DNA of 44,948 nt from Mucilaginibacter sp. (GTDB taxonomy: Bacteria > Bacteroidota > Bacteroidia > Sphingobacteriales > Sphingobacteriaceae), in NCBI GenBank assembly GCA_028287805.1, contig JAQBOY010000099.1, positions 1-44,948 on the forward strand, read 5' to 3'. The notes beneath the pieces are model-generated. The model searched no databases. It saw nothing but the letters and a program-made list of their open reading frames with translations, and was not told the DNA's origin. The position numbers and the translations under genes are program-made. Below are positions 1 to 44,948 of this stretch, piece by piece (the stretch's first letter is position 1; the number at the start of each line of letters is the position of its first letter).

Positions 1-2582
1 CTGATGAGGTTGGAGACTACGGAGCCGATCTTATCTCTGTCTGCAGTAATTTTTACAGGGCCTGATCCTATCAGGTTAATTGTATGGGTACTTACTATAA
101 GTTTGGTTTCGTCCAATATTTCGTCCAGCAACTGATCGAAGTAAAATGGCTGCTTTTCAATAAGGATCTTGCCAGCTTCCAGCCGGGAAATATTCAGGAA
201 ACCGTTGATCATACCAGCCATCCTTTTAACCTGCATATTTGCCTTCTCCATGGCCCCGGCTAAAAAGCTATCATTGCTATTCTTTAATTTGGCGTTAGCT
301 ACCTGGACGATGGCGGTTAATGAGGTTAGCGGTGTTTTCAACTCGTGACTAACCATACCAATAAAATCATTCTTCCTGGTCTCATCCATCTTCCTTTCGG
401 TGATATCCCTGGCTATTTTAGATAAACCAATAATATTACCGTCTGCATCTTTTAAAGGTGAAATAGTTAAGGAAACATCCAGAAGCCGGCCATCCTTAGT
501 AACCCTTTTCGTTTCAAAATGCTCTACCCGCTCCCCCCTCTTTAAACGTGAAAGTATCAGAGGTTCCTCATCATGCCGCTCTGGAGGTATGAGCTTATAG
601 ATGGTTTGACCTATAATTTCATCTGCAGTATAACCAAATATTCGTTCAGCCGAATTATTCCAGCTTGTAATCATACTCTCCAATGTTTTACTGATGATCG
701 CATCATCTGAAGACTCCACTATCGCCGCAAGTTTCGCGCTTTTTTCTTCTGCCTGTTTAATGTCTGTAATATCCATCGCAATGATCAGCCCGGCTTCTAC
801 TTCCTCCCGATCATTTTTAAGTGGTACAAAATGCACCATATAATTCTCGCCGGTTTCGGCCTTTCGTTCTACCGAAAACCTTTCTCCGGCCATCACCCTT
901 TCATACAAAGGCCTGGAGGCTTCATACCGTTCAGGCGGCCCTACTTCTGTAGGGTGCTTTCCTTCATAATCTTTCCTGTTATAACCCATCTTCTCCATAA
1001 TGTCACCTTCAATGGTAACAAACCGGTGATCCTTATCAATCACTATAATTAAAGATTTTGGAATATTTAAGGCAATGGACCTGAAAAGCTTTTCGCTCCT
1101 GACTATTGTTTCCTGTGCAAGTTTGCTTTCGGTAATATCTAATACAGTTCCAACATACCGTATCGCCTCACCATTAGTATTAAAATATACCGCCCCCTGC
1201 ACCCTTACCCACCGGATATTGTTGTTATCAAAGCGAAAAATACGGTAGATTACATCATAGTGCCCGTCACTGTTTGTAGCTAAAGCTTTTTGTATTTCGT
1301 TGTATACAGAAATACGGTCATCAGGATGAACATGGCTGGAAAATGCTTCAAAAGTGATAGATCCTTCCAGAGAAAAACCAAAAATGCTTTTAGCTTCTTC
1401 TGACCAGTGCAAGTCACCACTTATAGGGTTATAATCCCATGTCCCTAAGTTGGTGGAGTCAATTGCCATTCTTACCCTTGACTCGCTTTCTGCCAACTCG
1501 CTATTTTTTTGCTGCAGGCTTGCCTGCGTTTCAGTCAATTCTTCATTCGTCGCCGCCAGTTCTTCATTGGTTGCTGCCAATTCCTCGTTAGTTGCTGCCA
1601 TTTCTTCGTTGGCTGCCGCCAGCTCTTCATTTACCGCACCTATTTCCTCGTTAAGGGCCTGAAAATCAGATGCGTTTTCTTCAATCGCTTTCCTGGCCTT
1701 CACTTTATCCGTCACGTCAATAGCAACAACCATTATGGCAGTAGTCGTACCGTCAATATTTTTAATGGGTTCATAAACAAAATCAACATGCACTATTTCT
1801 TCCCTACCTTTTCTAATCAGCATGATCTCATGTTCATAGGCATGGTACGTTTCGCCTGTTTGCAAAACCTGATCAGTAATTGGCGAATAATAATCCGCGG
1901 CTTCAGCATTAACCTCCCAGTAAGGAGTGGTTTTAAATTGATCCCGTTCTTTACCTATAATCTCTAAAAAAACATCATTGACCTCCTCTACCATTAAAGG
2001 CTGGCCCTTGATGATACACATGCCAACAGGTGCCTGCCTGACTGTATTGAGCATATTTTTCTGGTTGATATTCAGCCGCTCAATAGCACGAATTTTTTCT
2101 GTGGTTTCTACACATATCACCAATACACCACCAATTTTACCATTTTCGTCGCTGATGGGGCTGTAGGAAAAATTGAAATAACAGTCTTCCGGGTACCCGT
2201 TCCGGTTAAGCGGTACCATGAAATTTGGAAAGCCTATCGATTGCCCATTCATCACTTCTTCAAACATTGGCCCTATCGTATCCCATATCTCCGCATAAGT
2301 ATCCCTGGCGCTTCTGCCCACAGCCTGCGGATGCTTCGTTTCCCCATTTATAGGCCGGAAAGCATCATTATACAATTGGATGTAATCTTTACCCCAGCAG
2401 ATCAATACCGGGAAAGTAGTCGTCAGCATCATACTGACTGTTTGTTTCAACGCGGCTGGCCATTCTCCAGGTGGCCCTAAAGACGTTTCCGACCAATTCC
2501 TGGAGCGTAATAACTCGCCCATTTGGCCGCCACCGGTTAAAAATGGTTGGCCGGTATTATTTGATCCATTATTTACAGTCAT
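1..2582 (-). CDS. Multi-PAS sensor histidine kinase (partial, C-terminus off the left edge)
   Basis: The reading frame is open from an ATG at 2582 (MTVNNGSNNTGQPF) to the window edge, about 860 codons. It holds roughly five PAS-type sensor segments. The second is followed by a heptad linker of repeated EELAATN units (about residues 305-355), and the last PAS ends in IARDITERK. The dimerisation/phosphoacceptor segment follows, with H746 in the H-box SHELKTPLTSL. The ATPase domain begins just before the edge and is cut off, so it is unknown whether a receiver domain follows. No transmembrane segment is evident, so it is probably a cytoplasmic sensor. An ATG four bases upstream (2586) runs into a stop after five codons, which supports 2582. 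The kinase class is certain; the signal is unknown. Confidence 0.93.
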   Translation of the reverse strand, partial: MTVNNGSNNTGQPFLTGGGQMGELLRSRNWSETSLGPPGEWPAALKQTVSMMLTTTFPVLICWGKDYIQLYNDAFRPINGETKHPQAVGRSARDTYAEIWDTIGPMFEEVMNGQSIGFPNFMVPLNRNGYPEDCYFNFSYSPISDENGKIGGVLVICVETTEKIRAIERLNINQKNMLNTVRQAPVGMCIIKGQPLMVEEVNDVFLEIIGKERDQFKTTPYWEVNAEAADYYSPITDQVLQTGETYHAYEHEIMLIRKGREEIVHVDFVYEPIKNIDGTTTAIMVVAIDVTDKVKARKAIEENASDFQALNEEIGAVNEELAAANEEMAATNEELAATNEELAATNEELTETQASLQQKNSELAESESRVRMAIDSTNLGTWDYNPISGDLHWSEEAKSIFGFSLEGSITFEAFSSHVHPDDRISVYNEIQKALATNSDGHYDVIYRIFRFDNNNIRWVRVQGAVYFNTNGEAIRYVGTVLDITESKLAQETIVRSEKLFRSIALNIPKSLIIVIDKDHRFVTIEGDIMEKMGYNRKDYEGKHPTEVGPPERYEASRPLYERVMAGERFSVERKAETGENYMVHFVPLKNDREEVEAGLIIAMDITDIKQAEEKSAKLAAIVESSDDAIISKTLESMITSWNNSAERIFGYTADEIIGQTIYKLIPPERHDEEPLILSRLKRGERVEHFETKRVTKDGRLLDVSLTISPLKDADGNIIGLSKIARDITERKMDETRKNDFIGMVSHELKTPLTSLTAIVQVANAKLKNSNDSFLAGAMEKANMQVKRMAGMINGFLNISRLEAGKILIEKQPFYFDQLLDEILDETKLIVSTHTINLIGSGPVKITADRDKIGSVVSNLI

Positions 2583-2934
2583 TCATTAATGGAGTTTAAG
2601 TTTTTATAGGATTGCGCAAAAGTAATAAAATGTTGCAAAAACTGTTCAGAGCTTTAGGTAAACGATTGTTTGAGGAATAAACGTATACTCACCTATATGC
2701 TTTGTGTTTTTTATGATTTCTATAGGCGATACCTTTTCACAGACCCCATAAAAGGCTAATTGTTTCCCTTAGCAATCAATGAAAATTATGGATGAAAGCC
2801 GAATGGCTCATACTTTATACCCGCCGGTAAACCGGTCTTAATACCGTCCATTCGAGTAAATGCGTTGGGTAGCTAAAACGATGGTACAAATTTCAATTAA
2901 TACATTTGGAGGCAAATTGTTATTAATTGTATAA
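2583..2934. other. Intergenic spacer without a gene
   Basis: 352 bases separate the start of the PAS kinase from the stop of the response regulator, both on the minus strand. I see no convincing reading frame. A short dyad, CCGGT-AA-ACCGG, lies near 2824-2835. No strong terminator with a T-run was found. The kinase promoter should lie here, but no clear TAnnTTTG box stands out. Confidence 0.5.
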
Positions 2935-3384
2935 CTACTCCCTGATTTTGCCAATCTTCTCGAGCTCTAAATTAGCTAAATGTAATTTCCGGGCAAGCTC
3001 TTTGTTTTCTTTACGCAAATTATAAATTTCAAGCGCATTTTCAATATACATCTTTAACTCATCATTTTGCCAGGGTTTAACCAGGTATTTATAAACCTGT
3101 CCGCGGTTTATAGCATCCATAACCGCGTTAATATCTGAAAAACCGGTCAATAATATTCGTATAGTATCAGGATATACCGGTAATATAGATTCTAAAAACT
3201 CAATGCCGGTCATTACGGGCATTCGTTGATCTGTTATAATAACTCCAATTTCGTGAGTATCTAAAATTTTTCGCCCCTCTTTTGCCGAGCTCGCGGTATA
3301 AATTTCAAAATCACGCCTAAAAGCTGCTTTAAAGCTATTTAAGTTATTAACTTCATCATCAACATACAACACGCCTGATTCCAT
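2935..3384 (-). CDS. Receiver-only response regulator with C-terminal coiled coil
   Basis: This 149-residue CheY-like receiver domain (about 1-120) shows the full set of phosphorylation residues: acidic D9/D10, phosphoacceptor D52 in ITDQRMP, T80 in LLTG and K103 in LVKPW. The last 30 residues (NLRKENKELARKLHLANLEL) look like a short coiled coil, not a DNA-binding or enzymatic output domain. The receiver resembles those of RpfG-type regulators. It is divergent from the 7TMR-DISM kinase at 3495 with a 110-bp spacer, so the two are probably partners. Output would be by protein contact or phosphotransfer; this is inference. Confidence 0.93.
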   Translation of the reverse strand: MESGVLYVDDEVNNLNSFKAAFRRDFEIYTASSAKEGRKILDTHEIGVIITDQRMPVMTGIEFLESILPVYPDTIRILLTGFSDINAVMDAINRGQVYKYLVKPWQNDELKMYIENALEIYNLRKENKELARKLHLANLELEKIGKIRE

Positions 3385-3494
3385 AATTGGTTTTTAAAAA
3401 TTATAAATATTAAAGATTCCTAAATACTTCAAAAGTTTATTTTTCTGCGCATTTTTAGTGCAAAAATACCGCGCTTCTAAGCTATTGTGTAAAA

Positions 3495-5633
3495 ATGAAA
3501 AAAATATTATTAATCTTATACCTAATTGTACAAAATAGCTTAGCGTTCGCTACCCAAACTGATACATTAAAACTTAACCAGTTTGATTCAAAATTATTAA
3601 CAAATCAATACTGCCTTGAGCTGGAAGACCCTAATCATCTCCTTTCTATAACTGATATTATCCATAATAATAATTTTCATAGTATTAGTACCACCCTTCC
3701 TATTTTAGGGTATTCAAAATCAGTTACCTGGTTAAAATTCATCTTAAAAAACAACACCAACCGTACCTACGCACCTATAACCGTAGGAAGAGTTATTATT
3801 GATGAATTCGATCTGTATTTTGAAAAAGCCGACCATAGCATTATACATCTGTCATCACGTAACCAGCAATATAATTTAAACGCTAAAGTGCAGGCAATTA
3901 CATTAATTAATTTACCTGTTTCATCTAATTCATCCAATACTTTATTTATAAGAGTAAAAAGCAAATCCTCAACAGTAATGCCGATTGAGGTGCATAGCGT
4001 TGATCAGTTTATGCAAAAAAGCAATATTGACAACATCATTAACGGTGCTTTTATAGGTGTTTTTTTAATAATGGCTTTATACAATTTAATGCTGTTTATT
4101 GTACTTGGCGACAAAAGTTATTTTTATTATGTACTATATATAGTTGCTTTAGGGCTATCACAAATGCTGACTATTGGCTATGGAAATAATTTTTTGCCAA
4201 AAGATAAAATCATTTTAAACAACTATATTTTCCCGGTTATAAGAGTGTTTTTTGGTTACTCAATACTATTATTTGCAGGTGAATTTTTGCAGTTAAAACA
4301 TAATATTAAAGGTTATTATAAACTCTACCTTTTTTTATATGCATTATACACCGCACCTTTAATTTTGGTAATTTTTGGCTGGACAATAGCTGCCTATACC
4401 CTAATAACTGTAAGTGTTTTTATCATCTCTTCAACGCTACTATTCATTGGCCTTTTTTTATATATAAAAGGATATGAACCTGCTAAATTTTTTATGGTTG
4501 GCTGGGGGTTATCTTTACTTGCTATATTAATGTCAATTGCACGAAACAGGGGGCTAATACCATACAATGAATTCACAGCCAACCTATTAATTTATAGCGC
4601 GCTAATTGAATTAATATTATTTTCAATTGCACTTGCAGATAAGATCAATTTTTACAGGCATCAGAAAGATGAATCGCAACAGGCAGCACTTGCTATTGCG
4701 AAAGAAAATGAACGCTTAATTACCGAACAGAATATTTTATTAGAGAATAAGGTAAAAGAACGCACTCAAGAACTAATTGAAACCAATCAAAACCTGTCAG
4801 TAACTATTGAAAACCTGAAATCGACTCAGTTTAAATTAATTGAAACTGAGAAAATGGCCTCACTTGGACAACTCACCGCAGGGGTGGCCCATGAAATTAA
4901 TAACCCCATAAATTTTGTAAGCGCAAATATTCCTCCTTTAAGACTTGATTTTAATGAGCTGTTTTTGTTGCTTAATAAATATGATGAAGCTGCAAGTAAC
5001 CCTGGCAACCCGGAATTACTTAAATCGGCCTTAAGTTATAAACAGCAAATTGACATGAACTTTGTAAAAAATGAAATTTTAGGTTTGCTGAATGGTATTG
5101 AGGACGGGGCCCACCGCACTTCAGAAATAGTTAAGAGCTTGCGTACATTTAGCAGGATAGATGAGTTTATACTAAAGCCCGTCAATATTAATTCGGCTAT
5201 ATTAAATACACTGGTACTTTTAAGAAGCTCTATCCCTTACTATATTGAAGTAAAACCTGTGTTTGATAAATTGGAACCTTTAAATTGTTACCCCGGGAAA
5301 ATTAACCAGATACTTGTAAATTTAATTAATAATGGCATACAAGCAATTAAAGCCAAAAAGGAGCATCATAATGAAAGTATACAGATTATGACCATTAACA
5401 ATCCGAATCATTTAATTATTGAAATTACGGATACAGGTATTGGTATGACCAATGAAATTAAGCAACGTGTATTTGAACCATTTTTTACTACTAAAGAAAT
5501 TGGCGAAGGCACCGGCCTGGGATTATCTATTGTATTTGGTATAGTTGAAATGCACCATGGTGCAATTGATATACAATCAACACCTGGAAAAGGTGCAACT
5601 TTTACGGTAACATTACCTAAAAATTTAGTGTAA
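3495..5633 (+). CDS. 7TMR-DISM sensor histidine kinase
   Basis: 712 residues. A signal peptide (1-20, ending SLAFAT) leads into an extracytoplasmic 7TMR-DISMED2-like sensor domain (about 30-165). Seven hydrophobic helices follow (about 180-385), typical of the 7TMR-DISM family, then a coiled coil (ENERLITEQNILLENKVKER). The H-box is GQLTAGVAHEINNPINFV with phosphoacceptor H466. The ATPase domain carries an N-box (NQILVNLINNGIQAI), G1 DTGIGMT and G2 GEGTGLGLSIV. It is therefore a complete membrane-bound kinase that probably senses a carbohydrate-like or other periplasmic ligand. The likely phosphorylation target is the divergent receiver protein at 2935-3384. It ends only 3 bp from the stop of the convergent NUDIX regulator. 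Confidence 0.95.
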   Translation: MKKILLILYLIVQNSLAFATQTDTLKLNQFDSKLLTNQYCLELEDPNHLLSITDIIHNNNFHSISTTLPILGYSKSVTWLKFILKNNTNRTYAPITVGRVIIDEFDLYFEKADHSIIHLSSRNQQYNLNAKVQAITLINLPVSSNSSNTLFIRVKSKSSTVMPIEVHSVDQFMQKSNIDNIINGAFIGVFLIMALYNLMLFIVLGDKSYFYYVLYIVALGLSQMLTIGYGNNFLPKDKIILNNYIFPVIRVFFGYSILLFAGEFLQLKHNIKGYYKLYLFLYALYTAPLILVIFGWTIAAYTLITVSVFIISSTLLFIGLFLYIKGYEPAKFFMVGWGLSLLAILMSIARNRGLIPYNEFTANLLIYSALIELILFSIALADKINFYRHQKDESQQAALAIAKENERLITEQNILLENKVKERTQELIETNQNLSVTIENLKSTQFKLIETEKMASLGQLTAGVAHEINNPINFVSANIPPLRLDFNELFLLLNKYDEAASNPGNPELLKSALSYKQQIDMNFVKNEILGLLNGIEDGAHRTSEIVKSLRTFSRIDEFILKPVNINSAILNTLVLLRSSIPYYIEVKPVFDKLEPLNCYPGKINQILVNLINNGIQAIKAKKEHHNESIQIMTINNPNHLIIEITDTGIGMTNEIKQRVFEPFFTTKEIGEGTGLGLSIVFGIVEMHHGAIDIQSTPGKGATFTVTLPKNLV

Positions 5634-5636
5634 CGC

Positions 5637-6338
5637 TTAAAAAAACTTATCGGGGTTAGGCACAAGGTTTAAAAATGCTTCAAAGTTTTCCTGGTAGTTT
5701 GAATGATTTAGCTCATAGTAAAAAGCCCCTTTTCGTGATGATAGTTTATCTTTTTCAGGCAACTTAACTAATAAACCGGTGGATAAAAGCTTACGGCTAA
5801 AATTACGGTCGTCAAATTTAGTTTGATATACACCCTCGTAAAGCGTCTGCAATTGCCGGATAGTAAATTTTGGGGGAAGCAATTTAAACAATATGGGATG
5901 CAAAGCTGCTTTATAACGCAATTGCCGCATAGCCAGTTTAACCATTTCCTCATGGTCAAATATCAGCTTTGGCATTTCTGTTAACAGGAACCATTCTGCA
6001 TGATACTTATCACTTAGCTGATTTTGATATTTATTAATATCAATCAATGCAAAATAGGCTATTGATAATGTTCTTTCAACCGGATCACGATCAGGATTTC
6101 CAAAAACCTGAAATTGCTCCATATACACGTTTTTTAATCCTGTACACTCTGCTAATACCCGAACAGCTGCATCATCCGGACTTTCTGAAGGCTCTACAAA
6201 CCCTCCCATTAAACTCCACTTGTTTTTTTCAGGTTCAAAACCACGCTGTATAAGCAACAATTTTATATTTAAACCATCAAAACCAAATATAATACAATCT
6301 GTAGCCGCTAAAATTCTGGTTTGATTTTTATAGTGCAT
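5637..6338 (-). CDS. NrtR-family NUDIX-domain transcriptional regulator
   Basis: 233 residues. The N-terminal NUDIX-fold domain (about 8-140) is followed by a winged-helix-like C-terminal domain (about 150-230, with PPKFTIRQLQTLYEGV and RNFSRKLLSTGLL). This is the architecture of NrtR-type regulators, which in Bacteroidetes include arabinose regulators. The NUDIX box lies at residues 46-68, but two of its glutamates are replaced: the consensus REUXEEXGU reads RVLAECTGL. Metal-dependent hydrolysis is therefore doubtful and a sensor role is favoured. The effector and operator cannot be read from the sequence, and no sugar operon lies next to it. A residual NUDIX hydrolase is the alternative. 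Confidence 0.85.
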   Translation of the reverse strand: MHYKNQTRILAATDCIIFGFDGLNIKLLLIQRGFEPEKNKWSLMGGFVEPSESPDDAAVRVLAECTGLKNVYMEQFQVFGNPDRDPVERTLSIAYFALIDINKYQNQLSDKYHAEWFLLTEMPKLIFDHEEMVKLAMRQLRYKAALHPILFKLLPPKFTIRQLQTLYEGVYQTKFDDRNFSRKLLSTGLLVKLPEKDKLSSRKGAFYYELNHSNYQENFEAFLNLVPNPDKFF

Positions 6339-6443
6339 AAATGGGTAAATATTTTTTAACTGAATGACTTTGCCCCGCCTAAAATGTTAAATATTTTTCA
6401 ATTTTAAAATCTATATTAACAGTGCACTAAAATATACAATTAA

Positions 6444-7043
6444 ATGCTTATAAAATTCAATCTGGAAGACGAATATATTTTACAGGATGAACGGGTGCTA
6501 TTAAGACCCTTACAGGAAGAAGATATTCAATTTCTTTTACCTTTCGCCCTCAACGAATCTGATACATGGGTGTATTCCCAGCTAAATGCCGCTGGTGAAA
6601 TTGGTATGGCCAATTATATTCATAACGCTATTGAAACTAAAAACACAGGTGTAGCGTACCCCTTTATTATTTTTGATAAAAAAACCAATGAATATGCCGG
6701 ATGTACCCGATTTTATGATATCCAGCTCGCTCATCAAACATTGCAATTGGGTTATACATGGTATGGTGAAAAATTCAGGGGAACAGGTTTAAATAAACAT
6801 TGCAAATTTTTACTGTTACAATTTGCTTTTGAAACATTAGCTATGGAACGTGTTGAATTTAGGGCCGATTTGAGAAATGAACGAAGCATAGCCGCCATGA
6901 AAAGTATAGGTTGCGTGCAGGAAGGAATTATAAGAAGCCATTTATTGCTGGAAGATGGTACCAGAAGAGATTCTGTTGTGTTAAGCATTTTAAAAAACGA
7001 ATGGAAAAACGGCGTGAAAGATCAGTTGAAAAATAAACTTTAA
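6444..7043 (+). CDS. GNAT N-acetyltransferase, RimJ/RimL type
   Basis: 199 residues with the GNAT fold of the ribosomal-protein-acetylating RimJ/RimL group. It opens with the usual LLRPLQEEDIQFLLPF strand-helix. The acetyl-CoA pyrophosphate loop is YGEKFRGTGLNKHC (about residues 111-124), and the conserved tail segment NERSIAAMKSIGCVQEG follows. The substrate cannot be deduced; peptide N-termini, small molecules and antibiotics are all used by this family. The gene stands alone on the plus strand, divergent from the NUDIX regulator with a 105-bp spacer. Confidence 0.88.
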   Translation: MLIKFNLEDEYILQDERVLLRPLQEEDIQFLLPFALNESDTWVYSQLNAAGEIGMANYIHNAIETKNTGVAYPFIIFDKKTNEYAGCTRFYDIQLAHQTLQLGYTWYGEKFRGTGLNKHCKFLLLQFAFETLAMERVEFRADLRNERSIAAMKSIGCVQEGIIRSHLLLEDGTRRDSVVLSILKNEWKNGVKDQLKNKL

Positions 7044-7093
7044 CAGTTTTAATTAGCTTACTTAAGCAGATTATAAAAATACAAGCATTAAAC

Positions 7094-7101
7094 TATCTTT
7101 G
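7094..7101 (+). promoter_or_regulatory. Candidate Bacteroidetes -7 promoter box
   Basis: TATCTTTG matches the Bacteroidota -7 consensus TAnnTTTG and ends 16 bases before the ATG of the CDGSH gene. A matching -33 TTTG is not evident, so this is a moderate call. Confidence 0.4.
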
Positions 7102-7117
7102 CCGAAAGATAAAAATT

Positions 7118-7342
7118 ATGGCAGCAACAAAATTAACTATTAACAACAACGGCTCGGTAAAAATTGAAGGTGACTTTGAAATTGTGGATGTGCAAGGCAA
7201 TAATTATGGCTTGCAGGGCAGAACTGTTGTATCAATTTGCCGCTGCGGCCAGTCGGCTAATAAACCATTTTGCGATGGATCGCACAAAGGTCACTTTGAA
7301 CATAATGCAATAGCATTTGATCTGCCGCCAAAAAAGGTATAG
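7118..7342 (+). CDS. CDGSH-type [2Fe-2S] iron-sulfur protein
   Basis: This 74-residue single-domain protein carries the complete CDGSH signature CRCGQSANKPFCDGSH. The 3Cys-1His cluster ligands are C41, C43, C52 and H56, the arrangement known from mitoNEET and its small bacterial homologues. There is no signal peptide or membrane anchor, so it should be cytoplasmic. The cluster is redox-active and transferable in characterised relatives, but the physiological role of the bacterial single-domain form is unclear. It may be transcribed from the box at 7094-7101. A long imperfect inverted repeat separates it from truA. Confidence 0.93.
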   Translation: MAATKLTINNNGSVKIEGDFEIVDVQGNNYGLQGRTVVSICRCGQSANKPFCDGSHKGHFEHNAIAFDLPPKKV

Positions 7343-7345
7343 TTC

Positions 7346-7405
7346 TGAGTTTTAGTACTGAGCCAAGTCAGAAAGAACAAAGGCTTGTCTCAGTACTTAC
7401 ACTCA
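7346..7405. repeat. Intergenic inverted repeat (24-nt arms)
   Basis: The arms 7346-7369 and 7382-7405 pair at 20 of 24 positions around a 12-nt A-rich loop. The core arm sequence is AGTACTGAG. It fills almost the whole spacer between the CDGSH stop and the truA start. No T-run follows, so it is not an ordinary terminator. It resembles in style the dyad at 16436-16477. Confidence 0.7.
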
Positions 7406-7410
7406 ATGCT

Positions 7411-8232
7411 TTGAACCTGATTAAATTGAGATACTTCATTCACATAGGCTATCACGGCACTAAATATAGTGGCTGGCAAAAACATCCCGGTGTATTAAAT
7501 GTACAGGAGGTTTTAGAAACCTGCATTAGCCGCGTTTTAAAAAAACCGGTTACTATTGTTGGCTGTGGCCGAACTGATGCACAGGTACACGCAAGTCAGT
7601 TCTTTTTCCATATGGATATTGAAAAGGAATGGAAATTCGACCTTTTTTTCAGGTTGAACAAGCTATTGCCTGCCGATATTGCCCTGTTTGATATTATTAA
7701 AATGGAGGGGCTTCCCCATGCCCGTTTTGATGCTATTGAAAGAACCTACGATTATTTTATCCATACCTATAAGGATCCTTTTTTAAACGGATTCAGCTCC
7801 TATTATCCCGAAAAAAACCTTGATCTGGAAAAAATGAAAGCAGCTGTCGCATTGCTTACTCAATATAATGATTACAGAGGATTTTGTAAAAGCCCTGACA
7901 GAAACGACCATACGATTTGCCATATTAATTACGCCGGTTTATTTGCCCATCAAAATGGAGACAAATTTCGTTTTCAAATTACGGCCAATCGTTTTTTAGG
8001 TAAAATGGTAAGAATAATAATGGGCAGATTATTAGATATTGGAAGAGGCAAACTAAGTGTTGATCAATTTGAGTATTACCTTATTAATAAGGAAACCCCT
8101 TCAATTATTACCCCCGCTTACCCGCAAGGACTTTATCTTTCAAAGGTTACCTATCCTTACTTAAATCTGCAACCGGGAACAACATTTATAACTATGCTCC
8201 AAAATAATGTTGATGGCTGGCATAACTTATAG
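7411..8232 (+). CDS. truA: tRNA pseudouridine(38-40) synthase TruA
   Basis: 273 residues from a TTG start; a second in-frame TTG lies at 7426 and no ATG fits. TruA isomerises uridines 38-40 in the anticodon stem of tRNAs. The catalytic motif GCGRTDAQVHA contains the nucleophilic aspartate (D56). The conserved opening YHGTKYSGWQ and the FLGKMVRIIMG segment near the C-terminal half are both present. Length is close to the usual family size. The upstream inverted repeat ends five bases before the start codon and could affect initiation. The gene is convergent with the VF530-type gene. Confidence 0.95.
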   Translation: MNLIKLRYFIHIGYHGTKYSGWQKHPGVLNVQEVLETCISRVLKKPVTIVGCGRTDAQVHASQFFFHMDIEKEWKFDLFFRLNKLLPADIALFDIIKMEGLPHARFDAIERTYDYFIHTYKDPFLNGFSSYYPEKNLDLEKMKAAVALLTQYNDYRGFCKSPDRNDHTICHINYAGLFAHQNGDKFRFQITANRFLGKMVRIIMGRLLDIGRGKLSVDQFEYYLINKETPSIITPAYPQGLYLSKVTYPYLNLQPGTTFITMLQNNVDGWHNL

Positions 8233-8249
8233 TTAGTAGCCACCTATTA

Positions 8250-8471
8250 CTACCCTTCTGCAAACGTGCTCAAATACAAATCTTCTACCTTTTTCCGCGC
8301 CCATGGTGTTTTACGAAGAAATTTTAAACTTGATTTTATACTGGGGTCAGAGAGGAAACAATTGACACGTATACGATAACCCAGCTCGGGCCAGCCATAA
8401 TGCGCTACTAAAGCGTTTAATATCATTTCTAATGTTTTGCCATGAAGCTGGTTGTTGGGCTGTTGCTGCAT
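8250..8471 (-). CDS. VF530-family (DUF2132) small DNA-binding-like protein
   Basis: 73 residues from the ATG at 8471 ([11 protein letters not shown]); an in-frame ATG at 8486 would add MLFLN, which fits the family less well. The body carries the hallmark elements of the VF530/DUF2132 family: [21 protein letters not shown], and [21 protein letters not shown]. The family has a compact helical fold described as DNA-binding-like, with no firmly assigned function. The 3' end lies 17 bp from the truA stop on the other strand. Confidence 0.88.
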
Positions 8472-8501
8472 GTTCAAAAATAACAATATTGTAATTAACT
8501 A

Positions 8502-9830
8502 TTATTGGGGCGAATATATGCGATAGTTACCGCTAACGTGCAACATGCTCATCATATATAATAAACCGTCATAATAACGCTCAACCCATTCATGTGGGAC
8601 AGGCTCGTTCCAAAGCGCTTCAATAAATTCTTTTCGTAGCTCAGGCTTTGTTGCAGCCATTGCAGAAGCACCATTTGTTGCAATAAGCCCGCTTGCATGC
8701 CGTGTGCCTGCAGGTGTTGTTATTGGGTCGCCGTTAAGCTTATACTGGTCTCCATAAGTATCCATCCCTTTTGATGCGAAAAATGACAATATACGATCGC
8801 TTAACTGTTGTTCGCGCACGTCTTTTTGCCACCATACCCAATCAACTGCCCAGTTACTTTGTGTTCTCCATGAATCAAAAGAGAAATTACTTATCCTTGT
8901 TCCTCTTGCCATCGGTGTGCCATCAAAATTAGATTGATCAGGAGCAAGGCCGGTTGCCGGATTAGTTGCTTTTACAAAGAAATTACGACTGGTATCGGCT
9001 GCAGCTGCCCAAAAAGCTCTGTCTTCTTTCGGCCCCCAGCGTGCCCATAATTCGTAAAACGCCGGTAAATGATAAGAAGCGTCTGTAAAATTACCGCTTT
9101 TTACATCCGGAACAAATTTGATTATTTTATGCTCTTCATTTACCATTGTACTCAATGTACGCGGGCCAAACTTGGTACTACCCGATTTCTGCTCACGATG
9201 GCGCATCGCCGTTAATATCTTGTCTGCCCAAGCATGATAATCATAAATACCTTTACCATTACCCCAACGGCCCGAAGCAAAATAAAGTGCCATTACATAA
9301 TACGACTCACCATCAGGGGCAGGAGTTTCCTCTAAAGCTTCACCCTTACGGTTTAAGTGCCATGAAAAATAACCTTCTGATGGATGGTTTTTATCGCTGA
9401 TGTACATATAGGTCATGCAATAGTTCCATATAGCGTCAAACTCCTTTTTCTTATTCATTTGCACAGCAATCATCATCCCGTATGACATGCCTTCGGTACG
9501 TATATCATAATGCGGTACATCAGACACATACATTAACGGTCCGTTTTCATTTTTGCCGGCATCAAAAGCGGTTGCATGCGCTGTATCGCCATGAAAAAGC
9601 TGTTTAAAAGCGGCGTCCAGCTTATAGGTAATATCTTTATCGCTATGCCCGTACTCTTTAAAAAAGTTTCGGTATTTTTTGGTTTTGTAATACCCGGAGC
9701 CATCACTCAGTTTCACCTCCTGACCCATTACCTCGATAGATTGAATGGGAATGATCAATACTAAAATTGCTATCCTGCAAGCTGTAAACAGCCTGAAGGA
9801 TAGCAATTTTTCTGTTAAGGTATTTTGCAT
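8502..9830 (-). CDS. GH8 glycosidase, probable reducing-end xylose-releasing exo-oligoxylanase
   Basis: 442 residues from the ATG at 9830 (a TTG at 9851 would add seven residues and is less likely). A hydrophobic N-terminal segment (about 17-36) looks like a signal peptide. The motif YDIRTEGMSYGMM contains the general-acid glutamate E113, and DGESYYVMALYFAS and TDASYHLPAFYELWARWG are further GH8 landmarks. Overall resemblance is to Rex-type enzymes, which remove xylose from the reducing end of xylo-oligosaccharides; endo-xylanase is the alternative. It lies 33 bp downstream of the GH3 gene on the same strand, so the two probably form an operon for xylo-oligosaccharide breakdown. Confidence 0.88.
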   Translation of the reverse strand: MQNTLTEKLLSFRLFTACRIAILVLIIPIQSIEVMGQEVKLSDGSGYYKTKKYRNFFKEYGHSDKDITYKLDAAFKQLFHGDTAHATAFDAGKNENGPLMYVSDVPHYDIRTEGMSYGMMIAVQMNKKKEFDAIWNYCMTYMYISDKNHPSEGYFSWHLNRKGEALEETPAPDGESYYVMALYFASGRWGNGKGIYDYHAWADKILTAMRHREQKSGSTKFGPRTLSTMVNEEHKIIKFVPDVKSGNFTDASYHLPAFYELWARWGPKEDRAFWAAAADTSRNFFVKATNPATGLAPDQSNFDGTPMARGTRISNFSFDSWRTQSNWAVDWVWWQKDVREQQLSDRILSFFASKGMDTYGDQYKLNGDPITTPAGTRHASGLIATNGASAMAATKPELRKEFIEALWNEPVPHEWVERYYDGLLYMMSMLHVSGNYRIYSPQ

Positions 9831-9863
9831 ATCTTGATTGTTTGTAAGCAATAATTTATTCCA

Positions 9864-12080
9864 TTAAATAATTGATACAGTTTTTGATACGGTTTTTTTG
9901 CTGGCAGTAGTTTGGGCATCAGGCTGGCTTCCTCCTACACTAATCATCAATTTACCTTTAACCGCTTTACTGTTGCCATCATTATCTACTAATGCTAAGT
10001 CTTCCGGACTTAATTCAAATTTGATGATCTTGCTTTGGCCAGCCTTTAAAAAGTTTCTTTCAAATCCTTTTAAAGCTCTTATAGGCGCTTTCATACCCGT
10101 ATTTGAATGTGAAATATAAAGTTCAGTAACTTCTTCTCCATCTATTTTACCGGTATTGGTAACTTTTACACTAACCATGTTTTTTTTACCTGATTGTATA
10201 GCGGCAGGAGTGGTTAACATATCATATTTAAAAGTGGTATAACTTAAGCCATAGCCGAAACCATATAATGGCTGACCGTTAAAGTAACGATAGGTACGGT
10301 TATTCATAGAATAATCTTCAAATGAACCTAAGTCACTGTCGCTTTTATAAAATGTTACCGGTAAACGGCCTGCGGGGTTGTAATCGCCAAATAACACATC
10401 AGCAATTGCGGTTCCCGCGTCCTGACCACCATACCAGGCGTTTACTATAGCAGGAATATTTTCTGATTCCCATGGCATAGCTATTGCCGAACCGGTCATC
10501 ATCACAAAAACAACAGGTTTACCGGTTGCTTTCAGCTCTTTTAATAATTGAGTTTGTACGGCAGGTAACAAAATTGAAGTACGGTCGCCACCGGTAAATC
10601 CTGGTTTATTTACCCGCATTTCCTCGCCTTCCAACTGTGGGGCTATACCACCAACATAAACAATTACATCCGCATCTTTAACGCTATCAACCATAGCCTT
10701 AATATTGGGGTTAGGATCAACAAAATCAATTCCCTTTTTATAAACAACCTCAGTACCAGGACCTAATTTTGCTTTTATGCCCTGCAAGGCGGTAACCCGT
10801 TGTGTAGGGATACCGTTATAATTACCCAATATGCTTAACTGGTTATCAGCATTTGGCCCTAATACAGCTATTTTCTTCAGATTTTTACTTAATGGTAAAA
10901 GATGATTTTGGTTTTTTAACAATACAATAGATTGGCGGGCCATTTTTAAAGCCAGCGCATGGTGCGCAGGGCTTTCTAATTCAGTAATCGGAATCTGGCG
11001 GTATTTTACCTGCTCTGCCGGGTCAAATAAACCTAAACGGAAACGAATGGTAAACAGTCTTTTAACAGATGTATTAATCTGATCTTCAGTTATTTTTTTG
11101 TCCTTTACAGCCTGTACTAATGATTTATAAGTAACTCTTCCGCATTCAACATCTGTGCCATGTAATACCGCGTCTGCTGCAGCACTTTCCGCATCAGCTG
11201 AGGTTTGATGGGTATTGGGTTGGTAAAAATCGTCAATGGCGCCACAGTCAGAAGTAAGGTAACCTGTAAAATGCCATTTATCACGTAAAATAGTGTTTAA
11301 TAGCAAGTCGCTGCCACAGCATGGCTGGCCTCTGAAAGCATTATAAGCACACATCACCCCTGCCACTTTTGCCTTTACCACCAAATTTTTAAAAGCCGGC
11401 AGGTAAGTATCCCATAGGTCATGATCACTTACATCTATGTTAAATTTATGCCTTGAAGATTCAGGTCCGCTATGTACAGCATAATGTTTTGCGCAAGCTG
11501 CTGACATTAAATACTTAGGGTCATCACCCTGCAAACCGGTCACAAAAGCATTACCCAGGCTGCCGGTTAAAAACGGATCTTCTCCATAAGTTTCCTGTCC
11601 CCTGCCCCATCTTGGGTCACGGAAAATATTAATATTAGGCGACCAGTAAGTTAAAGCGGTGTATTGTGTATGAATGTTTTTTTTAAGGCTTTCATTGTTA
11701 ATGGCACGACCTTCAACAGCTATATAATTAGCCATTTGATGCACGGAGCGCTGGTCAAATGTTGCAGCATTGGCAACAGCCTGCGGATAAACAGTGGTTT
11801 TATAATACCTGTTGGCACGTGCAACACCATGTAAAGCTTCATTCCACCAGTTAAATTCAGGAATACCTAAACGGTCAATTGCCGGAGCTGCATTAAGCAT
11901 CTGGCCAACTTTTTCTTCCAGTGTCATTTTGGATACCAGATCATTTACCCGTGCTTCAATTGATAAAGCAGGGTCCTGAAATTTGTATTGATATTTTTTT
12001 TTCGTTACCAGCGCTAAGGTTGGTAATAGTAATACTATAAGCAGTAACAGGCTTAATTTGTTAGTAAACAACTTTTTCAT
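9864..12080 (-). CDS. GH3 glycosidase, beta-xylosidase-like
   Basis: 738 residues. A hydrophobic leader (about 8-25) suggests export. The N-terminal TIM-barrel domain holds WWNEALHGVAR, RDPRWGRGQETYGEDPFL, AKHY and the nucleophile motif TSDCGAI (D278). The second alpha/beta domain follows (about 380-600), then a fibronectin-III-like domain (about 640-720). The SDCGAI context and PRWGRGQETYGEDP are characteristic of the xylosidase/arabinofuranosidase branch of GH3, though beta-glucosidase cannot be excluded. It is first gene of a likely GH3-GH8 operon, divergent from the exported YhcH gene at 12323. The shared 242-bp spacer carries a LacI-like palindrome. Confidence 0.92.
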   Translation of the reverse strand: MKKLFTNKLSLLLLIVLLLPTLALVTKKKYQYKFQDPALSIEARVNDLVSKMTLEEKVGQMLNAAPAIDRLGIPEFNWWNEALHGVARANRYYKTTVYPQAVANAATFDQRSVHQMANYIAVEGRAINNESLKKNIHTQYTALTYWSPNINIFRDPRWGRGQETYGEDPFLTGSLGNAFVTGLQGDDPKYLMSAACAKHYAVHSGPESSRHKFNIDVSDHDLWDTYLPAFKNLVVKAKVAGVMCAYNAFRGQPCCGSDLLLNTILRDKWHFTGYLTSDCGAIDDFYQPNTHQTSADAESAAADAVLHGTDVECGRVTYKSLVQAVKDKKITEDQINTSVKRLFTIRFRLGLFDPAEQVKYRQIPITELESPAHHALALKMARQSIVLLKNQNHLLPLSKNLKKIAVLGPNADNQLSILGNYNGIPTQRVTALQGIKAKLGPGTEVVYKKGIDFVDPNPNIKAMVDSVKDADVIVYVGGIAPQLEGEEMRVNKPGFTGGDRTSILLPAVQTQLLKELKATGKPVVFVMMTGSAIAMPWESENIPAIVNAWYGGQDAGTAIADVLFGDYNPAGRLPVTFYKSDSDLGSFEDYSMNNRTYRYFNGQPLYGFGYGLSYTTFKYDMLTTPAAIQSGKKNMVSVKVTNTGKIDGEEVTELYISHSNTGMKAPIRALKGFERNFLKAGQSKIIKFELSPEDLALVDNDGNSKAVKGKLMISVGGSQPDAQTTASKKTVSKTVSII

Positions 12081-12220
12081 TTTTTATTATTATTGGTTCA
12101 ATTGGCTATAGTGTGATATTTAACTGCAATCAGGACGTTACTTATAGAAGTATAAGCTAATTACAAGGTTACTTAATAAGTTTATTGGTTTATTTTTTAA
12201 AAGTATAAATAAAAAAAGGT

Positions 12221-12240
12221 TCTCGCAATCGATTGCGGGA
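12221..12240. promoter_or_regulatory. LacI-type operator palindrome (class A)
   Basis: A 20-bp dyad with 9 of 10 pairs and a central CG; the inner 14 bases CGCAATCGATTGCG are a perfect palindrome. It sits in the divergent spacer, 141 bp upstream of the GH3 start and 83 bp upstream of the YhcH start. A related site, sharing AATCGATTGC, precedes the transporter at 13046-14413. Symmetry and central CG are typical of LacI-family operators; the regulator itself is not in the window. Confidence 0.65.
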
Positions 12241-12322
12241 ATTTTATTTTTTCACTTTTTTATGAACCTATTGGAATTAAATAAAAAAGTATTATTTTGA
12301 CAAATTATAAACCAATTAATAT

Positions 12323-12952
12323 ATGAGAAACCTGTCAACGTACAATAGCCTGGCTATTTTAACTGCTTTTTTATTGATGAGCAGTGTAGCTTTATCACAA
12401 AAAACTAACCCCGCGAACTGGAATAAAAAAACAGCCGACAAATGGGTTAAAAGTAAGGCATGGGCTCCTGACCTGAAAATTCAGCTCGATCCGTCAGTTA
12501 ATAGTGTGGAGTTTGCCAAACAATATAATGCTAATAAAGCCGACTGGGATAAAGCATTTGATTTTTTAGAAAAACAGGATCTGGCCAATTTAAAACCCGG
12601 TAAATATCCAATTGACGGTGATAATGTATATGCACTGGTATCCAATGACCCGCTAAAGGAACCTGCCCAATCAAACTGGGAAGATCATCATAACTATGTT
12701 GACCTGCATTATGTAATTGAAGGCGCAGAAAAAATAGGTACAACACCGTTTACAAATGTTAAAGAAGTGGTAACACCATTTGATGAAACCAAGGATATTG
12801 GTTTTTATAAATACGATAATGGCGATTACTATACAGCCACCCCTAAAAACTTTTTTCTTTTCTTTCCTGCAGAGGCACATCGCCCGCATTTAAAGCTGGA
12901 TGGTTATGATAAAGCAAAAAAGGTAGTTATTAAAATCAGGATGGCTAAATAG
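12323..12952 (+). CDS. Exported YhcH/YjgK/YiaL-family protein (copy 1)
   Basis: 209 residues: a signal peptide (about 1-25, ending VALSQ), a lysine/tryptophan-rich linker, then a YhcH domain (about 60-208). The conserved elements are LKPGKYPIDGDNVYA, NWEDHHNYVDLHYVIEGAEKIG and FFLFFPAEAHRPHL, which include the likely metal ligands (Glu, His, and the His of AHRP). The E. coli member NanQ (YhcH) is reported as a sialic acid anomerase, so a sugar-ring-opening or anomerase role is plausible. Export to the periplasm is unusual because characterised members are cytoplasmic. It is convergent with an ACS transporter across a bidirectional terminator, and a second such module lies at 20987-22972. Confidence 0.9.
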   Translation: MRNLSTYNSLAILTAFLLMSSVALSQKTNPANWNKKTADKWVKSKAWAPDLKIQLDPSVNSVEFAKQYNANKADWDKAFDFLEKQDLANLKPGKYPIDGDNVYALVSNDPLKEPAQSNWEDHHNYVDLHYVIEGAEKIGTTPFTNVKEVVTPFDETKDIGFYKYDNGDYYTATPKNFFLFFPAEAHRPHLKLDGYDKAKKVVIKIRMAK

Positions 12953-12980
12953 TATTATACATAATACCTTAGTAATAAAA

Positions 12981-13018
12981 AAAACAGCGGTTGGGTTTAA
13001 AACCCAACCGCTGTTTTT
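12981..13018. terminator. Bidirectional Rho-independent terminator
   Basis: The stem AACAGCGGTTGGGTTT pairs with its complement downstream around a few A/T bases, flanked by an A-run on the left and a T-run on the right. It lies between two convergent genes (YhcH copy 1 ending 12952 and transporter 1 ending 13046) and can serve both strands. Confidence 0.93.
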
Positions 13019-13045
13019 TATTAACTCAAATATTTAAATGATTAA

Positions 13046-14413
13046 TTAAATGGCTATAACCTGTTTTTTAGCAGTAAGCGCCCTGATAATTATCCAGGCT
13101 ACTATATAAGTAAGTGCACAAAAAGTAAATAATATGGTATATGCGATATTTGGAGTTGCAGCATAATAATCTGTTAGCCTGCCTACCAGTTTTTGGATCA
13201 GGAATCCACCAACGCCACTTCCTAAACCACCTATGCCTATTACCGAACCAATAGCTTTTTTAGGGAAAAAGTCTGACACGGTAGTAAAAAGATTGGCTGA
13301 CCATGCCTGATGCGCGGCAGCACCCAAACATAAAACCATAATAGCTAACACAGAGGCATTGCTGCCAAAGTTTTCTTTATTCCCGAAATATTGAATGCTT
13401 AATAATGATAATGGCAATAACGCGATGATGAACATAGCACGCATACGTGCACTGTAAACCGTCATTCCTTTACTAATAAAAAACATAGGTAAACTTCCGC
13501 CAAAAAGGCTTCCTATAATTGATATGCCATAAACAATAAATGTGGGCCACTTTAATTGTTCAGTGCTCATGTTAAACTGTTTATGCAAGTAATCCGGCAG
13601 CCAAAAAAGCAGGAAATACCATACACCATCAGTAAGAAATTTACCCATAAAAAACGCCCATGTTTGCGGAAAGGTCAGTAGCTTCCACCAGGATACCTTT
13701 TCCCGTACTGCCACATCTTCTGATGGCCCTACATGTGCAACAAGGTCATCCGTTTGAACATCATCACTATGAATATAGTCAAATTCTTCTTTGGTTAATT
13801 GTTTAGACTTTGCAGGGGTATTATATAACAAGAACCAAAATAACAGCCATATAAATCCAAATCCGCCCGTTAACAGGTAAGCCATTTTATAGCCGGTTAT
13901 TAACCCGAAATATGCCAGGCACCAGGGCACAAATAAGGCGGCTACCATAGCTCCTAAATTGGTACCGCTGTTAAAAATACCGGTAGCCAAAGCCCGTTCT
14001 TTTTTAGGGAACCATTCAGCTACTGTTTTAATTGATGCGGGAAAATTTCCTGCTTCACCAATGCCAAATAAACTCCTGATTATAGCATTAACTGCAACCG
14101 AGCTGCCAGAAAAAGCATTCAGCATACCAAAAATTGACCATATAATTAATGAAAGTGCGAGGCCCAGTTTAGTGCCTATCCTATCAATCAATAAACCTGA
14201 AAAAATGGTAATAACAGAATAAAACAGGGTGAATAAACCGGTTACTGTGCTATAGTCAGAATTACTCCAGCCAAATCCGCCCTTATCTACAGGCGTAGAT
14301 AAAAAAACTTTTAAATAACTAATTACCTGGCGATCAACATAATTAATGGTGGTAGAAAAAAGAAGAAGGGATATAATTACCCATCTGTATTTTCCCATAC
14401 GGCTTTCTTTCAT
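13046..14413 (-). CDS. MFS transporter, ACS family, hexuronate (ExuT)-like (copy 1)
   Basis: 455 residues with about 12 transmembrane helices. The ACS-family signature is clear: NYVDRQVISYL in helix 1 and the segment IGEAGNFPASIKTVAEWFPK followed by ERALATGIFNSGTNLGA. Close family members carry galacturonate and glucuronate across the inner membrane by proton symport. The neighbouring KDPG aldolase and KDG kinase fit a uronate substrate. A class-A LacI-like site lies 38 bp upstream of the start codon. A paralogue with the same core motifs is at 21620-22972. The exact substrate is inferred. Confidence 0.92.
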   Translation of the reverse strand: MKESRMGKYRWVIISLLLFSTTINYVDRQVISYLKVFLSTPVDKGGFGWSNSDYSTVTGLFTLFYSVITIFSGLLIDRIGTKLGLALSLIIWSIFGMLNAFSGSSVAVNAIIRSLFGIGEAGNFPASIKTVAEWFPKKERALATGIFNSGTNLGAMVAALFVPWCLAYFGLITGYKMAYLLTGGFGFIWLLFWFLLYNTPAKSKQLTKEEFDYIHSDDVQTDDLVAHVGPSEDVAVREKVSWWKLLTFPQTWAFFMGKFLTDGVWYFLLFWLPDYLHKQFNMSTEQLKWPTFIVYGISIIGSLFGGSLPMFFISKGMTVYSARMRAMFIIALLPLSLLSIQYFGNKENFGSNASVLAIMVLCLGAAAHQAWSANLFTTVSDFFPKKAIGSVIGIGGLGSGVGGFLIQKLVGRLTDYYAATPNIAYTILFTFCALTYIVAWIIIRALTAKKQVIAI

Positions 14414-14450
14414 AATTGGATTAAATTGGTTTCTATAATTGATTGGTTAT

Positions 14451-14468
14451 ACTGGAATCGATTGCAAT
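14451..14468. promoter_or_regulatory. Probable LacI-type operator (class A, imperfect)
   Basis: The site centres on the palindrome AATCGATT (14456-14463) with partly symmetric flanks, and shares AATCGATTGC with the 12221-12240 palindrome. It lies about 38 bp upstream of transporter 1, where a repressor could block transcription. The flanking symmetry is weaker than at the 12221 site. Confidence 0.5.
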
Positions 14469-14540
14469 CTAATTATAAAAACCAAATTTCACCACACAGT
14501 CACCATATTTTTATAACTGGATTTTAATTGAATAAATAAA

Positions 14541-15200
14541 TTATCTGCTGGCTTTTACTATTTCAATAGCTTGTTTAGTAGCCGCAGTTAACTCCTCATA
14601 TTTTTTCCCTTCCATCAGCTCTTTGCTAATCAGCTTACTTCCCATTCCAACTGCGCAAACACCCGCTTTAAACCATGCACCAATATTTTCTTTATTTAGC
14701 TCAACCCCACCTGTTGGCATAAATAAAAGATTGGGAAACAATTCTTTAACAGCTGATAAAAATGCCGGGCCTAAAATATTTCCCGGGAATAATTTAACCA
14801 CTTTAGCGCCCAAATTTTCCGCGTTTATAATTTCAGAAGGCGTCATACAACCCGGCACCCAAAGCAAATCATGTTTATTTGCCACATGTATCACATCTTC
14901 AACTAATCCCGGGCTTATAATATAATCGGCGCCTGCATCAATAAAAGCCTGCGCGCTTGCAGCATCTTTTATTGTTCCAATACCTAAATACATCCCTCCT
15001 AATTCTTTATCACAAACCTCACGCAGCCTGGCAAAATTTTTCAAAGCTGCCTCTCCACGATTAGTGTATTCAACAGTTCTTATATCGGCTTTATATAAAG
15101 CATGTAAAATATTTATACTAACTTCTGTATCCTTGTTAAAATACAATGGTAATATACCTTGCTCTGGTATAAGATTTAAAATTGTTGCCTTTTTATTCAT
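14541..15200 (-). CDS. eda: KDPG/KHG aldolase
   Basis: 219 residues, class I aldolase of the Eda/KdgA family. It cleaves 2-keto-3-deoxy-6-phosphogluconate to pyruvate and glyceraldehyde-3-phosphate. The Schiff-base lysine is K136 in AKVVKLFPGN, and the catalytic glutamate is E45 in TVEYTNRGEAAL. The phosphate-binding glycine segments FMPTGGV and VGMGSKL are also present. No signal peptide; cytoplasmic. It is divergent from KDG kinase, and the 201-bp spacer carries a class-B LacI-like operator 70 bp upstream of this start. The two genes together form the lower half of uronate catabolism. Confidence 0.95.
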   Translation of the reverse strand: MNKKATILNLIPEQGILPLYFNKDTEVSINILHALYKADIRTVEYTNRGEAALKNFARLREVCDKELGGMYLGIGTIKDAASAQAFIDAGADYIISPGLVEDVIHVANKHDLLWVPGCMTPSEIINAENLGAKVVKLFPGNILGPAFLSAVKELFPNLLFMPTGGVELNKENIGAWFKAGVCAVGMGSKLISKELMEGKKYEELTAATKQAIEIVKASR

Positions 15201-15270
15201 GTTATTGATATTTTGGGGTTAAATGTAAAAAGAAACATTTAATAACAGACGCTAAATAAGGGTAAAATGT

Positions 15271-15290
15271 TTACGCAAACGTTTAAGTAA
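15271..15290. promoter_or_regulatory. LacI-type operator (class B)
   Basis: TTACGCAAACGTTTAAGTAA pairs at 8 of 10 symmetric positions around a central CG. Its left half is identical to the stronger dyad at 23047-23068 over TTACGCAAACGT. It lies in the aldolase/KDG kinase divergent spacer, so one site could control both genes. Confidence 0.6.
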
Positions 15291-15328
15291 TTTTTATTTA
15301 AAAACTTCGTAATTAGTTATGTTTAGTG

Positions 15329-15336
15329 TAATTTTG
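15329..15336 (+). promoter_or_regulatory. Candidate -7 promoter box for KDG kinase
   Basis: TAATTTTG matches TAnnTTTG, lies 65 bases upstream of the KDG kinase ATG, and is 38 bp downstream of the class-B operator. No good -33 TTTG is seen. The same octamer occurs before the YhcH gene at 20987. Confidence 0.35.
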
Positions 15337-15401
15337 ACCACTACGGGTAAGTGTAGAAGCATTTATAAACCTATTTTTCAATTTTAAAAATATTAATTTC
15401 G

Positions 15402-16427
15402 ATGTCTAAAAAAGTCGTAACACTGGGAGAAATAATGTTGAGGTTATCAACTCCTGATTTCAAAAGATTTGTACAAGCTGATTCATTTGACGTTACTTAT
15501 GGTGGCGGAGAAGCAAACGTTGCAGCAGCACTTTGCAACTACGGATTAAACGGAACATTTGTATCTAAAGTACCGGCAAACCCAATTGGTCAGGCTGCTA
15601 TCAACCACTTACGCCGCTATGGTGTAGACACCCAGTTTGTTGCCCGTGGCGGAAAACGTTTAGGCATCTATTTTTTAGAAACAGGTGCTTCCATGCGTGC
15701 CTCACAAGTAGTTTATGACCGTGCTGATGCTTCCATTTCTGAAGTTGACATCAGTGAATTCGATTTTGATAAAATATTAGAAGGTGCGGACTGGTTTCAT
15801 ACAACCGGTATCACTCCTGCACTGAGCGATAAAGCTGCTGAACTTACTTTGGCTGCTTTAAAAGCCGCTAAAGCCAAAGGCATAACTACCAGTATTGATT
15901 TGAACTACCGCAAAAAATTGTGGAGCAAAGAAAAGGCCCGCGAAGTAATGACCCGTTTATGCGAGTATGTGGATGTTTGTATTGGTAACGAAGAAGATGC
16001 CGATACTACCTTAGGCTTTAAAAGCGCCGGTACTGATGTTACCAAAGGCGAATTAAATCTGGATGGTTATAAAGATGTGTTTAAACAAATGAAAGATAAA
16101 TTTGGCTTTAAATATATTGCTTCTACTTTAAGAGAAAGCCATAGCGCATCTGATAACGGCTGGAGCGCATTGGTATATGATGGTACTGAATTTTATCATA
16201 GCAAACAATACGAAGTACGGATAGTTGACCGTGTGGGCAGCGGCGATTCATTTGCCAGCGGCTTTATATACGGTTTGGTTACCGGTTTAAAAATGAGCGA
16301 TGCCGCTGAGTTTGGTGTGGCAGCTTCAGCTATTAAACATACTATCCCCGGCGACTTAAACCATGCTACTTTAGCAGAAGTACAGGAATTAGTTAAGGGT
16401 GACGGTTCAGGAAGAGTACAGCGATAG
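15402..16427 (+). CDS. kdgK: 2-keto-3-deoxygluconate kinase (PfkB family)
   Basis: 341 residues, ribokinase/PfkB fold. It phosphorylates KDG to KDPG with ATP. The N-terminal substrate-binding region has GGGEANVAAALCNYG. The C-terminal anion hole and catalytic base are in DRVGSGDSFASGFIYGL, with D282 as base; GSGD replaces the more common GAGD. A cytoplasmic enzyme, encoded next to the KDPG aldolase that uses its product. A cytoplasmic YhcH gene follows 66 bp downstream on the same strand, separated by an inverted repeat. Confidence 0.94.
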   Translation: MSKKVVTLGEIMLRLSTPDFKRFVQADSFDVTYGGGEANVAAALCNYGLNGTFVSKVPANPIGQAAINHLRRYGVDTQFVARGGKRLGIYFLETGASMRASQVVYDRADASISEVDISEFDFDKILEGADWFHTTGITPALSDKAAELTLAALKAAKAKGITTSIDLNYRKKLWSKEKAREVMTRLCEYVDVCIGNEEDADTTLGFKSAGTDVTKGELNLDGYKDVFKQMKDKFGFKYIASTLRESHSASDNGWSALVYDGTEFYHSKQYEVRIVDRVGSGDSFASGFIYGLVTGLKMSDAAEFGVAASAIKHTIPGDLNHATLAEVQELVKGDGSGRVQR

Positions 16428-16435
16428 TTTTGAAT

Positions 16436-16477
16436 AGTCGATAGTCCATAGTAAACCTACACCGTGGACTATCGACT
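16436..16477. repeat. Perfect 13-bp inverted repeat
   Basis: AGTCGATAGTCCA (16436-16448) and its exact complement (16465-16477) flank a 16-nt loop between KDG kinase and the cytoplasmic YhcH gene. There is no T-run, so it is not an intrinsic terminator of the usual kind. It may be a small intergenic repeat or an mRNA-processing or stability hairpin within an operon. Confidence 0.75.
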
Positions 16478-16493
16478 CAAATAATAACAAATT

Positions 16494-16943
16494 ATGATCA
16501 TAGATACTTTAGCCAATGCTGAAAAATATTACGGCTTGCATAAAAATTTCAAGGCTGCATTTGAGTACCTGAACAACCAAAACCTGGAAGCGATGGAAGT
16601 GGGCAAATACGATATTGCCGACGGCCTTAACGCTGGTGTAACTGAAAAGGATGGTGTAACCGCAGAAACTGCTGCTCAAAAATTTGAATGCCACAACAAA
16701 AATATTGATATACAGGTATGCATCAGCGGACATGAAACCATGGGATGGAAACCGCGTACAGATTGTACCCAACCCAAAGGTGAATATAATAACGAAAAGG
16801 ATGTATTGTTTTATGCTGATGCACCCGACATGCACTTCAGCTTAAAAGGCGGCCAGTTTGTTATTTTCTACCCGGATGATGTACATGCGCCTATGATAGG
16901 TGAAGGGCCTATCAAAAAAATGGTGGTAAAGGTGAAGATCTAA
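16494..16943 (+). CDS. Cytoplasmic YhcH/YjgK/YiaL-family protein
   Basis: 149 residues, the usual length of the family, with no signal peptide. Conserved elements are EVGKYDIADGLNAGV, KFECHNKNIDIQVCISG and FVIFYPDDVHAP, carrying the Glu/His metal-ligand positions. The family is tied to sugar-acid operons; E. coli NanQ acts as a sialic acid anomerase. Placement after KDG kinase suggests work on an intracellular uronate or a keto-deoxy acid. It is the third YhcH-type protein in the window and the only one without an export signal. Confidence 0.9.
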   Translation: MIIDTLANAEKYYGLHKNFKAAFEYLNNQNLEAMEVGKYDIADGLNAGVTEKDGVTAETAAQKFECHNKNIDIQVCISGHETMGWKPRTDCTQPKGEYNNEKDVLFYADAPDMHFSLKGGQFVIFYPDDVHAPMIGEGPIKKMVVKVKI

Positions 16944-16980
16944 CCTATAGATACACAATATTTTTACATTGAATAATTCT

Positions 16981-17018
16981 GGAGGCTGTACTATAAAATG
17001 GATAGCCTCCTTCTTTTT
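16981..17018 (+). terminator. Rho-independent terminator after YhcH
   Basis: GGAGGCT (16981-16987) pairs with AGCCTCC (17004-17010), and TTCTTTTT follows. It lies 38 bp past the YhcH stop and ends the KDG kinase/YhcH transcript. Confidence 0.75.
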
Positions 17019-17029
17019 AATCATGTTTA

Positions 17030-17049
17030 CGTTCATAATAACATGAACG
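17030..17049. repeat. Short inverted repeat
   Basis: CGTTCAT-AATAAC-ATGAACG is a perfect 7-bp dyad with a 6-base spacer, just past the YhcH terminator. The function is unknown; it could be a protein-binding site. Confidence 0.5.
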
Positions 17050-17103
17050 CCTGATGAACATTCATTAACAACTGAAAATCTAATAGAAATGCAGGAAGTT
17101 TTT

Positions 17104-17250
17104 TATTAAAGCAAGAGTTTTACAGCAGTCGCTTCGGCTCTTGCCGGGTGACCTGTATCACAAGGCCTCCGGCCTACTGCGGCAAGATGCCGCTTAATAT
17201 TGCTTACCCGGCAAGAGCCGGGCGAGTGCTGAGAGCCAGCACTTTATTTA
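17104..17250. repeat. GC-rich, multiply structured intergenic element
   Basis: A perfect 15-bp stem (17135-17149 with 17206-17220) encloses two smaller hairpins: AGGCC-TCC-GGCCT (17163-17175) and GCGGCA-AGA-TGCCGC (17179-17193). A fourth hairpin, AGTGCT/AGCACT (17225-17243), is followed by an A/T-rich tract. GCAAGAG occurs at 17111 and again at 17211, and both copies can pair with CTCTTGC at 17138, which gives alternative folds. The base composition is much richer in GC than the surroundings. It may be a palindromic repetitive element or a structured RNA. It directly abuts the stop of the kinase gene. Confidence 0.7.
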
Positions 17251-19656
17251 TTAATCCTGATCTACTTGCGTCTGCCTGCGTACAGGAATTTCTAAAACAA
17301 ATGTCGATCCCTGGCCAGACGTGCTTTCTACCCATAATTTACCCTTGTGCCCGTCAATTATTTCATGGCTGATGTATAAGCCTATCCCTAAGCCCGACAT
17401 ATGTGCCGCTAAATTTTCTACCCGGTAAAACCTGGAAAAAATTCGCTCCTGCTGATCAGGCGCTATACCTATCCCAAAATCCTGTACAGATATTCTTATT
17501 TTATCCTCTAAAGATTTAGCATGGATAACTATTCGTTGATCGTTAGGTGAGTATTTAACCGCGTTCGAGATCAGGTTGATAATTACCTGTTCAATTCTCT
17601 GCTGATCAGCCTCTACTATTAAACCCTCCTCACAATGCAGTTCCATTAAATGTGAGGTATTGGTTTGGCGCATAATGTCAGTAACCTCTTTCAGTAGTAC
17701 ACACAGGTCAAAGTTGCAATAAGTAAAGGGCAGTTTTCCGGTTTGAATTTTAGAAATATCCAGCAGGTCAGAAATTAAAGCCGCTAATTTATTTACCTGT
17801 TGACTGGCTTTTACAATAAATGATTTATTCCGGTCATCCGGTGCAAAATTTCGTTCAATCAGTTGAAGATACCCTTTAATACTTGTTACGGGAGTTTTTA
17901 ACTCATGGCTGGCCAGCCCTATAAATTCATCTTTCTTAGAATTAAGCACCTTAATTTCTTCGTATAATTTAGCATTATCTAAAGCAATAGCTGCCTGGGC
18001 GGTTACAGCGGATATTAATTGTTCGTGTTCTTCAGTAAATCTTCCGGGTTTATGATGACCAAAAAACAGCCCGCCTATAACCGACCCTGATTTAGAGAAT
18101 ACAGGCATCGCCATATAACTCACCACTGGTAAATGGCCTTTTGGCATACCGAAATGAGGCGCGCTTTTTCCGTAACTCGGATCCTTGGTAATATCATCTA
18201 CCCTAACGATCTTTTCACCACTAAAGGTGGGATGAAACACGGCTGTATTTCGTGGCATACCAAAGTTTTCAAAGGTTTCTTTTGGAGCGCCTGATAAAGT
18301 GTATAATCGATAGGATTCGCCCTTTTCATCAACTTTATTGTAAAAGAATGCACCAAAATCCGCTCCGGCCAATTGGGTGGTGGCATCTGTTACTTTTTGT
18401 AAAACATCCTGTATATCCAGGTTTTCGGCTATAACTTTACCAAGCGAGTTCAATATCTCTAAATTTTGAGCATATTGCTGGAGCTTGCCTTCTGTAAGTT
18501 TTTTTTCGCTGATATCGCGGGCGATCTTTGAAGCTCCAACAATTCTTCCAATTACATCCTTTACAGGAGAAACAGAAAGAGAAATGGGTATTTCCCTGCC
18601 ATCCTTTGCAATACGGATGGTTTCAAAATGATCTACTTTGTTTCCCTGAGCAATACTATTGATGATAATATCCTCTTCTGCAAGGCGTGAGGGTGGAATT
18701 AACAAAGAAATATGTTTTCCCAACACCTCTTCTTTTGTATATCCGAACATTCTTTCTGCCGCCCTGTTCCAGCTGCTAATAATACCTTTAAGATTTTTAC
18801 TGATAATGGTATCATCAGAAGTATCAACTATGGCAGCAAGCATAGCCTGATTTTCATAGGCTTGCTTCTTATCGCTAATGTCACGGGCAATTTTTGATGC
18901 GCCTATAATTTGTCCTGTACTGTCCCTTATGGGAGAAACAGAAAGAGAAACGGGTATTTCTCTGCCATTCTTTGCAACACGGATAGTTTCAAAATGATCT
19001 ACTTTTTCACCTTGAGCAACATTGCCGAGGATAATATCCTCCTCTGCAAGGCGTGATGATGGAATTAACAAAGAAATATGTTTTCCTAACGCCTCTTCTT
19101 TCGTATACCCGAACATTCTTTCTGCCGCCTTATTCCAGCTACTGATAACCCCTTTAAGGTTTTTACTGTAAATAGCGTCATCAGAAGTATCCACTATAGC
19201 AGCAAGCATAGCCTGGTTTTCATCGTATTTTTTTTGTCCGGTAATATCAATCAGTGTATTAGTAGCGCCTATTAATGTTCCGGCGGCATCAAATGTAGGA
19301 ACAGGATAAGGCAATACGTTTCTGTAACTACCATCGGGGCGCTGTATAATTATTTGCTCTCCCTCAATTGCAATCCCTTCCTTTAGTACTCTTGCCATTG
19401 GGCAGTCATCCAGGGGTAAACTATCCCCATCCGGTTTAAATATTTTCCACGAACCACACCACAGATCCTTGCCAATCTCCGGCTCTCTTCCCCAAAGTTT
19501 TACTGCTGCACTGTTATACCCTGTAATATAACCCCAACGGTCACAAGTATAAATAGCAACCGGTAATTGATCAAAAAGCTGAGGTAACTGTATATTGTTT
19601 ATATCTGATATAGCATTTTTTTTAAGAAGCGTATCATTATTTAAAGTATGGGCCAT
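17251..19656 (-). CDS. PAS-PAS-PAS-GAF sensor histidine kinase
   Basis: 801 residues, soluble. Three PAS domains (about 20-140, 145-265 and 268-388) precede a GAF domain (about 400-560), a HisKA domain with H584 in ASHELKTPVTSIKGY, and a complete ATPase domain (N-box QVIINLISNAVKYS, G1 DFGIGIAPDQQ, G2 SGLGIGLYIS). PAS2 and PAS3 are near-identical over long stretches (ENQAMLAAIVDTSDD; AAERMFGYTKEE; GKHISLLIP), which shows a recent internal duplication. The last PAS of the kinase at the left edge is also similar. No receiver gene is adjacent. A long perfect hairpin lies 23 bp upstream of the start. Confidence 0.95.
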   Translation of the reverse strand: MAHTLNNDTLLKKNAISDINNIQLPQLFDQLPVAIYTCDRWGYITGYNSAAVKLWGREPEIGKDLWCGSWKIFKPDGDSLPLDDCPMARVLKEGIAIEGEQIIIQRPDGSYRNVLPYPVPTFDAAGTLIGATNTLIDITGQKKYDENQAMLAAIVDTSDDAIYSKNLKGVISSWNKAAERMFGYTKEEALGKHISLLIPSSRLAEEDIILGNVAQGEKVDHFETIRVAKNGREIPVSLSVSPIRDSTGQIIGASKIARDISDKKQAYENQAMLAAIVDTSDDTIISKNLKGIISSWNRAAERMFGYTKEEVLGKHISLLIPPSRLAEEDIIINSIAQGNKVDHFETIRIAKDGREIPISLSVSPVKDVIGRIVGASKIARDISEKKLTEGKLQQYAQNLEILNSLGKVIAENLDIQDVLQKVTDATTQLAGADFGAFFYNKVDEKGESYRLYTLSGAPKETFENFGMPRNTAVFHPTFSGEKIVRVDDITKDPSYGKSAPHFGMPKGHLPVVSYMAMPVFSKSGSVIGGLFFGHHKPGRFTEEHEQLISAVTAQAAIALDNAKLYEEIKVLNSKKDEFIGLASHELKTPVTSIKGYLQLIERNFAPDDRNKSFIVKASQQVNKLAALISDLLDISKIQTGKLPFTYCNFDLCVLLKEVTDIMRQTNTSHLMELHCEEGLIVEADQQRIEQVIINLISNAVKYSPNDQRIVIHAKSLEDKIRISVQDFGIGIAPDQQERIFSRFYRVENLAAHMSGLGIGLYISHEIIDGHKGKLWVESTSGQGSTFVLEIPVRRQTQVDQD

Positions 19657-19679
19657 TACATTATAACATTTATTCCGCC

Positions 19680-19731
19680 AAGTTGTTAAAGGTATTTATT
19701 TTATTTATTAAAAAAATACCTTTAACAACTT
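19680..19731. repeat. 18-bp perfect hairpin upstream of the sensor kinase
   Basis: The arms 19680-19697 and 19714-19731 are exact complements (arm AAGTTGTTAAAGGTATTT) around a 16-base A/T loop. It begins 23 bp before the kinase ATG. A/T-rich arms without a flanking T-run make a standard terminator for the upstream formimidoyltransferase gene uncertain; it could be a leader hairpin or a binding site. Confidence 0.75.
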
Positions 19732-19823
19732 ATGTTTACAACATTACTTAGTTGATACTTAGTATCTTAACTGCAACAACAAGTACTAAGCCAAAGTATA
19801 TACCAGCACCACTTATCGTTGTT

Positions 19824-20858
19824 TTACAAGGCTTTATTCTTCAACTGATATTCAATAATCCGCTTTGCAGGATAAAATGGCGCCAGTTCATCTAACCCCA
19901 TAGCTTTTACCGCTATAAGGATCAGTTCATTTTCGTTTACTTCTGCGCTGCTTTGTTGTTTTTGCAGAAAGTATTTACCCGCGTCAAGCAAGGCTTTAAG
20001 TGGTACCATGCCTATTAGTTCACTCCCTGTTACTTGTATACCTCTTGCAGCAGCACAATTACAAACCTCTTCAAAGGCAATATGCAACGGCGTTACCGCC
20101 AGGTTGGTCAGGTTCATAGATACCTGTGCAATACCATACTCTTCAATATACCAGCCAATAGCTTTAACAGCCTTTAAGGTACCGGGTTGCTTTGCAGGTA
20201 CGTTGTCGTTTACCTGCTCGCCTTCACGTATTATACGCCCTGATTCGCGCACATCAAAAGCGATAGCATTGGCCATAGCTACAGAAGTAGTGTTAAGGTT
20301 AACGTTATAAGCTACTAAAAAATCTCTTGCACCTATAACTGTAGCGCCTCGTTTAATATCCATTTCCACCGGACCAAAATCAGGCAGCCATCCGGGTAAT
20401 TTTATCTTTTTAAAAAAACCTTCATATTCGCCGGCACGGATAACCGACAAATTACTGCGGGTTTTATCTGCCTGGGCATATTCATATAAATAAACAGGGA
20501 TACCTAACTCCTCACCTACCCTTTTACCTAACATACGGGCATAGGCGGCAGTTTCTTCTAAAGTTATATTACTGATAGGTATCAACGGACAAACATCTGT
20601 AGCACCCATACGCGGATGCTCGCCGTGCTGACGGCTCATATCAATCAATTCACCCGCCTTTTTGATGGCTAAAAAGGCGGCTTCAATAACTGCATCTGCC
20701 TCACCTGCAAAAGTAACTACCGTTCTGTTAGTGGCTTTGCCGGGGTCTACATTCAATACCTGCACTCCATTTACAGTGGTAATCACATCCGTTATTTGCT
20801 TAATGATATTTAAGTTGGCCCCTTCGCTAAAATTAGGCACGCATTCAATTAGTCGCAT
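19824..20858 (-). CDS. ftcD: Glutamate formimidoyltransferase
   Basis: 344 residues. It transfers the formimino group from N-formimino-L-glutamate to tetrahydrofolate in histidine degradation. Landmarks are ECVPNFSEGAN at the N-terminus, RQHGEHPRMGATDVCPLIP with the catalytic histidine (H81), and ARDFLVAYNVNL before the C-terminal subdomain. It corresponds to the transferase half only; the cyclodeaminase half found in the fused FtcD enzymes is missing, as is usual in many bacteria. No other hut gene is nearby, so it is isolated among sugar-acid genes. Confidence 0.94.
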   Translation of the reverse strand: MRLIECVPNFSEGANLNIIKQITDVITTVNGVQVLNVDPGKATNRTVVTFAGEADAVIEAAFLAIKKAGELIDMSRQHGEHPRMGATDVCPLIPISNITLEETAAYARMLGKRVGEELGIPVYLYEYAQADKTRSNLSVIRAGEYEGFFKKIKLPGWLPDFGPVEMDIKRGATVIGARDFLVAYNVNLNTTSVAMANAIAFDVRESGRIIREGEQVNDNVPAKQPGTLKAVKAIGWYIEEYGIAQVSMNLTNLAVTPLHIAFEEVCNCAAARGIQVTGSELIGMVPLKALLDAGKYFLQKQQSSAEVNENELILIAVKAMGLDELAPFYPAKRIIEYQLKNKAL

Positions 20859-20925
20859 TTAGTTATTAGTGATTTTTGAATTGGTAATAATGCAAAATTA
20901 TTTATTACAGCGAATGATATTTTAT

Positions 20926-20933
20926 TAATTTTG
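20926..20933 (+). promoter_or_regulatory. Candidate -7 promoter box for exported YhcH copy 2
   Basis: TAATTTTG matches TAnnTTTG and lies 53 bases before the ATG at 20987. A convincing -33 element is not seen. Confidence 0.35.
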
Positions 20934-20986
20934 ATAAGTAGCTGTATATAGGCCCTGAAATTCATCTCAATTTAACCTTTTCAATA

Positions 20987-21604
20987 ATGAGTATTTTAAA
21001 TATCAAAAAAATGGCATTGCTTTTTGCTTTGGCTATGGTAACTAACCATCTTATTGCACAAACTACCGACTCAGTTGCTAACATTAAAAAAGCCGATAAA
21101 TGGGTAAAAAGCAATGCATGGGCAAAAGATTTAAAAATAAAGCTGCACACACCAGTAAATAGTGTTGAATTTAAAAGACAATACGAGTTAAATAAAACCA
21201 TTTGGGATAAAGTATTTACCTTTTTAGACGATAGTAAATTATCAACCCTTGCACCTGGTAAATACCCCATAGAAGGCACCGGTTTATTTGCTTCAATTAC
21301 AGAAGCGCCGTCAAAAAAGTTTGAGGATACCAAATGGGAATCGCACCGTAAGGTTATTGATCTGCAATATATTATTATAGGGAAAGAAAAAATGGGCAAA
21401 GCTCCTGTTTCAACCGCTACTGTTACACAAGCTTATAACTCAACCAAAGATGTAGCCAATTATACAACAGAGGGCACATACGCTATTGCTACACCAATGG
21501 AATTCTTCCTGTTTTTTCCGGATGATGCACACAGGCCCAGCATTATTGTTGATGGTTATGATACCGTAAAAAAATTGGTCATAAAAATTCCATATACGCA
21601 ATAA
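20987..21604 (+). CDS. Exported YhcH/YjgK/YiaL-family protein (copy 2)
   Basis: 205 residues with a signal peptide (about 1-25, ending HLIAQ) and a YhcH domain (about 55-204). It is clearly paralogous to the protein at 12323-12952: both have KADKWVKS-AWA-DLKI after the signal and share the VNSVEF, PGKYPI and FFLFFP blocks. Likely metal ligands are kept in WESHRKVIDLQY and DDAHRP. The function is inferred to be a periplasmic sugar-acid anomerase or isomerase-like activity. It is convergent with ACS transporter copy 2, whose stop is 15 bp away, so the pair repeats the arrangement at 12323-14413. Confidence 0.9.
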   Translation: MSILNIKKMALLFALAMVTNHLIAQTTDSVANIKKADKWVKSNAWAKDLKIKLHTPVNSVEFKRQYELNKTIWDKVFTFLDDSKLSTLAPGKYPIEGTGLFASITEAPSKKFEDTKWESHRKVIDLQYIIIGKEKMGKAPVSTATVTQAYNSTKDVANYTTEGTYAIATPMEFFLFFPDDAHRPSIIVDGYDTVKKLVIKIPYTQ

Positions 21605-21619
21605 TGTTCCCCGTATTGT

Positions 21620-22972
21620 TTACACCTCTATTTCGGGTGCTTTGGCTGTTAATACTTTTATAAAGCCCCAGGCTATAATATAGGCCAAGGCGCAAATAGT
21701 AAACATGATAAGGTAAGCAAATTGAGGGTTTGAATGATAATGGGTATTTAATATACCTGATAATCTTTGAATAATTACACCACCAATACCGCCGGCCATG
21801 CCGCCAATACCTATTACAGAGCCTACAGCTTTTTTAGGGAACATATCTGATACTGTTGTAAAAAGATTAGCTGACCAGGCTTGATGAGCTGCCGCGCCAA
21901 TGCAAATAACAGCTATGGCCAAAACAGAAGCATAATTCCCGAATATAGCCTTGTTGCCAAAGTATTGGGTAAGCAATAAGAACAAAGGGAACAATGCTAT
22001 AATGAACATGGCATTCATCCTGGCTTTATTTACCGGCATACCCCGGTTAATCATTATTCGCGGAAGGTTACCGCCAAAAGTACTGCCGAAAATAGAAATG
22101 GTATATACTATAAATATTGGCCAGATAATTTGGTGAACATCCATTCCAAATTGTTTTTTCAAATAATCAGGTAACCAGAATAATAAGAACCACCAAATAC
22201 CGTCGGTCAAAAATTTCCCCATAAAAAAGGCCCATGTTTGGGGATAGCGAAATAGTTTCCACCAGGATATTTTTTCCTTTACAGCAACATCTTCAGACGG
22301 GGCGGCATGTACAGCCAGCTCATCTTCATGTATATAATCAAACTCCTCTTTTGAAACAAACTTTGACTTTGCCGGAGGATTATACAGTGTGAACCAAAAG
22401 ATCAGCCATAAAAACCCAACAGCGCCTGTAATAATATAAGCCATTTTCCAACCCACTGCTTCGCCCCAGTATATCAAGCACCAGGGTACAAATAAAGCAG
22501 AGATCATAGCGCCAATATTAGAGCCGCTATTAAATACGCCTGTAGCTAATGCCCGTTCTCTTTTAGGGAACCACTCCGCAATGGTTTTGATGGATGCCGG
22601 GAAATTACCGGCCTCACCAATACCAAATAAACTTCTAATAATGGTATGAACTACTACTGAACTGCCCGCAAAAGCATTCAGCATTCCAAAAACCGACCAG
22701 ATAATCAATGAAAGCGCCAACCCCAGTTTGGTACCAATTTTATCAATAATAAACCCCGCGAATATGGTAACACCGGCATAAAAAGCAGTAAAAAAGGAAG
22801 TTACATATGAGTATTGGTTATCTGTCCAACCGAAACCACCTTTAGCTACAGGGGTGCAAAAATAATCTTTTACATAACTGATTACCTGGCGGTCCATGTA
22901 ATTGATAGTAGTTGAGAAAAGCAATAAGGTTGCAATTACCCATCTGTATTTGCCTATTTTGGTTTGCTGCAT
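21620..22972 (-). CDS. MFS transporter, ACS family, hexuronate (ExuT)-like (copy 2)
   Basis: 450 residues, about 12 transmembrane helices, closely similar to the transporter at 13046-14413 along its whole length. Shared blocks include TTINYMDRQVISY, FGIGEAGNFPASIKT, EWFPKRERALATG and AAAHQAWSANLFTTVSD. Substrates of the family are hexuronates and related sugar acids. The upstream site differs from that of copy 1: here a strong class-B palindrome lies 75 bp before the start, so the two carriers are probably induced by different signals. Substrate specificity is inferred. Confidence 0.92.
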   Translation of the reverse strand: MQQTKIGKYRWVIATLLLFSTTINYMDRQVISYVKDYFCTPVAKGGFGWTDNQYSYVTSFFTAFYAGVTIFAGFIIDKIGTKLGLALSLIIWSVFGMLNAFAGSSVVVHTIIRSLFGIGEAGNFPASIKTIAEWFPKRERALATGVFNSGSNIGAMISALFVPWCLIYWGEAVGWKMAYIITGAVGFLWLIFWFTLYNPPAKSKFVSKEEFDYIHEDELAVHAAPSEDVAVKEKISWWKLFRYPQTWAFFMGKFLTDGIWWFLLFWLPDYLKKQFGMDVHQIIWPIFIVYTISIFGSTFGGNLPRIMINRGMPVNKARMNAMFIIALFPLFLLLTQYFGNKAIFGNYASVLAIAVICIGAAAHQAWSANLFTTVSDMFPKKAVGSVIGIGGMAGGIGGVIIQRLSGILNTHYHSNPQFAYLIMFTICALAYIIAWGFIKVLTAKAPEIEV

Positions 22973-23046
22973 GGTTTAGATTTACTGGTTGGTCATTTCA
23001 AATGTATTGTTGTTGTTAATGGTAATCAAATTTTAGCCTATTATTT

Positions 23047-23068
23047 TTTACGCAAACGTATGCGTAAA
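23047..23068. promoter_or_regulatory. LacI-type operator palindrome (class B)
   Basis: The 22-bp dyad running from TTTACGCA to TGCGTAAA has 10 of 11 pairs symmetric around a central CG. It lies 75 bp upstream of transporter 2 and about 200 bp upstream of lutA. It shares TTACGCAAACGT with the site between KDPG aldolase and KDG kinase. This is strong evidence for a LacI-family operator. Confidence 0.72.
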
Positions 23069-23267
23069 TAAATTTGGCATATATCAATATAACTATGTAA
23101 GAAAATTGCATTAAATAATTTGATTAAAATCTCTACTTTTAGCCGTAGCTACTGCAATGGGCTACATTAACATTAATAAAGAGTGGAACAACAAGCCAAT
23201 ACTTAATGATAGGTATTGAATTAAAATGTTACTTCCTCTAATCAAACTATTACTACTATTACTATAT

Positions 23268-24008
23268 ATGAGAGTTGGATTATTTATACCTTGTTACGTT
23301 GACCAATTTTACCCCGGTGCCGCTATTGCCACTTTACAACTGCTGGAAAAACTGGGTGTAAATGTGTTTTATCCTAAAAACCAAACCTGTTGCGGGCAAC
23401 CTATGGCAAACTCTGGGTTTGAACATTTAACAGGTGGGTGTAACGAGCTGTTTCTAAAGAATTTTTCAGAATTTGATTATGTTGTGGCTCCTTCAGGCAG
23501 CTGCGTTTTGCATATCAGAGAACATTTACATGATGATAAAGACCCCGAAGCGGCAAAAACATTAAGCCATAAAGTTTATGAGTTAACTTCCTTTTTAACC
23601 GATGTATTAAAGGTTACGTCATTACCCGCTAAATTTCCGCACAAGGTGGGTTTTCATCAAAGCTGTCATGGTCAGCGGGGATTACACCTTTCGCAAATGA
23701 GCGAACTGGTAGCCCCGGATTTTTCAAAACCTGGTAGCTTGTTAAATATGGTTGAAGGCATTGAGATAATTTCGCTTAACCGGGTGGATGAATGCTGCGG
23801 GTTTGGCGGTACTTTTTGTGTTGCTGAAGAAGCCGTATCTGTAAAAATGGGTAAAGACAGGGTTACTGACCATTTAGAACATGGCGCCGAATATATTACC
23901 GGCGTAGACATGTCATGCCTGATGCATATGGAAGGAATTTTACACCGGCAGGGAAGTAAGGTTAAAGTACTGCATATTGCACAGATATTAAACGGGGAAC
24001 AGGAGTAA
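23268..24008 (+). CDS. lutA: L-lactate utilisation protein LutA (Fe-S, CCG domains)
   Basis: 246 residues from the ATG at 23268 (MRVGLFIPCYVDQFYP). An ATG at 23226 would add a leucine-rich 14-residue stretch absent from the family. Two cysteine-rich CCG domains are present: NQTCCGQPMANSGFEH near residue 45 and DECCGFGGTFCVAEEA near residue 178. With LutB and LutC it forms the cytoplasmic iron-sulfur complex that oxidises L-lactate to pyruvate. First gene of a tight operon (12-bp gaps). Confidence 0.93.
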   Translation: MRVGLFIPCYVDQFYPGAAIATLQLLEKLGVNVFYPKNQTCCGQPMANSGFEHLTGGCNELFLKNFSEFDYVVAPSGSCVLHIREHLHDDKDPEAAKTLSHKVYELTSFLTDVLKVTSLPAKFPHKVGFHQSCHGQRGLHLSQMSELVAPDFSKPGSLLNMVEGIEIISLNRVDECCGFGGTFCVAEEAVSVKMGKDRVTDHLEHGAEYITGVDMSCLMHMEGILHRQGSKVKVLHIAQILNGEQE

Positions 24009-24020
24009 AAGCGACCAGAT

Positions 24021-25400
24021 ATGAGCATAGAAACAAAAGATCACGCGGAATTAGCGGAAACCTTTAACCGGGATGAAAACCGGGTTGACTGGCACGATGA
24101 AACGCTTTGGTGGATAAGGCAGAAAAGAGATAAATCGGTACATCAATTACCGGAATGGGAAGAGTTAAGGGAAACCGCATCCCAAATAAAACACAATGTA
24201 TTATCCAATTTAAGCAGTTACCTGCAAACATTTGAAGCTAATGCCATAGCTAACGGCGTTAAAGTGCACTGGGCGGCTGATGCTAAAGAACATAATGATA
24301 TTATTGTTGGCTTGCTACAGGCTAAAGGGATTAAGCAAATGGTAAAAAGTAAATCCATGCTTACCGAAGAATGTCATTTGAATGATTTTTTAGAAAAGAA
24401 TGGTATAGATGTCATAGACTCTGATCTTGGCGAAAGAATTGTTCAGTTGGCTAAAGAACCACCCAGCCATATTGTTTTGCCATGCATCCATAAAAAGAAG
24501 GAAGAAATTGGCGAACTTTTTCATCAGCACCTGGGAACACCTGCAGGTAATGCTGATCCGCAGTTTTTAACAGAAACCGCGAGGCAGCATTTACGGGAAA
24601 CGTTTTTGGTAAGAAAGGCGGCACTCACCGGCGTAAATTTCGCGGTAGCAGAAACCGGCGAGTTTGTAGTATGTACCAATGAAGGCAATGCAGACATGGG
24701 CGCGCATCTTTCTGATATTCATATTGCCAGCATGGGAATTGAAAAGATTATACCGGAACGGAAACACCTGGGTGTATTTTTAAGGCTGCTTACCCGCAGT
24801 GCCACAGGCCAGCCTATTACTACTTATTCCAGTCATTTCAGTCAGCCGCGAAAAGGACAGGAAATGCATATTGTTATTGTTGATAATGGGCGCAGCGTTC
24901 AATTAGGCAGGGAAGATTTCAGGAATTCATTAAAATGCATCCGTTGTGGTGCATGTATGAATACCTGCCCGGTTTATCGCCGCAGTGGTGGGCATAGCTA
25001 TCATAATGCTATATCCGGCCCTATCGGTTCTATATTAGCGCCAAACCTTGATATGGAAAAATATGCAGACCTCCCCTTTGCATCCACGCTTTGCGGGTCA
25101 TGCTCCAACGTTTGCCCGGTTAAAATTGATATTCACCAGCAGTTGTATAAATGGCGGCAGGTAATTGTAAAAAATGGTTATGCTACCACTGGCAAAAAGG
25201 CTTCAATGCAGTTGATGAGCTTTACGCTATCTAACCCAACAGCCTATCATACCGGTGGAAAAGTTGGACGATGGGTTTTAAAACATGCGCCATTCGCGGT
25301 CAACAATAAATTTAATCCATGGTATAAACAACGTGACATGCCGGAACCACCGCAGGCATCTTTTGGCGAGTGGTATGAAAAAAACAGGAAATCAAAATAA
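24021..25400 (+). CDS. lutB: L-lactate utilisation protein LutB (ferredoxin/LUD-domain)
   Basis: 459 residues. An N-terminal LUD domain (about 60-290) is followed by a two-cluster ferredoxin module: C306, C309, C312 and C316 in CIRCGACMNTCP, and C358, C361 and C365 in CGSCSNVCP. The C-terminal tail is typical of the family. It is the electron-transfer and scaffold subunit of the LutABC lactate oxidation system. It starts 12 bp after lutA and ends 12 bp before lutC, which indicates one transcript and fixed stoichiometry. Confidence 0.94.
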   Translation: MSIETKDHAELAETFNRDENRVDWHDETLWWIRQKRDKSVHQLPEWEELRETASQIKHNVLSNLSSYLQTFEANAIANGVKVHWAADAKEHNDIIVGLLQAKGIKQMVKSKSMLTEECHLNDFLEKNGIDVIDSDLGERIVQLAKEPPSHIVLPCIHKKKEEIGELFHQHLGTPAGNADPQFLTETARQHLRETFLVRKAALTGVNFAVAETGEFVVCTNEGNADMGAHLSDIHIASMGIEKIIPERKHLGVFLRLLTRSATGQPITTYSSHFSQPRKGQEMHIVIVDNGRSVQLGREDFRNSLKCIRCGACMNTCPVYRRSGGHSYHNAISGPIGSILAPNLDMEKYADLPFASTLCGSCSNVCPVKIDIHQQLYKWRQVIVKNGYATTGKKASMQLMSFTLSNPTAYHTGGKVGRWVLKHAPFAVNNKFNPWYKQRDMPEPPQASFGEWYEKNRKSK

Positions 25401-25412
25401 ATAATACCTGAA

Positions 25413-25997
25413 ATGAGCAGCAGAGATAAAATATTAGCAGCAGTTGCAGCCAATCAGCCTCAGTTAACGGCTTTACCTGATATCAGCTTTTTAAAAGGTG
25501 ATGGTACAGGTGCGCTGGAAAAATTTGTGAATACACTTACGGCTATTGGCGGTAAAGTAATAGAGATAAGCAGCCTTGATGATATTGTGGCACATATAAA
25601 AGCAACTACAACTCTTAGCCACCGGGTAATAAGTACATTATCCGGACTTTCGGAGGCTACTGAAATCATAAATGATAGCGTAGTTTTACCTCATACTTTT
25701 CAGGATGTGGAGCTAACCATCATTAACGCGCATTTAGGTGTTGCCGAAAACGGTGCGGTTTGGATAAAAGATGACCTCCTGAACCATAGGGTACTGCCTT
25801 TTATATGTCAGAATTTGGCTATTGTATTGCAAAAAAAGGAAATAGTACCTACCATGCATGAAGCCTATGAAAAGATTGGTCTTGAAAAATATGGTTTCGG
25901 AACTTTTATTGCCGGGCCATCAAAAACGGCGGATATTGAACAATCACTGGTTTTAGGGGCGCATGGCTCACGTACAATGACTGTTTTTTTAGTATAA
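25413..25997 (+). CDS. lutC: L-lactate utilisation protein LutC (LUD domain)
   Basis: 194 residues, a single LUD domain. Conserved segments are LGVAENGAVWIKDD near residue 110 and the C-terminal FIAGPSKTADIEQSLVLGAHG. It is the third component of the LutABC complex. The length is slightly short of the B. subtilis protein but typical of Bacteroidota. Last gene of the lut operon; no clear terminator follows before the altronate dehydratase gene 166 bp downstream. Confidence 0.92.
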   Translation: MSSRDKILAAVAANQPQLTALPDISFLKGDGTGALEKFVNTLTAIGGKVIEISSLDDIVAHIKATTTLSHRVISTLSGLSEATEIINDSVVLPHTFQDVELTIINAHLGVAENGAVWIKDDLLNHRVLPFICQNLAIVLQKKEIVPTMHEAYEKIGLEKYGFGTFIAGPSKTADIEQSLVLGAHGSRTMTVFLV

Positions 25998-26163
25998 AGA
26001 TGATTTCACTTAAAATTAACTACTTAAATAGTAGAAAACATTTTAAAAAATAAAGACCTTTGGGGTACAGATCTAACTGTTTTGCCTGGATTTAAAGAGA
26101 CTGTAATTGGTCAAAATCATTTCAGACAGAACACTATTAAAATGCTTGAATAAAATATAACAC

Positions 26164-27816
26164 ATGAAACAAAGAATAACTAAGGTTCATCCGGCTGATA
26201 ATGTATTAGTAGCCCTTACCGATCTGCAGGCTGGTGAAGAAGCCGCTTACCAGGGTAAAAACTATAAAGTAATTGAATTTATACCTGCCAAACATAAATT
26301 CGCTATTAATGATATTCCATCGGGTGGTCAAATTATAATGTATGGTGTTTTAGTGGGCCGCGCGCAAAGCGATATTGCCGCGGGTGGTTTACTTACAATT
26401 ACTAATGTTGAACATGCCGCTAACGACTTTTTAACAGGAACAAACCATATTGACTGGAATAAACCCGATGCCGGTAAATGGCAAAACAGCACTTTTAACG
26501 GTTATCACCGCGAAGACGGGAGTGTTGGTACCGCTAATTACTGGTTAGTGATACCTATGGTTTTTTGTGAGAACAGAAACATTGAGGTATTACAGGAAGC
26601 GCTGATAAAACCCTTAGGATACGGTCGTAAAAAAACTTATGAAATAAAGGCGCAGGAGTTGATAAGCCTTGTGCGTTCAGGCGGCGGGCTGGATGAAGTG
26701 CTATATACAGAGATAGGAAATGACACTGCACAAGCTAAGCAAAACAAACTGTTCCCAAATGTTGACGGCATAAAATTCTTAAGCCATCATGGTGGCTGCG
26801 GAGGTACGCGGCAGGATGCCATTGCTTTATGCGGCTTGCTGGCTGGCTATATTACCCATCCTAATGTTGCCGGGGCAACAGTGTTAAGCCTGGGCTGCCA
26901 ACATGCTGAGGTAAGCATATTACAGGATGAGATCAACAAGCGTTCACCCGGGTTTAATAAACCCCTGTATGTTTTAGATCAGCAAAAAATAGGTCTGGAA
27001 ACCGACGTGATGGAACTGGCCATACGTCAAACCTTAGCAGGTTTAATACAAGCTAATACTTATACACGCCAACCGGCTCCGTTAAGCAAATTGGTTATTG
27101 GGTTAGAATGCGGAGCCTCTGATGGTTTTTCCGGCATTTCTGCCAATCCCGCAATTGGTTATACATCAGATTTACTGGTATCATTGGGCGGATCGGTTAT
27201 CTTATCTGAGTTTCCTGAATTATGTGGGGTTGAGCAAAACCTGATTGACCGTTGTGTAGACGAAAGCAAAGCTGAACGTTTTTCTTCATTAGTTCGCGCT
27301 TATAGCCAGCGTGCAGAAGAAGTAGGCTCCGGGTTTTATATGAATCCTTCACCGGGCAATATCAAAGACGGTTTAATTACCGATGCCATAAAATCAGCAG
27401 GCGCGGCAAAAAAAGGAGGTACTTCGCCGGTTACCGACGTACTGGATTACCCTGAAAAAGTTACCAAACCCGGCTTAAACTTACTATGCACCCCGGGCAA
27501 TGACGTTGAATCAACTACCGCCGAGGTAGCTTCAGGCGCTAATATTGTTTTATTTACTACAGGCTTGGGCACACCTACCGGTAACCCCATAACTCCTGTT
27601 GTTAAAATTGCAACCAATACCAAGCTGTATAATAAGATGGCCGATATTATCGACATTAATACCGGAACAATTGTAGAAGGTGAAGAAACTATTGAACAGG
27701 CAGGTGAGCGGATTTTAGATTATGTTATCAAAGTAGCCAGCGGTGAAATTGAAGTGAGCGCGGTAAGGCATGGCCAGGATGATTTTATTCCATGGAAGAG
27801 AGGCGTTTCCTTGTAG
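26164..27816 (+). CDS. uxaA: Altronate dehydratase (UxaA family, full length)
   Basis: 550 residues. An N-terminal SAF domain (about 1-95, starting ITKVHPADNVLVAL) is joined to the large catalytic domain of the UxaA/GarD family (GYHREDGSVGTANYWLV, SHHGGCGGTRQDA, LGCQHAEV, GLECGASDGFSG). UxaA converts D-altronate to 2-keto-3-deoxygluconate, the substrate of the KDG kinase at 15402. Conserved cysteines in HGGCGG, LGCQH and LECGAS fit the iron-dependent dehydratase. Isofunctional members act on other aldonates, so altronate is likely but not certain. Neither UxaC nor UxaB is in the window. Confidence 0.9.
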   Translation: MKQRITKVHPADNVLVALTDLQAGEEAAYQGKNYKVIEFIPAKHKFAINDIPSGGQIIMYGVLVGRAQSDIAAGGLLTITNVEHAANDFLTGTNHIDWNKPDAGKWQNSTFNGYHREDGSVGTANYWLVIPMVFCENRNIEVLQEALIKPLGYGRKKTYEIKAQELISLVRSGGGLDEVLYTEIGNDTAQAKQNKLFPNVDGIKFLSHHGGCGGTRQDAIALCGLLAGYITHPNVAGATVLSLGCQHAEVSILQDEINKRSPGFNKPLYVLDQQKIGLETDVMELAIRQTLAGLIQANTYTRQPAPLSKLVIGLECGASDGFSGISANPAIGYTSDLLVSLGGSVILSEFPELCGVEQNLIDRCVDESKAERFSSLVRAYSQRAEEVGSGFYMNPSPGNIKDGLITDAIKSAGAAKKGGTSPVTDVLDYPEKVTKPGLNLLCTPGNDVESTTAEVASGANIVLFTTGLGTPTGNPITPVVKIATNTKLYNKMADIIDINTGTIVEGEETIEQAGERILDYVIKVASGEIEVSAVRHGQDDFIPWKRGVSL

Positions 27817-27925
27817 GATACGCCTTATATAATAACCTGCAGTATGTTTTTAAAACTACTTCAGGGGAACCGGTGCCTAATAATTAGGTTATAAGTTTGC
27901 CATCATTCATTGTTAATTATCCGTA

Positions 27926-28831
27926 GTGACCAATTTCTTAATCATAGGCCTGTGCCTGGTTGCCGGGATGATTTTCAGGCGATCAAAAACACTGCCTGCT
28001 GATGCGCATAAGGGTATTAACGCCTGGCTTATCTACCTGGCGTTGCCTGCTGTATCCTTTAAATATTTGCCCCATATACAATGGAGCACATCTTTATTAC
28101 TGCCTGCTTTAGCACCATTGATCGTTTGGTTGGGTGGCTGGCTGTATATCAGAGTTTACGCTGCTAAAACAAATATACCGGCTAAAACTGCCGCCGGTTT
28201 AACGCTCTCTGCCGGTTTAAGCAATACTTCATTCGTTGGTTTTCCATTAATCGCCGCATTTTTTGGCGAAAAATATATTGCTATTGGCGTAATATGCGAC
28301 CAGGTAACCTTTCTGCTATTAGCAACCGCCGGCATTACAGTTGCTATCAACGCATCACAAACCAGTTCATTATCCGTTATAACCCTTCTCAAAAAGGTAT
28401 CCACCTTCCCTCCTTTTTTAGGCTGCATATTGGCGTTAACTATTCCTCATTTTATCAATATATCGCCGCTTAATCCATTATTTGATAGGCTGGCCAATAC
28501 GGTAGGGCCGCTGGCTTTATTTTCAATCGGGTTACAGCTACAATTTAAAGGGTATAAGGATGAGTTAAAAAGAATATCGGTAACGCTGCTTTATAAACTT
28601 GTGCTCGCACCATCATTGATTGCTGTAATTGCACTTATATTTCAATTAAGGGGGATAATAACACAAGTTAGTATTTTTGAAATGGCCATGCCCACTTTCC
28701 TGTCATCAAGTATAGTAGCTAATGATTATCAATTAAATCCACGTCTTTCCAATTTGGTTATTGGTATTGGTTTAATTATTGGGTTTGCAACCACTGCCAT
28801 TTGGTGGAATATATTGCAGTTGTTTAAATAA
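27926..28831 (+). CDS. AEC-family (auxin efflux carrier type) transporter
   Basis: 301 residues from a GTG start; no in-frame ATG lies upstream. The protein is almost entirely hydrophobic, with about ten transmembrane segments, and matches the AEC family pattern: ALPAVSFKYLPHIQW near the start, LSNTSFVGFPLIAAFFGEKY in the middle and AMPTFLSSSIVANDYQ near the end. Characterised bacterial AEC proteins transport malate, lactate or related organic acids. Its place after lutABC and uxaA suggests an organic or sugar acid substrate. It lies 109 bp after the uxaA stop. Confidence 0.88.
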   Translation: MTNFLIIGLCLVAGMIFRRSKTLPADAHKGINAWLIYLALPAVSFKYLPHIQWSTSLLLPALAPLIVWLGGWLYIRVYAAKTNIPAKTAAGLTLSAGLSNTSFVGFPLIAAFFGEKYIAIGVICDQVTFLLLATAGITVAINASQTSSLSVITLLKKVSTFPPFLGCILALTIPHFINISPLNPLFDRLANTVGPLALFSIGLQLQFKGYKDELKRISVTLLYKLVLAPSLIAVIALIFQLRGIITQVSIFEMAMPTFLSSSIVANDYQLNPRLSNLVIGIGLIIGFATTAIWWNILQLFK

Positions 28832-28850
28832 TTACCTGCATTTACACACC

Positions 28851-28970
28851 GACGATTCACTGCCCCTCTTCTCTGCGAAAGAAAAGCTGTTTCCATCTTT
28901 CCGCCAAAAGGCGAAGAGGTCGACCAGCGAAGCAACGACCGGGTGAGCCGCTCTCCAAGCGCCACATTTA
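28851..28970. repeat. GC-rich dyad-containing intergenic element
   Basis: Several complementary pairs lie in about 120 bases: CCTCTTC (28865-28871) with GAAGAGG (28913-28919), CGCC-AAAA-GGCG (28902-28913), and GGTCG (28918-28922) with CGACC (28936-28940). No coding frame with family features covers it. It may be a degraded copy of a dispersed palindromic repeat; this is inference, since only one copy lies in the window. Confidence 0.5.
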
Positions 28971-29015
28971 CTAACAACATACACTCAACTCAACTCATTT
29001 TTATATTTTTGTCTT

Positions 29016-29891
29016 GTGCCACCTGTAAACAAAAAACCTCCGGTCACCCGGAAACCACCTGCAAAGAAAAAAGCTCCTGCAAAAAGAAAAAAGAATAAAG
29101 GATTGTCTGTACAATTTAAAATTGTGCTGGCATTCCTGCTGCTTATCTTATTATCACCCTTTTATTATGGCTATGTTTTAAAAACCTTTACCGCCACGTG
29201 GCGCTGGATAAGAGATATCGGCGAAAACCCCAACTACCGTACTTACAATAGTTTTCATATCCGCATACCGCAGAAGTATTCCATCCATGGTATTGACGTT
29301 TCGTATGCACAAGGTAAAATAGACTGGCAGCAGGTGAAAGCGATGGAAGAAGACAGCGTGCACATCAGTTTTGCCTTTATTAAAGCTACCGAAGGCTTGC
29401 TAACGGTTGACCCCTATTTCCAGCGCAACTGGCGCGAGGGGCCAAAAGTGGGTATTATCTGCGGAGCTTACCATTACTTCAGACCTGAAAAGAATGGCAA
29501 ATGGCAGGCCAAATTCTTTTTGCAAAATGTAAAATATGAAAAAGGTGATATGCCTCCCGTTGTAGACATTGAAAAATTATATGGCACAAGCCCCGAAAAA
29601 ATGAGGGCCGAATTAAATGACTTTTTAAATTACATACAAGCTAAAACCCATACCCAACCTATTATTTATTCGGGATTAAGCTTTTACCAGGATTATCTGG
29701 CCGGCTATTATGACAATTATAAATTATGGATAGCCCATTACAACCAGCCCGAATTGAATATAAACCCGTCAACCAACTGGATATTTTGGCAGCATTCTGA
29801 ACAAGCCCGTGTAAACGGCATTAATCATCTGGTAGATTTTGATGCCTTTAAAGGTGATAGCCTGGCGTTTAGAAAAATGTTGATCCCTTAA
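29016..29891 (+). CDS. Membrane-anchored GH25 muramidase (lysozyme)
   Basis: 291 residues from a GTG start. A strongly basic, proline-rich cytoplasmic tail (1-30, repeats of the KKPP/PAKKK type) leads into one transmembrane helix (about 33-52). The GH25 barrel (about 90-290) begins HGIDVSYAQGKIDW, and the catalytic pair D184/E186 lies in PPVVDIEKLYG, with YHYFRP before it. It should therefore hydrolyse the MurNAc-GlcNAc bond of peptidoglycan from the periplasmic side while tethered to the inner membrane. The role may be cell-wall remodelling. No phage or toxin genes adjoin it. Confidence 0.92.
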   Translation: MPPVNKKPPVTRKPPAKKKAPAKRKKNKGLSVQFKIVLAFLLLILLSPFYYGYVLKTFTATWRWIRDIGENPNYRTYNSFHIRIPQKYSIHGIDVSYAQGKIDWQQVKAMEEDSVHISFAFIKATEGLLTVDPYFQRNWREGPKVGIICGAYHYFRPEKNGKWQAKFFLQNVKYEKGDMPPVVDIEKLYGTSPEKMRAELNDFLNYIQAKTHTQPIIYSGLSFYQDYLAGYYDNYKLWIAHYNQPELNINPSTNWIFWQHSEQARVNGINHLVDFDAFKGDSLAFRKMLIP

Positions 29892-29957
29892 AAATCGCCT
29901 CATGTTGATTTTTAAAAAATTTGAGCTATTTTCAAACTTTCTTCTCCGGCTATCCGG

Positions 29958-30761
29958 ATGTTATATATGATCATTAATCAACCGCAGCTCAGAACAGTTA
30001 ACGTAATACGTTATGTTACACCCTTACGCGAAGGCGGCTCCCTGCCTGCTATTGCCGAGGCCGATGATGAGTTTTTATATGTATTAAAATTCCGTGGCGC
30101 CGGTCAGGGTGTTAAAGCATTAATAGCTGAGCTGATAGGCGGTGAAATTGCACGCGTTGTAGGTTTAAAGGTTCCGGAAATTGTATTTGCCAATCTTGAC
30201 CCTGCCTTTGGCCGCACCGAACCCGACGAAGAAATACAGGACTTGCTTAAAGCCAGCGTTGGGCTTAACCTTGCACTGCATTATCTTTCGGGTGCTATTA
30301 CTTTTGACGCTACAGTTACCACGCTTGATCCAAAATTATCGTCGCAAATTGTTTGGCTGGATTGCCTGTTAACCAATGTTGACCGTACTGCCCGTAATAC
30401 CAATATGCTGGTATGGCATAAAGAATTATGGCTGATAGATCATGGCGCGGCTTTATATTTTCATCATTCGTGGGATAATTGGGAAGAACAGGCCAAACGC
30501 CCGTTTGTACAGGTAAAAGATCATGTATTGCTGTCCAAAGCAAGCGAATTGGATCTGGTTGACGAGGAGTTTCGCTCTCTGCTTACTGCCGAACAAATCC
30601 AATCAATTATAGCTTTAATACCGGATGAGTGGCTAACCGGTGAAACCTTTGAAACTCCCGAACAATACAGGCAGGCATACGTTCAATTTTTAGTATCACG
30701 TATTGCACATTCAGCAATCTTTTTAACAGAAGCCAAACATGCAAGAGAAACACTTATTTGA
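29958..30761 (+). CDS. HipA-like kinase-domain protein
   Basis: 267 residues (a start at the second methionine, 29967, is equally possible). It resembles the short HipA-related kinase family (HipA_2 type) and not the full HipA toxin. The probable ATP lysine is K44 in LYVLKFRG. The catalytic-loop-like segment is LTNVDRTARNTNM (D142, N147), and the metal-binding aspartate is D161 in LWLIDHGAA. There is no HipB-like antitoxin. The stop overlaps the start of a DUF3037 gene by 23 bp, so the two proteins are likely translationally coupled and work together. Confidence 0.85.
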   Translation: MLYMIINQPQLRTVNVIRYVTPLREGGSLPAIAEADDEFLYVLKFRGAGQGVKALIAELIGGEIARVVGLKVPEIVFANLDPAFGRTEPDEEIQDLLKASVGLNLALHYLSGAITFDATVTTLDPKLSSQIVWLDCLLTNVDRTARNTNMLVWHKELWLIDHGAALYFHHSWDNWEEQAKRPFVQVKDHVLLSKASELDLVDEEFRSLLTAEQIQSIIALIPDEWLTGETFETPEQYRQAYVQFLVSRIAHSAIFLTEAKHARETLI

Positions 30762-31122
30762 GTACGCCATTATCCGCGTTGTACCAAGGGTGGAACGTGA
30801 AGAATTTTTAAATATTGGCGTTATTTTATATTGTCAGAAAGAGAAATTCCTGCAAACCAGGTACCTGTTAGATGAGAAACGCCTGCAATGTTTTTCAGGT
30901 TATATAGATATAGCTGAAGTTAAGGAACACCTTTGCTCGTTTGAGCGCATTTGCAAGGGCGATGCGGATGCTGGCCCCATTGGTAAACTGGATATGGCAT
31001 CCCGCTTTCGCTGGCTCACTGCAACCCGCAGTACCGTAGTACAGGCATCAAAAGTACATCCTGGATTTTGCATAGATGCATTGGAAACATTGAACAGGAT
31101 ATTTGAGCAGTTGGTAGCTTAA
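30739..31122 (+). CDS. DUF3037 family protein
   Basis: 127 residues with the DUF3037 signature: FEYAIIRVVPRVEREEFLNIGVILYC at the N-terminus and the C-terminal RFRWLTATRSTVVQ. Function is unknown. The ATG lies inside the end of the upstream HipA-like kinase gene (23-bp overlap), which points to coupled translation and a shared task. Whether it is a substrate, an inhibitor or an antitoxin-like partner cannot be read from the sequence. Confidence 0.88.
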   Translation: MQEKHLFEYAIIRVVPRVEREEFLNIGVILYCQKEKFLQTRYLLDEKRLQCFSGYIDIAEVKEHLCSFERICKGDADAGPIGKLDMASRFRWLTATRSTVVQASKVHPGFCIDALETLNRIFEQLVA

Positions 31123-31238
31123 ATGCCTTTTCGTATTTGAAAGCCAATATAAACGTTATTATTTTCTTGTTTTAAATGATTAAGCTTTTATTACAAGTTA
31201 ATAATACTTTATATATTTATATCACCAATTATCCAATT

Positions 31239-32804
31239 ATGAAACCGCTTAAACTGCTTGCTGCCGCTTTGGTATGTATAACTGTATTATTTTCGTTTAC
31301 TGCAGAAGAAAGAAAAAAAGCGGAAGACAGCCCAATCAAAATTGAAACAGGATTAATAACTGGTGTAAAAAGTAAAAACAGCGATGTAATTGCCTATAAA
31401 GGCATACCATTCGCATTACCTCCGGTTAAGGAATTGCGATGGAGGGCTCCCCAACCTGCAAAACCATGGACAGGCATACGTAAATGTACTACTTATGGAC
31501 CAGACCCTGTTCAAAATCCGCCGAAACCGATGAGTATGTGGTCTGAAGAATTTTTAATTCCCAAAGAATCTATCCGGAGTGAAGACTGCTTATATTTAAA
31601 TGTATGGACGGCTGCAAAATCGGCTAAAGAAAAACGGCCGGTGCTGGTTTGGATCTATGGCGGAGGCTTTAATAGTGGCGGTAGTAACGTACCTATTTAT
31701 GATGGTGAAGCTACGGCAACTAAGGGAATTGTATTTGTAAGCTTCAATTATCGGGTTGGTATCTTCGGTTCATTTGCACATCCCGAATTAACAAAAGAGT
31801 CGGGTTATAGCGCATCAGGTAACTATGGTTTATTAGAACAGATTGCGGCTTTAAAATGGGTACAAAAAAACATTGCAGCCTTTGGCGGCGACCCTGAAAA
31901 TGTAACCATTGCCGGCCAGTCTGCAGGCTCAATGAGCGTTAATTGTTTAATAGCCTCTCCCCTTGCTAAAAACCTGTTCCAAAAAGCTATTGCCGAAAGC
32001 GGCGCCAGCATGGTAGGTTCGGTAAGAGGCATGAGAAATTTACAACAGGCCACGGAACAAGGCATAACAATCGCTCAAACATTAAAAACCACCACACTGG
32101 CCGACTTGAGGAATATGCCTGCCGAAGATTTACAAAACCGGGCTAAAGGAGCTTTCGGGCCAATTATTGACGGTTATGTACTGCCAGAAGCTATACCCGC
32201 CATTTTTGCTGCAAATAAACAAAACAATGTTGCGCTGCTTACCGGGTGGAATGAAAATGAAGGCATGTTATATGGCACCCTGAAAAATGCAGAAAACTTC
32301 CGTAAACAAGCCGAACAAACTTATGGTGCAAATGCACGTACCTTTTTAACATACTATCCTGCAAATACGGAAGATGAAGCTACTTCATCTCAATATAAAC
32401 TTTCAAAAGATATCATGTTTGGTATCCAGAATTACACGCTGGCCAATGTGGAGAGTGAAAGGGGAACAAAAGTATATGTATACCGCTTTACGCATAAAGT
32501 ACCGGGAACAGGTATATATGAAAACATTGGTGCTTTTCATACCGGCGAAGTTGGCTATGCTTATGACAATTTGAAATTTATCAACAGGCCATGGCAGCCT
32601 GCTGACCATGAACTGGCTCATACTATCTCATCATATTGGGCTAATTTTATTAAATACGGCAATCCAAATGGAAAGGGATTACCCAACTGGCCCTCATATA
32701 CAACTAATAGTAACCAAATAATGATATTAGGAGATACCCCTACGGCAAAAGCCTTACCAGATAAGGCAGCATTAGATCTGCTTTTAACCACAATCAAACC
32801 GTAA
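31239..32804 (+). CDS. Exported type-B carboxylesterase
   Basis: 521 residues from the ATG at 31239 (MKPLKLLAAALVCITVLFSF), which gives a clean signal peptide; an upstream ATG at 31176 adds 21 unlikely residues. Alpha/beta hydrolase with all expected marks: SEDCLYLNVWTA, oxyanion YGGGFNSGG, nucleophile S228 in GQSAGS, acid E341 in NENEGMLYG and H434 in GAFHTGEVGY. It should cleave carboxyl esters in the periplasm. The natural substrate is unknown. It precedes the amidohydrolase pair, separated by an AT-rich 318-bp spacer. Confidence 0.93.
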   Translation: MKPLKLLAAALVCITVLFSFTAEERKKAEDSPIKIETGLITGVKSKNSDVIAYKGIPFALPPVKELRWRAPQPAKPWTGIRKCTTYGPDPVQNPPKPMSMWSEEFLIPKESIRSEDCLYLNVWTAAKSAKEKRPVLVWIYGGGFNSGGSNVPIYDGEATATKGIVFVSFNYRVGIFGSFAHPELTKESGYSASGNYGLLEQIAALKWVQKNIAAFGGDPENVTIAGQSAGSMSVNCLIASPLAKNLFQKAIAESGASMVGSVRGMRNLQQATEQGITIAQTLKTTTLADLRNMPAEDLQNRAKGAFGPIIDGYVLPEAIPAIFAANKQNNVALLTGWNENEGMLYGTLKNAENFRKQAEQTYGANARTFLTYYPANTEDEATSSQYKLSKDIMFGIQNYTLANVESERGTKVYVYRFTHKVPGTGIYENIGAFHTGEVGYAYDNLKFINRPWQPADHELAHTISSYWANFIKYGNPNGKGLPNWPSYTTNSNQIMILGDTPTAKALPDKAALDLLLTTIKP

Positions 32805-33122
32805 AACCTCAGTAAATATCAAAACATATCCTATAACAAGTAATTTTTTGATTACAATTTCGCAAAAAAAGTCTTATTTATCAACTATTTCTCTGCCATA
32901 TTTTTATTGATTACATAAATAATTAAAATATAGCAAAGAAAATCAAAATTATATTGCCTTTTTTCGATAAAAATCAAAATTATATATAAGATACATATAC
33001 TTAATGCATAATTCATAATAAAAATGGCATTTTTTTATTAGAATTTAACTCAAAACTGCACTTATAAAAATTTTATTAATTTACACCTGATTTATTTATT
33101 AACTGATTTAATTCAATTTAGA
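32805..33122. other. AT-rich intergenic region, no gene; leader motif at its end
   Basis: 318 bases with no supported reading frame or terminator. Near the end, TTTATTTATTAACTGA (33091-33106) lies 16 bases before the amidohydrolase ATG. The identical 16-mer precedes the SusC gene (38159-38174). The rest is low-complexity A/T sequence. Confidence 0.6.
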
Positions 33123-36100
33123 ATGAAAAAATTATTACTCTTTTGTTTTGCCCTGATGATTTATCAGCTGAGTCGTGCACAGGAAAAGTACCCCGAAACA
33201 TTTCCTGTTAACGGCGCCTGGGATGTTCGTCCGGAGCAATTCGCTTTTATTAACGCTACTATTGTAGTTAGCGGTGACCAAACTATAACTGGAGGTACGC
33301 TGCTGATTAAAAACAAAATGATTGAGGCTGTAGGAGCCGGCATAGCTGTACCAAAAGGCTATGTTACCATTGATCTGAAAGGAAAATATATTTATCCGGG
33401 CCTTGTAGATGCCTACAGCACTTATGGTATGCCCGAAGCACCACGGCAAGCATTTCCTGCCGGAGGTTTTGGTGGCGGACGTACATCAAATCCTATATCA
33501 ACCAAAGCAGGTGCCTTTGGCTGGAATGAGGCAATCAAGCCCGAAATGAGTGCTAAAATGGTATTTCACACTAATGCCACAACAGCAGCTGATTTAAAAA
33601 AGATTGGTTTCAGCACCGTACAATCATTAATACATGATGGCATAGCACGGGGCACTTCTGTAGCAGTTAGCTTAGCAGATGATCGCGATAACTTTGTAAT
33701 GATTAATGACCAGGCAGCTGCGAATTACTCTTTTAATAAAGGAACGGCGGCAACTAACTATCCATCATCATTAATGGGCACTGTAGCTTTAATACGCCAA
33801 ACTTATTATGATGCGCAATGGTATAAAAATCAAAAAGAAGAATACAATATCTCTTTAGATGAATTTAACAAAGCCCAAAGCCTGTCTCAAATATTTGAGG
33901 CAAGTGATCCGCAAAGCGTTTTACGTGCCGCTAAAATTGGAAAGGAATTTGGCAAGCAATATATTTTCAAAACTGATGGACAAGAATATCAGCGCATTGA
34001 TGCTATGAAAGGCACCGGGAGCGCTTTTATTATTCCATTAACCTTCCCGGCGCCCTATGATGTAGAAGACGCCCTTGATGCCCGCAACATTAGCTATGCG
34101 CAATTAAAGGCATGGGAGCTTGCCCCAACCAATCCGGGTGTTATGGAAAAAGCGGGAATAAAATTCGCCATCACCTCTTACGGCATTTCCAATGCCCGCG
34201 ATTTTTGGACAAATATCCGCAGTGCAATCAATTACGGATTGACTGAAAAACAAGCTTTAAATTCATTAACAATCACTCCTGCAGAAATGCTGGGTATTGC
34301 CGACAAAGTTGGCACTATAGCAAAAGGAAAAATAGCCAGCTTCCTGATCACTTCTAATGATTTATTCAAAGCAGATAATGTAATTTATGAAAACTGGGTA
34401 GAAGGCCAGCAATATGTAGTATCAAAAATGGATATTACTGATTTGCGTGGTAATTATACACTTACCGGTAGTGGTTTTACTAACACTACTATAGCTATTG
34501 GTGGCGCGCCCGGAACCTATGATGTAAACCTGTCACACACAGGAGCAGACAGTACCCGTACACGTGGCACTATTACACGTACAGGTGACCAGGTAAGTAT
34601 TTATTTTAACCTGAAGGGCAATCCCGCAGGTATTATCCGTTTATCAGGCTATATTGCATCAGCATCTCCTATCACCCTTAAAGGTATTGCCACAATACCT
34701 GATGGAAGCAGTGTTAACTGGACAGCAACTTACACAGGCCCGGCTCCGCAAGGCGGTGGACCTGGTGGTCCCCGTGGTGATGCTGCAAGGCCAAATGTAC
34801 CTGTTGGTCCGGTTATATATCCTTTTGTAGCTTATGGTAACACTGAAATACCTAAAGCAGAAACCGTGCTATTTAAAAATGCTACCGTTTGGACAAACGA
34901 AAAAGAAGGCATATTAAAAAATGCTGATGTTTTAATTGAAAACGGAAAAATTAAGGCCGTAGGTACAAACCTTTCAGCAGGCGGCGCAAAAGTAATTGAT
35001 GCTACCGGCAAACACCTTACCCCAGGTATAGTAGATGAACACTCGCACATTGCCGCTACAGGGGGCATTAATGAGGGCACACAATCTGTTACAGCCGAAG
35101 TACGCGTTGCTGATGTACTTGATGCACAAGACATTGAAATATATCGCCAGCTGGCTGGCGGTGTTACAACCTCTCATATTTTACACGGTTCGGCTAATGC
35201 CATTGGTGGTCAAACACAATTGATCAAACATCGCTGGGGCCTTTTACCAGAACAATTAAAAGTTGAAGGAGCTGATGGATTTATCAAGTTTGCCTTAGGA
35301 GAAAACGTAAAAGGAACTAATAGCGGCGCCGGTAACCAGCCAAATGCCAACCTGCGTTTCCCGCAAACACGTATGGGTGTTGAAGAAGTATATGTTGATG
35401 CCTTTACACGTGCCAAAGAATACAAGGAGGCCCGTGCTATAAAAGGAAATAATGTTCGCCGGGATCTGGAACTGGAAACCCTTGCTGATATAATGGACAA
35501 CAAACGTTTTATCACCTGCCACTCCTACGTACAATCAGAAATTAACATGCTGATGCACGTGGCCGATTCTATGGGCTTCCATGTAAATACCTTTACTCAC
35601 ATATTAGAGGGTTATAAAGTGGCCGATAAAATGAAAGCACATCGTGTAGCCGCCTCTACCTTCTCAGACTGGTGGGCTTATAAAAATGAGGTTGCCGAAG
35701 CTATTCCTTATAATGGCAAACTAATGCATGATGAAGGTTTAATAGTAGCATTCAACTCAGATGATGCAGAAATGGCACGCCGCCTTAACCAGGAAGCTGG
35801 CAAATCTGTAACTTATGGTAAAATGAGCGAAGAAGACGCTTTAAAATTAGTGACACTTAACCCTGCAACCATGCTGCACATGGAAAATCGCATTGGCAGT
35901 ATTAAACCAGGCAAAGACGCTGACGTTGTGTTATGGTCTGCTGATCCTTTATCTATCTATGCGGTTTGCGAAAAAACTTATGTAGACGGTGTTCCTTATT
36001 GGGACTTTTCAAAAGATGCAGACAATCAAAAAAGGATGAAAACCGACGAGGCCCGTATTATACAAAAAATGGTTGAGGCTAAAAATGCCGGCTCCGCAAC

Positions 36101-36251
36101 GCAAAGGCCTGCCGCTGCCCGTAGGCGCTTATATACTTGCGATAGCATAGAAGAAGAAAACTTTGTAGTTAAAGACGCTTATACAGAAATGGAGAAAGCA
36201 CGTGCCGCAGCATCAGCAGAGTCTGATGATAATAATATTAAAAATCAATAA
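33123..36251 (+). CDS. Exported double-domain amidohydrolase
   Basis: 1042 residues with a signal peptide (1-19, ending LSRAQ). It holds two amidohydrolase-like halves. The first (about 20-435) has lost its metal motif: YPGLVDAYSTYG stands where HxH is expected. A beta-rich insert (about 437-545) and a Gly/Pro linker (GGGPGGPRGD) follow. The second half (about 575-1000) keeps H640/H642 in DEHSHIAA, later histidines in ITCHSY and NTFTHILEG, and D880 in FNSDDAE. It should be an active metal-dependent hydrolase of the imidazolonepropionase-like group. The substrate is unknown. The gene for a second amidohydrolase follows closely. Confidence 0.9.
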   Translation: MKKLLLFCFALMIYQLSRAQEKYPETFPVNGAWDVRPEQFAFINATIVVSGDQTITGGTLLIKNKMIEAVGAGIAVPKGYVTIDLKGKYIYPGLVDAYSTYGMPEAPRQAFPAGGFGGGRTSNPISTKAGAFGWNEAIKPEMSAKMVFHTNATTAADLKKIGFSTVQSLIHDGIARGTSVAVSLADDRDNFVMINDQAAANYSFNKGTAATNYPSSLMGTVALIRQTYYDAQWYKNQKEEYNISLDEFNKAQSLSQIFEASDPQSVLRAAKIGKEFGKQYIFKTDGQEYQRIDAMKGTGSAFIIPLTFPAPYDVEDALDARNISYAQLKAWELAPTNPGVMEKAGIKFAITSYGISNARDFWTNIRSAINYGLTEKQALNSLTITPAEMLGIADKVGTIAKGKIASFLITSNDLFKADNVIYENWVEGQQYVVSKMDITDLRGNYTLTGSGFTNTTIAIGGAPGTYDVNLSHTGADSTRTRGTITRTGDQVSIYFNLKGNPAGIIRLSGYIASASPITLKGIATIPDGSSVNWTATYTGPAPQGGGPGGPRGDAARPNVPVGPVIYPFVAYGNTEIPKAETVLFKNATVWTNEKEGILKNADVLIENGKIKAVGTNLSAGGAKVIDATGKHLTPGIVDEHSHIAATGGINEGTQSVTAEVRVADVLDAQDIEIYRQLAGGVTTSHILHGSANAIGGQTQLIKHRWGLLPEQLKVEGADGFIKFALGENVKGTNSGAGNQPNANLRFPQTRMGVEEVYVDAFTRAKEYKEARAIKGNNVRRDLELETLADIMDNKRFITCHSYVQSEINMLMHVADSMGFHVNTFTHILEGYKVADKMKAHRVAASTFSDWWAYKNEVAEAIPYNGKLMHDEGLIVAFNSDDAEMARRLNQEAGKSVTYGKMSEEDALKLVTLNPATMLHMENRIGSIKPGKDADVVLWSADPLSIYAVCEKTYVDGVPYWDFSKDADNQKRMKTDEARIIQKMVEAKNAGSATQRPAAARRRLYTCDSIEEENFVVKDAYTEMEKARAAASAESDDNNIKNQ

Positions 36252-36269
36252 TCCTATTTGAAAATAATC

Positions 36270-37589
36270 ATGAAAAAAACAATATTAAGTTTAGGAGGAT
36301 TATTGCTTGGCATTACCCTCTCTTACGGGCAGGCTACCATATCCCCTGCTAAACCACAATCAAAACCTATTGTAATTACGGGCGCAACCATACACGTTGG
36401 TAACGGACAGGTAATTAATAATGGTTATATCACCTTTGATAAAGGTAAAATTACAGGTATTGGCGAAGGTTCAGCACCCGGCACTTCCGGTTATGAAGTA
36501 ATTGACGCAACCGGCAAACAAGTATATCCGGGCTTCATATGCCCAATGACCACTTTAGGATTAATTGAAATTGAAGAAGGTGCTAAAGGTACGGTTGATG
36601 ATGTTGAAACAGGTACTTATAACCCTCATGTACGCTCGTTGGTAGCTTACAACACCGACTCAAAAGTTATCCCAACCGTACGTTCTAATGGCATTTTATT
36701 AGCACAACCTATTCCAAACGGTGGTATAATTTCAGGCACTTCATCCGTAGTTCAACTGGATGCCTGGAACTGGGAAGATGCCGCTTATAAAAAGGATATA
36801 GCCGTACATTTAAACTGGCCTTCAGCCAGTGCTGGCCGTCGCGGCGGCAGAAGAGGAGTTGCTCCTGAAACGACAACTGAAACACCTGCTCAACGTGCTC
36901 AAAAAGCGGTAGATGAGCTATACACCCTTTTTGCAGAAGCTAAAGCCTATGCTGAAATTGCAAAACCGGCAGTAACTAACGTTCGGTTTGCAGCTATGAA
37001 GGGATTATTTAACGGTACAAAAAAACTGTTCATTGTTGCTGATGAAGCGAAACAAATTACACAAGCCGTAACATTCGCTAAAAAGCTGGGTATACAGGCT
37101 GTAATTGTTGGCGGTAAAGACTCCTATCTGGTAACAGATATTTTAAAGGAAAACAATGTACCGGTAATTATTCGCGAAACACAGGCCCTGCCTGAAAAGG
37201 AGGAAGATGATGTATACATATCCTACAAACTGCCCATGCTGTTACAAAATGCTGGTGTAATGTATGGCTTAACCGGTATTGGTTTCTGGCGCCAGCGTAA
37301 CCTGCCATTTGAAGCAGGAGAAGCAGTGGGTTATGGCTTAACTAAAGAACAGGCCTTATCTATGATCACCCTTAACAATGCTAAAATATTAGGTATTGAT
37401 AAAACCACCGGCACCCTCGAAAAAGGGAAAGATGCCAATTTGTTTATTTCAGGGGGTGATGCTTTAGATATGATTACCATTGATGTGCAAAACGCCTTCA
37501 TACAAGGCAGAAGCATTAACCTTGACAATCTGCACAAACAACTTTACAGGAAATTTGCTGGTAAATACGGAGTAAAAGCGAATTTGTAA
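36270..37589 (+). CDS. Exported amidohydrolase-like protein, probable pseudoenzyme
   Basis: 439 residues from the ATG at 36270 (MKKTILSLGGLLLGITLSYGQ, a signal peptide). It keeps the amidohydrolase beta-sandwich and barrel fold (VITGATIHVGNG, LTKEQALSMITLNNAKILGI, LEKGKDANLFI). The metal-binding HxH is replaced by GFICPMTTLG, and no set of barrel histidines or catalytic aspartate is visible. It resembles the degenerate first half of the preceding protein and lies 18 bp after it, so it may be its structural partner. A terminator follows. Confidence 0.88.
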   Translation: MKKTILSLGGLLLGITLSYGQATISPAKPQSKPIVITGATIHVGNGQVINNGYITFDKGKITGIGEGSAPGTSGYEVIDATGKQVYPGFICPMTTLGLIEIEEGAKGTVDDVETGTYNPHVRSLVAYNTDSKVIPTVRSNGILLAQPIPNGGIISGTSSVVQLDAWNWEDAAYKKDIAVHLNWPSASAGRRGGRRGVAPETTTETPAQRAQKAVDELYTLFAEAKAYAEIAKPAVTNVRFAAMKGLFNGTKKLFIVADEAKQITQAVTFAKKLGIQAVIVGGKDSYLVTDILKENNVPVIIRETQALPEKEEDDVYISYKLPMLLQNAGVMYGLTGIGFWRQRNLPFEAGEAVGYGLTKEQALSMITLNNAKILGIDKTTGTLEKGKDANLFISGGDALDMITIDVQNAFIQGRSINLDNLHKQLYRKFAGKYGVKANL

Positions 37590-38188
37590 GGAAACTGATT
37601 ACATTTTTTCTTTAAACCCCTGCTAATGATAGCAGGGGTTTTTTTATTTAGCAAAAAAGTAAGCGTTTGTTAAAAATACAGACACTGATTAAATAAATTT
37701 CTGTTTTAAAACTTTATTTTTTCATTCCTTCTGCTTTTTTTATTAAAAAAAGCGATAACAACGTACAAAAACAAAGTTTTCATATTGACACGGAATTTTC
37801 ACCCACTACAATTTCCAACCTTATATTATACTCAGTTTAGGTTTCATATAATACATTTTATTTTTATGTACTTAATGATAACAAAATAAAATATTTGTTA
37901 TATGTATTTTTGCGAAATGTTTAACATATTACTTATTTTTTTTAAAAAATCTAAATTTTCTTAATAAAAAATAAAAAACTATTGCAATTTTTTAAAAAAA
38001 GTCCATTTTTTATGCCCAGTTTAAAAAAAAGTCTAAATTATTTAATTAACATTAACTATAATTTTAACATTTAAATAAAAATAGCCCTTTTTTTGAATTT
38101 ATTTTATTTTTTTAGGTCATAATTTAAATATTACCACTATATTAGAGCGATTTATTAATTTATTTATTAACTGACTTATTAATTAGGA
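37590..38188. other. Long AT-rich spacer with terminator and SusC leader
   Basis: 599 bases without a gene. It contains the amidohydrolase terminator near its start, repeats of TTTAAAAAAAGTC type near 37991 and 38020, and the leader motif TTTATTTATTAACTGA just before SusC. No sigma or anti-sigma gene precedes SusC. The TATTTTTG at 37905-37912 fits TAnnTTTG but lies far from the start and lacks a -33 element. Confidence 0.55.
37614..37645 (+). terminator. Rho-independent terminator after the amidohydrolase pair
   Basis: AAACCCCTGCT (37614-37624) pairs with AGCAGGGGTTT (37631-37641) around the loop AATGAT, and a T-run follows. It closes the two-gene amidohydrolase transcript. Confidence 0.92.
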
Positions 38189-41100
38189 ATGAAAAAACTA
38201 CTACTTAGCAGTATGTGGGTTTTGATGTTCATAGCCTCACATGTCTATGCCCAAACCCGCGCCATTACAGGAACAGTGACCGATAAAGATGACGGCGGCC
38301 CACTGCCCGGCGTTAGTGTTACTATAAAAGGAACTAAAACCGGCACACAAAGCAACGCTCAGGGTATCTTCAAGATCAATGCGAGTACCGGAGAAACATT
38401 GGTGTTTACATCCGTTGGATACAAAACACAGTCTATTGTAATATCCGGCTCTACGGTAAAGGTTACGATGGAATCCAACCAAACCCAATTATCAGACGTT
38501 ATGGTTATTGGTTATGGCACACAAAGAAAGAAGGATAACATCGGCAGTATTGCACAGGTAAAAGGCAGTGACCTGGTTGAACAGCCAGTAACATCTTTCG
38601 AAAACGCTCTTGCAGGCAAAGCTTCAGGCGTTCAAATAACTATACCAAGCGGGGTATTAAATGCTCCGCCGGTCTTCCATATCCGGGGTACCAATTCCAT
38701 CGGCCTCGGATCGCAACCGCTTATTGTAGTTGACGGTGTGCCAAGTTTTGATGGTAACGTTGGCGCTGGGGAATCAGGAAGTAACGCCTTGGCTAACATC
38801 AATCCTGATGACATTGAAAGCATTGATATTGCTAAAGATGCATCTGCTACAGCTATATATGGTAGCCGCGCTGCAAACGGTGTTGTGTTTGTAACTACCA
38901 AAAAGGGTAAAAAAGGCGATGCTGTTGTAACTTTGGATAGCTGGATGGGTATGACTAAAGTAACCAGGTTGCCTCAAATGTTAAATGCACAGCAATATGT
39001 TACCTTAAAAAATGAAGCATTGGTAAATGCAGGCTTGTATAATGCAACCGTTACAAACCCTCAAACTGTTCCTTTGGCATACATGACTTTAACTCCTGAT
39101 GCTAATGGAAATCCGATTAATACCAATTGGGCAAATCTGATTTACCAAACAGGAACATCCTATAACAGTACAGCCAGTATATCAGGCGGTACAGATAAAA
39201 CCACTTATTATGCTTCTGCAAACTGGAGCAAACAGGCAGGCATCATTGCAAAAAATGAATTTGATAACAAAGGGATGCTTTTTAATGTTGATCACAGGCC
39301 TAATAAATATGTTACCATGGGCGCAAAAATCGCTTATGCTGATCAGGCTAACCTTGCAGCAACATCATCAGGTTCTTTACCAGGTGAGGCGTATGCAGTA
39401 GCCGGTTTGGGAAGGTTGGCTTTATTACTGCCACCCAATCTTGCACCATATAACAATGATGGTTCTTATAACTTAAACCCTTCAAATGGATTGTTGGGCA
39501 TAATGAATAACAAGGGATATACAAATAGCTATTCTAACCCAGCGGTGGCTCTTAATCTGGACCGTGCTAATAGCTATATTACGCACTTAACAGGTAATGT
39601 GTATTTGCAGGTAAAACCATTATCATGGATTACCTTAAAAACGGTATATGGCATTGACTATATCAACACAGTAAACGACAGCTTCTTTAACCCTATTTCT
39701 AACTTTTCTGTGGTTAATGGTGTTCAAACCAATAATGCCAGCGCTCAGGACAGCTATGCGCAAAACAGAAGATACGTATGGAGCAATACAGCGCAATTTG
39801 ATCGCACATTTGGGAAACACAACTTTTCCCTATTGTTAGGTAATGAGCAACAAGGACAAACTCAATATGGTTTCGGTGTAAATCGTAGCATACTTTCAGA
39901 TCCGGCGTTCAATGTAATTCAAGCTGGTTATGTAAATGTGTCTGCACCCGCATCTACTTTAATTAACACACAAAATTACCTGGTATCATTTTTCGGACGT
40001 TTAAATTACAACTTTAATGAGAAATATTTCTTATCAGCAACGATCAGAAAGGACGGATTCTCCGCCTTTGGATCTGATAAAAAATATGGCTACTTTCCGG
40101 GTTTTGGCGCAGGCTGGGAAATTACAAAAGAAAATTTCTGGAAAAACATAAACGCCGATAAAGTATTCAGCAGCTTTAAACTTAAGGCTAGCTATGGCAG
40201 GGTGGGTAACACCAGTGGCCTAAGTGATTTTGGCTCTTATACACAATATGGCGCAAGTGCGCTATATAATGGCAATCCAACACTTATTCCAACTGTAACC
40301 GGTAATAATTCGTTAGGCTGGGAAAATAGTTCAAAAACGGATATTGGCCTGGACTTCGGTATTTTAGATGACCGTATTACGGGAGAAATCGGTGCGTACA
40401 GGGATAATGTAACCGGTTTGATTTTCAATGTACCTCAGGTACCTTCGGCAGGGTTAGCATCTAATCCTCCGGTTAACGTTGGGTCGTTATATAATAAAGG
40501 CCTTGAATTTACGATCAATGCTGATATATTAAGAGCAGGAGCATTCAAATGGAGTGCAAATTTCAATATCAGCTTCAACCAAAACAGAATCACGGCTTTA
40601 ATACCGGGAACTAACTACTTTACTTATTCCACCTCAAGCCTTGAGATCGCTAATATTAACAAAGTTGGCGGCGGCGTTGGAGATTTATACATCATTCGTT
40701 CAGCCGGTGTTGACCCCCGTAATGGAGACCGCATATTTATAAACGGTCAGGGAAAACAAGTTGAATATTCATTTAATGCGGTAAAGACCCCTCAGGGCTC
40801 TGCACATTATTTTAACATGGATGGCACACCCTATCTTACCTCTTCTGGTAGCTTGAACAGTATAAATCAGACCGCTGACGCTGTGGATTATGGAAATGCA
40901 ACACCTAAAGAAGTAGGAGGATTAAGCAACACCTTCCATTATAAAAACTTTGATTTAAATGTTTTATTTACTTATCAGCTTGGATTCTATGTTTATTATG
41001 GTACTGCTGCAACGTTAACCGATCAGCGTTACTTTAATAACTCAACCAATATTTTAGATCATTGGACAACTCCTGGTCAGGTGGCTGCCTTTCCTAAAGT

Positions 41101-41407
41101 AGTTTTCGGTGATAACGTATCAAATGGTACGTCTTTCCCTACTGATTTTAATACTTACAGAGGCGATTTTGCAAAGCTCAAAACTGTGAATTTTGGTTAC
41201 ACCTTACCTAAACCTCTACTATCCAAAATAGGTGTTAAAAGCGTAAGGTTATATGTTACCGGTCAAAATTTATTTATCATCACCAAATATCCGGGTCCTG
41301 ATCCGGAAGTAGCTTCCAATGGTACAAGTAATAGTACCCCAGGTGTTGACAGGAATACAGTGGCAAATGGCAGAACATTTACAGCTGGTTTCTCACTTAA
41401 ATTTTAA
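38189..41407 (+). CDS. susC: SusC/RagA-family TonB-dependent outer-membrane transporter
   Basis: 1072 residues. Signal peptide (1-21, ending HVYAQ), then a CarboxypepD_reg-like domain (about 24-105, ITGTVTDKDDGGPLPGVSVTI), a TonB-box region (DVMVIGYGTQ), a plug domain (about 115-230, with ENALAGKASGVQI, and DDIESIDIAKDASATAIYGS) and a long beta-barrel ending in FSLKF. It imports bulky nutrients across the outer membrane together with the SusD lipoprotein 18 bp downstream. No glycosidase or sigma/anti-sigma gene adjoins it, so the substrate is open; peptides, glycans and other ligands are all known for SusC proteins. Confidence 0.96.
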   Translation: MKKLLLSSMWVLMFIASHVYAQTRAITGTVTDKDDGGPLPGVSVTIKGTKTGTQSNAQGIFKINASTGETLVFTSVGYKTQSIVISGSTVKVTMESNQTQLSDVMVIGYGTQRKKDNIGSIAQVKGSDLVEQPVTSFENALAGKASGVQITIPSGVLNAPPVFHIRGTNSIGLGSQPLIVVDGVPSFDGNVGAGESGSNALANINPDDIESIDIAKDASATAIYGSRAANGVVFVTTKKGKKGDAVVTLDSWMGMTKVTRLPQMLNAQQYVTLKNEALVNAGLYNATVTNPQTVPLAYMTLTPDANGNPINTNWANLIYQTGTSYNSTASISGGTDKTTYYASANWSKQAGIIAKNEFDNKGMLFNVDHRPNKYVTMGAKIAYADQANLAATSSGSLPGEAYAVAGLGRLALLLPPNLAPYNNDGSYNLNPSNGLLGIMNNKGYTNSYSNPAVALNLDRANSYITHLTGNVYLQVKPLSWITLKTVYGIDYINTVNDSFFNPISNFSVVNGVQTNNASAQDSYAQNRRYVWSNTAQFDRTFGKHNFSLLLGNEQQGQTQYGFGVNRSILSDPAFNVIQAGYVNVSAPASTLINTQNYLVSFFGRLNYNFNEKYFLSATIRKDGFSAFGSDKKYGYFPGFGAGWEITKENFWKNINADKVFSSFKLKASYGRVGNTSGLSDFGSYTQYGASALYNGNPTLIPTVTGNNSLGWENSSKTDIGLDFGILDDRITGEIGAYRDNVTGLIFNVPQVPSAGLASNPPVNVGSLYNKGLEFTINADILRAGAFKWSANFNISFNQNRITALIPGTNYFTYSTSSLEIANINKVGGGVGDLYIIRSAGVDPRNGDRIFINGQGKQVEYSFNAVKTPQGSAHYFNMDGTPYLTSSGSLNSINQTADAVDYGNATPKEVGGLSNTFHYKNFDLNVLFTYQLGFYVYYGTAATLTDQRYFNNSTNILDHWTTPGQVAAFPKVVFGDNVSNGTSFPTDFNTYRGDFAKLKTVNFGYTLPKPLLSKIGVKSVRLYVTGQNLFIITKYPGPDPEVASNGTSNSTPGVDRNTVANGRTFTAGFSLKF

Positions 41408-41425
41408 TTAGTTAATTTAAAAGAA

Positions 41426-42883
41426 ATGAAAAAGAAATTTATATTTATACTAAGCATAGTGTTACTAAGCACCTATGCATGTCAAAAAAGTAGCTTATAT
41501 CCTGCTTTGCCAACTTCGGTTTCCAGCCAGGATGCCTTTTCCACATCAGCCCGCATTTCAGGCCAGGTGTTCGGTTTATATAGCACTTTAAAAAACGGAC
41601 AGCTTTATGGCGGCAGATATCAGATTTACAATGACATAAAAGCTGATAACTGGATAAACTCAACTGCTAACTCAGTAACTGGTTACCAAACCTGGACTGA
41701 AACCGTTAATAGTACCAGCTCTGAGGTTATTAACTTATGGGCGCAGGCTTATTTAACGATAAACAACTGCAACTTATTTATTGATGGAATGAATAGCACA
41801 GGAACTGCGGTTGTTGGGACTGCCTTAGCTGCAAATTACATAGCTGAGGCTAAATTTGTACGCGCATTGGCTTACTATGCATTAATGCAAATGTATTGTG
41901 TGCCTTATTCTGTTAACAATGGCGGATCTCCCGGCGTTCCTTTGCAGTTAAAAGGATTATCAGCATATGGAAATTACGCAATGGCCCCCGCAACAGTTGC
42001 AGCAGATTATGCGCAAATAATAAAAGATTTAAGTGATGCTGAAACTGCGTTGCCTGCAACTTATCCTGACGCGGTATCTAATGTTACCAGGGCACATAAA
42101 AATTCAGCTATAGCTTTCAAAACAAGGGTGTATTTAAGCATGGGCCAGTATGCCAATGTTATTACTGAAGCCAATAAAATTGTCAGTCTTACTGCGCCTT
42201 TTACAGCTACCAATGGTGGCGTGCCTTTTGCATTGCAAGCATCTATTGCTAATGTTTTTAAGGCTCCGTATACTACAACTGAATCAGTATTTTCTGCACC
42301 ATTTACAATTGGATCAACCACCGATCAACCAGGCGGACAGAATGCCTTGGCTGATTACTTTAACAGCACAGGAGCAGGCGAGTTTTACATAAACACTTCC
42401 AGCGCCCTGTTTACCGATCCTAACTGGGTAAGCACTGATGCCAGAAGAGGCTTTATTAATAAAGTGGGTACAAAAACCTATTTAACAAAATGGCCGTTAG
42501 GTGCTCCATATTTAGACTGGGCAAACGTAATGAGATATTCTGAAGTTTTATTAAACTTGGCTGAAGCCCGCGTTATGACAGCCGGCCCTAATGATCCGCA
42601 GGCCGTTGCATTGTTCAATGCCGTACATAAAAGATCAGACCCTACTACAACTTATACCGTTGCCAGCTTCCCATCTGCAGCAGCATTTCAGTCTGCATTA
42701 TTGGAAGAAAGAAACATTGAGTTCCTGGGTGAAGGTTTAAGATGGGCTGACCTGCTTCGTTTAGGCCTTGCTATTCCGGCAAAATCTAACGTTGCTTCTA
42801 TACCTGTTGGCGGTTATGGCACATCATACATCTGGCCAATGTCTGGTAACGAACAACAAACTAATCCGCTTATTGGCAGGTAA
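41426..42883 (+). CDS. susD: SusD/RagB-family outer-membrane nutrient-binding lipoprotein
   Basis: 485 residues. A lipoprotein signal ends in STYAC with C19 as the acylated residue. The body has the SusD pattern: an N-terminal segment with TPR-like helices (AEAKFVRALAYYALMQMY; IAFKTRVYLSMGQY) and the conserved C-terminal motifs RYSEVLLNLAEAR and LLEERNIEFLGEGLRWADLLR. It forms the lid of the SusC channel and binds the substrate at the cell surface. It starts 18 bp after SusC, followed by a strong terminator. Confidence 0.95.
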   Translation: MKKKFIFILSIVLLSTYACQKSSLYPALPTSVSSQDAFSTSARISGQVFGLYSTLKNGQLYGGRYQIYNDIKADNWINSTANSVTGYQTWTETVNSTSSEVINLWAQAYLTINNCNLFIDGMNSTGTAVVGTALAANYIAEAKFVRALAYYALMQMYCVPYSVNNGGSPGVPLQLKGLSAYGNYAMAPATVAADYAQIIKDLSDAETALPATYPDAVSNVTRAHKNSAIAFKTRVYLSMGQYANVITEANKIVSLTAPFTATNGGVPFALQASIANVFKAPYTTTESVFSAPFTIGSTTDQPGGQNALADYFNSTGAGEFYINTSSALFTDPNWVSTDARRGFINKVGTKTYLTKWPLGAPYLDWANVMRYSEVLLNLAEARVMTAGPNDPQAVALFNAVHKRSDPTTTYTVASFPSAAAFQSALLEERNIEFLGEGLRWADLLRLGLAIPAKSNVASIPVGGYGTSYIWPMSGNEQQTNPLIGR

Positions 42884-42908
42884 TAGCTAAAGTTTTATAA
42901 CAAACATA

Positions 42909-42945
42909 AAGAAAGCCGCCTCAAATTTGAGGCGGCTTTCTTGTT
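42909..42945. terminator. Bidirectional Rho-independent terminator
   Basis: A perfect 30-base palindrome, built on GAAAGCCGCCTCAAA and its complement, is flanked by A-rich and T-rich bases. It sits between SusD (plus strand) and the DUF4159 gene (minus strand). Confidence 0.93.
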
Positions 42946-43012
42946 ATTATAATAATTCTGCTATATAATTAAATAGGTCAAAACACCTTCACTGTACCCC
43001 TCCCCCTATTCA

Positions 43013-43642
43013 TTAAGAGTTCATTGCATACACCACAATGTTTACCCCGAACTTGGTATTATCCTCAGATAAAAAACGTTTGTTCCTGAAATCATAATCC
43101 CACTCACAGCCATAATCTTTATTGCTGTATAAAACAGCTATGCGGCCGTTAATAATAATAGCCTTCAAATAATCATGTATCAGGTCATCACCCCAGCCGT
43201 TCAATTCAAATGAAGTATTCGGCGGTCCTTTAAAAGTAAAAAAGGAACGGTATATCTCATGATCATTCGGAATCTTCTTCAACGCGTCATTTCCAAAAAG
43301 CGATACCATTTGCGCTTCAAATGATTTAGCGAATAAACCATCAATATCATGGTTGCAATCATCTGCAAATACAAAACCTCCGTTTTGCACATACTTTTTA
43401 AAGTTGGCCCGTTCCTGCTCATCAAATTGCACCAGTTTATGGCCGCTCAGATAGCTGAATGGAGATAAAAAAATGTCAGGACTGCTTAAAGCAACTACCT
43501 TTTCTTTTTGATCAATAGGTATAGTGGTATATTCCAGCAATGAGTTCAATATATTTGAAGGCATGCGCTGGTCGGTATCCCAATCGCCGGAATGATAACT
43601 AAACCGGGTAAATGTGAATTTTGCTTTTGAAATTAGTGGCAT
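43013..43642 (-). CDS. DUF4159 domain protein
   Basis: 209 residues with the DUF4159 pattern: FTRFSYHSGDWDTDQRMPSNILNSLLEYTTI at the start, PFSYLSGHK, GGFVFADDCNHD in the middle, and LYSNKDYGCEWDY near the end. No signal peptide in this form. Function is unknown. DUF4159 genes often accompany MoxR/DUF58 (aerotolerance-type) clusters in Bacteroidota, and a MoxR gene lies divergently 180 bp away, which supports a shared role. It is perhaps truncated relative to longer membrane-bound relatives. Confidence 0.85.
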   Translation of the reverse strand: MPLISKAKFTFTRFSYHSGDWDTDQRMPSNILNSLLEYTTIPIDQKEKVVALSSPDIFLSPFSYLSGHKLVQFDEQERANFKKYVQNGGFVFADDCNHDIDGLFAKSFEAQMVSLFGNDALKKIPNDHEIYRSFFTFKGPPNTSFELNGWGDDLIHDYLKAIIINGRIAVLYSNKDYGCEWDYDFRNKRFLSEDNTKFGVNIVVYAMNS

Positions 43643-43822
43643 TTATCAATAAAACTATAAAATTAATGGAAAATTTCATCCAAACTCATAAATATTTTAT
43701 ACACGTTGTAATTTTTTAGATACTTTGTTTAGATTTTACTAAAATCATATCGCATTCTTTGTAAAAAAACATGATATTGTGGTCAATTTAATACTTCGAC
43801 TATACTTAATTTACAAAAGGGT

Positions 43823-44824
43823 TTGGAACTTACCGAAAATAATATAAAAAAGCTGCTTGCTAAGCTTCCGCAGCTTAAAACTGAGATACAGAAAGTAATT
43901 GTAGGACAAGAACATATATTAGACGAACTACTTGTCGCTTTCCTTGCAGGAGGCCATTGTTTACTGGAAGGTGTGCCGGGTTTGGCTAAAACCTTATTGG
44001 TTAAAACCATGTCACAGGCCTTACACCTATCCTTCAGGCGTATTCAGTTTACACCCGATCTGATGCCGACAGATATTGTTGGTACAGAAATTTTAGAAGA
44101 GGATCATGTTACCGGCAAGCGGTTTTTTAAGTTTAATAAAGGCCCGCTGTTTGCAAATATTATCCTGGCTGATGAGATTAACCGTACACCGCCAAAAACA
44201 CAGTCGGCATTATTAGAGGCCATGCAGGAGTTTGAGGTAACTTACGGGGGACAAACCTATCCGTTAGATAAGCCCTTCTTTATCCTGGCTACACAAAATC
44301 CTATTGAGCAAGCCGGAACTTACCCCCTGCCCGAAGCACAATTAGACCGCTTTCTATTGCTTGTTAGAATTGGATATCCAACAGTTGAGGAAGAATATGA
44401 AGTATTAAACCGTACCACAGGCACCGTAAAAGCTACCGTTAACGCCGTTATATCCGCAGAAGAAATTCAACAGGCGCAAAAGTTGGTTAGACAGGTAAGC
44501 ATAAGCGAAGACCTGGTAAGATATGTAAGTTCACTCATTCGCGCTACCCGTCCGGATACCAGTGAGTTGGATTATGTAAAAGAGTGGGTACGCTGGGGTG
44601 CCGGGCCACGTGCAGGGCAGGCTTTAATACTAACAGCTAAAGCCCGTGCATTGCTAAAAGGCAGATATGCGGTATTAATGGAAGATATACATGCTATGGC
44701 TGCACCCGTATTAAGACACCGCGTGCTGATGAACTTTAAAGCTGAAGCAGAAGGCATTACCTCTGATAAAGCCACCGCCGAATTGATCAAATTAATTGCG
44801 CGGCCTAAAGCATTAGCGGTTTAG
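43823..44824 (+). CDS. MoxR-family AAA+ ATPase
   Basis: 333 residues from a TTG start; no ATG fits near the conserved N-terminus (MELTENNIKKLLAKL). Walker A is GVPGLAKT (50-57), Walker B ILADEINR (about 114-121), with sensor ATQNPIEQAGTYPLPEAQLDRF and the C-terminal lid domain. MoxR ATPases act as chaperone-like remodellers, usually with DUF58 and von Willebrand-type proteins encoded downstream. Such genes would lie past the right edge. The divergent DUF4159 gene fits this context. Confidence 0.94.
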   Translation: MELTENNIKKLLAKLPQLKTEIQKVIVGQEHILDELLVAFLAGGHCLLEGVPGLAKTLLVKTMSQALHLSFRRIQFTPDLMPTDIVGTEILEEDHVTGKRFFKFNKGPLFANIILADEINRTPPKTQSALLEAMQEFEVTYGGQTYPLDKPFFILATQNPIEQAGTYPLPEAQLDRFLLLVRIGYPTVEEEYEVLNRTTGTVKATVNAVISAEEIQQAQKLVRQVSISEDLVRYVSSLIRATRPDTSELDYVKEWVRWGAGPRAGQALILTAKARALLKGRYAVLMEDIHAMAAPVLRHRVLMNFKAEAEGITSDKATAELIKLIARPKALAV

Positions 44825-44948
44825 ATTAAAGCGTTAAAAATCAGAGACAAGATGGAAATTAATCTTAACTTAATGATTCTTAATTGCTAAAAATAAACTC
44901 GAGATTGAACATCCGAAACGGAGTAGCCTTCTTGAGCGTCTTAAAAAA
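44825..44948. other. Right-edge spacer, no gene supported
   Basis: After the MoxR stop, the only ATG frame (44852) stops after 12 codons. A frame open to the edge from 44877 reads FLIAKNKLEIEHPKRSSLLE but has no ATG, GTG or TTG start, only an ATT at 44883. It may be the start of the next gene if a rare initiation codon is used; the window is too short to decide. Confidence 0.4.

Follow-up and report, generated by a model that had tools for sequence, protein, structure and literature searches.

Two convergent pairs of exported DUF386 and MFS transporter genes in Mucilaginibacter: trees and gene order suggest separate assembly, operators suggest different control

Introduction

Why would one genome carry the same pair of facing genes twice? 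The window analysed here, a 44,948-nucleotide stretch of a Mucilaginibacter sp. draft genome (GenBank assembly GCA_028287805.1, contig JAQBOY010000099.1), contains two copies of a convergent pair in which a gene for an exported DUF386 (YhcH-like) protein faces a gene for an MFS transporter. The initial annotation read them as one module that had been duplicated and its copies assigned to different inducers. As far as the available part of a 2021 report goes (PMC8141875), the cytosolic YhcH of E. coli is a Zn anomerase acting on Neu5Ac, which is called there the first functional identification in DUF386. We asked how the two pairs arose, what may switch them, and what an exported member of the family might do.

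Results

The four open reading frames lie in matching order and orientation, as first described, and both pairs converge: in copy 1, YhcH1 (12323–12952, + strand) faces the transporter T1 (13046–14413, − strand) across 93 bases, and in copy 2, YhcH2 (20987–21604, +) faces T2 (21620–22972, −) across 15 bases. These two DUF386 genes and a third in the window match Pfam DUF386 (PF04074, YhcH/YjgK/YiaL) with 138 (YhcH1), 120 and 154 bits, above the curated cut-off of 26.5, and the two transporters match Pfam MFS_1 with 163 and 183 bits (cut-off 33.4). Their earlier designation as ACS transporters agrees with their best NCBIfam match, TIGR00893 (2A0114, ACS family 2.A.1.14), as a nearest-model label only, the scores of 203.7 and 215.6 bits lying below that model's cut-off of 395. 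Both transporters are probably importers for sugar acids. The products are indeed paralogous in both positions, with 47% identity between the YhcH copies (196 aligned columns) and 69% between the transporters (455). We did not use the gap between these two values as evidence, because a comparable pair differs likewise: between copy 2 and its counterpart in another Mucilaginibacter genome, G288, identity is 57% for YhcH and 85% for the transporter.

Phylogenetic trees of both families place the copies beside different nearest relatives. In the transporter tree, T1 groups with G349 (100/100) and T2 with a 14-row clade (100/100); in the YhcH tree, YhcH1 also groups with G349 (100/100), the nearest genome in both gene trees, and YhcH2 with a 16-row clade (100/96). 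Sisterhood of T1 and T2 was rejected (AU p = 4.5e-6), as was that of YhcH1 and YhcH2 with G349 in the tree (p = 0.0054); without G349 the latter was not rejected (p = 0.141 and 0.131), and its rejection once G349 is added arises partly because G349 splits the pair. The copies are not mutual nearest relatives in both trees, as copies of a recently duplicated module would be, and a recent tandem duplication is rejected by both gene trees. The 107-row YhcH tree and the 105-locus count given below leave out loci L050, L070, L073 and L079–L085, which had long branches or came from distant genera; of 124 matches, a part was fetched.

Besides the window genome, 29 genomes of the genus have a T-clade transporter, and seven of these keep the arrangement of copy 2 (G165, G288, G335, G337, G342, G350 and G380), with YhcH and T convergent and KduI on YhcH's other side; in six of the seven, KDPG aldolase and KDG kinase genes lie behind T. 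The T2 and YhcH2 clades are those in which these genomes keep the convergent pair within a KduI uronate locus. YhcH2 itself is best placed beside seven rows that have neither a transporter nor KduI near by (two of these loci are truncated by contig ends), so the joint inheritance of copy 2 would rest on T2 and gene order. A tree that holds YhcH2 with the eight convergent rows is worse by 6.1 log units and was not rejected (p = 0.307). An exported YhcH also accompanies a more distant transporter in G072, G131 and G261; these were not accepted as pairs, their orientation being divergent rather than convergent.

For copy 1, the same comparison of related genomes gave a different outcome, as YhcH1 convergent with T1 was seen in the window genome alone. 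T1 has its own conserved setting, distinct from the copy 2 locus: a block of transporter and KDPG aldolase genes divergent from KDG kinase and cytosolic YhcH genes, which in G192, G121, G349 and G320 has no exported YhcH beside the transporter. G240 and G243 have the block too, likewise without an exported YhcH there, but their transporter is a more distant one. G349 has its orthologues of T1 and YhcH1 on separate contigs, so that the two are not convergent; the YhcH1 orthologue, truncated at the start of its contig, is followed by a 109-aa and then a 908-aa ORF. The case of copy 1 is decided by two draft genomes, neither of them complete: that of the window stands at 84.9% in 500 contigs and G349 at 87% in about 360 contigs. 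Together, the family trees and the neighbouring genomes suggest that the two pairs came together by different routes.

A much older duplication could also leave two such pairs, if an ancestral convergent YhcH–T pair had doubled before the species split and most genomes had then lost or broken one copy. The convergent order is identical in both copies, and whole-clade unions were not rejected (T1 plus G349 with the T2 clade, p = 0.241; YhcH1 plus G349 with the YhcH2 clade, p = 0.268, and with YhcH2 alone, p = 0.118). We nevertheless consider this history improbable. The arrangement in G349 and in the other examined genomes with T1's block type speaks against it, all eight convergent cases outside the window carry a YhcH of the YhcH2 clade, and among 149 genomes the window genome is the only one with two T-clade copies.

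The genes separating the pairs had been described as unrelated to them, which holds for a histidine kinase and an FTCD gene that look foreign, but three others belong to uronate catabolism. These encode a KDPG/KHG aldolase (14541–15200, −; Pfam Aldolase; NCBIfam PRK07114 at 238 bits, under the cut-off of 275), a PfkB kinase that is likely a KDG kinase, a label taken from context (15402–16427, +), and the third DUF386 protein, which has no signal peptide and is taken to be cytosolic (16494–16943, +; Pfam DUF386). On the xylan side, a GH3 gene divergent from YhcH1 (9864–12080, −) has the xylan 1,4-beta-xylosidase Xyl3A as its closest model (942 bits, under the cut-off of 1250), and a GH8 gene lies downstream of it (8502–9851, −; Pfam Glyco_hydro_8, 67 bits). 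Beyond copy 2, LutABC-like lactate-utilisation genes (23226–25997, +; Pfam CCG, LUD and LutB_C) diverge from T2, and a UxaA-like altronate/galactarate dehydratase gene follows (26164–27816, +; Pfam GD_AH domains).

Two distinct operators are present, as had been noted, but they are distributed differently from one per copy. Operator B occurs as a perfect GCAATCGATTGC between the GH3 xylosidase gene and YhcH1 (12225–12236) and with one mismatch upstream of T1 (14454–14465), where T1's orthologue in G349 has a B site as well. Operator A lies between the KDPG aldolase and KDG kinase genes (15271–15290, two mismatches) and in the intergenic region common to T2 and LutA, upstream of both (23048–23067, one mismatch). 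YhcH2 has neither: within its 128 upstream bases the best match to A has nine mismatches and the best match to B five, no better than in shuffled sequence.

In the window, A at up to three mismatches gives two sites against 0.02 expected, a number reached in none of 100 shuffles; genome-wide it has two sites (control, none), and a looser pattern finds the same two (control, one). The 12-base B pattern at up to two mismatches gives four window sites against 1.8 expected, with 6 of 100 shuffles reaching four, and the case for B therefore rests on genome-wide counts. At up to one mismatch B occurs 14 times in the genome and its reversed control once, and none of the 149 genomes has more B sites; seven of the 14 adjoin xylose or xylan genes, and six lie inside an ORF or next to genes with no clear link to xylan. 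Because B recurs beside xylose and xylan genes, copy 1 looks xylose-controlled. In relatives, A-type sites fall in the KduI–YhcH interval or at UxaC/KDG kinase genes, and nine of 30 relatives' loci show neither A nor B in a scan run without a chance control.

Both operators are palindromes centred on CG, a form that we take to be LacI-like. One B site adjoins a LacI gene (C315), whose product is by position a candidate B regulator, and the window genome also encodes a LacI protein 76% identical to that of a relative's kdu locus. The operators suggest xylose of plant xylan as the signal for one pair and the sugar acids themselves as the signal for the other. The earlier proposal of different inducers stands in outline, with a xylan/xylose motif at copy 1 and a KDG-gene motif at T2; YhcH2 itself lacks such an operator, and the contrast looks to be one of xylose against uronates rather than between two uronates.

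We next considered the exported protein itself. Read directly from the sequence rather than with a trained predictor, the N-termini of YhcH1 and YhcH2 show a Sec-type signal ending in LSQ and IAQ, respectively. The sequence thus supports export to the periplasm as annotated, while we infer the accompanying role in uronate uptake. The exported DUF386 class is present in 106 of the 149 genus genomes; 13 of 107 exported-type rows have a lipobox-like end in place of the AxAQ-like one, and three have no hydrophobic stretch. Residues E118, H120, D125 and H182 align to residues of HI0227, are invariant in 107/107 rows and, from their position, would be four metal ligands; YhcH1 retains these candidates. 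W39, within a conserved N-terminal stretch after the signal, is also invariant. A contig profile search with alignment A3 confirmed 345 stretches, of which the best 80 were kept and used for the structure alignment; the same search with a two-row alignment gave no matches. The predicted DUF386 structure (listed under YhcH2; mean pLDDT 88.8) has the fold of solved members of the family, matching 1s4c with Z 15.3 (144 aligned residues, 2.9 Å), 4tsd with Z 14.9 and 9jrr with Z 14.6. Against the Neu5Ac-anomerase model NF040884 the three DUF386 genes score 77.0, 73.9 and 79.8 bits, below the equivalog cut-off of 160.

Outside the window we examined 105 exported-type loci, of which 90 extend for 6 kb or more to either side and 15 are truncated. 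KduI is the immediate divergent neighbour in 59, and 28 encode within 6 kb a protein with a BLAST match above 80 bits to T1 or T2; the other 77 (15 of the 105 loci being truncated) have no T1/T2-like transporter within that distance. These numbers bear on whether YhcH and transporter are functionally paired at all. The genes might be neighbours only through uronate loci, their convergence sharing a terminator and YhcH acting on a target unrelated to that of T. The scarcity of convergent loci (eight of 105) fits such a reading, as do YhcH2's transporter-free closest rows, the location of YhcH elsewhere in the T2-clade genomes G219, G336 and G351, and a terminator-like stem of 19 pairs between the copy 1 genes (12979–13019), assigned to the − strand by the stem scan and flanked in the sequence by runs of A and of T. 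Against it stand the 28 loci with such a transporter, the KduI neighbourhood, and the same operator in front of both copy 1 genes. We regard the absence of any functional pairing as doubtful, if still a serious contender.

A further question is which sugar the exported protein would act on. It could linearise a Delta4,5-unsaturated uronate in the periplasm in the manner of KdgF, whose BeKdgF representative opens the ring of the unsaturated monouronate (PMC11381880, in the part available), instead of bringing the anomers of saturated uronates into equilibrium. Besides KduI as the most frequent divergent neighbour, GH88-type hydrolases (28 of 105 loci) and an alginate-lyase-family protein (17) near exported-type genes fit this activity. 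The model can be aligned with KdgF structures, which are cupins, at Z 6.7 and 6.6, values within the range of common cupin matches. Moreover, 16 of the loci already contain a small cupin gene that is perhaps KdgF itself (cluster c10; Cupin_2 in the one member checked), and copy 1 sits with xylan genes, where unsaturated uronate is not expected. We consider action on unsaturated uronates unlikely.

Discussion

In the explanation that we favour, which as a whole we hold to be evenly balanced between right and wrong, the window carries two separately assembled and differently switched hexuronate uptake pairs, each an exported DUF386 anomerase/ring-opener with an MFS importer. The exported, metal-dependent protein would act on free uronates in the periplasm, its ring-opening supplying the form that the nearby importer carries across the inner membrane; the cytosolic paralogue at 16494 would serve the intracellular catabolic enzymes in the same way. 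Copy 2 would most likely be the remnant of a KduI-type uronate locus kept whole in other Mucilaginibacter, and copy 1 T1's catabolic block joined in the window genome by an exported YhcH. A LacI-type, probably xylose-responsive regulator would switch T1 and YhcH1 together with glucuronoxylan enzymes; T2 and the KDG genes would be under a second LacI-type regulator, one belonging to the uronate pathway.

The proposed pairs resemble several known systems in part. NanM of E. coli, a beta-propeller mutarotase of the periplasm that serves the sialate importer NanT, would be alike in being an anomerase that supplies a transporter, if our reading is right. It acts on another substrate and, in the available part of PMC8141875, was purified without significant metal, unlike YhcH. 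E. coli YhcH/NanQ shares with the proteins described here the Pfam family and a sugar-acid pathway beside the gene; the predicted fold resembles that of solved DUF386 proteins, and the candidate E/H/D/H set is the one aligned to HI0227. In contrast to cytosolic NanQ, the present proteins are exported, carry the conserved stretch after the signal, have uronate rather than sialate genes as neighbours, and score under the NanQ model's cut-off. KdgF, a small cupin in the accessible part of PMC11381880, is likewise a ring-opening enzyme tied to uronate loci and of cupin fold, whereas the exported protein is a DUF386 member that in some loci stands near a separate small cupin gene.

Somewhat more tentatively, we propose that Bacteroidota possess a broad exported DUF386 class of periplasmic hexuronate anomerases/ring-openers serving importers, a NanM-like step on a different fold, and that in this strain one such enzyme–importer set has come under a xylose-responsive LacI regulon. 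With a large exported class linked through gene order to KduI and uronate importers, DUF386 would gain a second, directly testable substrate class and a second compartment. With one set under the xylose regulon, xylose freed from glucuronoxylan would switch on uptake of the glucuronate released with it, and the split between uronate-type and xylose-type operators would offer a compact case of possible side-chain uptake coupled to backbone sensing in xylan breakdown by Bacteroidota. The available portions of PMC8141875, PMC12125979, PMC10766802, PMC11381880 and PMC3878776 describe no exported DUF386 protein and, within that literature and no wider, we found no description of its pairing with a uronate importer.

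The KdgR, UxaR, UxuR and UxmR regulons of Bacteroides, as set out in the accessible part of PMC3878776, offer a precedent for LacI-family control of uronate genes, and those of KdgR and UxmR include some periplasmic or extracellular proteins. The same part of that source assigns XylR of B. thetaiotaomicron to the NrtR family, whereas here a LacI gene sits with xylose genes. Since Bacteroides XylR is of NrtR type, we considered an NrtR-type gene in the window (5637–6338) as the B regulator, and preferred the LacI gene, which neighbours the xylose genes and is preceded by a B site.

Two YhcH-transporter pairs in a uronate/xylan region

The initial annotation described two YhcH-transporter pairs, and we found both to be real, with all four genes at the positions it reported. 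YhcH1 (12323-12952, + strand) faces the MFS protein T1 (13046-14413, - strand), and YhcH2 (20987-21604, +) faces the MFS protein T2 (21620-22972, -); each YhcH is a DUF386 protein with an N-terminal hydrophobic export signal. Identity is 47% between YhcH1 and YhcH2 and 69% between T1 and T2. The window covers bases 1-44948 of its contig; the genome is an incomplete draft (84.9% complete, 500 contigs), and the three DUF386 matches found in it all lie within the window. The genes between the pairs had been called unrelated, but they include the third, signal-less DUF386 gene, a KDPG aldolase and a KDG-kinase-like PfkB protein, the core of hexuronate breakdown. Given these genes, the Xyl3A-type GH3 and GH8 genes flanking copy 1, and the LutABC-like genes and UxaA-like dehydratase flanking copy 2, the stretch amounts to a uronate/xylan region that houses two uptake pairs; a histidine kinase and an FTCD gene break it up.

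A Nudix regulator gene of the NrtR/AraR type, a family that includes the Bacteroides xylose and arabinose regulators, lies at 5637-6338; a 66% identical relative is found near an exported-YhcH gene in two other genomes (G219, L026; G336, L154). Two adjoining amidohydrolase genes upstream of a SusC/SusD-like pair (33123-37589) bear no relation to the YhcH-transporter finding. A third transporter of the genome (contig C87, L264:4446-5609), 45% identical to T1 and cut by the contig end, adjoins a cytochrome c/DUF7133 gene.

Gene trees reject a simple module duplication

We searched 149 genomes of the genus, including the window genome. T-clade transporters (E <= 1e-200) occur in 30 of these, with two copies in the window genome only, and exported-type YhcH, at E <= 1e-45, accounts for 124 matches spread over 106 genomes. 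The transporter tree (39 rows) joins T1 to a protein of genome G349 (100/100) and puts T2 inside a 14-row clade (100/100). The YhcH tree (108 rows) likewise joins YhcH1 to G349 (100/100), with YhcH2 inside a 16-row clade (100/96). AU tests reject both T1 and T2 as sisters (p 4.5e-6) and YhcH1 and YhcH2 as sisters (p 0.0054), and the proposed simple duplication of the module therefore fails. Uniting the whole copy-1 and copy-2 clades draws no rejection (p 0.241, 0.268, 0.118), so a very old duplication is possible.

The copy-2 arrangement recurs in relatives: exported YhcH converges on T, with KduI on the far side of YhcH, in seven of the 29 other T-clade genomes (G165, G288, G335, G337, G342, G350, G380). 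KDPG aldolase and KDG kinase follow T in all of these except G342, within the stretch fetched. G376 is an eighth convergent case, though its transporter shares just 50% identity with T2, and all eight YhcH proteins belong to the 16-row YhcH2 clade. Within that clade, the nearest neighbors of YhcH2 are seven rows, including an additional copy from G165, whose loci have no transporter or KduI within about 6 kb, two being shortened by contig ends. This placement speaks against a simple story for copy 2; the data do not reject placing YhcH2 among the eight convergent rows (p 0.307).

T1 lies beside KDPG aldolase at one end of a block that continues with a divergent KDG kinase and a cytosolic YhcH gene. 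In G192, G121, G349 and G320 a T-clade transporter accompanies the same block, as it does in G374, where an extra ORF is present; in G240 and G243 the transporter is a more distant one. In none of these seven blocks does an exported YhcH stand beside T. G349 carries its T1 and YhcH1 orthologues on separate contigs, and the YhcH1 orthologue is followed by 109-aa and 908-aa ORFs and no transporter. The copy-1 pairing is thus known from the window genome only.

Two candidate operators and two proposed regulons

Two palindromic LacI-type candidate operators, A (core GCAAAC|GTTTGC) and B (GCAATC|GATTGC), are set apart by a single base change in each half-site. B lies at 12225, between the divergent GH3 and YhcH1 genes, and at 14454, at T1; A lies at 15271, between the divergent KDPG aldolase and KDG kinase genes, and at 23048, between the divergent T2 and LutA genes. 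Neither was found upstream of YhcH2.

At <=1 mismatch, B has 14 sites in the genome, more than in any other of the 149 genomes, against 1 for its reversed control; at <=2 mismatches it has 27 versus 8, including the site at 12224. Xylan or xylose genes adjoin seven of the 14: on C315 a LacI gene and, diverging from it, a xylulokinase-like gene (305 bits, cut-off 380), together with xylose isomerase (over its cut-off) and an SSF symporter; on C455 GH67; on C443 (two sites) a glucuronyl-esterase-like gene (Pfam GCE_fung), presumably CE15; on C72 an esterase followed by another glucuronyl-esterase-like (GCE_fung) gene; and on C90, where two sites precede it, a gene run whose third member is GH10. 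One further site is that of T1, and B also precedes the T1 orthologue in G349. The other six (C92, C26, C127, C231, C348, C351) have no clear xylan/xylose context or lie inside an ORF. Those on C26 and C127 (L268, L270) precede proteins that match an alpha-galacturonidase model weakly, at 81 and 137 bits against a cut-off of 1300; these are candidates for enzymes of xylan or uronate use.

No further A site was found in the genome outside the window (control 0, or 1 with a looser pattern). Among 30 loci of relatives, scanned with a loose pattern that had no chance control, nine have an A-type site between KduI and exported YhcH and five have one between KDPG aldolase and KDG kinase, some with cores intermediate between A and B, and nine loci have neither operator. 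Contig C428 encodes a LacI protein 76% identical to that of a relative's kdu locus. Inferring the regulators, we read B as part of a xylose/xylan LacI regulon and A as part of a uronate LacI regulon. The claim that the copies answer to different inducers survives in this altered form, as two regulons.

In G349, a B-type site occupies the KDPG aldolase-KDG kinase region (L276:4273-4286) where the window has A, which suggests that operators are exchanged between relatives. The A site between T2 and the LutABC-like lactate genes (22973-23225) may place the latter under the same uronate switch as T2.

A predicted exported class of DUF386 proteins

The exported DUF386 class is the more general point of our analysis; we found no description of it in those parts of the surveyed literature that we consulted. 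Modelled with AlphaFold (mean pLDDT 88.8), YhcH2 resembles solved DUF386 proteins far more closely than other cupins: 1s4c scores Z 15.3 and the first entry outside DUF386 Z 8.1. Four residues aligned to HI0227 are invariant in all 107 exported-type rows. By a simple script rather than a trained predictor, 104 of the 107 have a hydrophobic N-terminal stretch, ending AxAQ-like in 84 and lipobox-like in 13; export is predicted from sequence for the class, and the 13 suggest that some members may be lipoproteins.

PMC8141875 describes E. coli YhcH as a Zn-containing anomerase of Neu5Ac, and periplasmic NanM as aiding use of the alpha-anomer, with NanT carrying the beta-anomer. By analogy, the exported class would provide uronates outside the cell membrane in a transportable form, while inside the cytosolic paralogue would provide the open form. 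The nearest rival is a KdgF-like action of the exported proteins on unsaturated uronates.

We examined 105 exported-type loci, 90 of which extend at least 6 kb to either side: in 59 the gene directly next to YhcH and divergent from it is KduI, and in 28 a T-type transporter (BLAST over 80 bits) lies within 6 kb. Locus L192, from a record titled Williamsia sp., holds a Bacteroidota-type exported YhcH gene, probably through a binning or labelling error.
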